Source: Ulva prolifera
Taxonomy: Eukaryota > Chlorophyta > Ulvophyceae > Ulvales > Ulvaceae
DNA: 64,000 nucleotides
Reading direction: 5' to 3'
NCBI GenBank assembly: GCA_023078555.1
Contig: CM041202.1
Span: 558,001 to 622,000, forward strand
In this document: in pieces, positions 1 to 64,000 of the stretch
Layout: every line of letters starts with the position of its first letter
Numbering within the stretch: the first letter of the stretch is position 1
Position numbers and translations under genes: made by a program
Notes under the pieces: generated by a model
What the model was told of the DNA's origin: nothing
What the model saw: the letters and a program-made list of their open reading frames with translations, nothing else
Databases searched by the model: none

Positions 1-270
1 CCCCCCCCCCCCTCCCCCGGCTGCCTGTCACCTCCTGGGGCTGTGCGCCCGCCGATGGGCGACGTGTAGCGTCTACTATTCCTGGCATCATGATCCCGTC
101 CTCGAATGACTCTGCCAATGGCAGCGCTCCCTGCCACCCCAAAGCGACTCTATATGTTGCATGCATGTTGCTTACAACCTTAATCACCGTGTTTGCCACA
201 CATGATACATGCATGGCGCCCATGCACAGCCAACCAAGCGCTACACGCCAACGCATGAGTATCCATGCAG

Positions 271-3200
271 GCCGTCAATGTGACGCTCCAGCAGCAGCCG
301 GCGTACCCACCGCCGACCACCCCCCTCCCCCGCTTGCCGCGCCGCGCCGAGGCTGCGGAACGAGAGGACCCTGACATGCTGACGGCTCCTCTCCGCTCCG
401 TCACTCCTGACGTGGCAGCCCCTGCTCCTCGCGGAGACTCGGACAACATGACTGTCTCCCTGCTTGCGACCGCTGTCGCGTGGCTTCTCATTCTGCTCGC
501 ATGCATGTGCTGCGTCGCCATCCGCGAGCGGGTGCTCCGCCGGCGCAGCGAAGCGGCAGGGGCTAAGGGGTCTCCTGCGGATGCGGGCGACGGCGCACTA
601 CCCGGGGAGGCGCAGGCGGGGGGCCACTCGGATGTGTACAGCGCATCTGGCCTCAAGGGCCCCTTCTCAGTGGGTGGCCATGAGGGCAAAACGTGGAAGA
701 GCGAACAACAGTTCAGCACAGAAGTACGCCGCCACCTGCATGTTTGACACACGCGTGTGCGGCTGTACTGCTCTAACCCATGTACACATCGGATCTGTCA
801 GATACTTGTAATTATACGCACGACAACTGCTCGCACTGTGCGGCTAGCTAGGGCGGCATGGGGCAAGTCCCGCATGCATGCCCTCCCAGGCGCCAGAGGG
901 GTTGCAAGTCCAGACACCACGGAGGGCTGAGGGGAATACAGCACGAGCGCCGTTCATGCATGCAGGGCAGCCACCCGGTGAGGGGCTACAGCGTGCCGGA
1001 GGCGGTAGCGACGCGCCTCCCCAGCGGCCAGACGACCATCTCCGGCCTATCGCAGGGGGGGGCTCTGTGCTACGGCGTCAGGCCGGGGGGCTCCGGCGCG
1101 GGGCCGATCGCGCCACCGCCCTCCGGCAGCGCGGCCACGGTCTGCAGCGTGGAGTGGCTTCAGGCGCAGCTCGACCAGGTCAGCAGCACGGCGATCGTGC
1201 TGAACCGGTTCCTGCTGCTCGGCCGGTCCGAGCGCGTGCTTGGTGGTGTGCAGCCCGTTCCTGTGTACAACGTTGCTCATCTCACTTGAATATGTGATAA
1301 AGGCAGGATCGTGCGGAAGCATGTCAGTGTGGAGTGCTTCTGCGTGGACCGCCGCATGCCGGCAGCTGCACCTGTGCTTGACGTGATGCATTCACATGCA
1401 CAGCAGATGCATGGCTAGCACGGCAAACCCTGTCGTGACCTGGAATTGTGGTGCGTTGCGGGACTGTGTTGATGCGATGGGGCCGTATCGCGGTACTATG
1501 CGTTGCCTGCAGTGCTGACCACCTCTCCGACTGCAGCTGTTACCTTGTGGCCACACCGCACAGCGGGTGAAATGCCGATGCCGGTACAGAGGTCCAAATG
1601 CCGTGCAGGGCTGTCGCTAGATGCTGCATGTCGCCGACTGCGTCCTTGTGTCGAGCACAGCGAGCAGAAGGTGCCAGACTCATACTGCTCCACACGTACA
1701 AACGCCCCCGGACCCTCACCTGTGCCGCATTCCTTGCAGGGCAGGCGGTGGTTGCATTCGCCACGTGCACGTACGACCGCAGCGAGTACGCCATCAAGTT
1801 CTTCCACCGCGCCTCCGGCTTTGCCGTCGAGCGCGCGGTGCGCAGCTCCCCCGCGCTGCACGCCATCCTCCCCCCCGCGCCCGTCGTTCACGACCCCGAG
1901 GACGACCCCGCCGGCGAGTCCGACCGCGGCCGCGGCGTGCGCGTGCCATGCATTGTGATGCCGCGGGGGGAGTCCCTCGAGGAGTGGTCGCGCCGCGCGC
2001 GCCCGGACGTCTTCCAGGCTGCTGCTGTGCGCCCCTCTAGCCGCATGCGTGCATGTGCCACCACGTTATTGTGTTGTGCAGACCAAGGCAAGTGACGACA
2101 GAGGCTCAACATCAGGTACACTGCTGATCGTGCTACACCCTGGCGTCGGGTCCCTCTGCGTTACAAAGGACAAAGTCTGAGGGGCCGGCAGCACCGCAGG
2201 GTAATCACACAAGCACAGCAATGCAACCAGACGCTGTCAGGTCCATCTCTATGCATAGCTGGCTTTGGACCTGGGCATGCAGACTCTGTTTTTTTTCCCG
2301 CAGACGTGTGCTGCTTAGTACACAGGCCACCACCTTTGTTACAGGGGCGTAAACACAGATCGGCCATCGTTGTTCACCGCCGGCAGTATGTGCCTGCAGG
2401 TGCTGTCACAGATTGCGGCGCAGCTGCGCGCGCTGCACGCCGCGGGCCTCGTGCACTGCGCCGTGAAGCCCGGGCACATCCTCTTACTCCACCGCGACAA
2501 CCGATGGACGCTCGTGGACTTTGGCGGCGCCGCCGCGGCCGGGAGCGTCATCGCCGTGCCGGCCTCCGCTAGCCACACCGCCCCCGAGGCCGCGGCCGCG
2601 GCCGCCGGCGGCCCGGCCGCTTCGGTGGCGCTCATCGCGTCGCCGGCGATGGATGCGTGGGGCCTGGGGGTTGTCGCGTACGAGGTGCTGACTGGACAGC
2701 GCCTGCTGTCGCCAGAGGTTGATGGTGCCGAGCAGGTGCCCTCTCCTCTCCTCCACTCCGAATCGACTTCTCCAGATTAATAGGCTGCCCATGTTCTTAC
2801 ACTGAGTATGCTTACACAGCGCAAGATGTTGCCGCGAAGCGTGAGAAAAAAAATGCGGAGCCAGCGGCATGCCCGCCCGTGCTGTGAGTATCCAATGGTG
2901 TTCCAATGGTGTTGCCGTCACGTCAGGATGCATCTTTGCGGTGCTGAATATCAAACAGCCCGAGGCGATGTGGCATTGTCCTGATGCGTGCAGCCGAACA
3001 TCCAGCCGCCCACAGGCGTGGCCACTCAGCGGTGCAGGGTGCCTCGGTCTGTGTGCTGTGCTGTGGCTTTCCAACTTCAGCGGCGACAGCACAGCGGGTG
3101 TCATCCTCGGCTCCGTAAGAGCTCCTCCTCCATAACCTTGTTTAATATTCAGGTCGGCATGCTGATGTACCGCCGTTGCACACGATTGCAGCCGCCTTGG

Positions 3201-3505
3201 GCTTGATTCTGGGTGCTTTCTATTGCCGGACGTGTGGCTACCAGCCCTCCGGCGCCATGCATGTTGACATCTGGAGAGCTCACCTCGAGGCCGGAGCGTG
3301 TGTGCAGGTGTACGCGCAGCTGCGGGGCGCCGCGCCGCTGCCGTGGGAGAGCGGCGATCTCGCCCCGGACACCCTCCGGAAGCTCGGCGTCTTCCGGAAG
3401 CCCGTGCTGGGCATGCTGCGGCGCGACCCGGCGCAGCGCGCGACGATGGCTGCCTTCTGCGACGCGTGCCACGGGATCGTCACCGCCCAAACCACAACTG
3501 CGTAG
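271..3505 (+). CDS. Receptor-like kinase family copy 1, 5'-partial, probable pseudokinase
   Basis: Divergent member of the tandem receptor-like kinase family; upstream exons lie before the window. Exons read from splice signals and paralogue alignment: 271-723 (juxtamembrane plus membrane helix, VSLLATAVAWLLILLACMC), 966-1242, 1740-2026 (N-lobe), 2400-2735 (C-lobe), 3308-3505. The intron between 2026 and 2400 is absent from the other copies. The ATP-binding lysine survives (YAIKFF) and DFG survives (LVDFGG), but the catalytic loop reads HCAVKPGH where the others read HRDIKPEN, so the catalytic Asp and the metal-binding Asn are both gone. All frames are open, which suggests a retained inactive kinase rather than random decay. 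Expected at the plasma membrane. Kinase kinship is clear; the exon limits are inferred. Confidence 0.7.
2159..2210 (-). mobile_element. Family A LINE 3'-end fragment
   Basis: On the minus strand this intronic stretch ends with the family A 3' signature (CTTTGTCCTTTGTAACG) preceded by the conserved GGTGCTGCCGGCCCCTC block found at the 3' end of other copies in the window. It is a very short 5'-truncated insertion inside an intron of kinase copy 1. No target duplication was resolved. Confidence 0.5.
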
Positions 3506-5442
3506 CCTCGGCAGCGGCTCTGCCGCATGACGTGGCACGCCTGTGCCGTGTATGTTGCAATCTTCGAGCCCGTGTGAGCCGTGTTGGGTGCCGCAAAACC
3601 AGCATGGACTAGCGTGGAGTGATACTTGAACACCCGTAGGTGTCCGTTGATGCCACTTCACTCGTGCAAACGAGAACAATATATGCTGGGGAGATCAGCC
3701 ATTGCCTTGTCGATCGTTGTTGAGGTAGCCCTTACCTGGCCCGTGCTGGTCTCATGCAGTCATAAGAGTTGGTCAGGTGAAGCCGTGACGTCTGAGGTCG
3801 TGGTGGAAAGCCATCGTGCAGCTGCGCATCAGATGTGTTGCGACGTCAAGCCTAGTCGCGACAGGGGCGCATCGTGGTGGTAGAAACAGCATTCAGAAAG
3901 TGGTAGGTGTTCACATGTATCACTGTGAGTGGGCCTCGAGACCCCAGAGCTACCGCACTGAGGTGAAGAGCCCTGGCCGTCACAAACCCCTGCGCTTCGC
4001 CCACGCTCGGGCTCAGCCTTTCAAATCGGCTTGAGCCACGGCTTGAGCCACCAGCATATCTGGGTTTCTGGCATGCTTTTCCAGCATCGATGCGGCAGGG
4101 CCCCGGGAGCTCAATGCGTAGCTGCGGCTTGCGGCCGGCCTCGACTCTTGCGGCTATTGCCTCCTGTGGCCACCATGCTGCACGCTGTGGCCACTCGGCT
4201 TCCGCGGCATGTGCGCAGTAGATGCAGCCAGGCATGCGATCTGGTGGAGGGGGGCGGCGTCCGTGCGGCTCTATTGGCTGGGGCGCTCGGCCTTGCGCTT
4301 TGTTGTTCTTGTGGCGAGAAGTAGTAGAAAAGATGCGAGCCGGGGGCCTCGGAGAGGCTGACCTGGTGGTGGCTGTTGTCGAACTGCCCATGAGGCCTGT
4401 GTCTGCAGGTGGTGTCCATAGACTGGCACACAGTACTACTATAGTATGCACTTCGGGCTTTGTCCAGGGCGGCCCGGTAGCTGATCTCAGATTAGGTATT
4501 GGCCTTTTCACAGTGGCAATCAGTGAGTTTGTCGAGCCACTTCATGGCCTGCACCTGTGGTGTTTGCGCCAGTCGCTTGCATCACAGCTCCGTGGTGGCT
4601 GCTCCGGAGGCTGGCTCACATGCATGCTGCCAGGCTGCGTGACTGCCTCAGTCCTTGCAACTCAGTACATTACAGAACAGTGAATAGGAATAGACGAACA
4701 CAGTACAGGAATGTAGTCCAGATCAGCCTTGCAACACAGTAAGTTGTGGCACATGTGCCACACTTAACACGCCTCGGCGCTGCCTGATCCTGATGCTCCA
4801 TAAACAGAATGAATTGTGAACTGTGGTCCAACGCCAACTCATGCACGGCCACATTTTGACTTCATCTTGCTGTCGTTGCGTCCGATGTGTTGTGCTCTGT
4901 TGAGGAGCCAGTGCGTAGTGCGCAGGTGCATATCTCGCGGTGTCTGCCACCAACCTCGCATGCAACGCAAGATTTGGCCGTCAGCATTGCACAGGATCGG
5001 GCCACGCGCGCCGCTGCAGCAACACTCTGCTGCAAGATTGTGCGTCTCCGCCCACCTCAACCAGGCGCAGCTGCAACCTGCCCAGGCCAGGTCGTTTCGT
5101 GACATACCGCCAGAGCGCGCTGCAGCACCAGGTAGCTAAACTGCCACATCTTGAGCTCAGCAAGTTGATGCTGATACTCAACACATATGCATTTGCTGCC
5201 TCTCCGCATTTCTTCTTGCAACACAAAGCCGGTATGCGCATTGCGGATGCAAAGTCCGACTCTTTGGCACGTACCGCGAGCTGAACAAGACGTACATATT
5301 GCAGCCAGGCCGTATTTGATGCGCAAGCTTACTTATATTTGCACGCCGCTTTTAGCTTGTTTTGATGTCTCGCCTTGCGTCTGCGCTTCAGCTTCGCGAT
5401 ACCCGTTGACCTGTCCACTCCGAGAGCGTGCCCCCGGACACC
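3506..5442. other. Intergenic spacer between kinase copies 1 and 2
   Basis: No convincing gene. Open frames here are short and lack splice or domain support. The segment at about 4880-5300 is clearly similar to about 13340-13760 upstream of copy 3 (shared blocks include GTGCGTAGTGCGCAGGTGCA and AGGCGCAGCTGCAACCTGCC), so it is part of the duplicated unit just 5' of the signal-peptide exon. It may contain the promoter, but no TATA-like element was identified. Confidence 0.5.
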
Positions 5443-8400
5443 ATGTCGCCCCAGAACAACATATCGCTACAGTTTAGCAGCATAGCGGTATTCTACTTGC
5501 AGATTTGGGCACATGGAGCTGTAGCCACCCACAGCAGGGAGGATGGGTCTCCTCGCAGGCTGGACCAGGTCAGCGTTCTCATCTTCAATGCTATTAATTG
5601 TTTGGAGGCAAACTTTGCCATCGTGCACTGCCAGCACCTATAGTATAGTCAAGCTGTACTCAGGCTGCGTCTAACTTTGCGTGACCCGGCTGTCCAAGAC
5701 ACGATGCGTATGCAGCTGGTATGTTACCACGCTGGTATGTGAACTAAAGTAAACCCGATTTTACTGAGCTGTATCCTATCGGACATTGACAACGCCGAGT
5801 TAACGGGACCACATATGCCGATGGGAATGTTACATGTACACACCCTCGACCAGCGCTGGTCGCTCGATCACTCGGCCCGCACGCACGTGGGACCATGCAT
5901 GGGGACGGTCTGGGCACCGGTGCCGTATCGTCCCTGGTGCGATGCACCACGGGCCGGCTGGGCTGTGTGGCAGTCTGCCAGGCTGGCAGGGTGCGCTGTA
6001 TGGGGCTGGGGCGGCCCCCGGCAGTCGGGCGGCTCGGACAGGTGGCCTCGGGCGGCGCTTTGTCGGGCGCGGCTCTGTCGTGCGGGGACAGGTGTTGTGG
6101 TGTGGGGTGCTGTGTGGGTCAGTGTGGGGCGGTGTGTGTCTCTTTGGGTGCGTGTGGGTGTGGCTGTGGGTGTGTAACAGTCTGAGGTTCTGGGCGCGAC
6201 GTCGATTTCTGGGTGCGTGGTGGGTTCTGTGTGTGTTGCGTGGGTGTCTGGGCTTGTGCTGGCTCTGCTGGCCTCTTTCGCGGTGCTGCCGCCTCGCCGC
6301 ATGTATCCTTTTAACACACAGGGGCGCTGAAACGCACTGCCGTAGAGACACAGTGAGTTATGTCTAAGCACGCAGCAGTCGTGCCAGCTGGATCTCTTTT
6401 TTTTGGGCAGAGCAACGTTATGTGCGCAGAGGTGCTGGTTTCAGCGATGAGTGCCTTCCAAGTCTGTCGTCCCTGATCTAGCTTCCGAAAACCAGTCAAT
6501 CTAGTGTACATTTAAAAAATCAACACGGAGGCACCACATGTTTTGAGACATTCATCAACACGAACTTTGAGACCCCCTCCCCCGTTGTGGACATGGTGTG
6601 GCAAAGCCTCTCACACCCTCGTCTAAAGGATGCAGCATAGTAGATCCAGATATGCTTTGTATTACGTCACAGTCCGCCCGTGTAGTGCGCAGCCTCACGA
6701 TTCGCGAGGACCGATGCAGCCTGAGGGGCCGTGCAGCATGCTGGGTGTCAGCATAGACGGTGATGTGCTGGTGGTGGTGCACAGGGACCGGGCCTGCACG
6801 ATATCAAATGATGATGCTGGGGTGACCAGCACCACTGGTGGCATACACGTGTTGCAGTACGTGCACACACTGTTTTTTTTTTTTTGGGCGTGGTGGGTGT
6901 TGCGTGCGTGGGTGTCTCTGTGTTTGCTTCGTCTGTTTGCTTCTTTCGCGGTGCTGCCCGCCTTGCTGCCTTTGTCCTTGTAACACACTGTTGTGCATAC
7001 ACTGGCAGCGCAGCGGGCGGGCTTGCTAACGAGTGTGATGTCCGAAATTATGTCTTCCGGAAGACATCCGGGTCCAAATCAAGTTGTAACGGGACTATGT
7101 TTGTATGGCCTTCCGCCACGCTCTTGCAGCCATGAGCACATGCCATGAGCACTTGCAGCCATGATCACTGGCATCCACAGCGCTATGGGAGATCAACACA
7201 GCAGATCCTCTGTGGACCTAGAGACACGTATACGTAGCACAAGTTCGTTGCGGTCACAGGAATGTAGTATGCATGCAGGGTGGGCGCCACTTCGCCGCAG
7301 CGCGCCAACTGCAAGACATCGATGCGGCAGTCTCTGTATTTACGCCGAGGGAGCTGGAGGCCGCAATCCTTCAAGGCAGGCGCCACATCGTCGTCACGGG
7401 GCACCTGGACATGACCTCCATGCCGCTGCGCCCCACTAGCACGTGCCCAGACGGCTGCGAGAGCCCCCTCCCGCTGATCCAAGATGCCCTGTCCATAAGG
7501 GTGTGTGCTTTTCTGCGTTCACAGCTGCAGCAATCGTGGCATTCCTGGGCATAGGCATGCTTGTGCCGATGCTACAGTGTGCACACGTTGCTGCAGGGAT
7601 GTGCGATGGCTGTTCCGATGGAGCACCATGCAATGTGTTGACAGCCCACTGGGCAATTGTTTCGGGCTGGCTAATCTGCATGGAAAAAAGTGGTGCCAAT
7701 GTTGTATATGAATCTGTTGCCATGATTCGAACGCAGTGCTGATCAACGGCTAGCCACTCAGAGTGGTGTAAGAGCTCCCCCGTCAATCGCCAATGCAGCA
7801 CCATGGCAACATATGAATGCGATCATACCTTTGTTGCTGGTATGTGCACGTATCTATGCATGAGAGGGGGTGGAGTGGCGTGACAATGAATGTGCAACCT
7901 CTTTGGCCCTTTCCTTCGAAGAATTCTAGCCAGGAAAACATGATCACGCTGTGATTTACAAGTGCGTAAGTAGCAGTATTGTATTATGCAATATTGTGAT
8001 AATAAACACAAATATGTGTGTGCAGGGGGAGTGTGCCGGCCCTCCCGACAAGTTTGACACAGCCGCCCTGGACAGCACCCCCGGCGCCGCCGAGATGCTG
8101 CCGTTCCGGGACCGCCAGTGCCTCATCATGACACATGCAGACCTCCTCCCCATTGCATCCCACCGGTGCGCCTCATGTCATCAATGCATGTTATGGATGC
8201 AGGCTCCCCTGATGCGGGGCGTAGCCGTCAATTCAACGAGGGCAGTTAGCTGTGTGCATACCATATAGCGACCCTTCCGGACAATCGACAGATGTCTGGT
8301 CACCGTTTGTTCAGTTTGACACCCCACAAATGTCACCAGACGTCGGAAGGATGAGGAAAGCACATGCATGGGTGACCACTGGCAGCAGAGCTCGCGCATG

Positions 8401-11400
8401 CTCCGCTGCAGAGTACTCGTGGGGGGAAGGATCACTTCACGAAGTGTGCTACCGCAGAGTGAACGATTCACTTCAAGTGAATCGCTTGTAAGCATAGGTT
8501 GTGGGGGGCATTTGTGTTTCCAGCTGCGTGGCGAGATGCATATGCATGCACCCGGGCCCTCGGCACCATCGCCCGCATCACCCTGCTGGCGCCGACAGAA
8601 GGCTGCACTGTAGGATATGGCTGGATAACCTGTATTTGCGGGCGGTGTACCACAACGTGCCGGTCGACCGGGAGTACCACTTTATCGCACTGGCGTCGTT
8701 CCCGCCGTTGAAGTGGCCGCTGACAGGTGAGGGGAGGCGCTACATCACCCGCTCGACGTTCCAAGGCGACGGCCTCGGGCCGACCGTTGGTGTCTGGACA
8801 GATGAACGCACATACATTGAGAGTGCGCTCGACAGATGCTTTTGGTATTCCATGGCCGGATAACAATAGGCTGGTTAGAGAGGGCATGTCTGTGCCCTGT
8901 ATGCCTCTAGACCGCTGTTAGAGTGGGTGCTTTTTTGAACAGTACCCCAACGGCATCTCAGGCATTTCTCTGAAAGTCAAAGCTCTCACCGAAGCGACCA
9001 TGATGAGTCTGGCGTATCAGCCTCAACCTCGAACACCCCGCACAGTCCCACAGCCACGTATACGCATAGCACAACGTAGTGCCCATCTGCATTTCAATTG
9101 TGTTGTGCTGCAGACTGCACATTCAGCAACCTCGGCGGCGACGGCTCAGCCAGTGCAGCATGCGCCGACTGCACCGGAAACGTCAACGCCGCTGCCCCCG
9201 TACACATAGCCACCTCCACATTCTTTGACCCCATGCGGGCCGAGCTCACCAGCTACATTCGCACCTGGGGAAACGGCAGCGTCCTCCTCACTGGCTGCAC
9301 CTTCGCGGATCCCCCAGATATCTCCCACCCGCTGTTCTATGCGCGGGAGAATGGCACGATCTACTCAGATGACACGACAACCCGCGTGCGCACCGACAAC
9401 GGGCCGACGGTCACAGCGAGCCCAGTCGCCGATGCGCCGGAGCTCCCGCCAGACTCAAACAAAAGCTTCCTGCAGCGGAGCGACCCGTGGTTCGTGGACA
9501 TGCTGGACGTGCGCCCCCCTTCCGCTGCTGTCTAAAGCCACGCATGGTCGGCAAGGCAGGCGCTCTATGGCCGCATGGCAATATCAGTTGATGTATATAT
9601 ACGCTTTCTACCGCTGCCGCACGTAGGCGGCCTGCGTCTTGATGGTGCCGTCCTGTTGCCCTTGCCCCCTTCTCCCGCCCGCTGTACGTACTATGCGCGG
9701 GACTTCAATAATCATGGCGTGCAGCGTCAGCATTGAAGCAGACACCCCATACAGGCGGGAGGCTCTACAAATCATGCACATGTACAGTTGCCTGGCACGG
9801 CCTTGCCAACAGTGTAGGCGGTGCTGATTTCCCTTCTGCATGTGAGCATTCAGCCGTGATGCACGGACAACGCTCTGATCTCAGATCCAGCGCTCCCAAA
9901 TCCTGAACAGTCACGGTGCCTGCCTAGCAGTGTTTGGTCGTCGGGCCGGATGTCATCCAACAATTCCAATTACTCAGGTCTAATTTTGGGATGGGAGCCA
10001 CGGGAATGCATATGCTGCATGGCCACCCACATTGCTGCCCAGTCAGCTGCGAGCCGGCTGCAGAGTCAAGGCGAGACACTCCCAGAAATGCCAGCTTACC
10101 AGGTACCACTGCAGTCCGTGCGACTGATAGATGCGGGAGATAGACAGTGGGGAGGTAGTGAGGCGCCTCTCACTGCCGATCCACTCTTCGAACTGCCACC
10201 TGATATGAACTTGGCACCCTCTGCGGGAGGTGGCACAGCATCTGGGATGCCAGTGTCGGCCACCCTCGCCATTGCCATTCCAGTCGCCCTCCTGCTGCTC
10301 GTCTTTTCCACCGTGGCCCTCATCATGTGGCGGCAGCGGCGGCGGCGGTCGAGGCAAGGCGCAGCTTCAAACTTTGAGGAGAGAGCGCTGGTGGCCGGCA
10401 GCTCCGTCCGCCCTAGCATTAGCGCTGCCGAAGGTGAGCATTCCGTGACAGCAGATGTGGTGGCCCAGCCCGGCGTGCGATATCCATGGATTGAGCAGAC
10501 CTCGCTCAAACAGGTGCGACTTCCATCATGGTATGATACGAGTACTTCCGGGGAGCTCGGCGCCAACATGGTACCGGTGACCTGATCATCCAACAATGAT
10601 GCTTCGAATACTCTGTGGTGACGGTGTTGCCATTAAAAACCAGTGTCAACATGGGCACTCCACTGCTGCAGTCTCCCTCTCGCCACGCGACTTCTAGCGG
10701 CACACGCATGTGCCCAGTTGAGCTGAGCACGTACTGGGCAACCACGGTCGATTTTGATGGCCCGCTACCGACAGGTGCCGCGCCGGCTGGCAGTAGACTG
10801 GACTTCCTGCATGCGCAACTCAACAGCATCGGCGGTGACATGGAGGTGCTTGATCGGTATCATCTCCTCGGCCCGTCGCAGCGTCGCCAGGGCGGTGCGG
10901 CTGCTACTCTATAGATTAACCCGACTGGATGTTCACGTACCTAAACGTTTTGCATGACGCCGTGTTCTGCCATGTGCAAGTTATCATCACACCCAGGAAC
11001 TGACTCCGCCACCCTCGCCATGATGCAATCTCAGTGAAATATTTAATATTACATGCAATCTCCATGAATGTCAGGCCCCGGTCGGGTCCACGTGGCCTCG
11101 CACACAAGCCAGATCAGATGTTTGGATGTGTAACACCTTGTCAAGACATGAGGTGCGGTGTATAGTATTTTTTTTCTGTTCTGAGTCTCTCTTTGTGTGA
11201 CATTTGCACAAGTCCCCAAACATCCCCCCCCCCCCCGACATCGCCATGGCACAAGCACATGCATAGCCAGTAGTCAAGGCTGCTAGGATATGTAACAGCA
11301 CTCAATCTTGAGCCTGCAGGGCAGGGCGTCGTGGCCTTTGCGCGGGGAGTGCACGACGACCTCGGATACGCAATAAAGTTCTTCATCGACCGCGCATCCT

Positions 11401-12552
11401 TCCTCGCGGAGCGCGACATGTATCGCAGCGCCACCCTCGGCAACCTCCTGCCGCAGATCCATGCCGAGTACGACCCCGAGGCAACTCCCAGAGCCCTCAT
11501 GGACGGCGCCGGCCACCCGCTGCCACCATGCATTGTGATGGAGCGGGGGGAGGGCCTGCCGGACTGGTCAAAGCGCGCCAAGCCTGACGTCTTCCAGTCT
11601 GTTGCTGTGCTGGCGCATGTGGCGACACGGCTGCGCGACATGCATGAGGGCGGCTACGTGCACCGCGACATCAAGCCCGAGAACCTGATGTTCCTGCCGC
11701 GCGAGAACCGGTGGACGGTGATCGATTTCGGATGCACTGTTGCGGCCGGGGATGTCGCGCCGCTGGCCTATACTTTGGTGTATGCGTCGCCCGAGACTGC
11801 AGCGGCGGTGGCGGCCGGTGCAAAGACGATTGTGGTGGACCCGGCGGCGGACGCGTGGGCGCTGGGGGTGGTGGCGTTTGAGCTGCTGACTGGGCAGTCA
11901 GCGTTCAACCTCGTCACCGAAGGCCGCGACTCGGTGCGTTACTGCTGACCGATGCCGCTACACGATGACGCACTTCCACATGCACACGTGGGGCGCCCCA
12001 AGGTGTGGCATGTGGCTGTCCCAGCCTGCATCTGGGCATTGTGGAAGAACAAGTCCCACAGATATTTGTGCATCTAATGTGCATCTCTTCACCGCGGCAG
12101 ATCGAGCTCACAACTGCAAGTACTGGACAAGGCCTGAATGGTCACGGAGTTCTGTGACCCAAACTACACACGCATGCATGGTAATGACAACTGGCCTTTG
12201 ACTTCATGACAGTTCCCCCACCGTACGTGCTTACGTGCTTCCTTTTGCTGCGCTACAAACAGGCTAGCCTAGTACACATGCACACGCACTCATGATCATA
12301 CACTAATACCATAATTATACCTGGACACATCCATGTGTACAGGTGCTGGGGAAGCTGCTGGGGCAGGGGGAGCTGGCGTGGGAGGGTGAGCTGGCAGAGC
12401 GCAACCCGGTTGCGCGGCGGCGGCTGGGGCTGTTTCGCGAGCCGGTGCTGTCGCTGCTGCGGCGCGACCCCGCGCAGCGCGCCACACTCGCCGACTTCTG
12501 CCGCACCGTCAACACCGTCTTCTCCTCCCCCACCACCGTCGAGCAGCCGTGA
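5443..12552 (+). CDS. Beta-helix receptor-like protein kinase, copy 2 (complete)
   Basis: Best-preserved family member. Nine exons with consistent phases: 5443-5568, 7279-7500, 8026-8165, 8614-8822, 9114-9508, 10064-10513, 10672-10894, 11320-11933, 12343-12552, giving about 862 residues. Exon 1 encodes a hydrophobic signal peptide. Exons 2-5 (about residues 43-364) look like a right-handed beta-helix ectodomain, with repeated short strands and small Cys motifs (CPDGCE, NCTF, GCTF). Exon 6 holds a single membrane helix (about 425-450) followed by a basic stop-transfer segment. The kinase domain (about 575-862) has Lys608 in YAIKFF, HRD at 703-705 and DFG at 724-726. An active Ser/Thr-type kinase at the cell surface is inferred; the ligand is unknown. 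The fold of the ectodomain is inferred from pattern only. Intron 1 carries two LINE fragments. Confidence 0.8.
5890..6315 (+). mobile_element. Family A LINE 3'UTR fragment in copy 2 intron 1
   Basis: The stretch matches the 3' untranslated part of the truncated family A copy at 22708-23777 read on its minus strand, including GGCGGCCCCCGGCAGTCGGG-like and CTTTCGCGGTGCTGCC blocks, and ends in CCTTTTAACACAC. It is a 5'-truncated, non-coding insertion. The left boundary is approximate and no target duplication was resolved. Confidence 0.6.
6875..6982 (+). mobile_element. Very short family A LINE insertion with target duplication
   Basis: Only the last 108 bp of a family A element, ending TTTGTCCTTGTA. 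It is flanked by a 10-bp direct repeat ACACACTGTT (6865-6874 and 6983-6992), the expected target-site duplication. The target site is itself AC-rich, like other family A sites in the window. It lies in intron 1 of kinase copy 2. Confidence 0.75.
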
Positions 12553-12679
12553 ACCGCAGCTGCAGTGCAGTCCGTGCTTCTTGGGCGGCCGGAAGGTCCC
12601 CGCCGGCTGCGGCGGCCAAGCCAGCAAGCTTGGACCGCCTCGGCCACGCGGACGGCGGGGTTGTTCCGTCACGAATTGT

Positions 12680-12935
12680 TGAATTCCATGAGTGGCCCTG
12701 GGTATGCGTGATTGGGATCAGTGGGTCTGGGGGTGAGTGGGCGTGCGCGTGCGTGTGCGCATCCGCGCGCTGGCGTGACATGTGCGGCCGTCGTGCTGTG
12801 CTGTGCTGGGCAGCCATGGCCGGGTCCGGTGTGGGTCTGCAGTTGGTACTGCCGGTGGCGTTGGTGTGCTTTCCAAGCGTGTGCGTTGCCCTGGCAGTGC
12901 TGCAGGCCTCTCTGTCTTTGTCCGTGAACCACACA
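12680..12935 (+). mobile_element. Degenerate family A-like 3'UTR remnant
   Basis: GT-rich sequence downstream of kinase copy 2 that ends CTCTGTCTTTGTCCGTGAAC and is followed by ACACAC, resembling the family A 3' end (CTTTGTCCTTGTAACACAC) with several changes. Probably an old 5'-truncated copy. Boundaries are approximate. Confidence 0.35.
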
Positions 12936-13754
12936 CGTGTGAGTACCCACCCACACCAGCATGCACGCACTCCCCACAGTATACCCACCCCCGCACTTAT
13001 GGGGTGTGGTTTAAACCCCACTGCACGCGTGGCCGCTCTGGTGGTGCCAGACACTAGCTTAAACACACGGGCACCACCACCTGGCCACCGCCGGCCGCAA
13101 TGCGACGTGGATGTGTGTGATCGTTCCTGGTTGTGGACGGGGCGATGCTGTCCGCCTGCGTACCTGCCTCCAAGTCAGTCCTTGCGACGCAATAGGTTGT
13201 GGTGAAGGGACTATACACACTTGCTATATATACCACGCCACCTGGGCGCTGACTGTCGCTCAACAAATTGCAGTAACTGTAAGATGTGATCCAACGCTCC
13301 TTATATACAGCCACTTCTTTCTTGTTTTTGTTGGCCGTTGTTGCGCCTGGTGTGTTGTGCTCTGATGTGATTGATCAATGAAGAGCTAGCTCTAGTGCGT
13401 AGTGCGCAGGTGCATAACTCGCGGTGTCTGCCACCGGCCTCGCATACAATACAAGATCTGCCGTCAGCAGTGCACAGGACCAGGCTATGCGCGCCGGTTC
13501 AGTAAACCCACGCTGCAAGATTGTTTTGCCCCGCCCACCTGAACCAGGCGCAGCTGCAACCTGCCCAGGCCAGGTCACCTCGTCACACAGCGAGTTACAC
13601 AGCGCCATAGCGCACTGCAGCTACATGGCCACATCCTGAGCTCAGAGTGTTGATGCTGGAATGAGCTGAAATGATTGGTGCTTGCTTCCTACCTCTCCGC
13701 ATTCGAACTTGCAACACGAAGGCAGCTGCATTGTGCGATTGCGGACGAGATACC

Positions 13755-16253
13755 TGACTGCTCCGGCGCTAACACAGGCAGCTTCGACAAATGGGTGAAC
13801 GGGCGGTAGCATGATGGTAAACCGTTTACCGATGACACTACCGGCTTGTGCTTGCTACCTCGGAGCCGCGGTACATGGACCTGCCGGGCGACCACGGTGG
13901 CCTTTACTGACGAGGGACCACTTTTCGACGACGTACCAACCAGTGCTCTACAGACCGATCGGTTTCCCGACAAAAATTGAAAAAAAGGCGAAAAAACCGA
14001 TGGCCAGCGAAGCGAGCCATCGGTTTTCCCGTCAAGCCGCGGGGGGGCTGGCGGGCGAAGCCCGCCGGCCGCCACCGAGGCATGGCGGGAACCCCGACAG
14101 AATTCCGACAGCTCGGCGGGCCTGGTCAACTCGGGAGTCCCGACAGCTTGTCGGGCCTGGTCCGGCCAGAAGAACACTAAACGGAATGAACTATGGCTGA
14201 CATCGGTGTTGCCTGTTGCTTGAGTGTTGCGAGAATGACCTTGCATAACTTCGGGTTTACCGGCCGAGTGCCCAAGCGCACAGCTGATCATGATAATCAT
14301 GATAATGCTTCATCATCAGCTGACAAAGACAGGAACGAAGCCAGTTGTTCGAAAAGAGTAGCTGCGGATGGCTCTGTCGTTCGGTAAAGGTTGTCTGATA
14401 CCAAAGTGCACGCACGCCAGCTTGAGTTTCCATGGGTGGAATACGAAGTACGATCACAAATTAGTGAACGGGAGAAGACAGAAACGAAGGCGTGGTCAAC
14501 AATTCTCACCAGTGGCACTGTACGATATGTGACTCTTGTAAGAACAGCGACTTTACGAAGTACAAGTTCAAAGATGCGCACAAAGATGCGCACAGAGCTT
14601 TGCCGCACCCATTCTTTAATTGATTAGACTTCGTGCAATAATCAGTTGGCAAATGCTGTAATGCAAATGACCCCGTAATTTGGTTTGAACACCCCCGACA
14701 GATTGCCACAGCGTTGGCGGGAAACCCCGACATCTACCGACCGTCTTGGAGGGGGCAGCCCGACCAAAACAAGGGTTTGGCATCGGTTTCCCCGCCAAGA
14801 AAAAACCCAACTGTAGAGCACTGGTACCAACGCATGCCTGCGCAGGTAAAAGCGCAAACCACAATGCCCGCTGCACTGCCCCTATGACCACCCACATTGT
14901 GTTGTTGTTACAAATAACTTTATGGCATGCCAAATGGCTGTCTGTGTGGCCATTTAGCCAAGTGCTGACCAGCCTGTGTACGGCAGCGTACCGCTCGGTA
15001 CGCATGTGCACCACCAGCCCGCCCGACCGGCCTGATCACCGCTACGCCTGCTGTCGGGATCATGCGCACCAGGATAATGTATACTATATGCCATCAGCTA
15101 CGTGGTAGCGCCTGCAGCGCTGTCCTAGACGTGGTATGTATTGCACGTCTGTTGTGTACTTATGACGCCAGGCTCGAATGACGCCAAGCTCGACTTCAAC
15201 GTAGAGATGGATGAATGTTTTTACCGAGGTGCGGCTGGGAGGCAGTAGTGCTCCATGAAGCTTGCTGGACTGGTGCAGCCGGAGCTGCTACACCTCTGGC
15301 CCACCAGCAGATCGGCCCTGACGCCGTTTGATGTCCGCAATGAGCTTGTCTTCTTCTTCAGGAGATAGGTTTACACCATTCACACAAGCCTGCAATTTGG
15401 CTAGTTTGGTGTCTCGTCCACCAACCTGCGTACACAGCGCCTGATTTGACATGTCAAGCAGAAGGCAATGCTCCATTGACCATCGCTGCGATTTGACTGG
15501 ACAGAAGTGAGCCAGGTCAGCATGACCAAATGTCGGAACTGGAACTGTACCTTTGCATGTTCATTGGTGTCTGCTGCATGCTCTGAATTCCTGGGCCCTT
15601 TGCTCACTCTGCCCTGAAGAGCACCGGCGTCTCAGATCACAATCGTGCTGAGTTCCCAGTCAAAATGTACTCATGTCATGCAGCCAAGCGATTCGCTTGT
15701 CATGGTGGCATACCTGCTGTGCAGGTACCCGCCGAGCCTTGACAAGCTGCAAGGGCTTTGTCGTTGCCTTGGAGTTGGCCACGGCAGGCGGAGTTGACCG
15801 TTTCTGTCTGATGCCGTCGCTACTCTGAGCCTGTGGAGCTTTCTGGTTCGGGAGCGAGAGGTCATCAGGCGCAGTTTGCTTGATGATACGACCACATCTT
15901 GACCGGGAAGGCTTGCAAAGCTGCAAGGGGAGATCGGCGGCTCTCTTCTTCCCGCTGATGTCGCTGTTGTTGGCCTAGAGATCTTTTTTGTGTTGCAGCG
16001 GGAGGTCAGTGGGCACATGATGCCTCGGCTTGATGATGCAGACTGGTCGGGCATTGGGAGCCTTGTTGGGCTGCAGAGCGGGTGGTGGGCAGCGCTCGGG
16101 TGAAGGAGCTGGTTGGTGATGGAGCGGGTGTTCCTCTTGAGACGGAGGATGCTCGTCTTGGGACAGATCGCGCTCCTCTTGGGACTGGGCTCTCCCAATG
16201 AGGGCTTCAAACTGAGTGTTAACATTGAGAACGTTCTCTGTTATATAACAGCG
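13755..16253. other. About 2.5-kb insertion upstream of kinase copy 3
   Basis: Aligning the upstream blocks of copies 2 and 3, homology stops near 13755 and resumes near 16254 (ACCAAGACGTACATCTTACA versus ACAAGACGTACATATTGCAG upstream of copy 2). The intervening sequence is absent upstream of copy 2. Its left half is rich in inverted repeats; its right half carries minus-strand coding-like sequence. Terminal repeats or a target duplication could not be found, so the type of insertion is unknown. Confidence 0.5.
13970..14860. repeat. Cluster of short palindromic repeats resembling organelle repeats
   Basis: Contains hairpins such as CCGATGGCCAGCG...CGAGCCATCGG, GGCGGGCGAAGCCCGCC and CCGACAGCTTGTCGGG, and recurring blocks GGCGGGAA.CCCCGACA and ATCGGTTTCCC (near 13965 and 14785). 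Short GC hairpins with GAAG loops are typical of intergenic DNA in chlorophycean plastid and mitochondrial genomes. No organelle gene is recognisable, so origin as an organelle-derived insertion is a guess. Confidence 0.4.
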
Positions 16254-16260
16254 GGCTGAC
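15288..16260 (-). CDS. Hypothetical minus-strand gene or gene fragment in the copy 3 insertion
   Basis: Three open stretches read in order on the minus strand: about 16225-15972 (acidic then Pro/His-rich, VNTQFEALIGRAQSQEERD), about 15926-15727 (Ser/Lys/Gln-rich, ending VPAQQ before a good donor CAG|GTATGC), and 15476-15288 (helical, TKLAKLQACVNGVNLSPEEE, with a stop). The splice phases between the last two did not agree in the model tried, so the structure is incomplete. No domain is recognised. A small accessory protein of an unidentified transposon is possible. Confidence 0.3.
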
Positions 16261-16372
16261 CAAGACGTACATCTTACAGCCCTAGAGTCTCTGTTGGGCA
16301 AACTCAAAGCTCTTCAGGGCGCTTGTAGCCTGTTTGAATGTCGCGCCCGGCATCTGCGCTTCAGCTTCACCG

Positions 16373-19300
16373 ATGGCAGTTGACCTGACCACTCCGAACG
16401 AGGTGCTCAGCGACACCATGTCGCCTCGGGAGCGCAGACCGCAGCGCTTTGTCACTATATCAGTCGTCTGCTTGCAGATGTGGGCCCTTGTAGCTCGAGC
16501 CAACCATTCGCGGGAGGATGGGTCACCTCGCAACCTGGACCAGGTCAGTGTTCCTGTCTCCATTGCTCTGCTTTGCTTGGAGGCAGGTTGTGCCATCGTA
16601 TACAGCCGGCATCCAAACTTCAATATAGAATAGTCTGGGCTGCGAGTTCATTTGCGTGTGTCCTGGATGACAGCTCCCCAATCCTGCTCTCCTGGACACA
16701 GCGTGCATGCTTCCATAGTCAAGTGTATCTGGGCTGGACGGTGAGCCATGATCAAAAGCGGCATTCATACTAGCTGTATCAGATGAGCAGAGCACCGGTA
16801 GATGCACAGTAGTTGTGGTGTCTGCGTGTGTTGTGAGTGTGTCTGGACATGGAAGGCTGTCCATCCGTCATCTAGTGTTGCAAAGAATCCCATATAGCTT
16901 ACATCAGGGCGAGAAGTCTGCACACAAACGAGCAACCCTCCCACCTCGTAACACATCACATGAGCACCTGCCCGTAGGCATGTTGCAGGCGGATCGGAGG
17001 ATTAACAGGTCTAGTCTCAATTGGTAACACACGCACGGCGTGCCGCGGCACACAAATTCTCTGGCAGTTGGCATGAGTAAGCTGAAAAGCCGCTTCAAGC
17101 AAGCCATTCTTCGCTCACTCATTGTTCGCTACGCTGTGCACTGGCGGCTAGAGTTAGTCTCACATCTCGTCGGAGAGGCAGGCATGCAGCACACTGCATG
17201 CAGCACAAGGCATGCAGCACGAGGCACTGCTTTGCAAACAATTGTGTCGGCGTAGACACTGAGATGTGGGCACTGTTCAATCGGGCATCACAGGAAGCTG
17301 CGTGGGTGTGCTGCCTGAGGACTGCAATAGCACAGTGTGACATTCACAGCTATGCTTGCTCTGGGTGCAGTTTAATCGATTCGGCAAATATCCACCCAAG
17401 ACAGCATCTGCCCGTACGCTTTACTTCCGGAACGCTCCTGTAGCAGGGATCCGGAGCACCAGCATGCACATGCACAGCGGTGTGGCAAAGGGCACACGAT
17501 CCTGCGTGGATCCGAGGTGACAGGGGTCCAGCATGCATGCAGGGTGGGCGCCATTCCGCCGCCGCGCGCCGGCTGCAAGACATCGATGCTCAGGTGTCTG
17601 TGTCGACGCCGAGGGAGCTGGAGGACGCGATCCTCCAGGGCAGGCTCCACATCGTCATCACCGCGCATTTGGATATGACCTCCATGCCCCTGCGCTCCAC
17701 CAACACGTGTCCGCTCGGCTGCGAGAGCCCGCTCCCGATCATTCAAGATGCCTTGTCCATACGGGTGTGCGATCGTTCGTATGTACAGCCACATGAATTT
17801 CAGCATCGGCATCACTGGGCTAAGGGATTCGTGTGTGTGGCGCTGCCGCTGTGTGGCTGCCACGATGTGCCTGTGTGGCTTGTGCACGGCCACGTGGCTG
17901 TTTTGAGAGAGATTCGTGTGCTGTGTTCTGCGTGCTGTGTGTTCAGTCTTATGTAGGCTGTATACAATCCACTAGGCTGAGGTACTTGAGACAAATGAGG
18001 CAAGGCTCAGACCCCTGTTCCTGCTTGCCTTCACCATGAAGCGAATCCGCGGCGTGTACACGTATGCATGGCCGTAGCCAAGCCGGGTCATGAACGTCAT
18101 ACATGCATGCGCAGGGGGAGTGTGACGGACCCCCCGACGAAATAGATATCGCCGTCTTGTACCGCACACCCGGCGCCACCCAGCTGTTGCCGTTCCAGGA
18201 CCGCCAGTGCCTCATCCTGACGCACGAGGACCTGTTCCCCATCGTCTCCTACCGGTGCGCCTCGTTTGTACATGCATGCCACCGATGCACTCGCCCCCGC
18301 TGTCGATTTGATGCTATCACTCAAGCATGTGCATACCCTGTAGGATCTGTTCCGGGCATTCTGTGCATCTCTCCATGTCGTGAATGCTGTCTGCAGGATA
18401 TGGCTGGATAACCTGTACCTGCGGGCGGTGCATCACAACGCGCCACACAACCGGGACTCTCACATCATCGCGCTGGCAGTCTTTTCACCGCTGAAGGGGC
18501 CGCTGACAGGTGAGGGGAGGCGCTACATCACCCGCACCACCTTCCAAGGCGACGGCCTCGGGCCCGCCGTCGGTGTCTGGGCCGAAGAACGGACCTACAT
18601 CGAGAATGCGCCTGCCAAGTGAACAACAGGATGTGCTGGTCGAAGTGGACATGTTGCTATGTGTATGTCAGACAAGGTATCCATGCTGTCAGAATCGGGC
18701 TCCATTGCACAGCATCTCAGATTTCACGCCGATTGCTGCCGGATTTCCATCTGCGTGGGGCCCACAGGCCTGTGCTAGCACTCGGGGGCTCGAGGAGCCG
18801 GCCGATGAGCAGCAACATGAAACGCCACACACAATTGCAGAGCCCGCTCAGATGCACTGTGCCGTGCTGCAGACTGCACCTTTGGCAACCTCGGCGGAGA
18901 CGCCTTGTTGAATGCGGCATGGGCAGACGGGACGGGAAACCTCAACGCCGGTCGCCCCGTGCGCATCGCGAACTCCACATTCCTTGACCCCGTGCGCGGC
19001 GACCTCACCAACTACGTCCGCACCTGGGGCAACGGCAGCGTCCTCCTCACCGGCTGCACCTTCACGGAGCGCCCAGATGTTACCCACCCGCAGTTCTATG
19101 CTCGGGACAATGCGACAATCTACTCGGATGACGCAACCGTCCGTGTGCGCACCGACAACGGGCCACCATTTACGGCGAGCCCAGTCACCGATGTGCCGCA
19201 GTTCCCGCCCGACTCGAACAAGGGCTTCCTGCAGCGGACCGACCCTTGGTTTGAGAATATGGTCGACGTGCGTCCCCCCTCCGCAGCCATCCATAGCCAA

Positions 19301-22300
19301 GCATGGGTCGGCAAGGCAGCCGCTCCCTGCCTTGTTGCATGGCGATAGCAGCCAATACGCTGCCGTTGCCTGTGAATTTGCAGCCACCAGCAGTTCGCAC
19401 CATCACATGCATGCTCATGCCTCGCGGGGTGGAGCTCGGACCCCGTAGGGTGTGGCGCACCATCGAAGTAGGCAATCCTCACACACAGGCCCTGCAGGCC
19501 CTGCACACGTGTATCTGTTCAACAAGTTATGCACATTAATATTTGCCACAAGTATTTGCCTGGCATAAGCTCGCACCTGCAGTTGTTGAACATATACCCT
19601 TCAACATGTGGACATGCAGTTGTGATAATTCAACACCTCCAATGCCCCGACCTTTGCTCTGAAGGTTGCTAGTCCTCATCAGTCATCCTGCCTACCCTGT
19701 CATCTGCGAGCCGACTGCAGAGTCAAGGCGAGACACTCCACGAAATGCCAGCGTACCCAGCACCACTCCAGCCAGTATCATTGATTGAGGGTGGAGACAG
19801 TGTGGCGCCTCTGACCGCAAGCCCACTCTTCGAATTGCCGGATGACATCAACATTGCGCCCCCAGCGGGAGGTGGCGCAGCATCTGGGATGCCAGTGTCC
19901 GCAACCATCGCCATTGCCATCCCCGCTGCCCTCCTCCTGCTCGTCTTTGCTACCGCGGCGCTTGTCTTCATGCGGCAGCGACGGAATCGACGTACGCGGG
20001 GCGCAGCTTCAGGGTGGCGAGCTCTTGTGGCTGGCAGCTCCACCGGCCGAAGCGACACCGTCACTGGGCGTGCCGTGACGTCAGATATAGAGGCCCTGCC
20101 AGGGGTGCAATATGCCTGGAGTCAGCAGATTGCAGCCGAGCAGGTGCAGCCATCAAAGTTCAGCCACACCCATTGATGTCTGATCACCTGCCAGTCCTGT
20201 TCTGGCGTGGGGGTGTGTATGCACAGACTGGCTGCTTCCAGGGTGAACTTTACGACGCCCAGCATGAGAACCCTCAAAGACGAAGGGCGGAGGCGTGCAC
20301 GTGGATTTGCAGGTGTTGCAGGCAAAGACTGGTGCCAGTATGACCTCAGCAATGCTTCAGTCGTCCTCCCGCCACGCGACGTCCGGTGGCACACGCGTGT
20401 GCCCTGTGGAGCTGAGCACCTACTGGGCGACAACGGTTGACGTCCCGCTGCCGAGAGCAGCCGCGCCGGCGAGCAGCAGGCTGGACGCCCTGCACTCGCA
20501 GCTCGACAGCATCGACAGTGATGTGGAGGTGCTTGATCGGTATCACCTCCTCGGCCCAAGCCAGCGGCGCCAGGGCGGTGCGGCTGCTGCTCCAGATCTT
20601 CGAGAACCCGTCTGATGTTTTTTTATATATGGGACCGACGTGATATTGTTTTGCCGTGCTTGCACATATTGGCTTCTACATGCATGTGGCAGGCTCGCGG
20701 CTGGAAGCCACTAGGAGTAGATGGATGGCTGGATGCTTTGCGCCTGCATTGAGTGCACATCACTTGCACGCAAAGGCACGGCCTCATGGAGTAATCCGCA
20801 AGCTGAAATTTACAAGGTATACATCTCAGGGAAGGATCCAGGCAGAATTCTCATTAGTGAGGCATGCACACCACCTCTCTCTCAACGCAGGTGCACATGT
20901 CCACGTCGCAGCATCTGCGGGTGATGAGGCCTAGGTAGTCACCACGGAATGACATATTCCTACGAAGCAAGCGCCTCACTGGATGCAGGGCAACACCACA
21001 ATGTTGTACACCTTTTTTGGCGGCGTCCCACTAGTACTGTACTGTGTGTCTGACGAGCGGGGGGCCTCCGCTCATTGTTTTCAGATGCCAATATTAATGC
21101 CCGCACTGATTCGGTCAGGTGTTTGAAAGTGGATCTCCTTGTCCGTGAGTTGCTGTCCGGACCCCAGACAACATTAGCTGCAATCCGCCATCACACGCAT
21201 GACCAGTGCTATCAGCAGCTGTCAGAGCATTGACACTTAGTGTTGAGCCTGCAGGCCAGGGCGTCGTGGCCTTTGCGCGGGGAGTGCACGACGACCTCGG
21301 CTACGCGCTAAAGTTCTTCATCGACCGCACATCCTTCCTCGCGCAGTGCGCCATGTACCGCAGCACCACCCTCGGCACCCTCCTGCCACAGGTCCGCGCC
21401 GAGTACGACCCCGAGGTGACACCCGGAGCCCTCCTGGACGGCGGCGGCCGCGCGCTGCCGCCGTGCATTGTGATGGAGCGCGGCGAGGGCCTGCCGGACT
21501 GGTCAAAGCGCGCCAAGCCCGACGTCTTCCAGTCCGTCGCGGTGCTGGCGCATGTGGCGACGCGGCTGCGCGACATGCATGAGGGCAGCTACGTGCACCG
21601 CGACATCAAGCCGGAGAATCTGATGTTCTTGCCGCGCGAGAACCGGTGGACGGTTATTGACTTCGGATGTACTGTGGCGGCCGGGGGTGTTGCGCCGCTG
21701 GCCTACACGCTGGTGTATGCATCACCCGAGACTGCCGCAGCGGTGGTGGCCGGCGCCAAGACGATTGTGGCGGACCCGGCGGTGGACGCGTGGGCGCTGG
21801 GGGTGGTTGCATTTGAGCTGCTGACGGGGCAGTCCGCATTCAACCTCGTCACCGAGGGCCGCGACTCGGTGCGCCGCTTTTGATTGCTGGTAGCTCATTA
21901 TCCTGCAGGCTGGTGGGTTGGCCGACCCAGCCTTCAGCTGTGCACTGCAGAAACGTAAGTCTGACACTCACAGCACAACTCTGTGGCGCAACCTTGACTT
22001 GCGGCAGATTGAGCTCAGCTCTGGGAACACCGGGCGACGCCCAGGCCCGCCATGTAATTCATTCTACAAGTCACTTGCAGACACATGCATGCTGATGCTG
22101 TCCGTTCTCGTGGCCACGGACTCAGTCGTACCTGAACATGTAGCCATGTCTGCAGGTGCTGGAGAAGCTGCTGGGGCAGGGGGAGCTGCCGTGGGAGGGG
22201 GAGCTGGCGGAGCGCAACCCGGTGGCGCGGCGGCGGCTCGGGCTGTTCCGCGAGCTTGCTGTCGCTGCTGCGGCGCGACACACTCGCCGACTTCTGCCGC

Positions 22301-22348
22301 ACCGTCAACACCGTCTTCTCCTCCCCCACCACCGTCGAGCAGCCGTGA
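16373..22348 (+). pseudogene. Beta-helix receptor-like kinase, copy 3, with two lesions
   Basis: Same nine-exon plan as copy 2: 16373-16543, 17543-17764, 18115-18254, 18397-18605, 18873-19267, 19721-20143, 20361-20577, 21255-21868, 22156-22348. Exon 4 ends GAGA|AT where copies 2 and 4 have GAGA|GT, so that splice donor is lost. In the last exon a 2-bp and a 15-bp deletion relative to copy 4 shift the frame after RRLGLFRE, removing the end of the kinase C-lobe; the shifted frame runs on to about 22419. The catalytic core is otherwise intact (HRDIKPEN, DFG), and the kinase exon is nearly identical to copy 2. A beta-helix Cys is replaced by Trp (NAAWAD). A recently damaged gene, unless a downstream donor is used. 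Confidence 0.65.
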
Positions 22349-22696
22349 ACCGTAGCTGCACTGCGTTCCAGAAGTGGATTCCATCGGACAGGCCTGGACC
22401 TAGGCGCACTGGCGTTTAAAATTGCAGATTTCAATCGAAGTATCATAGCATTGCACCGTGGCCATCGTACTCCCGCGTGTGTTTGCGTATGCTAGCTACA
22501 GTTCCAATATCTGCGCTGCGGTGTATACAATTTGATACAATAAATTGGCAAGAGTACCCTGCTTGGTGGCACAATTTTGTGGCCGGCTAGGCCTAGGGCT
22601 GCAAATTACAGGTTAAGCCTGTTGAAAGCTTATTTTGGAGTTAACTAAGCCCTGTCAATTTACCCTTAATTGTGCTTTTGACGAAGAACTTGGATA
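22349..22696. other. AT-rich spacer after copy 3
   Basis: No gene seen. The segment TAGGGCTGCAAATTACAG...CCCTTAATTGTGC is more AT-rich than its surroundings and resembles, in reverse complement, the AT-rich stretch at about 42380-42550 (AGGGCTGCAAAATAAGGC, TTAAGGG). The two may be copies of one small non-autonomous element, but no terminal repeats were confirmed. Confidence 0.3.
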
Positions 22697-22707
22697 GTGT
22701 AATGTGT

Positions 22708-23777
22708 TACAAGGACATAGGCAGCGAGGCGGGCAGCACCGCGAAAGAAGCAAACAGACAAAGCAAACAACCAGACACCCACGCACGCGGCACCCACCAT
22801 GCCCAGAAAAACCATCACCGGCGCAACAAACGATACAGACCCGCAGACCGCCAAGCACACACCCACACACCCCCATACGCACGCACAAACCCCACGGCCC
22901 ACAGCTTAGTCCATACACACCAACACAACCGCCAACACCACAACGCCCGCCGCCGTACGACAGGGCCACGCCCACCACACTGCTGCCCGAGGCCGCCCAT
23001 ACCGGCCACCCGATTGCCGGGGGCCACCCTAGCCCCAAAACCCCACCCCCACCTCCCGAGCCACAGCACACCACAACAACCCGGCACACCGCCGCACAGC
23101 CCCGCCGGCCAACGCCGCACCGCACCCAGGACAATGCACCGCCCACGCCGTCTCCGCAGTCCCTGCACATGCCAACAAAGGCATCCCGCACGCCCATCGG
23201 ACCCGGCCTAGCTGGAGTCAGAGGCCATCGGTTGGTGGCGTCAAGCGGGCGAGGCTCCCAAGGGGCACCCCGCCGCTCAGGCCGGATGGTCTGTCACCGG
23301 CGAGAGGTCATCAGACGGGACTGTGAGTCCCGCCAAAACTGCCTTGCCCGCGTGACGTGCCATCAGCGGAGCTGCGGCGCGCACCTGGCGCGCCACTGCA
23401 CGACAGAGCGTCGTCGAGAGATCGCGCATCGCGTTCTCCAGGAATCGCCGCCGAGAGGCCGCGCCAGACCCTGCAGCCACATCAGCAAGCCTGTTGAGGA
23501 ATGCAAAGGCGGCCGGGCCAACACGGCCGTACGTCTCATGCGAAAGCGTGACCACTGGCAGCGTGAACGCGCCCGCGCCGGCCCGGCCGTACTTTTCGCG
23601 TTTGCGCCGGTCGGCGGCCTCTGCTGAGGCACCGTCGTGGAGCGCAGCGGCGCTGACGTTCGAGGAAGCCAGCGGGTGGGTGACGCACACGTCGCCGATG
23701 ACCGGCGCGCCCGGGAAGAACGCGAGGATGTCGCCCCGCTGTGCGGGTCTGCGGGACCGGGGCACAACCGGCGACGG
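22708..23777 (-). mobile_element. 5'-truncated family A LINE, 1,070 bp, with target duplication
   Basis: Insertion flanked by the 11-bp direct repeat GTGTAATGTGT at 22697-22707 and 23778-23788. Read on the minus strand it begins inside the C-terminal coding region and runs through the stop codon and the family 3'UTR to the family 3' end CCTATGTCCTTGTAAC. The target, read in the insertion's orientation, is ACACATTACAC, again AC-rich. It inserted between kinase copy 3 and the CACTA element. Confidence 0.85.
23277..23777 (-). pseudogene. C-terminal restriction-like endonuclease remnant of family A LINE
   Basis: Open frame of about 165 residues ending at the same stop context as the full-length copy (59740-60191). 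It retains QRGDILAFFPGAPVIGDV, CVTHPL, DRRKREKYG and LSHETYG, the proposed PD-(D/E)XK-type nuclease core, with no internal stop. It lacks a start and all upstream domains, so it is a relic of a truncated insertion rather than a gene. Confidence 0.75.
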
Positions 23778-23899
23778 GTGTAATGTGTAACTTGCTTCAA
23801 GTTAAATGATGAACTTGTAACTTGAAAATCTGCTTTTCGGCCTGCTTAATTCAAACAACTTGGTGTGCTGCCCTCATGAGGCATGCATGGCTGCGCATG

Positions 23900-23917
23900 C
23901 ACTAGGAGAATGGTGAC
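23900..23917 (+). repeat. CACTA element left terminal inverted repeat
   Basis: CACTAGGAGAATGGTGAC, identical to the reverse complement of 41918-41935. It is preceded by ATG at 23897-23899. Confidence 0.93.
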
Positions 23918-24165
23918 ATTCCGGGGCGGAACCGAAGGCGTTCCGCTGACAGAGGAACGTTCCTACGAGGCTCTTGACCTTCCGCCCGCGTGCGTATGCT
24001 TCACAAGGAACGATGGTGGCGGAATGTCCTATGGCTTCCTCGGTGGCCGCGGAATGTCCGATGGCTTCCTTGGTGGCCGCGGAATGTCCTATGGCTTCCT
24101 TGGTTGCCGCGGAATGTCCTATGGCATCCTGGGCATAAGCGCTGACCGGAACGTACGCGTGTGCT
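23918..24165. repeat. CACTA left subterminal repeat region
   Basis: Dense in GGAACG, GTTCCG and GCGGAATG motifs in both orientations. From about 24018 to 24135 there are four imperfect tandem copies of a roughly 33-bp unit containing CGCGGAATGTCCTATGGCTT. In CACTA elements such subterminal repeats are the binding sites of the second element-encoded protein (TnpA in En/Spm); that role here is inferred. Confidence 0.75.
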
Positions 24166-24469
24166 CTTCCATAGCGCGAGACCAGGCCAGGCAGTCTCCG
24201 CAGATGAAGAACACTGGAAAGCCATTGCAAGCTGTTGCGAAAGCTACAGCGCACATGCAGGTCCGGCAGACCGAGCTTGGAAATGTGTTGACACATTATG
24301 TTGGAAAGGAGTGAGCACAGCAGGATTTAAATGCGACGCACATATGCGGCGAGGATTCGCCTTATAGGCTGGTCTGGTGCAACGCTGGATTGTCTGGGTA
24401 AGATATGGACCTCATTCGTAATTTGGATCTGGCCTGCTAATGGTCGGTGTGGCACCTTCCAGGGCAGCG

Positions 24470-24745
24470 CCCGTGTGCCCAGTCAGCACCTTCGTGGAAT
24501 GGTCGGTGCCTCACCAACCATTCTGTATGCGAGCAATGCATGTGCCCCTTCCAGTCCGCTCTGGGGCAGCGCCCGTGTGCCCAGTCAGCACCTTCGTGGA
24601 ATGGTCGGTGCCTCACCAACCATTCTGTATGCGAGCAATGCATGTGCCCCTTCCAGGGCAGCGCCCGTGTGCCCAGTCAGCACCTTCGTGGAATGGTCGG
24701 TGCCTCACCAACCATTCTGTATGCGAGCAATGCATGAGCCCGGCT
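24470..24745 (+). repeat. Promoter-proximal hairpin array of gene 25018-29002, three units
   Basis: Three tandem units, each with GTGCCCAGTCAGCACC, then a hairpin with arms GAATGGTCGGTG and CACCAACCATTC, then GCGAGCAATGCATGTGCCC. The first two are separated by a short extra segment (CTTCCAGTCCGCTCTGG). The unit is the same as that at 32605-32815 but in inverted orientation. The array ends about 275 bp before the start codon at 25018. Homology with the other array continues downstream (AGTGTC.ACAGGATGCCC), so a whole promoter module appears duplicated. Confidence 0.8.
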
Positions 24746-25017
24746 GCTGAAGTGTCGACAGGATGCCCACGAGCACCGAGTATCGACTTTGCTGAACTCT
24801 GGAGTGAGCGTGGTACCTTCCAAGTTTCCCAGAGCGCTGTGAGTCGCTTCAGACGAGGCAAGGTTGTTGTCGCGTGACCGCAGTCTCATCACGGCATTGA
24901 CATAGACTCAGAGTTGTGTATCTATCGCTGGTATCGTCCTGCCGTCTACTGCGGCCAGCTGATTGTGTGCTGCGTCCCGAAAGGTTTTTCAGATAATTTC
25001 GAAAAGTGTTGTAGAAG

Positions 25018-25801
25018 ATGTCTGTCGTGGGTGGTGAGGAAGCTGTAGCCTGTTGCCCTGGCGATGCCCAGCCTGACACAAGCGTTGCTGCGTTCACACC
25101 ACCCGCCTGTCTGCGGCCGGCGCTGTCTCCCGTGATTGGCACGCTGATATCTCGGTCAGGCCATTTTACGGACTTGGGGCGCGTCGGCCGTAAAGGACTG
25201 CCCGGCTCTGACAGCGCTTGCGACGCTTGGTTGAATGCCGGGCTACAGGCGGTGGGCCGTGTCTCGCAAACAGTAGAACAGGGCGTAGCATACGTGAAAT
25301 ATTCTGTAGTGCTCGCTTGTCTGCAACTCGGGGCGTGGATGCGCGAGCAGGAGGAGTTGTTGGTGCCAGCATGGGAGGGAATCTCAGCACCTCCACCTGG
25401 ATGTGACGCCCCTTGTGTGTTGGCGAAGTTGTACGGTCAGAAAAAGGTGTGCCCACCCCAGTCCCAGGAGCTCCGTTCTGTTTGGCCCCGACATTACACA
25501 CGGGAAATGCACTGTCGGCGCCCATGCCCATCCGCCACACCCCCGCCCTTGTCACACCCGCCCTTGTTGGTGAATTCGCCATCCCGAGTCCCCCCGGATC
25601 ATGTAGGTGCCTGTAACTGGGAATGTTCGCCAGCATGCCCCACCAGCGCCCGCTCGGGCGACTACCGAATCGGGTCACGCTGGGGCTGCTGGCTCCGAGA
25701 CTGTGCAACAGAGCGACAGGGCGGCGCGCGGGCTCCCGCAGTTGAAGAGCTCCAAGAAGCGGAAACAGCCCGATGCCCCCCCGAAGGAACACGGCAGTAT
25801 G

Positions 25802-25835
<34 letters not shown>

Positions 25836-28800
25836 TACGACACTTGTGTACTGTCGACAGTGCCTCCCTGTCGCCGTGTTTCCGACAGTTGCACGTGGTG
25901 TATCACGTTGTGTGAGCGGGGTGTGTTTTGTAGAGTACTACGTCGCCACTCCTCGGGCCATGTTGTGGGCCTGGTGCTTTTTCTTCAGTGGCCTCCCCCC
26001 AGACGCTCAGTGCATGGACGTGCCCAGCACCAAGCGTTCAGAGGCCGAGGAGGGGACGGGCGGTAAAAAGGGCAAAGCCAAACTCAAGGTGCCCGAGCCC
26101 ACCTGCAACGTGCCGGTGGGTTGTAACCCCCTGTGCTCGTTGTTTTTGTACGAGAAGACGAGGGCGGCACTTCTCTGCTCTGAAAGCGGGAGGTCTCCAA
26201 GCGATGAATTGGCAGTGCGGGTCTATCAGGAGACAGCTTGCCGATCCGTCCTGTCAGGGCACAAGGGTGAGGTGTCCAAAGCGGTGACAAACTTGGCCGC
26301 CGGTGGGGGTCTGCTTACCGACATCCACTTATTCTACCCTCATCTCATAGACGTACATGTGCGTTCCTCCTCTCTGGGCACCCTCTACAAACTTGCCTGG
26401 CGCATGTGACGTTGACCAGTAGCCTATCGCTGTTGTCCCCATTCCGGCCTTGCGTGTGTCCTTTTCGCCCAATCGGGGAATCAGGTCAGGGGTGCAGCGA
26501 TTTAGCAAACAGACCGTCTGCAGGACATTGACATCATCGGGGAGTTTGTTGCGGCCGTCTATAATCTGGCCCCTTTTGTTGTGGAGTACGCAGCGGCACA
26601 CCCTCTGCTGAATCCGAGGCTGGTGTGGCTCCTTCAAATACGAATCTCCCTGTAGCCACGACTACGGCGTGTGTTAGCTGCACATGTAGTCACTCAATCT
26701 AGGAGTTGTATACTCCTCTAGCATGCAGGAGTCTGATCAATCGAGGCTTTTTGCTGAATGCTTCGCAGATGTCACGACGTTCCACCAAGCCATGCTTAGT
26801 GCCTGCGTCGCGTACATGCCAGTACGTGGGTCTTCCTGCGGGTCGGGGCTGCAGCTTTGCTTCGCCGCCTACCAGGCTATGGTGTTTGGGTGGGCGCACG
26901 CAGACCCGGATGTCAAGCAGCGGGTCCCGGTGTGGGAATATGAACCCTATCGCGAGGCCGGGCCCTGCTTTTTGGATCCTCTCATGGCGGCCATACTGGT
27001 CACCGCTGTGAACACTTCCTGTGCGTCCCTAGACTGCCTCTGCCTGTTCCGAGGTGTTGCTGGTTCGGCTCCCTGGTTTGGTAGTGTACGCGATGCCTTT
27101 CCCCCGGTGGGCCTCTAAACGGTACCCCGCTTGCAGGGCTGTCACCCACCGGCGTCGGGAGCCCGGTGCACCGTTTCACCTCCCTCCTCATTGACGTCTG
27201 CCCGGGCGATACCATCTGGCATTGGGCATTGAGGGCATGGCGGTTCCTGTGCACCACCAGTGTCCCTGAGATTGAAGGTGCCGCAGATCAAGGGGGCGCA
27301 AAGAAGAAGAGTAAGTTGCTTGCCCTTGTCCCAGCGTCGTTCCAGGACATTGAGGACTGGGGGTACGACGCGGCGCAAATCCTGGCTACAAGGGCTATCG
27401 TCATGGGGATGCAGGTTCCAGAATGCGCCAGGTGTGTCATGCCGCTCATGTGTGTTTTCCTGGATGCCCTGCAGTGTCATAACAGCGTTCAACAGCCCGC
27501 GTGAGACACAGCTAGGGAGATGGTTTCAAACACACTCGCTGTTTGTACAGCGGCGAGCTTGGGCACCTCCCACATTGTGTACGCCAGCAGCTGCCCCCCG
27601 ATGCCCTGGGTGCACCGCTGGTGTCCACTGCGGAGGGGGGTGGGAATAGTTCCACCTGCACCACCGGCGGTGGAAAGGGATCTGGTAGCGACGTGGACAA
27701 GGGTGATGGGGACCTCGCCGGGCGCAGGGCGCAGCCCAAGCCACGGACTGGCGCGAGTGCGTCTGTCTGGGGCCTGCCAAAGGCCGCGGGTGGGGGGAGT
27801 GGTGGCAGTGGCCCCGCCGCTGCAGCCGCCGGCACTGACAACGCCGCAGCTGCGCTGTCGCAGCCGGCTCAGCAGGCAGCTGCTGCCGGGGGGGGCCTGC
27901 CGAAGGCCGCGGGTGGGGGGGGTGGTGGCAGTGGCCCTGCCGCTGCAGCCGCCGGCACTGACAACGCCGCAGCTGCGCTGTCGCAGCCGGCTCAGCAGGC
28001 AGCTGCTGCCGGGGGGGGCCTGCCGAAGCCCCTGGGTGGGGGGAGTGGTGGCAGTGGCCCCGCCGCTGCAGCCGCCGGCACTGACAACGCCGCAGCTGCG
28101 CTGTCGCAGCCGGCTCTGCAGGCAGCTGCTGCCGGGGGGGGCCTGCCGAAGGCCGCGGGTGGGGGGGGGGGGGGGGGGTGTCCGCAGATAGGCCAGGATC
28201 TGGCAGCAGCTCGGGGCCCAGGGATGATTGGGGCTGCGCGTCAGGGCCACCAACGGCCCTGAACGCATCATGGCCCGACGGAGGTACCCTTCTGGGTACT
28301 CTGGCCCGCGTGTCAGGCGTTGCCCCCCCCTCTTCGGATCCATCCTCTGGGGTCTTGCCGGGGGGGGGGGGGGGGGGGGGGGGCGGAGGGGGGGGCACCC
28401 CGAGCGTCGTGAGGTCCACCGCCTCACAGCCCCCAACGGTCGGGCCTCAGTATGTCCCCGTCGACCCCACGTCGGGACCAGACCGCCCTATGTGGGACCC
28501 AGCGACCTCGCTGGTGCCAGCCGGTCCTGGGACTCTTGTAGTATCCGTTAACAAGCAGGACCGTGGCCGCAAGACCGTCATAACCATAAATGACGATCCG
28601 CCTTCGTCCGGTCCATCCACCTGCGACAGGGAGACGAAGCTGCAGTGTGCCGCTGCCATGTGGGGGACAATGACGCGCTGCAACCCGCGTCTACAGTCAC
28701 CCGGGGATGACCAGAGGATCATGCTCATGGTGGTCCTTTCTGGCCATGGGCTGATTCCAGACGCCACCACCATGAACGAGGTCCTCTTGACGAGTCAGGA

Positions 28801-29002
28801 GGTGTGTCGCTGGTTGTATGAGTCCCCTGTCCACCTACGTCGTCCCTGTCCGGTCCACCGTATCTACGATCCCGAAGTGTGACCTCGTGCTGTGGCCTAA
28901 CTGGCGCCATGTTTGCAGTCTCCCCAAGACCCCATGAGTGAACTACGAGAGGCGCTGGGTAAACTGGAGGCGGATGACGGTGACATTGCCGGCGGGGAGT
29001 AG
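25018..29002 (+). CDS. Unrecognised multi-exon CACTA cargo gene
   Basis: Plus-strand gene at the left of the transposon. Well-supported exons are 25018-25446, one starting at 25607, one starting about 25989, one starting about 26524, one spanning about 26725-27118, one from about 27135, the repeat exon ending at 28876 and the last exon 28919-29002 (ending DGDIAGGE). Middle junctions are provisional. The product starts with MSVVGGEEAV, has basic segments (LKSSKKRKQP; KKGKAKLK), helical segments (LFAECFADVTTFHQAMLSAC) and a low-complexity Gly/Ala region with three 40-residue repeats. A 30-nt C run and 18- and 24-nt G runs lie in the coding sequence; the G18 run changes the reading frame. No family is recognised. 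It is not the transposase. Confidence 0.6.
27770..28160 (+). repeat. 120-bp coding tandem repeat
   Basis: Three full units and a partial fourth of about 120 bp, nearly identical, encoding LPKAAGGGSGGSGPAAAAAG followed by TDNAAAALSQPAQQAAAAGG. The near identity indicates recent expansion or homogenisation. The repeat also makes long open frames on the other strand, which are not genes. Confidence 0.85.
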
Positions 29003-29518
29003 GCTGCCTGTAGATTTGTAGGGAATTTGAAGGGGTTCATTGCAGTGGCGTGTGTGTGTTAGCGTGGGGGTGCGATGTGCCACAACACGGATCTGTAACC
29101 TGCAGTCCGTGTATACCTATGCAATTACTGGTGCGTATGGTCTCGAGCTGATACTTATGTTCGTGATGCCATTTCGCTGCAGCTGCACTGTACCTCGTTA
29201 TCTCGAGTACTGCAGCGCTGCGGGCTGCTGCCAGGGGGGCACAGTTGACACTGTTCTGAACACAATAGGTTCATAAGGCAAGACGCCGTAGTTAACCTAC
29301 GGATTTCGACTCAGTATCCCAATCGTTATCGCGTGTAAACATAACTATCCATCCTCAATGGCTTCAGTTCGCGTGCAACACATGTCTGCTATTAGTATTA
29401 CAATCATCAAACGACTCAACTTTGTCAGTCGTTTCTGCTAAAATAACATCCGCCTTGACAGCATCAGTCATCTACTGAGCAGCGCAGCTGCTGTACTCAA
29501 CATGCGCATATTCTGTAT

Positions 29519-32381
29519 TTATCGCCTAAGGCTTGGCAATGACATTTGGAATAGGGATTTATACTCGGCGTTCAGGGCTTCCGCCGGCTTCTGAACACTG
29601 GGGACAATTTCAGTCCACAATGTCGTCCTGAACCAGTGCCTGCAGACAGATGCTCCGGCGTCAGAAGACATGCCAACTATCGATGGTGCCTGGACATGGA
29701 CACGCGCAACGTACATGCATTGCACAGTGGTGGCAATTGGTGGCTGGAGCGGTACCGTAGTTCCTCTTCCGTGAGGTCCGGGCAGATAGGCTCCTTCAGG
29801 TTAAAATCCCACCTGGCATCAATTAAGATGCGTCGGGCCTCCTCTGAGCCTAGGCGACCAACGAAATCCCTTGCACGCCCCTTATTCTCCCATTCTTGTA
29901 GCAGTGTACGTGCCATGAGGACACGGTATATCACTACATGCTCCGCCTTCAACAGCTTCAGCCGGCTGACAGCCCCCCGTTCCACAGCGGACCCGTCGCT
30001 GGGGGACAATACCACCATGTTCTGGCGACCCTGGTCGCACTGTTTAATGGCGTCACCCACAGCCTCTGCCATCAGGCAGGTGTGGACCCCGCAGTCAAAG
30101 GTATTCCGCTGTTCAGGAACACCTTTCACCTGCACTCCCCGCCTTTGTTCAGAGGCCCCACTTGTGGCTGGCAGGACTCGTCCGCCACACTGTGATGCGG
30201 CGCAACTGACGGCTACAGCGATGTGACACACACAGATGAGACATACCACGCGTAACGTGAGGCGGTACTTCGGCTTCAACGGTGGCAGGGCACCTTGTTT
30301 GGCTCCGCGCTTCGGCTGGAATTTTTGTCGACCAGGTGTAGATAACTCCTGGGGCAGCTCAGTAAGGGGGGGTACCCCGGAAAGGCCCTGACACAGCGCC
30401 ACACTCATCACGTCTGTGATGGCAGTTGGTGCTGACGCCGACGCGTCGGCGAGGGAATCGAACCAGCTCATGGCCGGGCGCTTCCCGAGCAGCAAGAGCC
30501 CTGCATGTAGGGGTGGTTACATTGTAGACAGCGGCACTGTGTCATACGGCACAAATGGGGGGAGGGGGGGGAAATTGGGGGGTTTTTGGGGGGGTGTCCA
30601 CATGCACAGATACAAGTGCATACGATGGTACTGGAAGTCGCACTTGGGGAGTACACCACTGCAAGTGCCCAGTGCTTCCCGGTTGGCACCGGGATGAGGA
30701 TACACCTCGAGTTTAGTGCGTCCGCCCTCTGCAGCCACTTGGCGAGGTGCATCAGCATTCTACGGGCCTCAGGGTCGCTGCTAGGGTCACGGGTGACCAG
30801 TCCAGCGATGTGGTATGACGGGACCGCAATGACCCCCGGCCCGGCTAGGACAGCCGCCTTCACTACCGCATACTGCACCGGGGTGGAGCTGAACCACTCT
30901 GTCACCCAGAACTCCCGGAAGTGGTCGACAGCCACATCGACAGTCACTTTCGTGCTACCGAAATCTGCCAGGTGCACTTCAACACTCCTCCCTGAAGTGC
31001 TGCCTGAATAACTCTCTACGACTTCCGGGCCGATGTTCAGGCCGCGGAGGCGGTTCCCCGTGGGGGCCTCGTGCGACATTTCCGCGGCCAACCGCTTCAG
31101 CGGGCGGGCATCCGACCTCTCCGGAGCTCGGTTCAATGGCTGTCTCCCTCCCCCGCCCTCTGGTGGCAGCAAGCTCTTTGGGGACAAGAACCCCTGGCCC
31201 GAAACGGGTGGGCGAGCTGCGCCTTCCCCGCCGTCTGGGGTGTCCACCTCCATCGGCCCAGCGCCACTGGCTACCTGGCCCGAAGCGGGTGGGCGAGCTG
31301 CGCCTTCCCCACCGTCTGGGGTGTCCACCTCCATCGGCCCAGCGCCACTGGCTACCTGGCGCGGCGACGCCGGAGTGGGCCCAGGAGGGTCCTGGGCGGC
31401 CGCAGCCAGGACTGCGCCGCGGCTGAACCGCCTGGGCTGGGCTGGGTGCATCATTGCACGCCCAGCAGCAGCAGCCCCCTTTGCCTTGGGGACCGCGCAC
31501 TCCTGTCGATCCGGCAGAGCCGCTGCTGGTGTTGCCGCCACTGCACGTTCCGCTGCGTCCACTTCCCGGGGGCTGTCGGCGGCTGGTGCCAGGCGGGCCG
31601 CCACCGTGGTCCCGACTGCGCTCTGGCCGCAGGATTCTGCCCTCTCGGGGGGGCCAGGCTCGGGGGCCTGCGGTGACCCAGATGACATGACACCGCCATG
31701 CGGGGCCGATGGCTGGGCACCCTGGGGTTCGAGCTGCGGCGGCATTACTGGCGCCGTTAGGCGGGCCTCGAGGACCGCCGGTCTGGGCCACATCGGTGTG
31801 GCTTGTGGGGAGCTGGCCTGGAGCCTATCCCACCATGCTGCAATCGGCCGGCCACCGATGGTCATCCGGAGGCGAAGCAGAAGCCCTGCCATGGTCTCGT
31901 CGGGGCCTTGGGTCGTGGCGACGGACCTGTACACCGTGATGGCATGCACCCCGCACGGTGCTTCTGACTGGACGGCCCGCTGAAACGCGGCTTCTCGCAT
32001 CGCGACCCATAGCAGCTTTAAATGGTGCGTAGCAGCTCGGTATGGAGTACTTGCGCCCGCTACTTTGCGGGTTAGTACCCTTCCCATGGACGAGAAGCCT
32101 GCCAACATCCTGGACTCCGCCTTTTTATCGCCGGCAAGGATGGTATCTATCATAGCGACATCGTAAGCTGTCAGTACCCAGCCGGATTCCATCATGTCCA
32201 CCGGAAAGCCGTGTGGCCTGTCCATGACCAGCGACGGGATGCGGTTCCCAGGAACCCAGTTTCCCTGTGACGCTACCTCCACGAATCTATAAAAAGTAGG
32301 CTCATATTGAGCTCTACTATCTAATTCAGTGAGGTACGATTTCAGCGTTTGCACGGTGATCGTGGCAATGGACAACGACAT
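29519..32381 (-). CDS. Ulp1/C48-like cysteine protease carried by the CACTA element
   Basis: Four exons on the minus strand with agreeing phases: 32381-30644, 30500-30247, 30189-29711 and 29639-29519, giving about 863 residues. The N-terminal two thirds is not recognised and is Pro/Ala-rich, with an internal duplication of QVASGAGPMEVDTPDGGEGA. The C-terminal part shows the papain-like triad of SUMO/ubiquitin-like proteases in order: His in GKHWALAVVYS, Asp in SWFDSLAD after the first intron, then Gln and Cys in PEQRNTFDCGVHTCLM. It is likely to cleave ubiquitin-like conjugates or process a protein; the substrate is unknown. The start at 32381 was chosen because upstream in-frame sequence runs into the hairpin array. 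Ulp1-like genes are known passengers in some plant and animal DNA transposons. Confidence 0.8.
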
Positions 32382-32604
32382 CTGAATGAATCGCGGGCCA
32401 CGGGCTCGAACGACAATGGGAGCTAAGACTACACAAGCTGGAGCGAGACGCGTGGTGTACTGTAAAGGAGGTACATGGATACAGTGCGTGTGAGAAGCGT
32501 GTGTCCTTGAGAAGCCAGTCTGGCCTTGGCCAACTCCACATGACGTCACAGCATCGACGCTGTGCACGCGGGCATCCTGTAGACACTTGAGTAGTGCTGG
32601 GCAC

Positions 32605-32815
32605 ATGCATTGCTCGCATGCGGAATGGTTGGTGGGCCACCAACCATTCCACGGTGGCGCTGACTGGGCACATGCATTGCTCGCATGCGGAATGGTTGGT
32701 GGGCCACCAACCATTCCACGGTGGCGCTGACTGGGCACATGCATTGCTCGCATGCGGAATGGTTGGTGGGCCACCACCCATTCCACGGTGGCGCTGACTG
32801 GGCACATGCATACCG
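32605..32815 (-). repeat. Promoter-proximal hairpin array of the Ulp1-like gene
   Basis: Three tandem units of about 70 bp. On the minus strand each reads GTGCCCAGTCAGCGCCACC, hairpin arms GAATGGTTGGTG and CACCAACCATTC, then GCGAGCAATGCATGTGCCC. This matches the array at 24470-24745 unit for unit but inverted. It ends about 220 bp before the protease start codon and lies just 3' of the transposase stop at 32847. Confidence 0.8.
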
Positions 32816-32846
32816 CATGGTGGCCGCCATATGGGGGATGACCTAC

Positions 32847-35800
32847 TTACACAGTACGCCCGGAGGCCTTATTCGCTGTCTGCCAGTACTGAACACCTCC
32901 TGCCGTCCGTTTCACCGGAACCAGCTGCCCGGCCATAGCATCAATGTTCACTACATACCGGCCAGTGTAAGCTGAGGAACGGTGATGCACGCCATCAACC
33001 CTGTAAAACTCGGGAGCGCGGTTCAGCTCCTCATCCGCCTCCCTGCATCCGGGTGTATAGGGTGTACTACACTCGTACACGTCTGTCACACCGAGGTACA
33101 GTACGCTGGCCTCTACAGTGCAGGTTCTACAGATATTCGACCCGTCTGCCGTGCTGAGCCTGGCACGGACTATGTACTGCAAGTCGCCGACATAGTACCG
33201 ATCCTGGCCCCTATTCGTACCCTCTTCTACTACATGGTACTTCAGCAGGCACCATCGATTGTCTTTCTTACCCTGACCAGTGTGCTGCGCACAGGTCAGG
33301 ACATCCCCTACCAAAGCCCGCCCTCGCAGGAATTTTCGCAGGTGCACCTCACAGAGCTGCCGCTCAGCAACAACCTCCCCAGCAACCGGCAGCCCAAGCG
33401 CCCGCATGATGGCCTCTCTCCTGCCGTAGCCCGCACCCAAGACCCGCTGGGTCGGCCACCCTGCATCCTGCAGGGCGTCCTGGTGGTAGAGCAGGTAAGG
33501 CAGCCCGGACAACTCACCGACCCCAGTGTACCCCAGCGGCATCACTTCTTTCTTCTCTTCGGCGTCGAGGTCCTTACCCGCCCCAAACACCCTGTCGTCA
33601 TCACCGTCATCAGAGTCGGTGTCGCCCATGTGCACAGCGGCCCGGACCTTGCGCCGTTTTGACCGACGGCGTTTCTCTGAGGCCACGGCCTCTTGCAACG
33701 TGCGCATGGCCGCCTCTGCCGGCTCGCTGCTGTGAAGCAGCCTCAGGCATGTGCGCCGCAGCAGCTCATCGTTGACATACACTTTCTCTGGTGATTTGGT
33801 GGAACGATATTTGATCAGCCGTTTAAGTAGCTGCACCATGCGTTCGATCCAGAACTCTAGACAGAAGAACGCAGGCCCACAGCATCTCACCTGGTCCGGT
33901 AGGTGCCAGGCTGCAATATGAAGCTTGAAGGTGCAGATCACCTCCCCCCCAAAGAGATCTTCTGCCACCGCGCCGTACTTCATCAATGCGTCTTGAGCTG
34001 CTTTGATCCGGGGTGCGGTATGCTGGAGCTCCTCGTACCGCAGGAAGTACAGGGTGCCTGCCCGGAGGTGCGTCCACATCTCTTCGAACACCAGCCGAAC
34101 ATCCTCCTGGTCGGGCTCCCATTGGAGGTCGTGCAGCAAGTACAAGGAGAACGTCTCAGTGAACGCAAGCCAGTCCTCCATGAGCCACCGAGACCGGTGC
34201 CTGCAGCAGTGCAAACTTGAAGCGAGCCACCTGCTGGCCTCCACAAGATGTAAGGTTCACGACATTTGTGCATGGGACAGCTGCCAGCAGTAACCAGTGA
34301 CCGCTGCCGTATTGTGGGGGGCCGCGGAACCGCACTTGGTGATGTCGGTGTACACTTTCTTGAACAGATAAGTGTGCATGATGTGGGACGCGCGGGCAGC
34401 GATCTGGGCCACCACCTCTTTAGGCAGCTGATACAACCGACGGGGGCCTGCTGGGCGGGCTTTCTTACGCCGCTTTGAACTCGGCAGCCACTGATTCCAG
34501 AAGTCCATGAGGATGCCAAGGAGGAACACGTGCGCGACGCCGTAGCGGAAGAAGTGGCAGGGACTGCAAGAACAACATCCGTCACGGTGAATTCGTGGGT
34601 CCAGATGACGGTATGGCAGCTGTCATGAGGTAGGGGTGCGCACTTGAAGTATGAGAGGGTGCTGAACAGGGAGGACCCTTTCACCCCCAGGCGGATGTGC
34701 TCCTTCTTCGCAAGTTTCTGCCGTTCCAGCAGGGTGTCTTTGGCGGTGTAGCGGTCCAATGTGGGGCTGGTGGTCTGCATGCAAGCCACCTGGTGGGCGT
34801 GATGGCAGAACGTCGACCATGCATGCTGGCACATGGGCCGCAGGACAGAGGAAAGATACAAATACAAGGGTAGCCGCACCTGATCGATCAACAAGTCTGC
34901 TGTGTGGCCGCGAGCGCACATCTCTGAAGCAGAGTACTTCAGCCGGCAGTCCTTTGCCAGGGTCGCCGGGTCGATGGTGGTAACCTCGGACCACTTCGTG
35001 CGAGGGGGGGGGGGGCCCCGGGGTCTGGTTCCATACTGCCGGGCACCATCCTCGGCACCGCCCCCGCGGCAATCTCCGTCTCTTGCGCCGCTGTGAGGGG
35101 CTTTCCTTGATCAGGCCCCGCAGCGTGAACCGGCTGAGGCTGGATGACCGGGCCGTGGAACCCAAGCCAGCTGCACGGCGGATGTCTGATAAGGACAGTA
35201 GTGAGCCCCCCAGCCATGTCGGAGGGGGTGGCGGAGGCGGGCTTGGCAGGGATGCCAGGGGGAAGCAGGGGTGGTCAGAGGCAGCATGGCGACGGCACGG
35301 CAACTGGAGCCAACATACCGAACTGTGTTGGCTGCGAACACCCAGACGCCGTTCTGGGCGCAACGGAAGCACGCCCTCTTGCCGCCGTGCCCGATGCTGT
35401 TGGTCAACTTCTGCATCCACGGAATGTCGCCCTCCACACAGCAGAGCACAGGCCAGATGCGCAGAACTGTTCCGTCAGGCATCTCGACTTTGAGAGCCTC
35501 GACCCCGTCCTCCCCCTTCCTGGCTGCATTGTAGGGGGCTTATAGTGAACACAGCGCACATTAAGCACTGGCCGGACATGAGTGTGCGGTGGGTACACAC
35601 TCGCCAGACTGACACGTACCTGGGTCATGCTTCTTGAAGAACTCGAGGACCTGTGCAAGGATGCTGTCCATGTTCGTGGGTTCAGTTGGGCCCTCCACTA
35701 CCCCCAGGGGGATCCAGGCCTCATTGCAATGAGACAGATGAGGGGGGAGGTCCAGCAGGCGGATGCCCCAGATTGTGGTCCCGTGTTGCTTGTTCACGTA

Positions 35801-37214
35801 CAGTTGGGCGCCGTCACCCCCTGCAAGCGGACTTGGTGTCGGGGAGAGGCTGCTGCAGGCCCCACTGGACCCAGACGATATTGATGGCCTGGCAACTGAG
35901 TGACGGGGACCCAGGATACGCCGAACTCAAGTCGAGCGCACCCAAGCTGAAAAGCAGTGCAATTTCGTCCGGGTCAGCCTTGGCGAAAATCCCGCCGCAT
36001 GCGGCGTTCAGGGCACGTCCGGCAGGGGACTGCCAGAAACCGGCGGGATCCATTAGGGCATGCACTCGATGAGCACGAACCGCGGCCAGGACGCCAGGTT
36101 GCAGAATCAGGTCTTTCAGCGATGCGGCCTCCCCAAAGTAGAAGACACTCCGGCAAGGTGCACCCTTGCCTGCCAGGTCCACCTCGAAACGCTTCTGGGT
36201 GCACCCTGGGGTGTTGCAGACGTCGTCCAAGTGGTGGGTATGATCACACGGCTTTATACCTGGGAAGAGAGTCCAGCACTGTGGGCACACGTGCCGGGTC
36301 ACTGAAGAGACATCTGGTACAGCCAGGACAGCCTTGACCAGGTGGAAGGATGGGGGGAACATATTCCCATCTGGTAAGAGTAGGTAATGCACAAAACGAC
36401 ACCACATGTCCACCACAACATCACTCATCCGGAACATGCTCTTCAGGCTGGCGATCCACATTGATACAGTCAACACTGTGAGACGGCAGGTGTCGGAGAC
36501 CGGATCCATCCGTCTCTGACGCCACCATGCGGCAGTCCCCTTCACGGCTGCAGCCTCAGCTGCGACCTGTGCACCCTCGCGGCCATCGAGGGAGTCGCTC
36601 TGCACATATTCACCAGCCATTTACACCGACAGGGAGCAGGGGGTGGGTGCCCAGCACAAGAGCAAATCGGATAATCTGGCTGCATCGGGAGACACCGAAA
36701 GGACAAACCTCAGTAGAGTCTGTGTCCCAGTCATCTCCTGACAGGCTGGAGAAGACACTGCTGGCGTCGTCGTATAGGCTGTCCACATCGTCGTCTCCGT
36801 AGTCTTCTTCGGATACGTCGGAGCCCTCAGGGACCTGGCCACATGACACCAATCACGATCACCAGATAGTCAGCACTCGAGAGCAGACGAGGTGATCAGG
36901 GACAGGCGCACCTCGAAGAGGACCTCGTCGACTCGACCGAGGTCGACAACGCCGGGAGGCTGGTTGCCCGCCACTGGCTGGTTGCCTGTGTCATCTCCCG
37001 TGCCCTCGTCACGAGTCTGAGCGCGCCTCGCGGGGCAGGCGCGGGGGTGGTTCTGGGCAGTCAGAAGCCTGTCAAACGGTTTACTACATTTTATGCACTT
37101 GTATAGTAACTTTTTGTCCCCATCATGAAGTGGAGGATCAAGGCGCAGCACGCCAACGAGTGCAAGGTCGTCGTCGACATCACGCTTGGCGGTGCGAGGC
37201 CTACGCGGAGCCAT
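32847..37214 (-). CDS. Tnp2-like CACTA transposase
   Basis: Eight exons on the minus strand: 37214-36912, 36834-36709, 36599-35942, 35820-35620, 35523-35319, 35170-34644, 34563-34336, 34200-32847; about 1,200 residues. Residues 40-60 form a C2HC finger (YKCIKC...H...C). Then come an acidic exon, a Cys-rich segment (VCPQCWTLFPG), the likely first catalytic Asp in GDGAQLYVNKQ, the RNase H-like strand IRLLDLPPHL, and the likely second Asp in VEGDIPWMQ followed by HGGKRACFRCA, typical of Tnp2 (Pfam Transposase_21). Later segments are VFLLGILMDFWNQWL and HIAAWHLPDQVRCCGPAFFC. All junction phases agree except in exon 6, where the frame shifts by one base in a run of 12 G (35004-35015). That is either a real mutation or a homopolymer error. 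Confidence 0.85.
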
Positions 37215-37342
37215 TATCTACACATTAAACGTCGATGAACTCTGCCTGGATGAATGGAAAGACGTCGCCGTAAGCGAGCGGCGTGGTACGAACGAGGCTC
37301 ATGCGTAGTGAAAGCGTCCTCGGGGACGAGTGGAGTGGCGGG

Positions 37343-37470
37343 ACGCTTACAAAAGAGTGAACAAGAGATATCAAACACTGAAACCGAATCTCATCCGAAT
37401 CAATTGCAACATAAACTCACACACACACGAACACGATAACCGCACTCACCACTCAGTCAGGCAGGATCGC
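37343..37470 (-). mobile_element. 128-bp family B LINE fragment inside the CACTA element
   Basis: Flanked by a perfect 13-bp target duplication GTGGAGTGGCGGG (37330-37342 and 37471-37483). On the minus strand it ends GTTCACTCTTTTGTAA plus a four-base tail, the family B 3' end, and contains the same GGATGAGATTCGGTTTCAGT stretch as other copies. It lies between the divergent 5' ends of the transposase gene and the gene at 37687, so it may have altered their shared promoter region. Confidence 0.85.
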
Positions 37471-37686
37471 GTGGAGTGGCGGGGGATCCTCGTGCGGTGG
37501 GGATGTAACGAAGGAGTGTCCCTGTGGCCAATGGCCGGGCACCAACACGGGCCTGTGTTTTCAAAATCTTGGATACCAGCATTGACGGATAGGCCTTCCC
37601 AAGTACCAAAGACGTTGGAGTTACTGTAAACGCATCGGCTGCGGAGTGTCTGTCGAGTTCCGGTCCTCTCTAGTGTGTACGTCGCG

Positions 37687-38620
37687 ATGCCGGACAACCT
37701 TGAGTTTCAGTTCAAGCGAGCAGCCGCGATCTTGATAGACAAAGACACTGCGGACGACGATTCGGATAATGGGATGCTGGATGTGCTAGCGAGGAGTGTC
37801 TGGCGAAGGGGAGGGGGGTCGGACGGCATGACACTGGCGTCGGCCAACGACGAGGAGGCCACCTTGGACGTCGACAACGTGGAGTCCCTCAAGAGATGTA
37901 TAACTTTCTACTTCAAGAAGGGGAGGATCGCCGGCGGCATCGAGCCCCCGGTGCTGGTGCTGCCCATCAATCCACGGAAGAATCGAGGCTCCGCTCCAGG
38001 TGCGTCGGCACACACAGCGGCCTCCACTGCTACCGCTGCGACGGGCGACAGCGATCAAGTGTGGGAGGTACTACAGTCGGGAGTGCTGCTGTGGACTGAC
38101 AAGTTGTCGGCGATCCTGGGCCAGATGAGGGACGAGGACAAGGCGTCCCCGCTCATGAAGGCGATGCTGAAGGACGACGGCGACCCAAAGCTGCGAATGT
38201 ACGAAGGTTGTATGCTGATGCATCAGCACGTTGGCGCGATCGCTGCGGCAGCAGCTGGGGTACGCTTTTGCAAGCCTGCTAACAAAATGAACCTGTTTCG
38301 CCGGGCTGAGTTGCTGGGGCGGTTGCCATACGGTAATGTGAAGATTACGGTAGATTGCGATGAACTCGTGTTGTCATGTATGGCTGAGCATGTAGAGTGA
38401 TTGACCCAGTTGTTGTTTTCGTGCTGGAAGTGGTCGCCGCGGACCGTGCGCCGCGGGAGGCAATGTCCACCGCAGTACATCGATGATGACCAGAATTGAT
38501 TGACTTGTGCAGCCGGGCAAAGAGGGGACGGCGTACACGGCTGCGAGGAACATAGCAAAAGCGTTTCGGGGCCAGACAAGCATGATGAGGGAACTGAAGT
38601 ACAAGTGCGTTCCCTCTTGA
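37687..38620 (+). CDS. Unrecognised small CACTA gene divergent to the transposase
   Basis: Two exons, 37687-38259 and 38513-38620, phase 0, giving 226 residues; read without splicing it would stop at 38400. The product is mixed acidic (MPDNLEFQFKRAAAILIDKD) and helical, with an Ala-rich stretch at the junction and a basic C-terminal helix (AARNIAKAFRGQTSMMRELK). The donor AAG-rich region near 38605 also contains a plausible GTGCGT donor, so this may be the 5' part of one gene with 39825-40993, the satellite lying in the intron, but the phases tried did not agree. No family is recognised. An En/Spm TnpA-like DNA-binding role is possible from position only. Confidence 0.55.
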
Positions 38621-38874
38621 GCATGCGACATCACGATCTTGACAGGATGCTCACGTTCGGCCATAATCAGCGGCCCTCCTGTGTTCGTGTAAGCACACAC
38701 GCCCAGTCCTGACCAAGCCGACTCCTGCAGCGGTTTCGCTAAACGAGCATTTGATCACAACAAAAAGATGCGGCAGAGCGAGCGAGCCCGCGAGGACCCG
38801 AAAGTGACCTCGGCAGTGACGGGCGTAGAAGAGGAACGGGCGCGTGCTCCCTTCTCCCGGATCATGACATGCAT

Positions 38875-39775
38875 GACTTGCCCGAATGGTCGGTGGGCCA
38901 CCAACCATTCGGGGCGCGTGGATAGTGACATGACATGCATGACTTGCCCGAATGGTCGGTGGCCCACCAACCATTCGGGGCGCGTGGATAGTGACATGAC
39001 ATGCATGACTTGCCCGAATGGTCGGTGGGCCACCAACCATTCGGGGCGCCTGGATCGTGACATGACATGCATGACTTGCCCGAATGGTCGGTGGCCCACC
39101 AACCATTCGGGGCGCGTTGATAGTGACACGACATGCATGACTTGCCCGAATGGTCGGTGGGCCACCAACCATTCGGGGCGCGTTGATAGTGACATGACAT
39201 GCATGACTTGCCCGAATGGTCGGTGGGCCACCAACCATTCGGGGCGCCTGGATCGTGACATGACATGCATGACTTGCCCGAATGGTCGGTGGGCCACCAA
39301 CCATTCGGGGCGCCTGGATCGTGACATGACATGCATGACTTGCCCGAATGGTCGGTGGCCCACCAACCATTCGGGGCGCGTTGATAGTGACACGACATGC
39401 ATGACTTGCCCGAATGGTCGGTGGGCCACCAACCATTCGGGGCGCGTTGATAGTGACATGACATGCATGACTTGCCCGAATGGTCGGTGGGCCACCAACC
39501 ATTCGGGGCGCGTGGATGGAGACATGACATGCATGACTTGCCCGAATGGTCGGTGGGCCACCAACCATTCGGGGCGCCTGGATAGTGACATGACATGCAT
39601 GACTTGCCCGAATGGTCGGTGGGCCACCGACCATTCGGGGCGCCTGGATGGTGACATGACATGCATGACTTGCCCGAATGGTCGGTGGGCCACCAACCAT
39701 TCGGGGCGCGTGGATAGTGACATGACATGCATGCCTGCCCGAATGGTTGGTGGCCCGCCGACCATTCGGGCTGAC
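38875..39775 (+). repeat. 14-copy, 66-bp hairpin satellite in the CACTA element
   Basis: Fourteen near-identical units spaced 66 bp (the last 65). Each has CATGACTTGCC, a long hairpin with arms CCCGAATGGTCGGTGG and CCACCAACCATTCGGG, then a short variable linker GCGCGTGGATAGTGACATGA. Units differ mainly by one base at the hairpin centre (GGGCC or GGCCC) and a few linker bases. The hairpin core is the same as in the arrays at 24470 and 32605. The long open frames across it on both strands are by-products of the 66-bp period. It is not a CRISPR array: the linkers are repeats too. Confidence 0.9.
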
Positions 39776-39824
39776 ATGCATGTCACTCGTGCGCTCGTGC
39801 GCCGCGCCTAACTGACCGCTGCAG

Positions 39825-40993
39825 ACCCATCTGATGTGGACGTTGTGCTACTGCGAACACATTAAGCAACCGCATACTAGTGCGCGTGACAAGCGCAAGC
39901 CACTGACACATCACCTATCCATGCAGCTGTCCAGAATCGGAACCAGGCTTGCTTACGGCGATGGCACGATGAAGTCAGCCGCGCAGTGGGCACGAGAAGA
40001 AGGAGTGTACGTGGCTGACAACCACTACTTCAGGGATTTCATACAGGGCAATCTAAAAAGGGAACAGACAGCGGAATCTCCGTTGCGTCCCACCCACCGG
40101 AAGAGCCAGAAGGGTGGCCGGGTACGTGTTCGCGGCCATGCTGTACATGAGGCAGGGACATGAATGCGATGCCAGTCGTAGAAGTCGCGCCGACACAGAA
40201 TCGCGACGTGCCTTGCTACGCAGGCCGAGACCAGCAACGGCGGGAGACGCGCCCGCAAGAGAGGCAGCGACAGGTCAATCGCCGATCTCCCTCCTTCACC
40301 TCCGATCCTTACCCGAACACGGAAGGATTCGACTCCCACTGACAGTGACGACCAAGCCTTTGAGGAGTTACCCCACACAATGGAAGTTGCGGACGACGAG
40401 ATGCCCCAGGCCAAGGCTCGGAGAAGCGACGCAGCAGACATGGACATACAGGAGGATGAACCGGTGCGCCTCTATTTTTACATATCTCCATATGGTTGAC
40501 ATAAACTGTGCTTGGATAAGTCCAAGCTCGTGTACGCGCGTTCGTGATGATGTAGTGAGCTTGATGAGGCGCATCAATGGTATGTATCGTATACATGCTG
40601 GTCATGTTTCAGTAGGTGCGAGAGATCTTGTGACAGCAACGTTGTTCTGCAGAAGGCCAAGAAGAAGGACACGCATCCGGCTCTGGAGAAACGACAGGCA
40701 GACGCCGACCTCGAGTCTCTCCGGAATGCATGCAAGGTTCTCAATCAGAGAATAGCCGAGTCTCAGGATGAATTAGCGAAGCTGGCATCCGGCCCCGCCC
40801 GCACCCGGAAGGGTCCGCAGGCAAAGAAGCTCGATGATTCCATTAAACAGGACCAGGTGTGCCACAGCGAATCTCAACGAGTTGGACCGACGACCTATGC
40901 ATGCAATATGTGTGTACTGGTTTGATACAGCGGCGGGGCGTGCAGGAGGAGGTCCGGGCCCTTCAGCAGACCTTGATTGAGATGCTGTCGTGA
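39825..40993 (+). CDS. Basic and coiled-coil CACTA protein, candidate TnpA-like factor
   Basis: Four phase-0 exons: 39825-40121, 40182-40463, 40653-40856, 40931-40993 (about 215 codons in total). First exon: THLMWTLCYCEHIKQPHTSA... with a helical region SAAQWAREEGVYVADNHYFR. Second exon: basic patch NGGRRARKRGSDRS then acidic FEELPHTMEVADDEMPQ. Third and fourth exons form a predicted coiled coil (DADLESLRNACKVLNQRIAE; VQEEVRALQQTLIEMLS). An acceptor-like CAG directly precedes 39825, so an upstream exon probably exists; the first in-frame ATG is 39834. No family is recognised. Basic region plus coiled coil in the gene partnering a Tnp2 transposase suggests a subterminal-repeat-binding protein; this is inference. 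Confidence 0.65.
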
Positions 40994-41418
40994 GTGAGGT
41001 GAAGACTGAGGTTAAAGATGACCCCGAAGATGTCTGTCGATTAGTTGTACACCAACGAGGGCTCAGAAGAAACTGTCGCTGAGCACGGGCGGGCGTGACT
41101 GAGTGTATGAGTGGGGTATATGACATGTTAGAGGTGGCATTATCTGGTATTGTAGTAATGTCGGTCCGTACTGACAGGCAGAGGTCACAAGGTGACGATA
41201 TCTCAATGTAAGCGATGTCTCTGATAGTCTATGATTGCCTATGCAAGCCAGGACCGCCTGCCTATAAATTCGTATGAACACATCAACAAAGCTGTCTTGT
41301 TTCGGAACCACGGTGTACATGCTGCTTGGATCTGCACGCAAAACTGCCTTTCTCGCCGGACCGTATGTCATGTGTGCACCAATCGCGATTCTCGTCGAAA
41401 GCGTGGTACACCTGTTAC

Positions 41419-41475
41419 AATAGAGTGAAAGGGAGAGAACAAACACCGATACCGAGTCTCAGCCGAATCAACGTA
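41419..41475 (-). mobile_element. Degenerate family B LINE 3' fragment
   Basis: Reverse complement of the family B 3' end with several substitutions (GTTACAATAGAGTGAAAGGG, AACAAACACCGATACCGAGT, CAGCCGAATCAACG). No target duplication was resolved. Confidence 0.55.
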
Positions 41476-41574
41476 CACGTGGCACACATGTAAAGGAGGC
41501 CTCGCTAACCTCACCACGTACGTAATCTGCCTCCGGCACGATCGGTCAGAGAGTAACCAAGTAATAACCCCTCA

Positions 41575-41917
41575 TGAACCAGCATGTTCGTCCAGGCTTC
41601 CGTACGGCTTCCGCAAGGCTGCCGGAACGTTCCCGGATCCGTCATCGTTCCGAAATTTTAAGCATTCTTCCTCAAACAGTCCTCTGGATGCATTGCGGAT
41701 CCTTCGCGCGTTCCGGCACCACTCCGAAAACGTTCCGGCGGTACACCCACGTGGAGTGCACTTGCAAACCACCCGGTCGGAACGCTCGCGGAACTTCCTC
41801 CCACACTCCGGGCTGCCTTCCGGACGCTCCGCCAACAGTCCTTTCGCCGTTCCGGGGGGCTCCGCCACGCCTCCGCCCCTCTTCCGCGAGCCGTCCTCGC
41901 ACCTTCCTCACCACCAC
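41575..41917. repeat. CACTA right subterminal repeat region
   Basis: About 340 bp rich in TTCCGG, GTTCCG, GGAACG and CTTCCG motifs in both orientations, the same core motif as the left subterminal region. Open frames crossing it have no support. Confidence 0.75.
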
Positions 41918-41935
41918 GTCACCATTCTCCTAGTG
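41918..41935 (-). repeat. CACTA element right terminal inverted repeat
   Basis: GTCACCATTCTCCTAGTG, the exact reverse complement of 23900-23917. It is followed by the target duplication ATG at 41936-41938. Confidence 0.93.
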
Positions 41936-43329
41936 ATGTATGCCTCGTGAATGCACATCGATGAACACGATTGCTTGATGCAGCATGGATACATGAATTT
42001 GTGTGTTCAGAGTGGCAAACAGATTTAGGCTGTCTGTGTCACTTCTTTGTCTTACTACCTCCGAGACTCTGCCAGGTGAATATTGTGCAGGACTATGGAA
42101 TGCATGCAATTGAGTTGCAGTGCAGCATTGCTGCGCAGCGCTGTGTGTTGTGATGCAACTGCTGTTCACAGGCCTGTCTTCGATTACCCATCTAGGCAAG
42201 CATAACGTATGGATGTGGTATTTAAGTTGCGTGCACTATCAGAAAACTGCATTGGAGATGAGCTGCACTGTTATGATCAGCATACTCTTGACAGCCTTGG
42301 CTACCGTTGCAGGGTAGCCAAGGCTGCAAGTAGACACACGTGTGTATATATGTACGTGTTCCGCAAGTCAAAATAAATCTGAAAAAAATGCCTTAATTCG
42401 ATGCCACGAACACAAGTTAAGGCACTTCAAAAACCCTTAATTTGACGATTTTGCACTCGAGTAAGTTGCACGATTTTTTTTCCCCTTAATTATGTGTTCT
42501 TAATTAACCCTTAATTGCAGCTTCGGGTGCCTTATTTTGCAGCCCTAGCTAGGCCAGCAGCACAGCCATGGTGGTCGCGAAGCTGTGCTAGATGTGTCCG
42601 AGTCCATCCCCGGTGGGCAGTGGGCATGCAGCACCGCTGGAAGACGGGGTACGCTGTGCCGGCGACAGCTTCAAGGATGCTCTAGTACTGCTGCCACAGC
42701 CACTGCCAGTGATCAGTGCATGCTCTCCACATGCTGCTTCCATCACAGCATGTCCTGCATGAGTGCATCTGCGATGTGCCGATATCGATACGTACATGTC
42801 ACCACCGCGCCCCAGCATTAATTATAAACTGCTGCCATAATTCTTGTCAAAGTTGTGAGCCTAGCAACTGGTCAGACATCGATGCTTAGATGTACACACA
42901 AGCGCGCCAGAAACCCACCAGAAGCCCCGCACATCCTCCGGAAGCTCAGCATCTTCCTAAATCCTGTGCTGGGCATGCTGTGGCGTATTCTGCCGCAGTG
43001 TACAACGGCGTCTGTCTCCCGCGGTGGGTGCCATTGGATGATGAACGCCGGGAACACATCTGCATATGACGTCGCCTCACTGGCGGCTGTGGAGCTTCCG
43101 CATATATATAACCATGTGCCCGTGATGTTATAACCATGTGCCCGTGATGGATGCTGAGCCGGCGTGAGCCGCATAAGGCATCACAATACCAGCGAGGGTG
43201 CGTGGCGTGGGTTTGAGCGTGTGTGTGCGCCTGCACGCAGAACAGCGGCCCCGTGTGTATTTTTGTCGCGGGCTGAGAAGGGGGGTGTATCTGGCGGTGC
43301 TGTGCTACTCCTGAGCGTTGAGCGTACGG
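41936..43329. other. Spacer right of the CACTA element
   Basis: No intact gene. It holds a perfect hairpin at 42292-42326 (14-bp arms CAGCCTTGGCTACC and GGTAGCCAAGGCTG, 7-bp loop), an AT-rich stretch at 42380-42550 and a decayed kinase exon at 42915-43020. Confidence 0.5.
42915..43020 (+). pseudogene. Relic of a receptor-like kinase last exon
   Basis: Reads APHILRKLSIFLNPVLGMLW, against APDTLRKLGVFRKPVLGMLR in the last exon of kinase copy 1 (about 3362-3421), and nucleotide similarity continues over GTGCTGGGCATGCTG. The following RRDPAQRAT motif is lost. It is the remains of another copy-1-type gene at the right flank of the CACTA insertion. Confidence 0.65.
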
Positions 43330-43445
43330 GTTGCAAAGAAGAAAAACCAGAGCGGCCTGTAGCATCGCCACGGCGGTGCACATGCGCTAGCACACCAAAG
43401 CCACCAACCACAACGGACGCCCACCAACGCCGCGCCCCTCCACGG
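43325..43445 (-). mobile_element. Family A LINE 3' fragment
   Basis: On the minus strand it carries the GGCGATGCTACAGGCCGCTC block and ends in TTTTTCTTCTTTGCAACC, a diverged version of the family A 3' end. Limits are approximate. Confidence 0.45.
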
Positions 43446-43467
43446 CTGCCGAGCTAGAGCACAGCGT

Positions 43468-43517
43468 AATGATGTTTCTTGTTTGTTATTTGTCTTCCTC
43501 CGTTCACTCTTTTGTAA
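43468..43517 (+). mobile_element. Family B LINE 3' end fragment
   Basis: About 50 bp ending CCGTTCACTCTTTTGTAA, the family B 3' terminus, preceded by a variant of GTTTGTTTTCTCC. Very short 5'-truncated insertion. Confidence 0.6.
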
Positions 43518-43876
43518 TATCAAGAGCACAACGGAATGGCCCCACACCCATGGTGCACGCCAGCCGTGCTCCCACCTGCAGGCGGTGTGTTCTGCCGTGC
43601 ACTGGAGCCATAGATGGGTATGATCCGTGTCCTGCCGGACTAGAGGATGTGTATGTCACGGTGAGGCCGCCATGGCTGCAGCAATCCCCCAGTGTTACAA
43701 GGATGAAGGTGGCAATCCCCCAGTGTGTCTGTGTGTGCACACGCATGCACATACTGCTGCTTCGGCAGGGGTTTCGTGCGAATTTATTGTCTGAAACAAG
43801 GTAATCTCAGGCTTTTGTATCTACTATTGGTGTGTCGAAGCGCGTGCGAGTTCGCACACAAGGCAACCCTCTCAGT

Positions 43877-44155
43877 GTTACAAAAGAGTGAACGGGAGAA
43901 AACAAACACTGAAACCGAATATCATCCGAATCAACTGCAACATACACTCACACACACACACACGAACACTACAACCGCACTCACAACTCAGTCCGGCAGG
44001 ATCGCGTCCTCCAGGCCCGCATCATATCGCAACCCTTGCAACCCTTGCAGCATGCTCCCGAGAGATGACAATTGGGCTTAAGCCCAGACTTCCGATACAT
44101 ATCCGCATTGCCGCGCTGCAATGACACCGACAACACCCGCAGCGCCCACTGGACA
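43877..44155 (-). mobile_element. 5'-truncated family B LINE upstream of kinase copy 4
   Basis: Flanked by the 12-bp duplication AACCCTCTCAGT at 43865-43876 and 44156-44167. On the minus strand it matches 54275-54515 closely: end of the nuclease reading frame (CAGTGGGCGCTGCGGGTGTT), stop, short 3'UTR with a CA-rich stretch, and the end GTTCACTCTTTTGTAA. The same target sequence hosts the LINE nest upstream of copy 5. Confidence 0.85.
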
Positions 44156-44167
44156 AACCCTCTCAGT

Positions 44168-44496
44168 CAGCATGGCGCACCACCAGGCCATGCGCGCGCC
44201 GCTGCAGCAGCCCAATTCTAAGCTTGTGGGTCTCCGCCGACGTCTGGCAGCGGCGGAGCTGCCACCTGTGGAAGCCATCTTACTTCGCGACCGCTCTATA
44301 GCGCTATGAAGCGCTACATCGCGCTGCAGTGCTGGGCAACAGCATATGGTGTCGTCCTGAGAGCTAGAGCTGCACACGTATGTGCAATGGAGATACTTAG
44401 GCTGCCTGCTCCGCCAGATATTCTTGAGACGTACGCTGTAGTTTCTCTCGACGTCCCGCCTTTTAATTAGGCTTTAAAAGAGCATCTAGGAGTGGA
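44168..44496 (+). promoter_or_regulatory. Upstream block of kinase copy 4 shared with copy 5
   Basis: Strongly similar to 61150-61591 upstream of copy 5: CAGCATGGCGCACCACCAGG, CGACCGCTCTATA, TATTCTTGAGACG and the CTTTTAATTAGGCTTTAAAA-like region. The position directly before the signal-peptide exon of both genes makes it the likely promoter and 5'UTR. The motif CGACCGCTCTATA could act as a TATA-like element; this is inferred. Confidence 0.45.
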
Positions 44497-47400
44497 ATGA
44501 AGCGAGGGAAGCGATCTACAGCTTCAAGTTCTCCAACAACCGTTGACCTGTCGACGGGATGGACACCGAGAAGAGTGCTCACGGACACCACGTCACCACA
44601 GAATCCCAGATATTTGCCCCTAATCAGCATGGCAGTGTTATTCTTGCAGTTTGCAATCGGGGGTCATGCAGCTGAAGCCGCCCAGTGGAAGCATGCTGGG
44701 TCGCCTCGTGAGCCGGATCCGGACCAGGTCAGCGTCCCCAACGCCATTACGCCAACGCCTTGCGTCCTTATAACGCCAACGTTAACGCTCTGCGCATTGT
44801 GTGGAGGCGTGTTCTGCCGAGATGCACCGCCGAGGCTAGATAATCTCGTTGCGCTGACTTTTAAAGGCAATTGCTGCTGCTTAGACAATGTTCTCGCGTG
44901 CGCGACAGAGTCGACAGCTACCGCGATTGTGTTACTGACGCCAATCCCGATTCAGAACCGAAGCTCTCGGCATGTGCACACAGCCGGCAGGCCTAGGCAA
45001 GTCAGCTGGATCTGTTCAGTAGCATTCCCGGTGTATGCAGAGTGCCAACTTGAAGTACTGCATGCGCAGTCACTGTGGCGGTGTTGGCGTTGAGTGCGAT
45101 GTAAAGCTGTCATCTCTGATGCTGTACTGAAACAACGCTGTTAACAAGCATGCCTTGAGTACATATGCATTGAGTACATGCATATGCTCATGCACCATAC
45201 ACATGTACTCTTCATGTCTTCCGGAACAGGCGTGACGTGGCGTGGCGAAAGTGAAGTAGAGATGTTTGCGGAGTACTTGCACACTTGCATAGACGCGGTG
45301 CATACCTGCATCGGCACGTGCGACGCTGTTAGCGATCGTAGGTGTGTCGCGAGCGACCTATATGCAGTGCCCGCGAAGTCATCCCTAGTGGCGGGTCTTG
45401 CTGTGCCACGTGGCGCCACCCCCGTCGCATCAGACGCATCTCCGCGCGGCGGGTACTGAGACCCCGCTCGCCGCGCCTAAGGTGACCTCGGCCCATTTCG
45501 CGCTGCCACGTGGTGCAGTCCACGCTGTCTTGTCGCCGCCAGGAGAGACTCGCACCAGAGTACGAGACCGTTCCTGCACGTAGTTGCGTCATCCACAACG
45601 CGGGGAGTGCCGACGATGACATCTGCTTGCTGACTCCGCATCATCCCTGCGCCAATCCGCGTAGCCACTCCACATCCAGTTCCCGACGAAGGTAACTTCG
45701 ACGCAGACGCGCCTGACTTGCGCCGGCTCGTGGGTCGTTCACAGATACGTGAGGTGGCACTCGAAAGTGCCAGGCGATGTATTGCTGACGTCACCAGGTG
45801 GCATCAGCCCGTCATCACACGGTCGGGGTATGGGCGGATGATGGCGTGGGGTATGCAGATGGGGCGTGGGGCTTCACGCGCAGTCCTCGTCCATTATCTG
45901 CCGGATGTGGCGATGGGGGACGTACGCGGGTACGTGTACTCTTCATGTCTTCCGGAACAGGCGTGACGTGGCGTGGCGAAAGTGAAGTAGAGATGTTTGC
46001 ACCATACACATGGACAAAATTTGCGACTCGCGGCGTAAGCTCACGCCTCGAGGTTGCTGGCCTGGAGTGACTGCGCGCGGGGCGGCCGCCGTTTCCCTGC
46101 CAGTGGTGCGGGGTGGCACGGCGTCCAGGTACCGTGTGACATGGGCTGCGCGGTGGTGCAGTCTCAGCTGCTGCGACAGCTGCGCTGCGGCTGTGTGCTA
46201 GGTTTGTTTTTTTTTTGTTTTTTTTTTTTTCGCTTTTTTTCTTTCAACTGCTGTATGTTAGCAGCCACGTGGTGAGGGCCAGATTCAGGACGGCTTTAGA
46301 GCCCCCCCCCCCCCCCCCCCCCCCCCCCGCTAGGGTGCCCCACCCGGGCAGCCTATAGCTAGGGTGCTGCAACTGCTGCATACTAATTGGCCTCTCAGGA
46401 TGGCGATATTTGCGTGATAACACTACGGGATGTCATTACAGCAGACACTCTGTGAATGCACAGATCTTCGAGCTGGACATGTGCAGATAACACAAGTTCG
46501 TATGCGGGCGGTCACATGGAGGCAGTATACATGCAGGGTTTGCGCCACTTTGCCGCAGCACGTCAACTGCAAGACGTTGATGCCCCAGTCGTTGTTTCAA
46601 AGCCCACACAGCTGGAGGCTGCGATCCTCCGAGGCACGCGCCACATCGTCGTCACGGCGCACCTGGACATGACCTCCATGACGCTGCGCCCCACTAGCAC
46701 GTGCCCAGACGGCTGCGAGAGCCCGCTGCCGCTAATCCAAGATGCCCTGTCCATAAGGGTGCGTGATTTTCTACGTTCACAGCTGCAGCAGTTGCGGTGT
46801 TTCTGAGTGCGGGCGTGCTTGTGGCGATGCTGCAGTGTGGCTGCATTGCAGGCATGTGCGATGTGGCTGCAGGCATGCGCGGTTGCTTGCTGCATGCCTG
46901 CAACAGGCCTGGAGGTGTGTCGCAACAGTTGTACTACTATTAGGCATGTGCGGTGGTACGCTGCAGTATGGCCGCCAACCCCGGTGGCTGTTTCGAGGGA
47001 GCACCTTGCGCTGTGTTTCACTCCCGGCCTGTCGATCTGCATGCGGAACATTGGTGCCAGTGTTGGGTATAGACCTGTTGTTATGGGTCCCCCGCTGCGA
47101 TCATCAATGGCTAGCCACTCGGAGTGGTGTAAGAGCCCTCCCGTCGACCGCCGCAGCACCACGGCAATACTATGAATGCCACCATACCTTCGTTGTTAGT
47201 GTGTGCACATTTATGGCAAGGGGTGGAAAGGTGTTACAAAACAGGACAAGAAGGCGCACCCTGTTTGGATACTTGCTTCTAGCCAGAAGATTTGATCACG
47301 CTGTGATCTATGAGTGCTTTACAAGAACAGCTGTGCATAAACAGCGCTGTTTGCAGAGAGCAACACAATACCGCTGTTCAAAGAGAGGCCTAGGCCTGCT

Positions 47401-50400
47401 GAATCACGCAGTGACAGCTTTCGTCACCGGGGTTTGTGCTTACACAGCACAGTGTCTGTGCACGAAGAATCATGTCTCGCAGCGCTAAGTGTGCACGTAC
47501 ACCCTGTACGCTTCGCTGGGCTGAGCTGTTTGATTGAATGCGGTGCGGTACAGACCTTGCTTGACTGTAGCAGAGCTTTGCGCGGTCTGATATTTTTTCA
47601 TCATGGTCACAAGTCGTGGAGGGCATGCATCTTTGTGCAGGGGGAGTGTGCCGGCCCTCCTAACAAGACTGACACAGCCGTCCTCGACCGCACCCCCGGC
47701 GCCGCCGAGCTGCTGCCGTTCCGGGACCGCCAGTGCCTCGTCATGACCAACGAGGACCTCTTCCCCGTCGCATCGCACCGGTGCGCCTCATCTCAGCATA
47801 CACATGCATGCTATCAATGCATGCCATTGATGCAGGCTCCCCTAATGCGGGGAGCAGCTAGCTGTCAATTAATTCGACGAGAGCAGTCAAGCGAGCACGA
47901 ATGCATGCCCTACCGTGCACGCGTGCATTCCATCCGGACAGTCGACAGACATCAACCGTCTTGCTGACCGGTCGTTGATGCATATGCTGCCACCTCATAC
48001 ATGCCACCAGACAGCACCGGATGTACATGCATGGGTGACCTGCAGCGCTCGCGCAAGCCCTGGTGCAGTTTGGCAGGAGTGCACCACTTGCATGCATGCG
48101 TGTTGGTACCGCACTCGATTCCCCAGCTGCAAGGCAGGATGTGCGCAGCCTATAGCTAACACAATCACCCGCGTCACTCTGCTGGCGCTGATAGAAGGTT
48201 GCACTGCCTGCAGGTTCTGGCTTGACAACGTGTACCTGCGGGCGGTGTATCACAACGCGCCGAATGACCGGAAATACCAGTTCATCGTGTTGGTAGGTTT
48301 GCCGCCGCTGAAGTGGCCACTGACAGGTGAGGGGAAGCGCTACATCACCCGCACCACCTTCCAGGGCGACGGCCTCGGGCCGGCCGTGGGCGTCTGGGCC
48401 GACGAGGGCGTCTACATCGAGAGTGTGCTCTTTAGATACTAATGATATTACAGAGAAGAATGGGCTTGGCGGAGTGAAAACACCTGTGCCCTGCGTGTAT
48501 CTGGAGCTGCTGTCATAGCGATGGATTGCTGATCATGAGCATTACCTTGAAGATATCTCAGGAACTTCTTTGAAAACTCCATAGGAGCGACCATGATGAG
48601 TATGGCGTATGAACGGCAACTTTGCTTTAAACACCACGCACGGTCCCACAGCCATGTACTACTAATAGTCCCTTCATCTGCATTCTGTTGCGCTGCAGAC
48701 TGCACATTTGCAAATCTCGGCGGGGACGGCTCAGCCAGTGCAGCATGCGCCGAATGCACCGGAAACGTCATCGCGGAAGCCCCTGTGCACATCGTGAACT
48801 CTACATTTTTCGACCCCGTGCGCCGTCCACTCACCACCTACGTCCGCGCCGGGGACAACGGCAGCGTCCTCCTCACCGGCTGCACCTTTGGGGAGCCTTC
48901 AAGCATCACCGACCCGTTGTTCTATGCTCAGGACAGCGCAGTCATATACACGGACGACACGGCAGCCATCCGCGTGCGCACTGAAGCAGGGGGGACAGCC
49001 ACGGCAAGCCCCGTTTCCTTGGTGCCAGAGCTCCCCGCGGTTTCAAGTAAGAGCTTTCCGCAGCGGAGCGACCCATGGTTTGTGAGCGTTATGCGCGTGC
49101 GCTCCCCTGAAAGCTTCTGAAGCCACATACGGCCACACATGATCACCTCCATTGTCAGCGTCATCAGAGACGGTAGCTACCAGAGCGCATGCTGCCACTG
49201 ACCAGGTCGTGTCATCTTCAAAGGCAATTTAAGGGCGGCGTGAGCGTGTGCATCACCGGCGCCAGCATTATGTTTGTGGCAGGTGCCCCCCCACAACACA
49301 TGCAAATTACATGGGTCCCACACGAATGAGGCTGCCCAGCCACAGAGATTGCCAGGGGTGGTCAAAAGTGTACCGACTCAGACCAGCATGTGGTAATCAA
49401 GCTAGCGCTGCAAACGACCCACACTGCCGGTGTGCTGACTTCTGTTCTTCACAGGCTAGCCCCTTAGTCATCTTGCACAGCCACCATGTCTGCCTGGTTA
49501 TCCACGAGCCTGGTGCAGAGTCAAGGAGAGATCGTCAGCCCCCAGCCGTCGTACCCGGAACCTCTGCAGCCAGTTCCACTGCTCGAGGGGCGTGATGCTC
49601 TGGCGCCTGCGCCCGGCGCTCCGCTCACTGGACTGCCGCCCAATGTCAGCAGTGCACCCTCTGCGGGAAACGGCTCAGAATCTGGGCTGACGCAGGCGGC
49701 CACTATTGCCATCGCCATGGCCGTCACAGTCACTCTCCTGCTGCTCGTTTTCGCAGTCGCGGTTTTCGTCAGGCGGCGACGGCGGCAGCAGCGGCGGAGG
49801 CGAGGCATGGCTGCTAAGGAGGGGGCGCCGGTGACCGGCCACTCCGTCGGCCGCAATGGCGGCGAAGCTGAGCGTGCTTCAACTGCAGAAGGGATGCCCG
49901 ACCAGCTGCCGAGTGACTACAGCACAGAGGTCTGGCAGCCAGCTCCCCCCCCCGGCATCAAGGCACAGTCACCGCTGTCTGATGATCTCCTGTTCTGATG
50001 TCAAATGCATTGCGTGAACGCGTTAACAACGCTGTCCATCTGCAATGTGACCTATGCTGAGCCACACGCCCGCACCGTGACTGTGACAGTAACATGCCTA
50101 GATGTGAGGTTATATTCTCAGGACAAATCCAGAGAGGCTGGTAGCTCGCCAGGGCAATGGGCAAGCACGCCCAAGCCAAGAGTGCATGCATGACATCAGA
50201 TGCTGACCCACTTCGAACCGGAACACGTACACGCGCCCTCCCAACAGCATGGGAGACGCCCACCGCACAGGCACGCGTACGCCCACTCACTCACGGTGTG
50301 TGTAGGCGGCGCCCTCGAAGCTGCGTTCAGCTATGAGCATACCGTCCCGCCCTGCGACGTCGACCGCTGGTGGCACGAGCCTGTGCCCCGTGGAGCAGAG

Positions 50401-52253
50401 CACCTACTGGGCGACAACGATTGGCTTTGATGGCCCGCTGCCGACAGCGTCCGCGCCAGCCAGCAGCAAGCTGGATGCCCTGCATGCGCAGCTCAACAGC
50501 ATCGGCGGTGACGTGGCCGTGCTGGAGCGGTTCAGCCTCCTCGGCCCAAGCCAGCGGCGCCAGGGAGGTGCGGCCGCTGCTGATAATCTTCTGGAATGCG
50601 TGCCTCACCACTTGCCTGCAGAGTCGCATGCCAAATGGCACATGTTTCAATTTGACAGCAGACTTACGCACACGCTTTTTCAACTGCATGGTCACATGTG
50701 TGACCGCATGTCACCTCGGACAGCAGGCGCACACGTTGCAGCATCTGCGGCTAATTAGGATCGTCACGGTGTGTCCGAGTCGGAATGCTATATTGCTACA
50801 TAGAACGCGCCTCGCTGGACGATGGGCTATCGCTACTTCTGTTCTGAAATTGCTGACAGCCTGAATGGTACACTGCGGATCTGGTGAGCGGGAGGCTGCC
50901 CTTCTGTGAATGCTCTCTGACTTGAAGGCTTACTTTGAGTGACTTGACCAGGAGTCTGAAAGTGGAACTCCGTGTCCGCAAGTAACTGCACAGCACACCT
51001 GCATGTCACCACGACATGAATGACCATCAACTGTAGTTGCAAAGAGTTGAGCTTGCATTTGTGTTTTCAGGACAGGGCGTTGTGGCCTTTGCAAAGGGTG
51101 TGCGCGACGATCTTGGCTACGCACTCAAGTTCTTCATCGACCGCGCCTCCTTCCTTGCGGAGCGTGACATGTACCGCAGCACCACCCTCGGCCGCCTCTT
51201 GCCGCAGGTCCACGCTGAGTACGACCCCGAGGTGACACCCGGAGCCCTCCTGGACGGCGGCGGCCGCGCACTGCCGCCATGCATTGTGATGGAGCGAGGC
51301 GAGGGCCTGCCGGACTGGTCAAAGCGCGCCAAGCCCGACGTCTTCCAATCTGTTGCTGTGCTGGCGCATGTGGCGACGCGGCTGCGCGACATGCATGAGG
51401 GCGGCTACGTGCACCGCGACATCAAGCCCGAGAACCTGATGTTCCTGCCGCGCGAGAACCGGTGGACGGTGATCGATTTCGGATGCACTGTTGCGGCCGG
51501 GGATGTCGCGCCGCTGGCCTACACGCTGGTGTATGCGTCGCCAAAGACTGCAGCGGCGGTGGCGGCCGGTGCGAAGACGATCGTAGCGGACCCCGCGGTG
51601 GACGCGTGGGCGCTGGGGGTGGTGGCGTTTGAGCTGCTGACGGGCCAGTCCGCGTTCAACCTCGTCACGGAAGGCCGCGACTCGGTGCGTTGCTGCCACC
51701 GATGCTTGCTGAGCTCGAGGAACTGTCAGGCCCACTTGAATGCTGTGCACATGGTAACCCAGCCTGAAGGTACCCATTGATAGTTGATCATTACACATTT
51801 TATAAGTATTTTATTCAGTCCTACAATGGAAGCTTGGAGTGTAGCAGATCGAGCTCATGATGCATCTCAGCAATACCAGAGCACTGGCAAGCCCACCTCG
51901 TCACAGCACTGTGTGTATCAAGTCAAAAGCACCTGCTTGGCCTTATACCGTAGCAGCAGGCGTTTTGGCATCATGCCTGTGGCAGGTAGCACCCGCCTAC
52001 GTGCAGATGCGCCCAGTCATGACGTGCACGTGTCCATGTGCAGGTGCTGGAGAAGCTGCTGGGGCAGGCGGAGCTGCCGTGGGAGGGGGAGCTGGCGGAG
52101 CGCAACCCGGTGGCGCGGCGGCGGCTGGGGCTGTTCCGCGAGCCGGTGCTGTCGCTGCTGCGGCGCGACCCCGCGCACCGCGCCACACTCGCCGACTTCT
52201 GCCGCACCGTCAACACCGTCTTCTCCTCCCCCACCACCGTCGAGCAGCCGTGA
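44497..52253 (+). CDS. Beta-helix receptor-like protein kinase, copy 4 (complete)
   Basis: Nine exons: 44497-44727 (signal peptide, LISMAVLFLQFAIGGHAAEA), 46537-46758, 47641-47780, 48214-48422, 48699-49096 (beta-helix-like ectodomain), 49519-49929 (membrane helix about IAIAMAVTVTLLLLVFAVAV), about 50321-50567, 51071-51684 (kinase), 52044-52253. All phases agree if exon 7 begins near 50321; that acceptor is the least certain. About 893 residues. YALKFF, HRDIKPEN and DFG are intact. The P+1/APE region reads YASPKTAAAV where copies 2 and 3 have SPETAAAV, replacing the structural Glu with Lys. The kinase exon is nearly identical to copies 2 and 3, while the ectodomain differs more. Intron 1 contains the direct-repeat element at 45192-46012. 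Confidence 0.78.
45192..46012. mobile_element. TRIM-like or Penelope-like insertion with 66-bp terminal direct repeats
   Basis: Two identical direct repeats of 66 bp (45204-45269 and 45935-46000; beginning TGTACTCTTCATGTCTTCCG and ending GAGATGTTTGC) bound a 665-bp interior. Outside them is the 14-bp direct repeat GCACCATACACATG (45192-45205 and 45999-46012), which looks like a target duplication. The layout suits a miniature LTR element, or a Penelope-like element with its characteristic direct repeats and long variable duplications. No reverse transcriptase or nuclease domain is recognisable inside. It lies in intron 1 of kinase copy 4. Confidence 0.6.
46302..46328 (+). repeat. 27-nt poly-C tract
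   Basis: Uninterrupted C27 in intron 1 of kinase copy 4, 60 bp after a T-rich tract (46203-46250). Length may be imprecise in any assembly. Confidence 0.8.
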
Positions 52254-53850
52254 ACCGCAGCTGCATGCGGCGGCTGGAGTGGGCCTGCCAAGCAGCATCT
52301 GCATTGCGCTTGAACTTGAGTAGTATGCATACTAGTACCACTGAACTTGTTTGGCGTATGTTCGAATTTCAGTGCAGTGCGGCCAGGGTGTTCATGTGAT
52401 TCGGCGCTCGTGGTGCTTGCCATCTGATAATCCTCAATTGGTGGCACTGCGGCCGATAGTCGCGTGCTCATGGCATGTGCAGCCGCCCAGGCCATTGTGG
52501 CGTGCTGCCTACGCCGTTGCTTTTTCAAACACAATCGGCAGATCTCTGCTGGATTGCGCCCGGCTCCAGCTGCAGTGGACTGTCTTGGCCTATGGGCGAA
52601 CAGCGTGCGCCCCGGGAACAGCTCGCGAGCTTGCTCCCAGAGTGTATTCATCCCAGAGTGACTTCGTCTCTGGGGTCTACAGAACTTGGAGCACTGCAGT
52701 GTCCCTTCAGGCTGAGGAACTCTACTATAGCAGAGCTCAGTGACAGAGTTCTGGCAGATTTCAACCTCATGAATCATTGATGACTGTATTTGCAGCCATG
52801 AGCATACAGTGTACATGTTTTCAGCCAGAATTTGGCCCTACTGTTCCATGGCACACACCAGCTTGTACATGAAACATTGTCGATGTAATACACCAGCTTG
52901 TACATGGCAATCTGAGCATGCTGCAGTGTGTACACTGGTGTGAAGGAGTCTTGCATTCATACACAATTATGTCATGGCTTCTGCGCCTGCAATCAACCTT
53001 CAAGTACCACATATATGCTGTGATGCCGAGCCGCGGACACAGTGATCCCGGGCCCACCGACGCCACGCTACCATGCATATGCGCTCTTTGACCAAAACCA
53101 GGTGGAACCATCGGGCTGTCCAGCTGGATTCTCGGCGCGCCACATACTTCAACAAGATCCACCTGCAAAACTGTAGCTTAGGATTGCTGTCGGCAGGTAC
53201 AATATTCAGTTTAAGCTTACCTCGTCTCCATTGATCTGCCTGATGGTTCTCCAAGTCCGGCACGGATATGTCTTTATTTCGCTATCAGCGGGGCGAACCC
53301 GGCTACAGGGTCAGGCCTATAGGCTTCGCTAAATGTGTATATATTTGGTAGCTGTCGAATGCTCTGTTTCCAGGAACACCCCGAGGCAACACGCCGAGGC
53401 TACATGACGCTGGCGTTCCTACTCTGGTGCTGAACCTGACAGAATTCTGCGGGCAGCAAAACGTGCAGACAAATTTGAACGTATGGTCTGCTTGAGCAAC
53501 ACGATGTCGCCTGCAAGTGTGCACCCTCGACGCAGTTGAGCAGCGTGTGCCTGCAAGCCCTCCGCAGCTATTGTATCGCACACAGCTAACGCACGGTGGA
53601 AATATAATTAGCATTTTATTAGATAACCTGTCATCATGTGCCCGCAGCATGGGAGGATCGGTACCAGCTGCCTCATGATCCGTCCCGCGGCTGTGCCTGC
53701 TCCGTGTTCAGCCAGCCCATGCACAATTCGTACCGTTGGCTACAAAGAAAAGTAGCTGCATGCGACGGAGGATGATGCGTGTCACCAACACTCACCGCTG
53801 CCACCGTTGCACCGAGAAGGGCGCGTAGGTACCTTGACGATGGAGGCAGT
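52254..53850. other. Spacer between kinase copy 4 and the LINE nest
   Basis: No gene supported. It contains an internal direct repeat (CACCAGCTTGTACATG at about 52857 and 52890). Open frames are short and lack domain or splice support. Confidence 0.5.
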
Positions 53851-54515
53851 CTTGCATTTCCGTTGGCTGCAGCTGTAGTTGGACAGGCAAAGTCTGCAGT
53901 CTGGACTGCAGTCTGCCCCGGAGCCGCTCTACCGTGCCCTCGCGAGGGGCACGGGTGTGGAGCTGAATCGCCGCGGGGACATCGTCGTGGTCATGCCGCG
54001 CCTGGAGATGGCGGCCGTGGACGTCGTGGTCACACATGCGCCAGCGGCCTCGTACGCGGCCGCTGCGGCGCGGGAGACGGGTGCGACGGCGGAACGGGCG
54101 GAGGACATGAAGCGGGACCGCTTCCGGCGGGACGTGCCTGACCATGCCGCGTTCCGGTTTGTTCCGTTTGCAGCCGAATCGTGCGGCTTCATGGGCAAGG
54201 CTGCCGTGAGGTTCGTCGGTCAGTTGGGGGATGTGGCCGCTGCTAGCGGGCGCATATCCAAAGGCAGGTTTGTCCAGTGGGCGCTGCGGGTGTTGTCGGT
54301 ATCAAGCGTGGCAATGCGGATATGTATCGGAAGTCTGGTCTTGTCATCTCTCGGGAGCAGGGGTTGCGGTATGATGCGGGCCTGGAGGACGCGATCCTGC
54401 CGGACTGAGTTGTGAGTGCGGTTGTAGTGTTCGTGTCTGGGGGAGTGTATGTTGATGTTGATTCGGATGAGATTCGGTTGTAGTGTTTGTTTTCTCCCGT
54501 TCACTCTTTTGTAAA
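53850..54515 (+). mobile_element. 5'-truncated family B LINE with C-terminal nuclease
   Basis: Open frame to the stop at 54413-54415 encodes RRGDIVVVMPRLEMAAVDVV, VTHAP, DMKRDRFRRD and FVPFAAESCGFMGKAAVRFV, aligning with the nuclease domain of family A (RGDI, DV.VTH, KR..Y, PL..E..G). The family B 3'UTR follows, with TGATTCGGATGAGATTCGG and the end GTTTGTTTTCTCCCGTTCAC-TCTTTTGTAA. The 5' limit is approximate. It defines family B as a relative of A with a different, non-AC 3' end. Confidence 0.7.
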
Positions 54516-54556
54516 TGTCCTCATACGAGTTCGCACACAAGGCAACCCTCTCAGTG

Positions 54557-61138
<6,582 letters not shown>

Positions 61139-61149
61139 CCCTCTCAGTC

Positions 61150-61591
61150 AGCATGGTGCACCACCAGGCCATGCGCGCCGCTGCAGCTGCAGCCCGATTC
61201 TAAGCTTTCCCTGCAAGATTGTGCGTTCCGCCGACCTCCGCCAGCGGCGCGCATGGCCACCTGCGGAAGCCAAGTCACTTTGCGACCGCTCTATATACGT
61301 AGCGCTGTGCAGCGCTGCACCGCGCTGCTATGCTTGGCATGAGCATGCACATGGCGTCGTCTTGAGCGGTGATGCTGGAGCTGGACACGTGTGCGCACAG
61401 TAGATGGTCAGGTTGCCAGCTCCGCCAAATATTCTTCAGACGGAGGCTGTAGCTTCTTTTGACGTCGTGCCTTTCATCTGGGCTGCAAAATAGCTTCTGG
61501 GCTGCGTTTAAAGAAGCGAGGGAAGCGGTCTACATGTTCCGGTTCTTCATGTTGATCAACAACCGTTGACCTGTCTGCTCCGAGGAAAGAC
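61150..61591 (+). promoter_or_regulatory. Upstream block of kinase copy 5 shared with copy 4
   Basis: Homologous to 44168-44496, including CAGCATGGTGCACCACCAGG, CGACCGCTCTATATACG (a TATA-like core) and TATTCTTCAGACG. It is the presumed promoter and 5'UTR. The LINE nest now separates it from sequence further upstream. Confidence 0.45.
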
Positions 61592-63655
61592 ATGCTCACC
61601 GACACCACGCCGCCACAGAACAAAAGATTTTTGCCCCTGAACAGCATGGCAGATTTCTCCTTGCAGTTTTGGGGCCATGGAGCTGCAGCCGCCCAGAGTA
61701 AGAATGCGGGGTCGCCTCTCGAGCCGGATCCGGTCCAGCAGGTCAGCGTTCCCGACGCCAACTTTCTGCGCATTTTATGTAGGCTTCTTGTGCTGAGATT
61801 CGCCACCGAGGCCAGCGAGTCTCATCGCACTGACATTTTCTGCTGCTTGGACAAGTCTGTCGTGTGGATGAGATTCGGTTTCAGTGTTTGTTTTCTCCCG
61901 TTCACTCTTTTTATAAACAACACATTTTCTACTGCTTGGACAAGTCTGTCGCGTGCGACGGAGTCGACAGCTACCGCGACTCTGTTACTCAAGCCGATTG
62001 TGTGCATGCACGCAACCAGGGCTGCAGCTGGTCGCTGAGGTGATTCGGGTGAGATTCGGTGTTCGTGTTTGCCTTCTTCTGTTCACTCCTTTGGGTAACA
62101 GAAATGCCTAGAGCTTCACTGCGAAGCAGTAGCAGTGCATTGTATTGTCCATGCGAGCTGGCGGAGCAGTCCAGCGACCAGCGCTAAGCACAACTCTTTA
62201 AAGAGTGCACGTGAATGAGAGAAGACAAACACCAAAACCGAATCACATCCGAATCAACAGCAACATACACGCACACACGATCTGTGTCCGGCGAGGGTGC
62301 TGCCGTTGCGCCGGTGTTTTGGTGTGAGCTTCGTGTGGCTTCCTGCGTGGTGTGCGATTCCCCCGGTTCTTGCTTGCGGTGCTACCTGCCTCGCTTGCTT
62401 TGTCCTTGTAACACGCACACACGATCACACTACAACCACACCCACAACCACAAGGCATGTGAACACACCCGGCAGTCATGTCAGCTGGATCAGTTCAGTA
62501 GGGTTCCCGGTGTATGCAGAGTGTGCCAACTGTGAAGGAATGCGCAGTGGCGGTGTTGGCATTGACTCGGAGTGCGTCGCAAAGCTGTCTTCTCTGATGC
62601 GGTACTGAAACATAACGTTTGCCACGATCATGAGTATACTATGAGCATTCTAGTACACGGGCTCCAGGTACACGGGCTGCGCGGTGGTGCGGTCTCAGCT
62701 GCGCCCTGCGGCTGTGTGCTACCTGCTGTGCGGCCACGCCACGGTGGTGAGGGCCAGGTTCGGCCGACCCCTCGGGCCGCACCCCCTCCGGCCTCGCAGG
62801 AGCACGAACTTCGCATCGGTGAGATACCTGCACCCCAGGCTTCAGACATGTTTGCGCGGCCGGTCGCACAGTCTAGATCGGCAGATCTGCCTGCAGGCTC
62901 CTGTAGCCACCAACCCCGCATATGCTGCGGTACACCGGTGTCCTTCTAAAGCACAGGATTTAACAAGTTGTCTTCCAGGTCACAGGGTCGCACCTCATGT
63001 GCCGATGATCATATATGCAATGCAGGGTACGCGCCATTCCTCCACCATGCGCCATCTGCAAGACACGGACGCTCCACGGCCCGTGTTTGTGGCGACGCCG
63101 AGAGAGCTGGAGGCCGCAATCCTCCAAGGCCGGCTCCACATCGTCATCACGGCGCACCTTGACATGACCTCCATGCCGCTGCGCCCCACGTCCATCTGCT
63201 TGGAAGGCTGCGAGAGCCCGCTGCCGATCATCCAGGATGCCCTTTCTATACGGGTGTGCAGCCTCCTGCAGCAGGGCATGAAGCCACATGTGTGGTAAAC
63301 CTGAAGCAGCTGCTTGAAAAACAATCAAAGATCCAATATACATGCGCCGAGCTAGCGCTGCTTGACGAGTTGAGTCTCGACCTTGCAGCCTGCACCTGCC
63401 TTGTAATGCATCACGATGTGGGCCACCGGTACCAGTGCGCGCATGAGCACACCTGAAACATGTCATGGCCAATGTACAATGATGGATGGTGCCAAGGGCA
63501 TGTATGTGTTTGCAGGGGGAGTGTGATGGACCCCCCAGAGAAGTGGACCTCGCGGTGCTGGACAACACCCCCGGCGCCGCCCAGCTGCTGCCGTTCCAGG
63601 ACCGCCAGTGCCTCATCATGACAAATGGGGAACTCCTGCCCATCATGTCCTATCG
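61592..63655 (+). CDS. Beta-helix receptor-like protein kinase, copy 5, 3'-partial
   Basis: Exons in the window: 61592-61741 (signal peptide, NSMADFSLQFWGHGAAAAQS), 63026-63253 (MRHLQDTDAPRPVFVATPRE... CESPLPIIQDALSIR) and 63516-63655 (GECDGPPREVDLAVLDNTPG... SYR), with the same donors and phases as copies 2-4. The remaining exons lie beyond the window; nothing after 63656 matches exon 4, which may lie further on. Frames are open. Relative to copy 4 the signal exon starts later and has one extra Gln at the donor. Intron 1 contains several LINE fragments, one of which has an empty site in copy 4. Confidence 0.7.
61863..61921 (+). mobile_element. 59-bp family B LINE fragment with a 30-bp target duplication
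   Basis: Ends TCCCGTTCACTCTTTTTATA and is flanked by a 30-bp direct repeat with one mismatch (61833-61862 and 61922-61951, beginning ACATTTTCT and ending AAGTCTGTCG). The same intron position in kinase copy 4 (about 44858-44900) has an uninterrupted single version, an empty site. Confidence 0.85.
62041..62100 (+). mobile_element. Family B LINE 3' fragment
   Basis: GTGAGATTCGGTGTTCGTG then TTCTGTTCACTCCTTTGGGTAA, a diverged family B 3' end in intron 1 of kinase copy 5. Confidence 0.5.
62205..62450 (-). mobile_element. Family B LINE fragment interrupted by a family A fragment
   Basis: Reverse complement of the family B 3' region (GTGAATGAGAGAAGACAAAC, CCGAATCACATCCGAATCAA, then CA-rich sequence). 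It is split by the insertion at 62283-62410 and resumes as CACACTACAACCACACCCAC. Outer limits are approximate. Confidence 0.6.
62283..62410 (+). mobile_element. 128-bp family A-related insertion in an AC-rich site
   Basis: Flanked by a perfect 16-bp duplication ACACGCACACACGATC (62267-62282 and 62411-62426). The body matches 54740-54910 and ends CTTTGTCCTTGTA. Its target is the CA-rich part of a family B 3'UTR, again showing preference for AC-rich DNA. Confidence 0.85.
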
Positions 63656-64000
63656 GTGCGCCGCGGTAGTACACGTGCTGCGTCGCAGCAGCCTCGCACG
63701 CGTGCGTGCATGCCACTCCTGCAGGCTCACTTGAGTAAAGCTAGCGCTAGCCATGGGTGCAGCTCTTGATGCCGCGTATGTGCTTTGCTCGGCAGGCGAG
63801 ACTGCTTCAGGATTTGCGTATACAGGAACCCCCCCAGACTCTCTTTCCAACAGTCTGTTAACTGTGACAAGTCACACATGTCATCAAATGAGGGAAGACG
63901 GCACAAGCAGGGGGTGTGCCGGATGTCATCCTCATGCAATTCACGTTCTCACCCTAGGATGTGACAGGTGAATCGTGCGGAGCGGACACAGGTCAGCAAC
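63656..64000. other. Intron 3 of kinase copy 5 (window end)
   Basis: Non-coding sequence following the GTGCGCC donor at 63656. No repeat or exon recognised; exon 4 of this copy is expected beyond the window. Confidence 0.5.

What the first reader, a model, noticed from the sequence alone, without database searches (positions are those of the whole stretch)
23900..41935. An intact-ended 18-kb CACTA transposon carrying at least five genes
Perfect 18-bp terminal inverted repeats starting CACTA, an ATG duplication on both sides and matching subterminal motifs fix the limits exactly. It is large for the superfamily and combines a Tnp2-like transposase, a Ulp1-like protease, a multi-exon gene of unknown family and two more small genes. 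The surrounding host array shows no similar genes, so the cargo belongs to the element.
Basis: partly seen in the sequence, partly recalled or inferred. Interest (0 to 1): 0.9.

Follow-up and report, generated by a model that had tools for sequence, protein, structure and literature searches.

The report
Large modular CACTA transposon, high copy
This is one of dozens of copies of a large jumping-gene family that carries four genes of its own, and in this genome a two-gene cassette inside it is found in swapped and flipped forms.

Summary
Window 23900-41935 is an 18,036-bp element with perfect 18-bp CACTA inverted repeats and an ATG duplication. The exact 18-mer occurs 120 times in the 89-Mb genome. 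Of 13 copies read end to end, 12 have 3-bp duplications. All 4 fetched empty copies of the target repeat carry one ATG.

My models give four genes, not five: a divergent CACTA-type transposase, gene R beside it, gene L of unknown family, and a Ulp1-type protease. Pfam's Tnp2 model does not detect the transposase. The window copy's transposase and L frames break at homopolymer runs.

Beyond the finding: (1) L and Ulp1 form a cassette between inverted palindrome arrays. A second cassette lineage occurs in both orientations: 9 of 10 loci reversed, 1 forward, mostly 89-93% identical DNA. (2) Left and right halves reassort: all four combinations occur among 8 long copies. (3) All 19 strong palindromes in the element are one 27-bp motif whose half-site repeats part of the terminal repeat; one base changes in step in a sister family, but a third family lacks this.

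Ulp1-bearing CACTAs and 16-20 kb multi-ORF CACTAs are in print. New variant of a known kind; how the cassette flips is inferred.

The parts
23897..23899 (.). target-site duplication ATG, left copy
   Evidence: single ATG in 4 of 4 fetched empty sites
23900..23917 (+). left terminal inverted repeat CACTAGGAGAATGGTGAC
   Evidence: perfect 18 of 18 with the right end; 120 exact occurrences in the genome, control 0
23919..24152 (+). left subterminal region rich in CGGAA/TTCCG, with a 30-bp tandem repeat at 24019-24130
   Evidence: 9 motifs in the left 300 bp, interior mean 0.55 per 300 bp; tandem repeat
24452..24741 (+). palindrome array A, three 27-bp palindromes at 24497, 24599, 24691; left border of the cassette
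   Evidence: inverted copy of array B
25018..29002 (+). gene L, model of 8 exons (25018-25446, 25607-25796, 25934-26358, 26524-26622, 26729-27020, 27137-27431, 27551-28801, 28919-29002); unknown family; frame off in exon 7 in this copy
   Evidence: exon model from comparison of two cassette lineages; dN/dS 0.38 over exons 1-6; no Pfam match for exons 1 to early 7
29715..32381 (-). Ulp1-type cysteine protease gene, exons 30644-32381, 30247-30500, 29715-30129; 3' end uncertain
   Evidence: Pfam Peptidase_C48 E 1.3e-7; dN/dS 0.37 against the second lineage
32597..32811 (-). palindrome array B, three palindromes at 32623, 32690, 32757; right border of the cassette
32847..37214 (-). transposase gene, model of 9 exons; frame off in exon 34880-35170 in this copy
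   Evidence: open spliced product of 1168 aa in copy C6:5.70; conserved GDG, GDIP and CxxC core in three families
37687..40993 (+). gene R, divergent from the transposase; exons 37687-38259, 38513-38604, one from about 38731, 39927-40121, 40224-40463, 40653-40856, 40946-40993; end of the third exon uncertain
   Evidence: dN/dS 0.28 (exon 1) and 0.42 (C-terminal exons); same order in family II
38863..39770 (+). palindrome array C, 66-bp period, 13 palindromes, between exons of R in this model
   Evidence: a different palindrome array at the matching place in family II
41609..41886 (+). right subterminal region rich in CGGAA/TTCCG
   Evidence: 10 motifs in the right 336 bp
41918..41935 (-). right terminal inverted repeat
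41936..41938 (.). target-site duplication ATG, right copy

Best explanation
The element is an 18-kb copy of a multi-copy, recently mobile CACTA/EnSpm-type DNA transposon family. Shown: exact ends, 3-bp target duplications, empty sites, dozens of near-identical copies. Shown by sequence: four genes under purifying selection. Inferred: it moves by cut and paste, the transposase acting on the 18-bp ends and the CGGAA-rich subterminal regions, with R as its accessory partner. L and Ulp1 form a cassette between inverted palindrome arrays A and B. Shown: two cassette lineages exist, one of them in both orientations, and left and right halves occur in all four combinations. Inferred: homologous recombination between the inverted arrays, and between copies at shared stretches, flips and swaps these blocks. 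Also inferred: the 27-bp palindromes are binding sites for an element-encoded protein that also contacts the terminal repeat.
For: Ends and duplications: 13 of 13 and 12 of 13; 120 exact ends, control 0; 37 pairs among 100 listed ends; 22 of 30 flank matches span the junction and 4 of 4 fetched sites have one ATG. Copies 93-99% identical to the window over most of their length. Coding: dN/dS 0.28-0.42 for R, L, Ulp1 and transposase exons 1-5; transposase last exon pN/pS 0.20. Cassette: in C6:5.70 and C7:6.25 the right part is 98% and 96% like the window, while L and Ulp1 are reversed and 60% and 57% identical as protein; of 30 loci, lineage 1 forward 13, lineage 2 reversed 9, lineage 2 forward 1, none found 7; the one forward lineage-2 cassette matches C6:5.70 in reverse, mostly 89-93%, pieces 87-96%. 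Both ends keep the same side relative to the transposase, so only the cassette is turned. Reassortment among 8 long copies: 1a five, 1b one, 2a one, 2b one. Palindromes: 19 of 19 in the window element are one motif, 0-5 (mean 1.5) in 20 random resamples; between arrays the 27-bp core is 78-96% alike and the 30-bp sides mostly 17-40%; the half-site GAATGGT is in the terminal repeat, and family II has GAATGGC in both.
Against: No transcripts, so exon models and R as one gene are unproven. Pfam Transposase_21 is not matched. Only one forward lineage-2 cassette was found, and only its 7.1-kb cassette part was read; it has an extra 1.1 kb and one 289-bp piece lies at a displaced place. The terminal-repeat/palindrome link rests on two related families and one changed base; in the parts of family III that I read there is no such array. 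Most side comparisons between arrays were in one orientation only, and A and B are inverted copies of each other. The window copy itself has two broken frames.
Confidence: 0.8

Rival explanations
1. The palindrome arrays are targets of an element-encoded anti-silencing protein (L or R), working like VANC proteins of Arabidopsis VANDAL elements, rather than synapsis sites for transposition.
For: VANC targets often form tandem repeats that differ between related TEs (PMC5735166, abstract); some VANC genes carry a Ulp1 domain (PMC13317346, passages). Here arrays sit in non-coding DNA, differ between families and accompany a Ulp1 gene.
Against: No sequence relation of L or R to any known family was found. 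The half-site also lies in the terminal repeat, which fits a role in transposition as well. Copies of 6-11 kb without predicted genes keep arrays near both ends.
Confidence: 0.25
2. The cassette is turned by a dedicated site-specific recombination system rather than by ordinary homologous recombination.
For: A and B are inverted repeats at the borders, and both orientations of one lineage exist.
Against: No recombinase gene was found in the four genes, and the two orientations are 87-96% rather than fully identical, so turning is not frequent.
Confidence: 0.06
3. The arrays are ordinary minisatellites with no function, and the cassettes differ because of old captures and chance recombination.
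For: Arrays vary in number and period between copies; family III has other repeats at another place.
Against: Only the 27-bp palindrome is kept between arrays with otherwise different sides; family II has a different palindrome of equal length at the matching place.
Confidence: 0.3
4. The cargo is passively captured host sequence, as in Pack-CACTA elements.
For: Gene capture by CACTA elements is known (PMC13317346, passages).
Against: R and Ulp1 accompany transposases of both family I and family II, and dN/dS is below 0.5.
Confidence: 0.05

Closest known systems
CACTA/EnSpm superfamily (En/Spm, Tam1; soybean Tgmt*, 20.5 kb)
   Same: CACTA ends, 3-bp duplications, subterminal repeats, a transposase and a candidate accessory gene; soybean Tgmt* has subterminal motifs able to form 14 stem-loops (PMC2613891, passages)
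   Different: Transposase not detected by the Tnp2 model; a four-gene layout; palindromes in three arrays, one of them in the middle of the element; an inverted cassette
CACTA-ULP elements of grapevine and rice (Cactavine families)
   Same: A Ulp1 protease domain inside CACTA elements, common in plants (PMC2528002, passages)
   Different: Here the protease gene is paired with L in a cassette that also occurs reversed; direct and reverse Ulp orientation is reported there for MULEs (same passages)
Giant En/Spm families of the red alga Chondrus crispus (16-20 kb, 4-5 ORFs)
   Same: Size and number of genes (cited in PMC6431247, passage; the original Repbase report by Kojima et al. 2013 was not seen)
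   Different: Gene families could not be compared
VANDAL elements with VANC and KIU (Ulp1) genes, Arabidopsis
   Same: Tandem arrays of a motif in non-coding DNA that differ between related families; Ulp1 domain (PMC5735166 abstract; PMC13317346 passages)
   Different: A different transposon superfamily; no relation of the proteins shown

Membership tests
CACTA/EnSpm superfamily | terminal inverted repeats starting CACTA | tested here: met
   perfect 18 bp, 13 of 13 copies
CACTA/EnSpm superfamily | 3-bp target-site duplication | tested here: met
   12 of 13 copies; 4 of 4 fetched empty sites with one ATG
CACTA/EnSpm superfamily | repeated subterminal motifs at both ends | tested here: met
   CGGAA/TTCCG 9 left and 10 right against mean 0.55, maximum 3 inside
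[quoted passage not shown]
   Among three families GDG, GDIP and CxxC are invariant; the next invariant histidine pair (H479, H487 of the aligned piece) has seven residues between; the final E was not identified
Tnp2 (Pfam Transposase_21) subgroup | match to PF02992 over the cut-off | tested here: not met
   no match in the 1168-aa product nor at these loci in the genome scan; one unrelated sub-threshold hit elsewhere; the 14 control genomes also gave none
Tnp2 (Pfam Transposase_21) subgroup | DUF4218 (PF13960) C-terminal domain | tested here: inconclusive
   sub-threshold at the same place in three relatives: 16.1, 16.0 and 12.9 bits, cut-off 27
Ulp1 (C48) peptidases | match to PF02902 over the cut-off | tested here: met
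   32.2 bits, cut-off 20.7, E 1.3e-7; motifs GKHW, WFDSL, QRNTFDCG visible in the translation (catalytic assignment recalled)
TNPA-like accessory protein of CACTA elements | binds the element's repeated motif | not testable with these tools
   R has no significant Pfam match and no usable model, mean pLDDT 33.6
VANC-type anti-silencing system | element protein binds tandem motif arrays and removes methylation | not testable with these tools
   arrays present; binding and methylation data absent

The most novel reading that the evidence does not exclude
A eukaryotic DNA transposon with an internal switch: a protease-bearing two-gene cassette between inverted arrays of the element's own protein-binding palindrome that flips and is exchanged between copies, so that the element reassorts its accessory or anti-silencing functions while its transposase and ends stay the same.
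Probability: 0.15. Interest if true: 0.8.

Novelty: new variant of a known kind. Interest (0 to 1): 0.5.

Why it matters
If the cassette really flips and is exchanged, a DNA transposon keeps its mobility part constant while reassorting accessory genes, a modular logic familiar from phages. The co-changing terminal repeat and palindrome give a direct handle on which element protein binds what. With dozens of near-identical copies and paralogous empty sites in one genome, insertion age, recombination breakpoints and non-autonomous derivatives can be studied at once. It also adds a case to the recurring and unexplained association of Ulp1 proteases with transposons.

Tried and rejected
Nothing conclusive came from these. 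An AlphaFold2 model of R exon 1 with 12 sequences has mean pLDDT 33.6, so no fold search was made. Homologue searches gave only P0001 for the transposase (72% over 42% of the part searched), P0002 and P0003 for L, and again P0001 with a three-family profile; each scored only about 8,000 candidates. PF02992 in the own genome gave one unrelated sub-threshold hit. The NCBIfam scan failed on a frame error and was not repeated. My first gene-finder runs merged neighbouring genes and were not used as they stood. One dN/dS value (transposase last exon, 7.4) came from the wrong frame; one search gives pN/pS 0.20 in the open frame. Family III was tried as a third test of the palindrome link: its right terminal repeat was found, but no matching array in the parts read, and other repeats instead. 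The host species was not identified; calling it an alga is a guess.

Considered and rejected: a chance inverted repeat (control 0); cargo from the surrounding host array; separate elements nested side by side (ends pair at full length, and the single-ATG empty sites).

Literature searches. Searches returned no paper. In these nine searches I saw no report of an inverted cassette in a CACTA element; the library holds open-licence papers only.
Full report
The claim checked. The window is G000:C7:558001-622000 of an unnamed 88.9-Mb eukaryotic genome. The two 18-bp repeats, the ATG duplication and the CGGAA-rich subterminal regions are all there. The exact 18-mer occurs 120 times, 61 forward and 59 reverse, control 0. 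The listing gave 100 of the 120 ends; I paired 74 of them into 37 inward-facing pairs between 6,027 and 37,069 bp long, 26 stayed unpaired. From the pairs seen I read 12 other copies whole: 13 of 13 with the window have the perfect repeats and 12 of 13 have 3-bp duplications. The exception, C6:1.18, also joins a lineage-1 left half to a b-type right half, so it may be a product of recombination between two elements; that is inference.

Empty sites. The window's flanks, joined with one ATG, gave 30 matches, 22 of them running across the junction at 74-90% identity. The element sits in a dispersed repeat. The four sites fetched all read through with a single ATG. An 11-bp stretch in the window's left flank is missing from those four and is unexplained.

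Genes. Comparison of copies gives four genes. The transposase runs leftwards (32847-37214); R runs rightwards from the shared upstream region (37687-40993); L (25018-29002, rightwards) and Ulp1 (29715-32381, leftwards) converge. The Ulp1 product matches Peptidase_C48 at E 1.3e-7; L and R have no significant Pfam match. dN/dS: R exon 1 0.28, R C-terminal exons 0.42 and transposase exons 1-5 0.31 (window against C6:1.18); L exons 1-6 0.38 and Ulp1 0.37 (lineage 1 against 2); transposase last exon pN/pS 0.20. All are below 1. In the window copy the transposase and L lose frame at homopolymer runs that differ in length between copies, so this copy, as assembled, is probably not self-sufficient; whether that is biology or assembly is open.

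What kind of transposase. PF02992 (Tnp2) is not matched, and DUF4218 is only sub-threshold, at the same place in three relatives. Three families in this genome share a core with GDG, GDIP and CxxC. The transposase N-terminal exon finds 136 places: 30 at 82-100%, 56 at 61-72%, 31 at 36-40% and 19 others, mostly fragments. The ends and duplications place the element in CACTA/EnSpm; its Tnp2 subgroup membership is not shown.

The cassette. In C6:5.70 and C7:6.25 the transposase half and the left 201 bp match the window at about 95-98% (the right part of C7:6.25 beyond 37468 lower, 82-86%), but the block with L and Ulp1 is reversed, and L and Ulp1 proteins are 60% and 57% identical to the window's. 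Across 30 loci: lineage 1 forward 13, lineage 2 reversed 9, lineage 2 forward 1, L not found 7. The forward lineage-2 locus (C2:3.72; ends at 3718496 and 3736605) matches the C6:5.70 cassette in reverse: pieces of 2,681, 2,484, 532, 292 and 289 bp at 87-96%. It also has about 1.1 kb extra, and its 289-bp piece is displaced. Ulp1 in the family II copy at C9:83.8 kb lies on the same strand as its transposase, as in the window, so forward is probably the older state (inference). The borders are array A (24452-24741) and array B (32597-32811), inverted copies of one another, 86-89% complementary over 74-77 bp.

Reassortment. The right part (from about 37468) has two forms, a (about 98-99%) and b (82-86%). 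Among 8 long copies: 1a five (window, C7:1.71, C2:7.38, C1:11.48, C2:7.62), 1b one (C6:1.18), 2a one (C6:5.70), 2b one (C7:6.25). All four combinations exist, so blocks have been exchanged.

The palindromes. With a stem of at least 11, at most one mismatch and a short loop, the window element has 19 palindromes and all 19 are one 27-bp motif, GAATGGTYGGTGSSYCACCRACCATTC, in arrays A, B and C. Twenty random resamples gave 0-5, mean 1.5; the 46 kb of flanks have 9 unrelated ones. The 19 fall into 3 tandem arrays, so they are not 19 independent events. The motif occurs 721 times forward and 683 reverse in the genome, control 0, many sites counted on both strands. Of the 100 listed places, 7 (C1:979078-980251) lie outside any listed end pair. 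Between arrays the core is 78-96% alike and the sides mostly unrelated. Short copies of 6-11 kb, in which my gene finder predicted nothing in the two tested (C9:1.78, C1:12.33), keep an A-type and a C-type array (4 of 4 short copies examined).

Co-change. The family I terminal repeat contains GAATGGT, the palindrome half-site. Family II has the repeat CACTAGAAGAATGGCGACAC (49 exact places; only the right end was read) and its own 27-bp palindrome GAGTGGCCATTCGCCGAATGGCCACTC at the matching place in R: GAATGGC in both. The base T to C changes in step. The weak R match downstream of the family II array has E 0.05. Against this, family III has the repeat CACTACAAGGATGGTGGGTAG and no such array in the stretches read, but other palindrome-bearing repeats of 241-344 bp. 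I rate the link suggestive.

How it probably works. Cut and paste at the 18-bp ends (inferred from duplications and empty sites). R is always next to the transposase (30 of 30 loci, one of them 10 kb away) and is the best candidate for an accessory protein, working like TNPA, though no relation to TNPA was shown. The arrays are most simply its or the transposase's binding sites; an anti-silencing role like VANC is the main rival. The cassette is turned and exchanged by recombination between arrays and between copies.

Known and new. Ulp1 in CACTA elements is known from grapevine and rice (PMC2528002, passages). CACTA families of 16-20 kb with 4-5 ORFs are cited for Chondrus (PMC6431247, passage; original not seen). 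A 20.5-kb soybean CACTA has stem-loop subterminal motifs (PMC2613891, passages). The inverted and reassorting cassette and the array/terminal-repeat co-change I did not see in my nine searches.

Noticed in passing
window 1-23000 and 46500-52300: Flanking host genes form an array of similar genes whose predicted proteins end in a protein-kinase-like part after a membrane-spanning stretch (my reading of the translations; not scanned for domains).
   Followed up: no
window about 55600-60600 and 22600-23800: A predicted protein that looks like a reverse transcriptase of a non-LTR retroelement, and a fragment with a similar tail just left of the transposon (reading).
   Followed up: no
window 54911-55350 and 60753-61137: Two long perfect AC repeats, 220 and 192.5 copies.
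   Followed up: no
window 23868-23890: An 11-bp stretch in the left flank is absent from the 4 fetched empty copies of the target repeat.
   Followed up: no
G000 C6:1184628-1203903 (L019, L020): Copy with unlike 3-bp flanks (cct/atg) and a chimaeric left/right type, perhaps recombination between two elements.
   Followed up: partly
L041 and L042 (C9:3358000-3376000): Family III: a distant transposase (about 39-47% in its core) with terminal repeat CACTACAAGGATGGTGGGTAG and 241/344-bp tandem repeats beside it.
   Followed up: partly
G000 C1:979078-980251: Seven palindromes of the family I motif outside any listed pair of ends; perhaps a degraded or different element.
   Followed up: no
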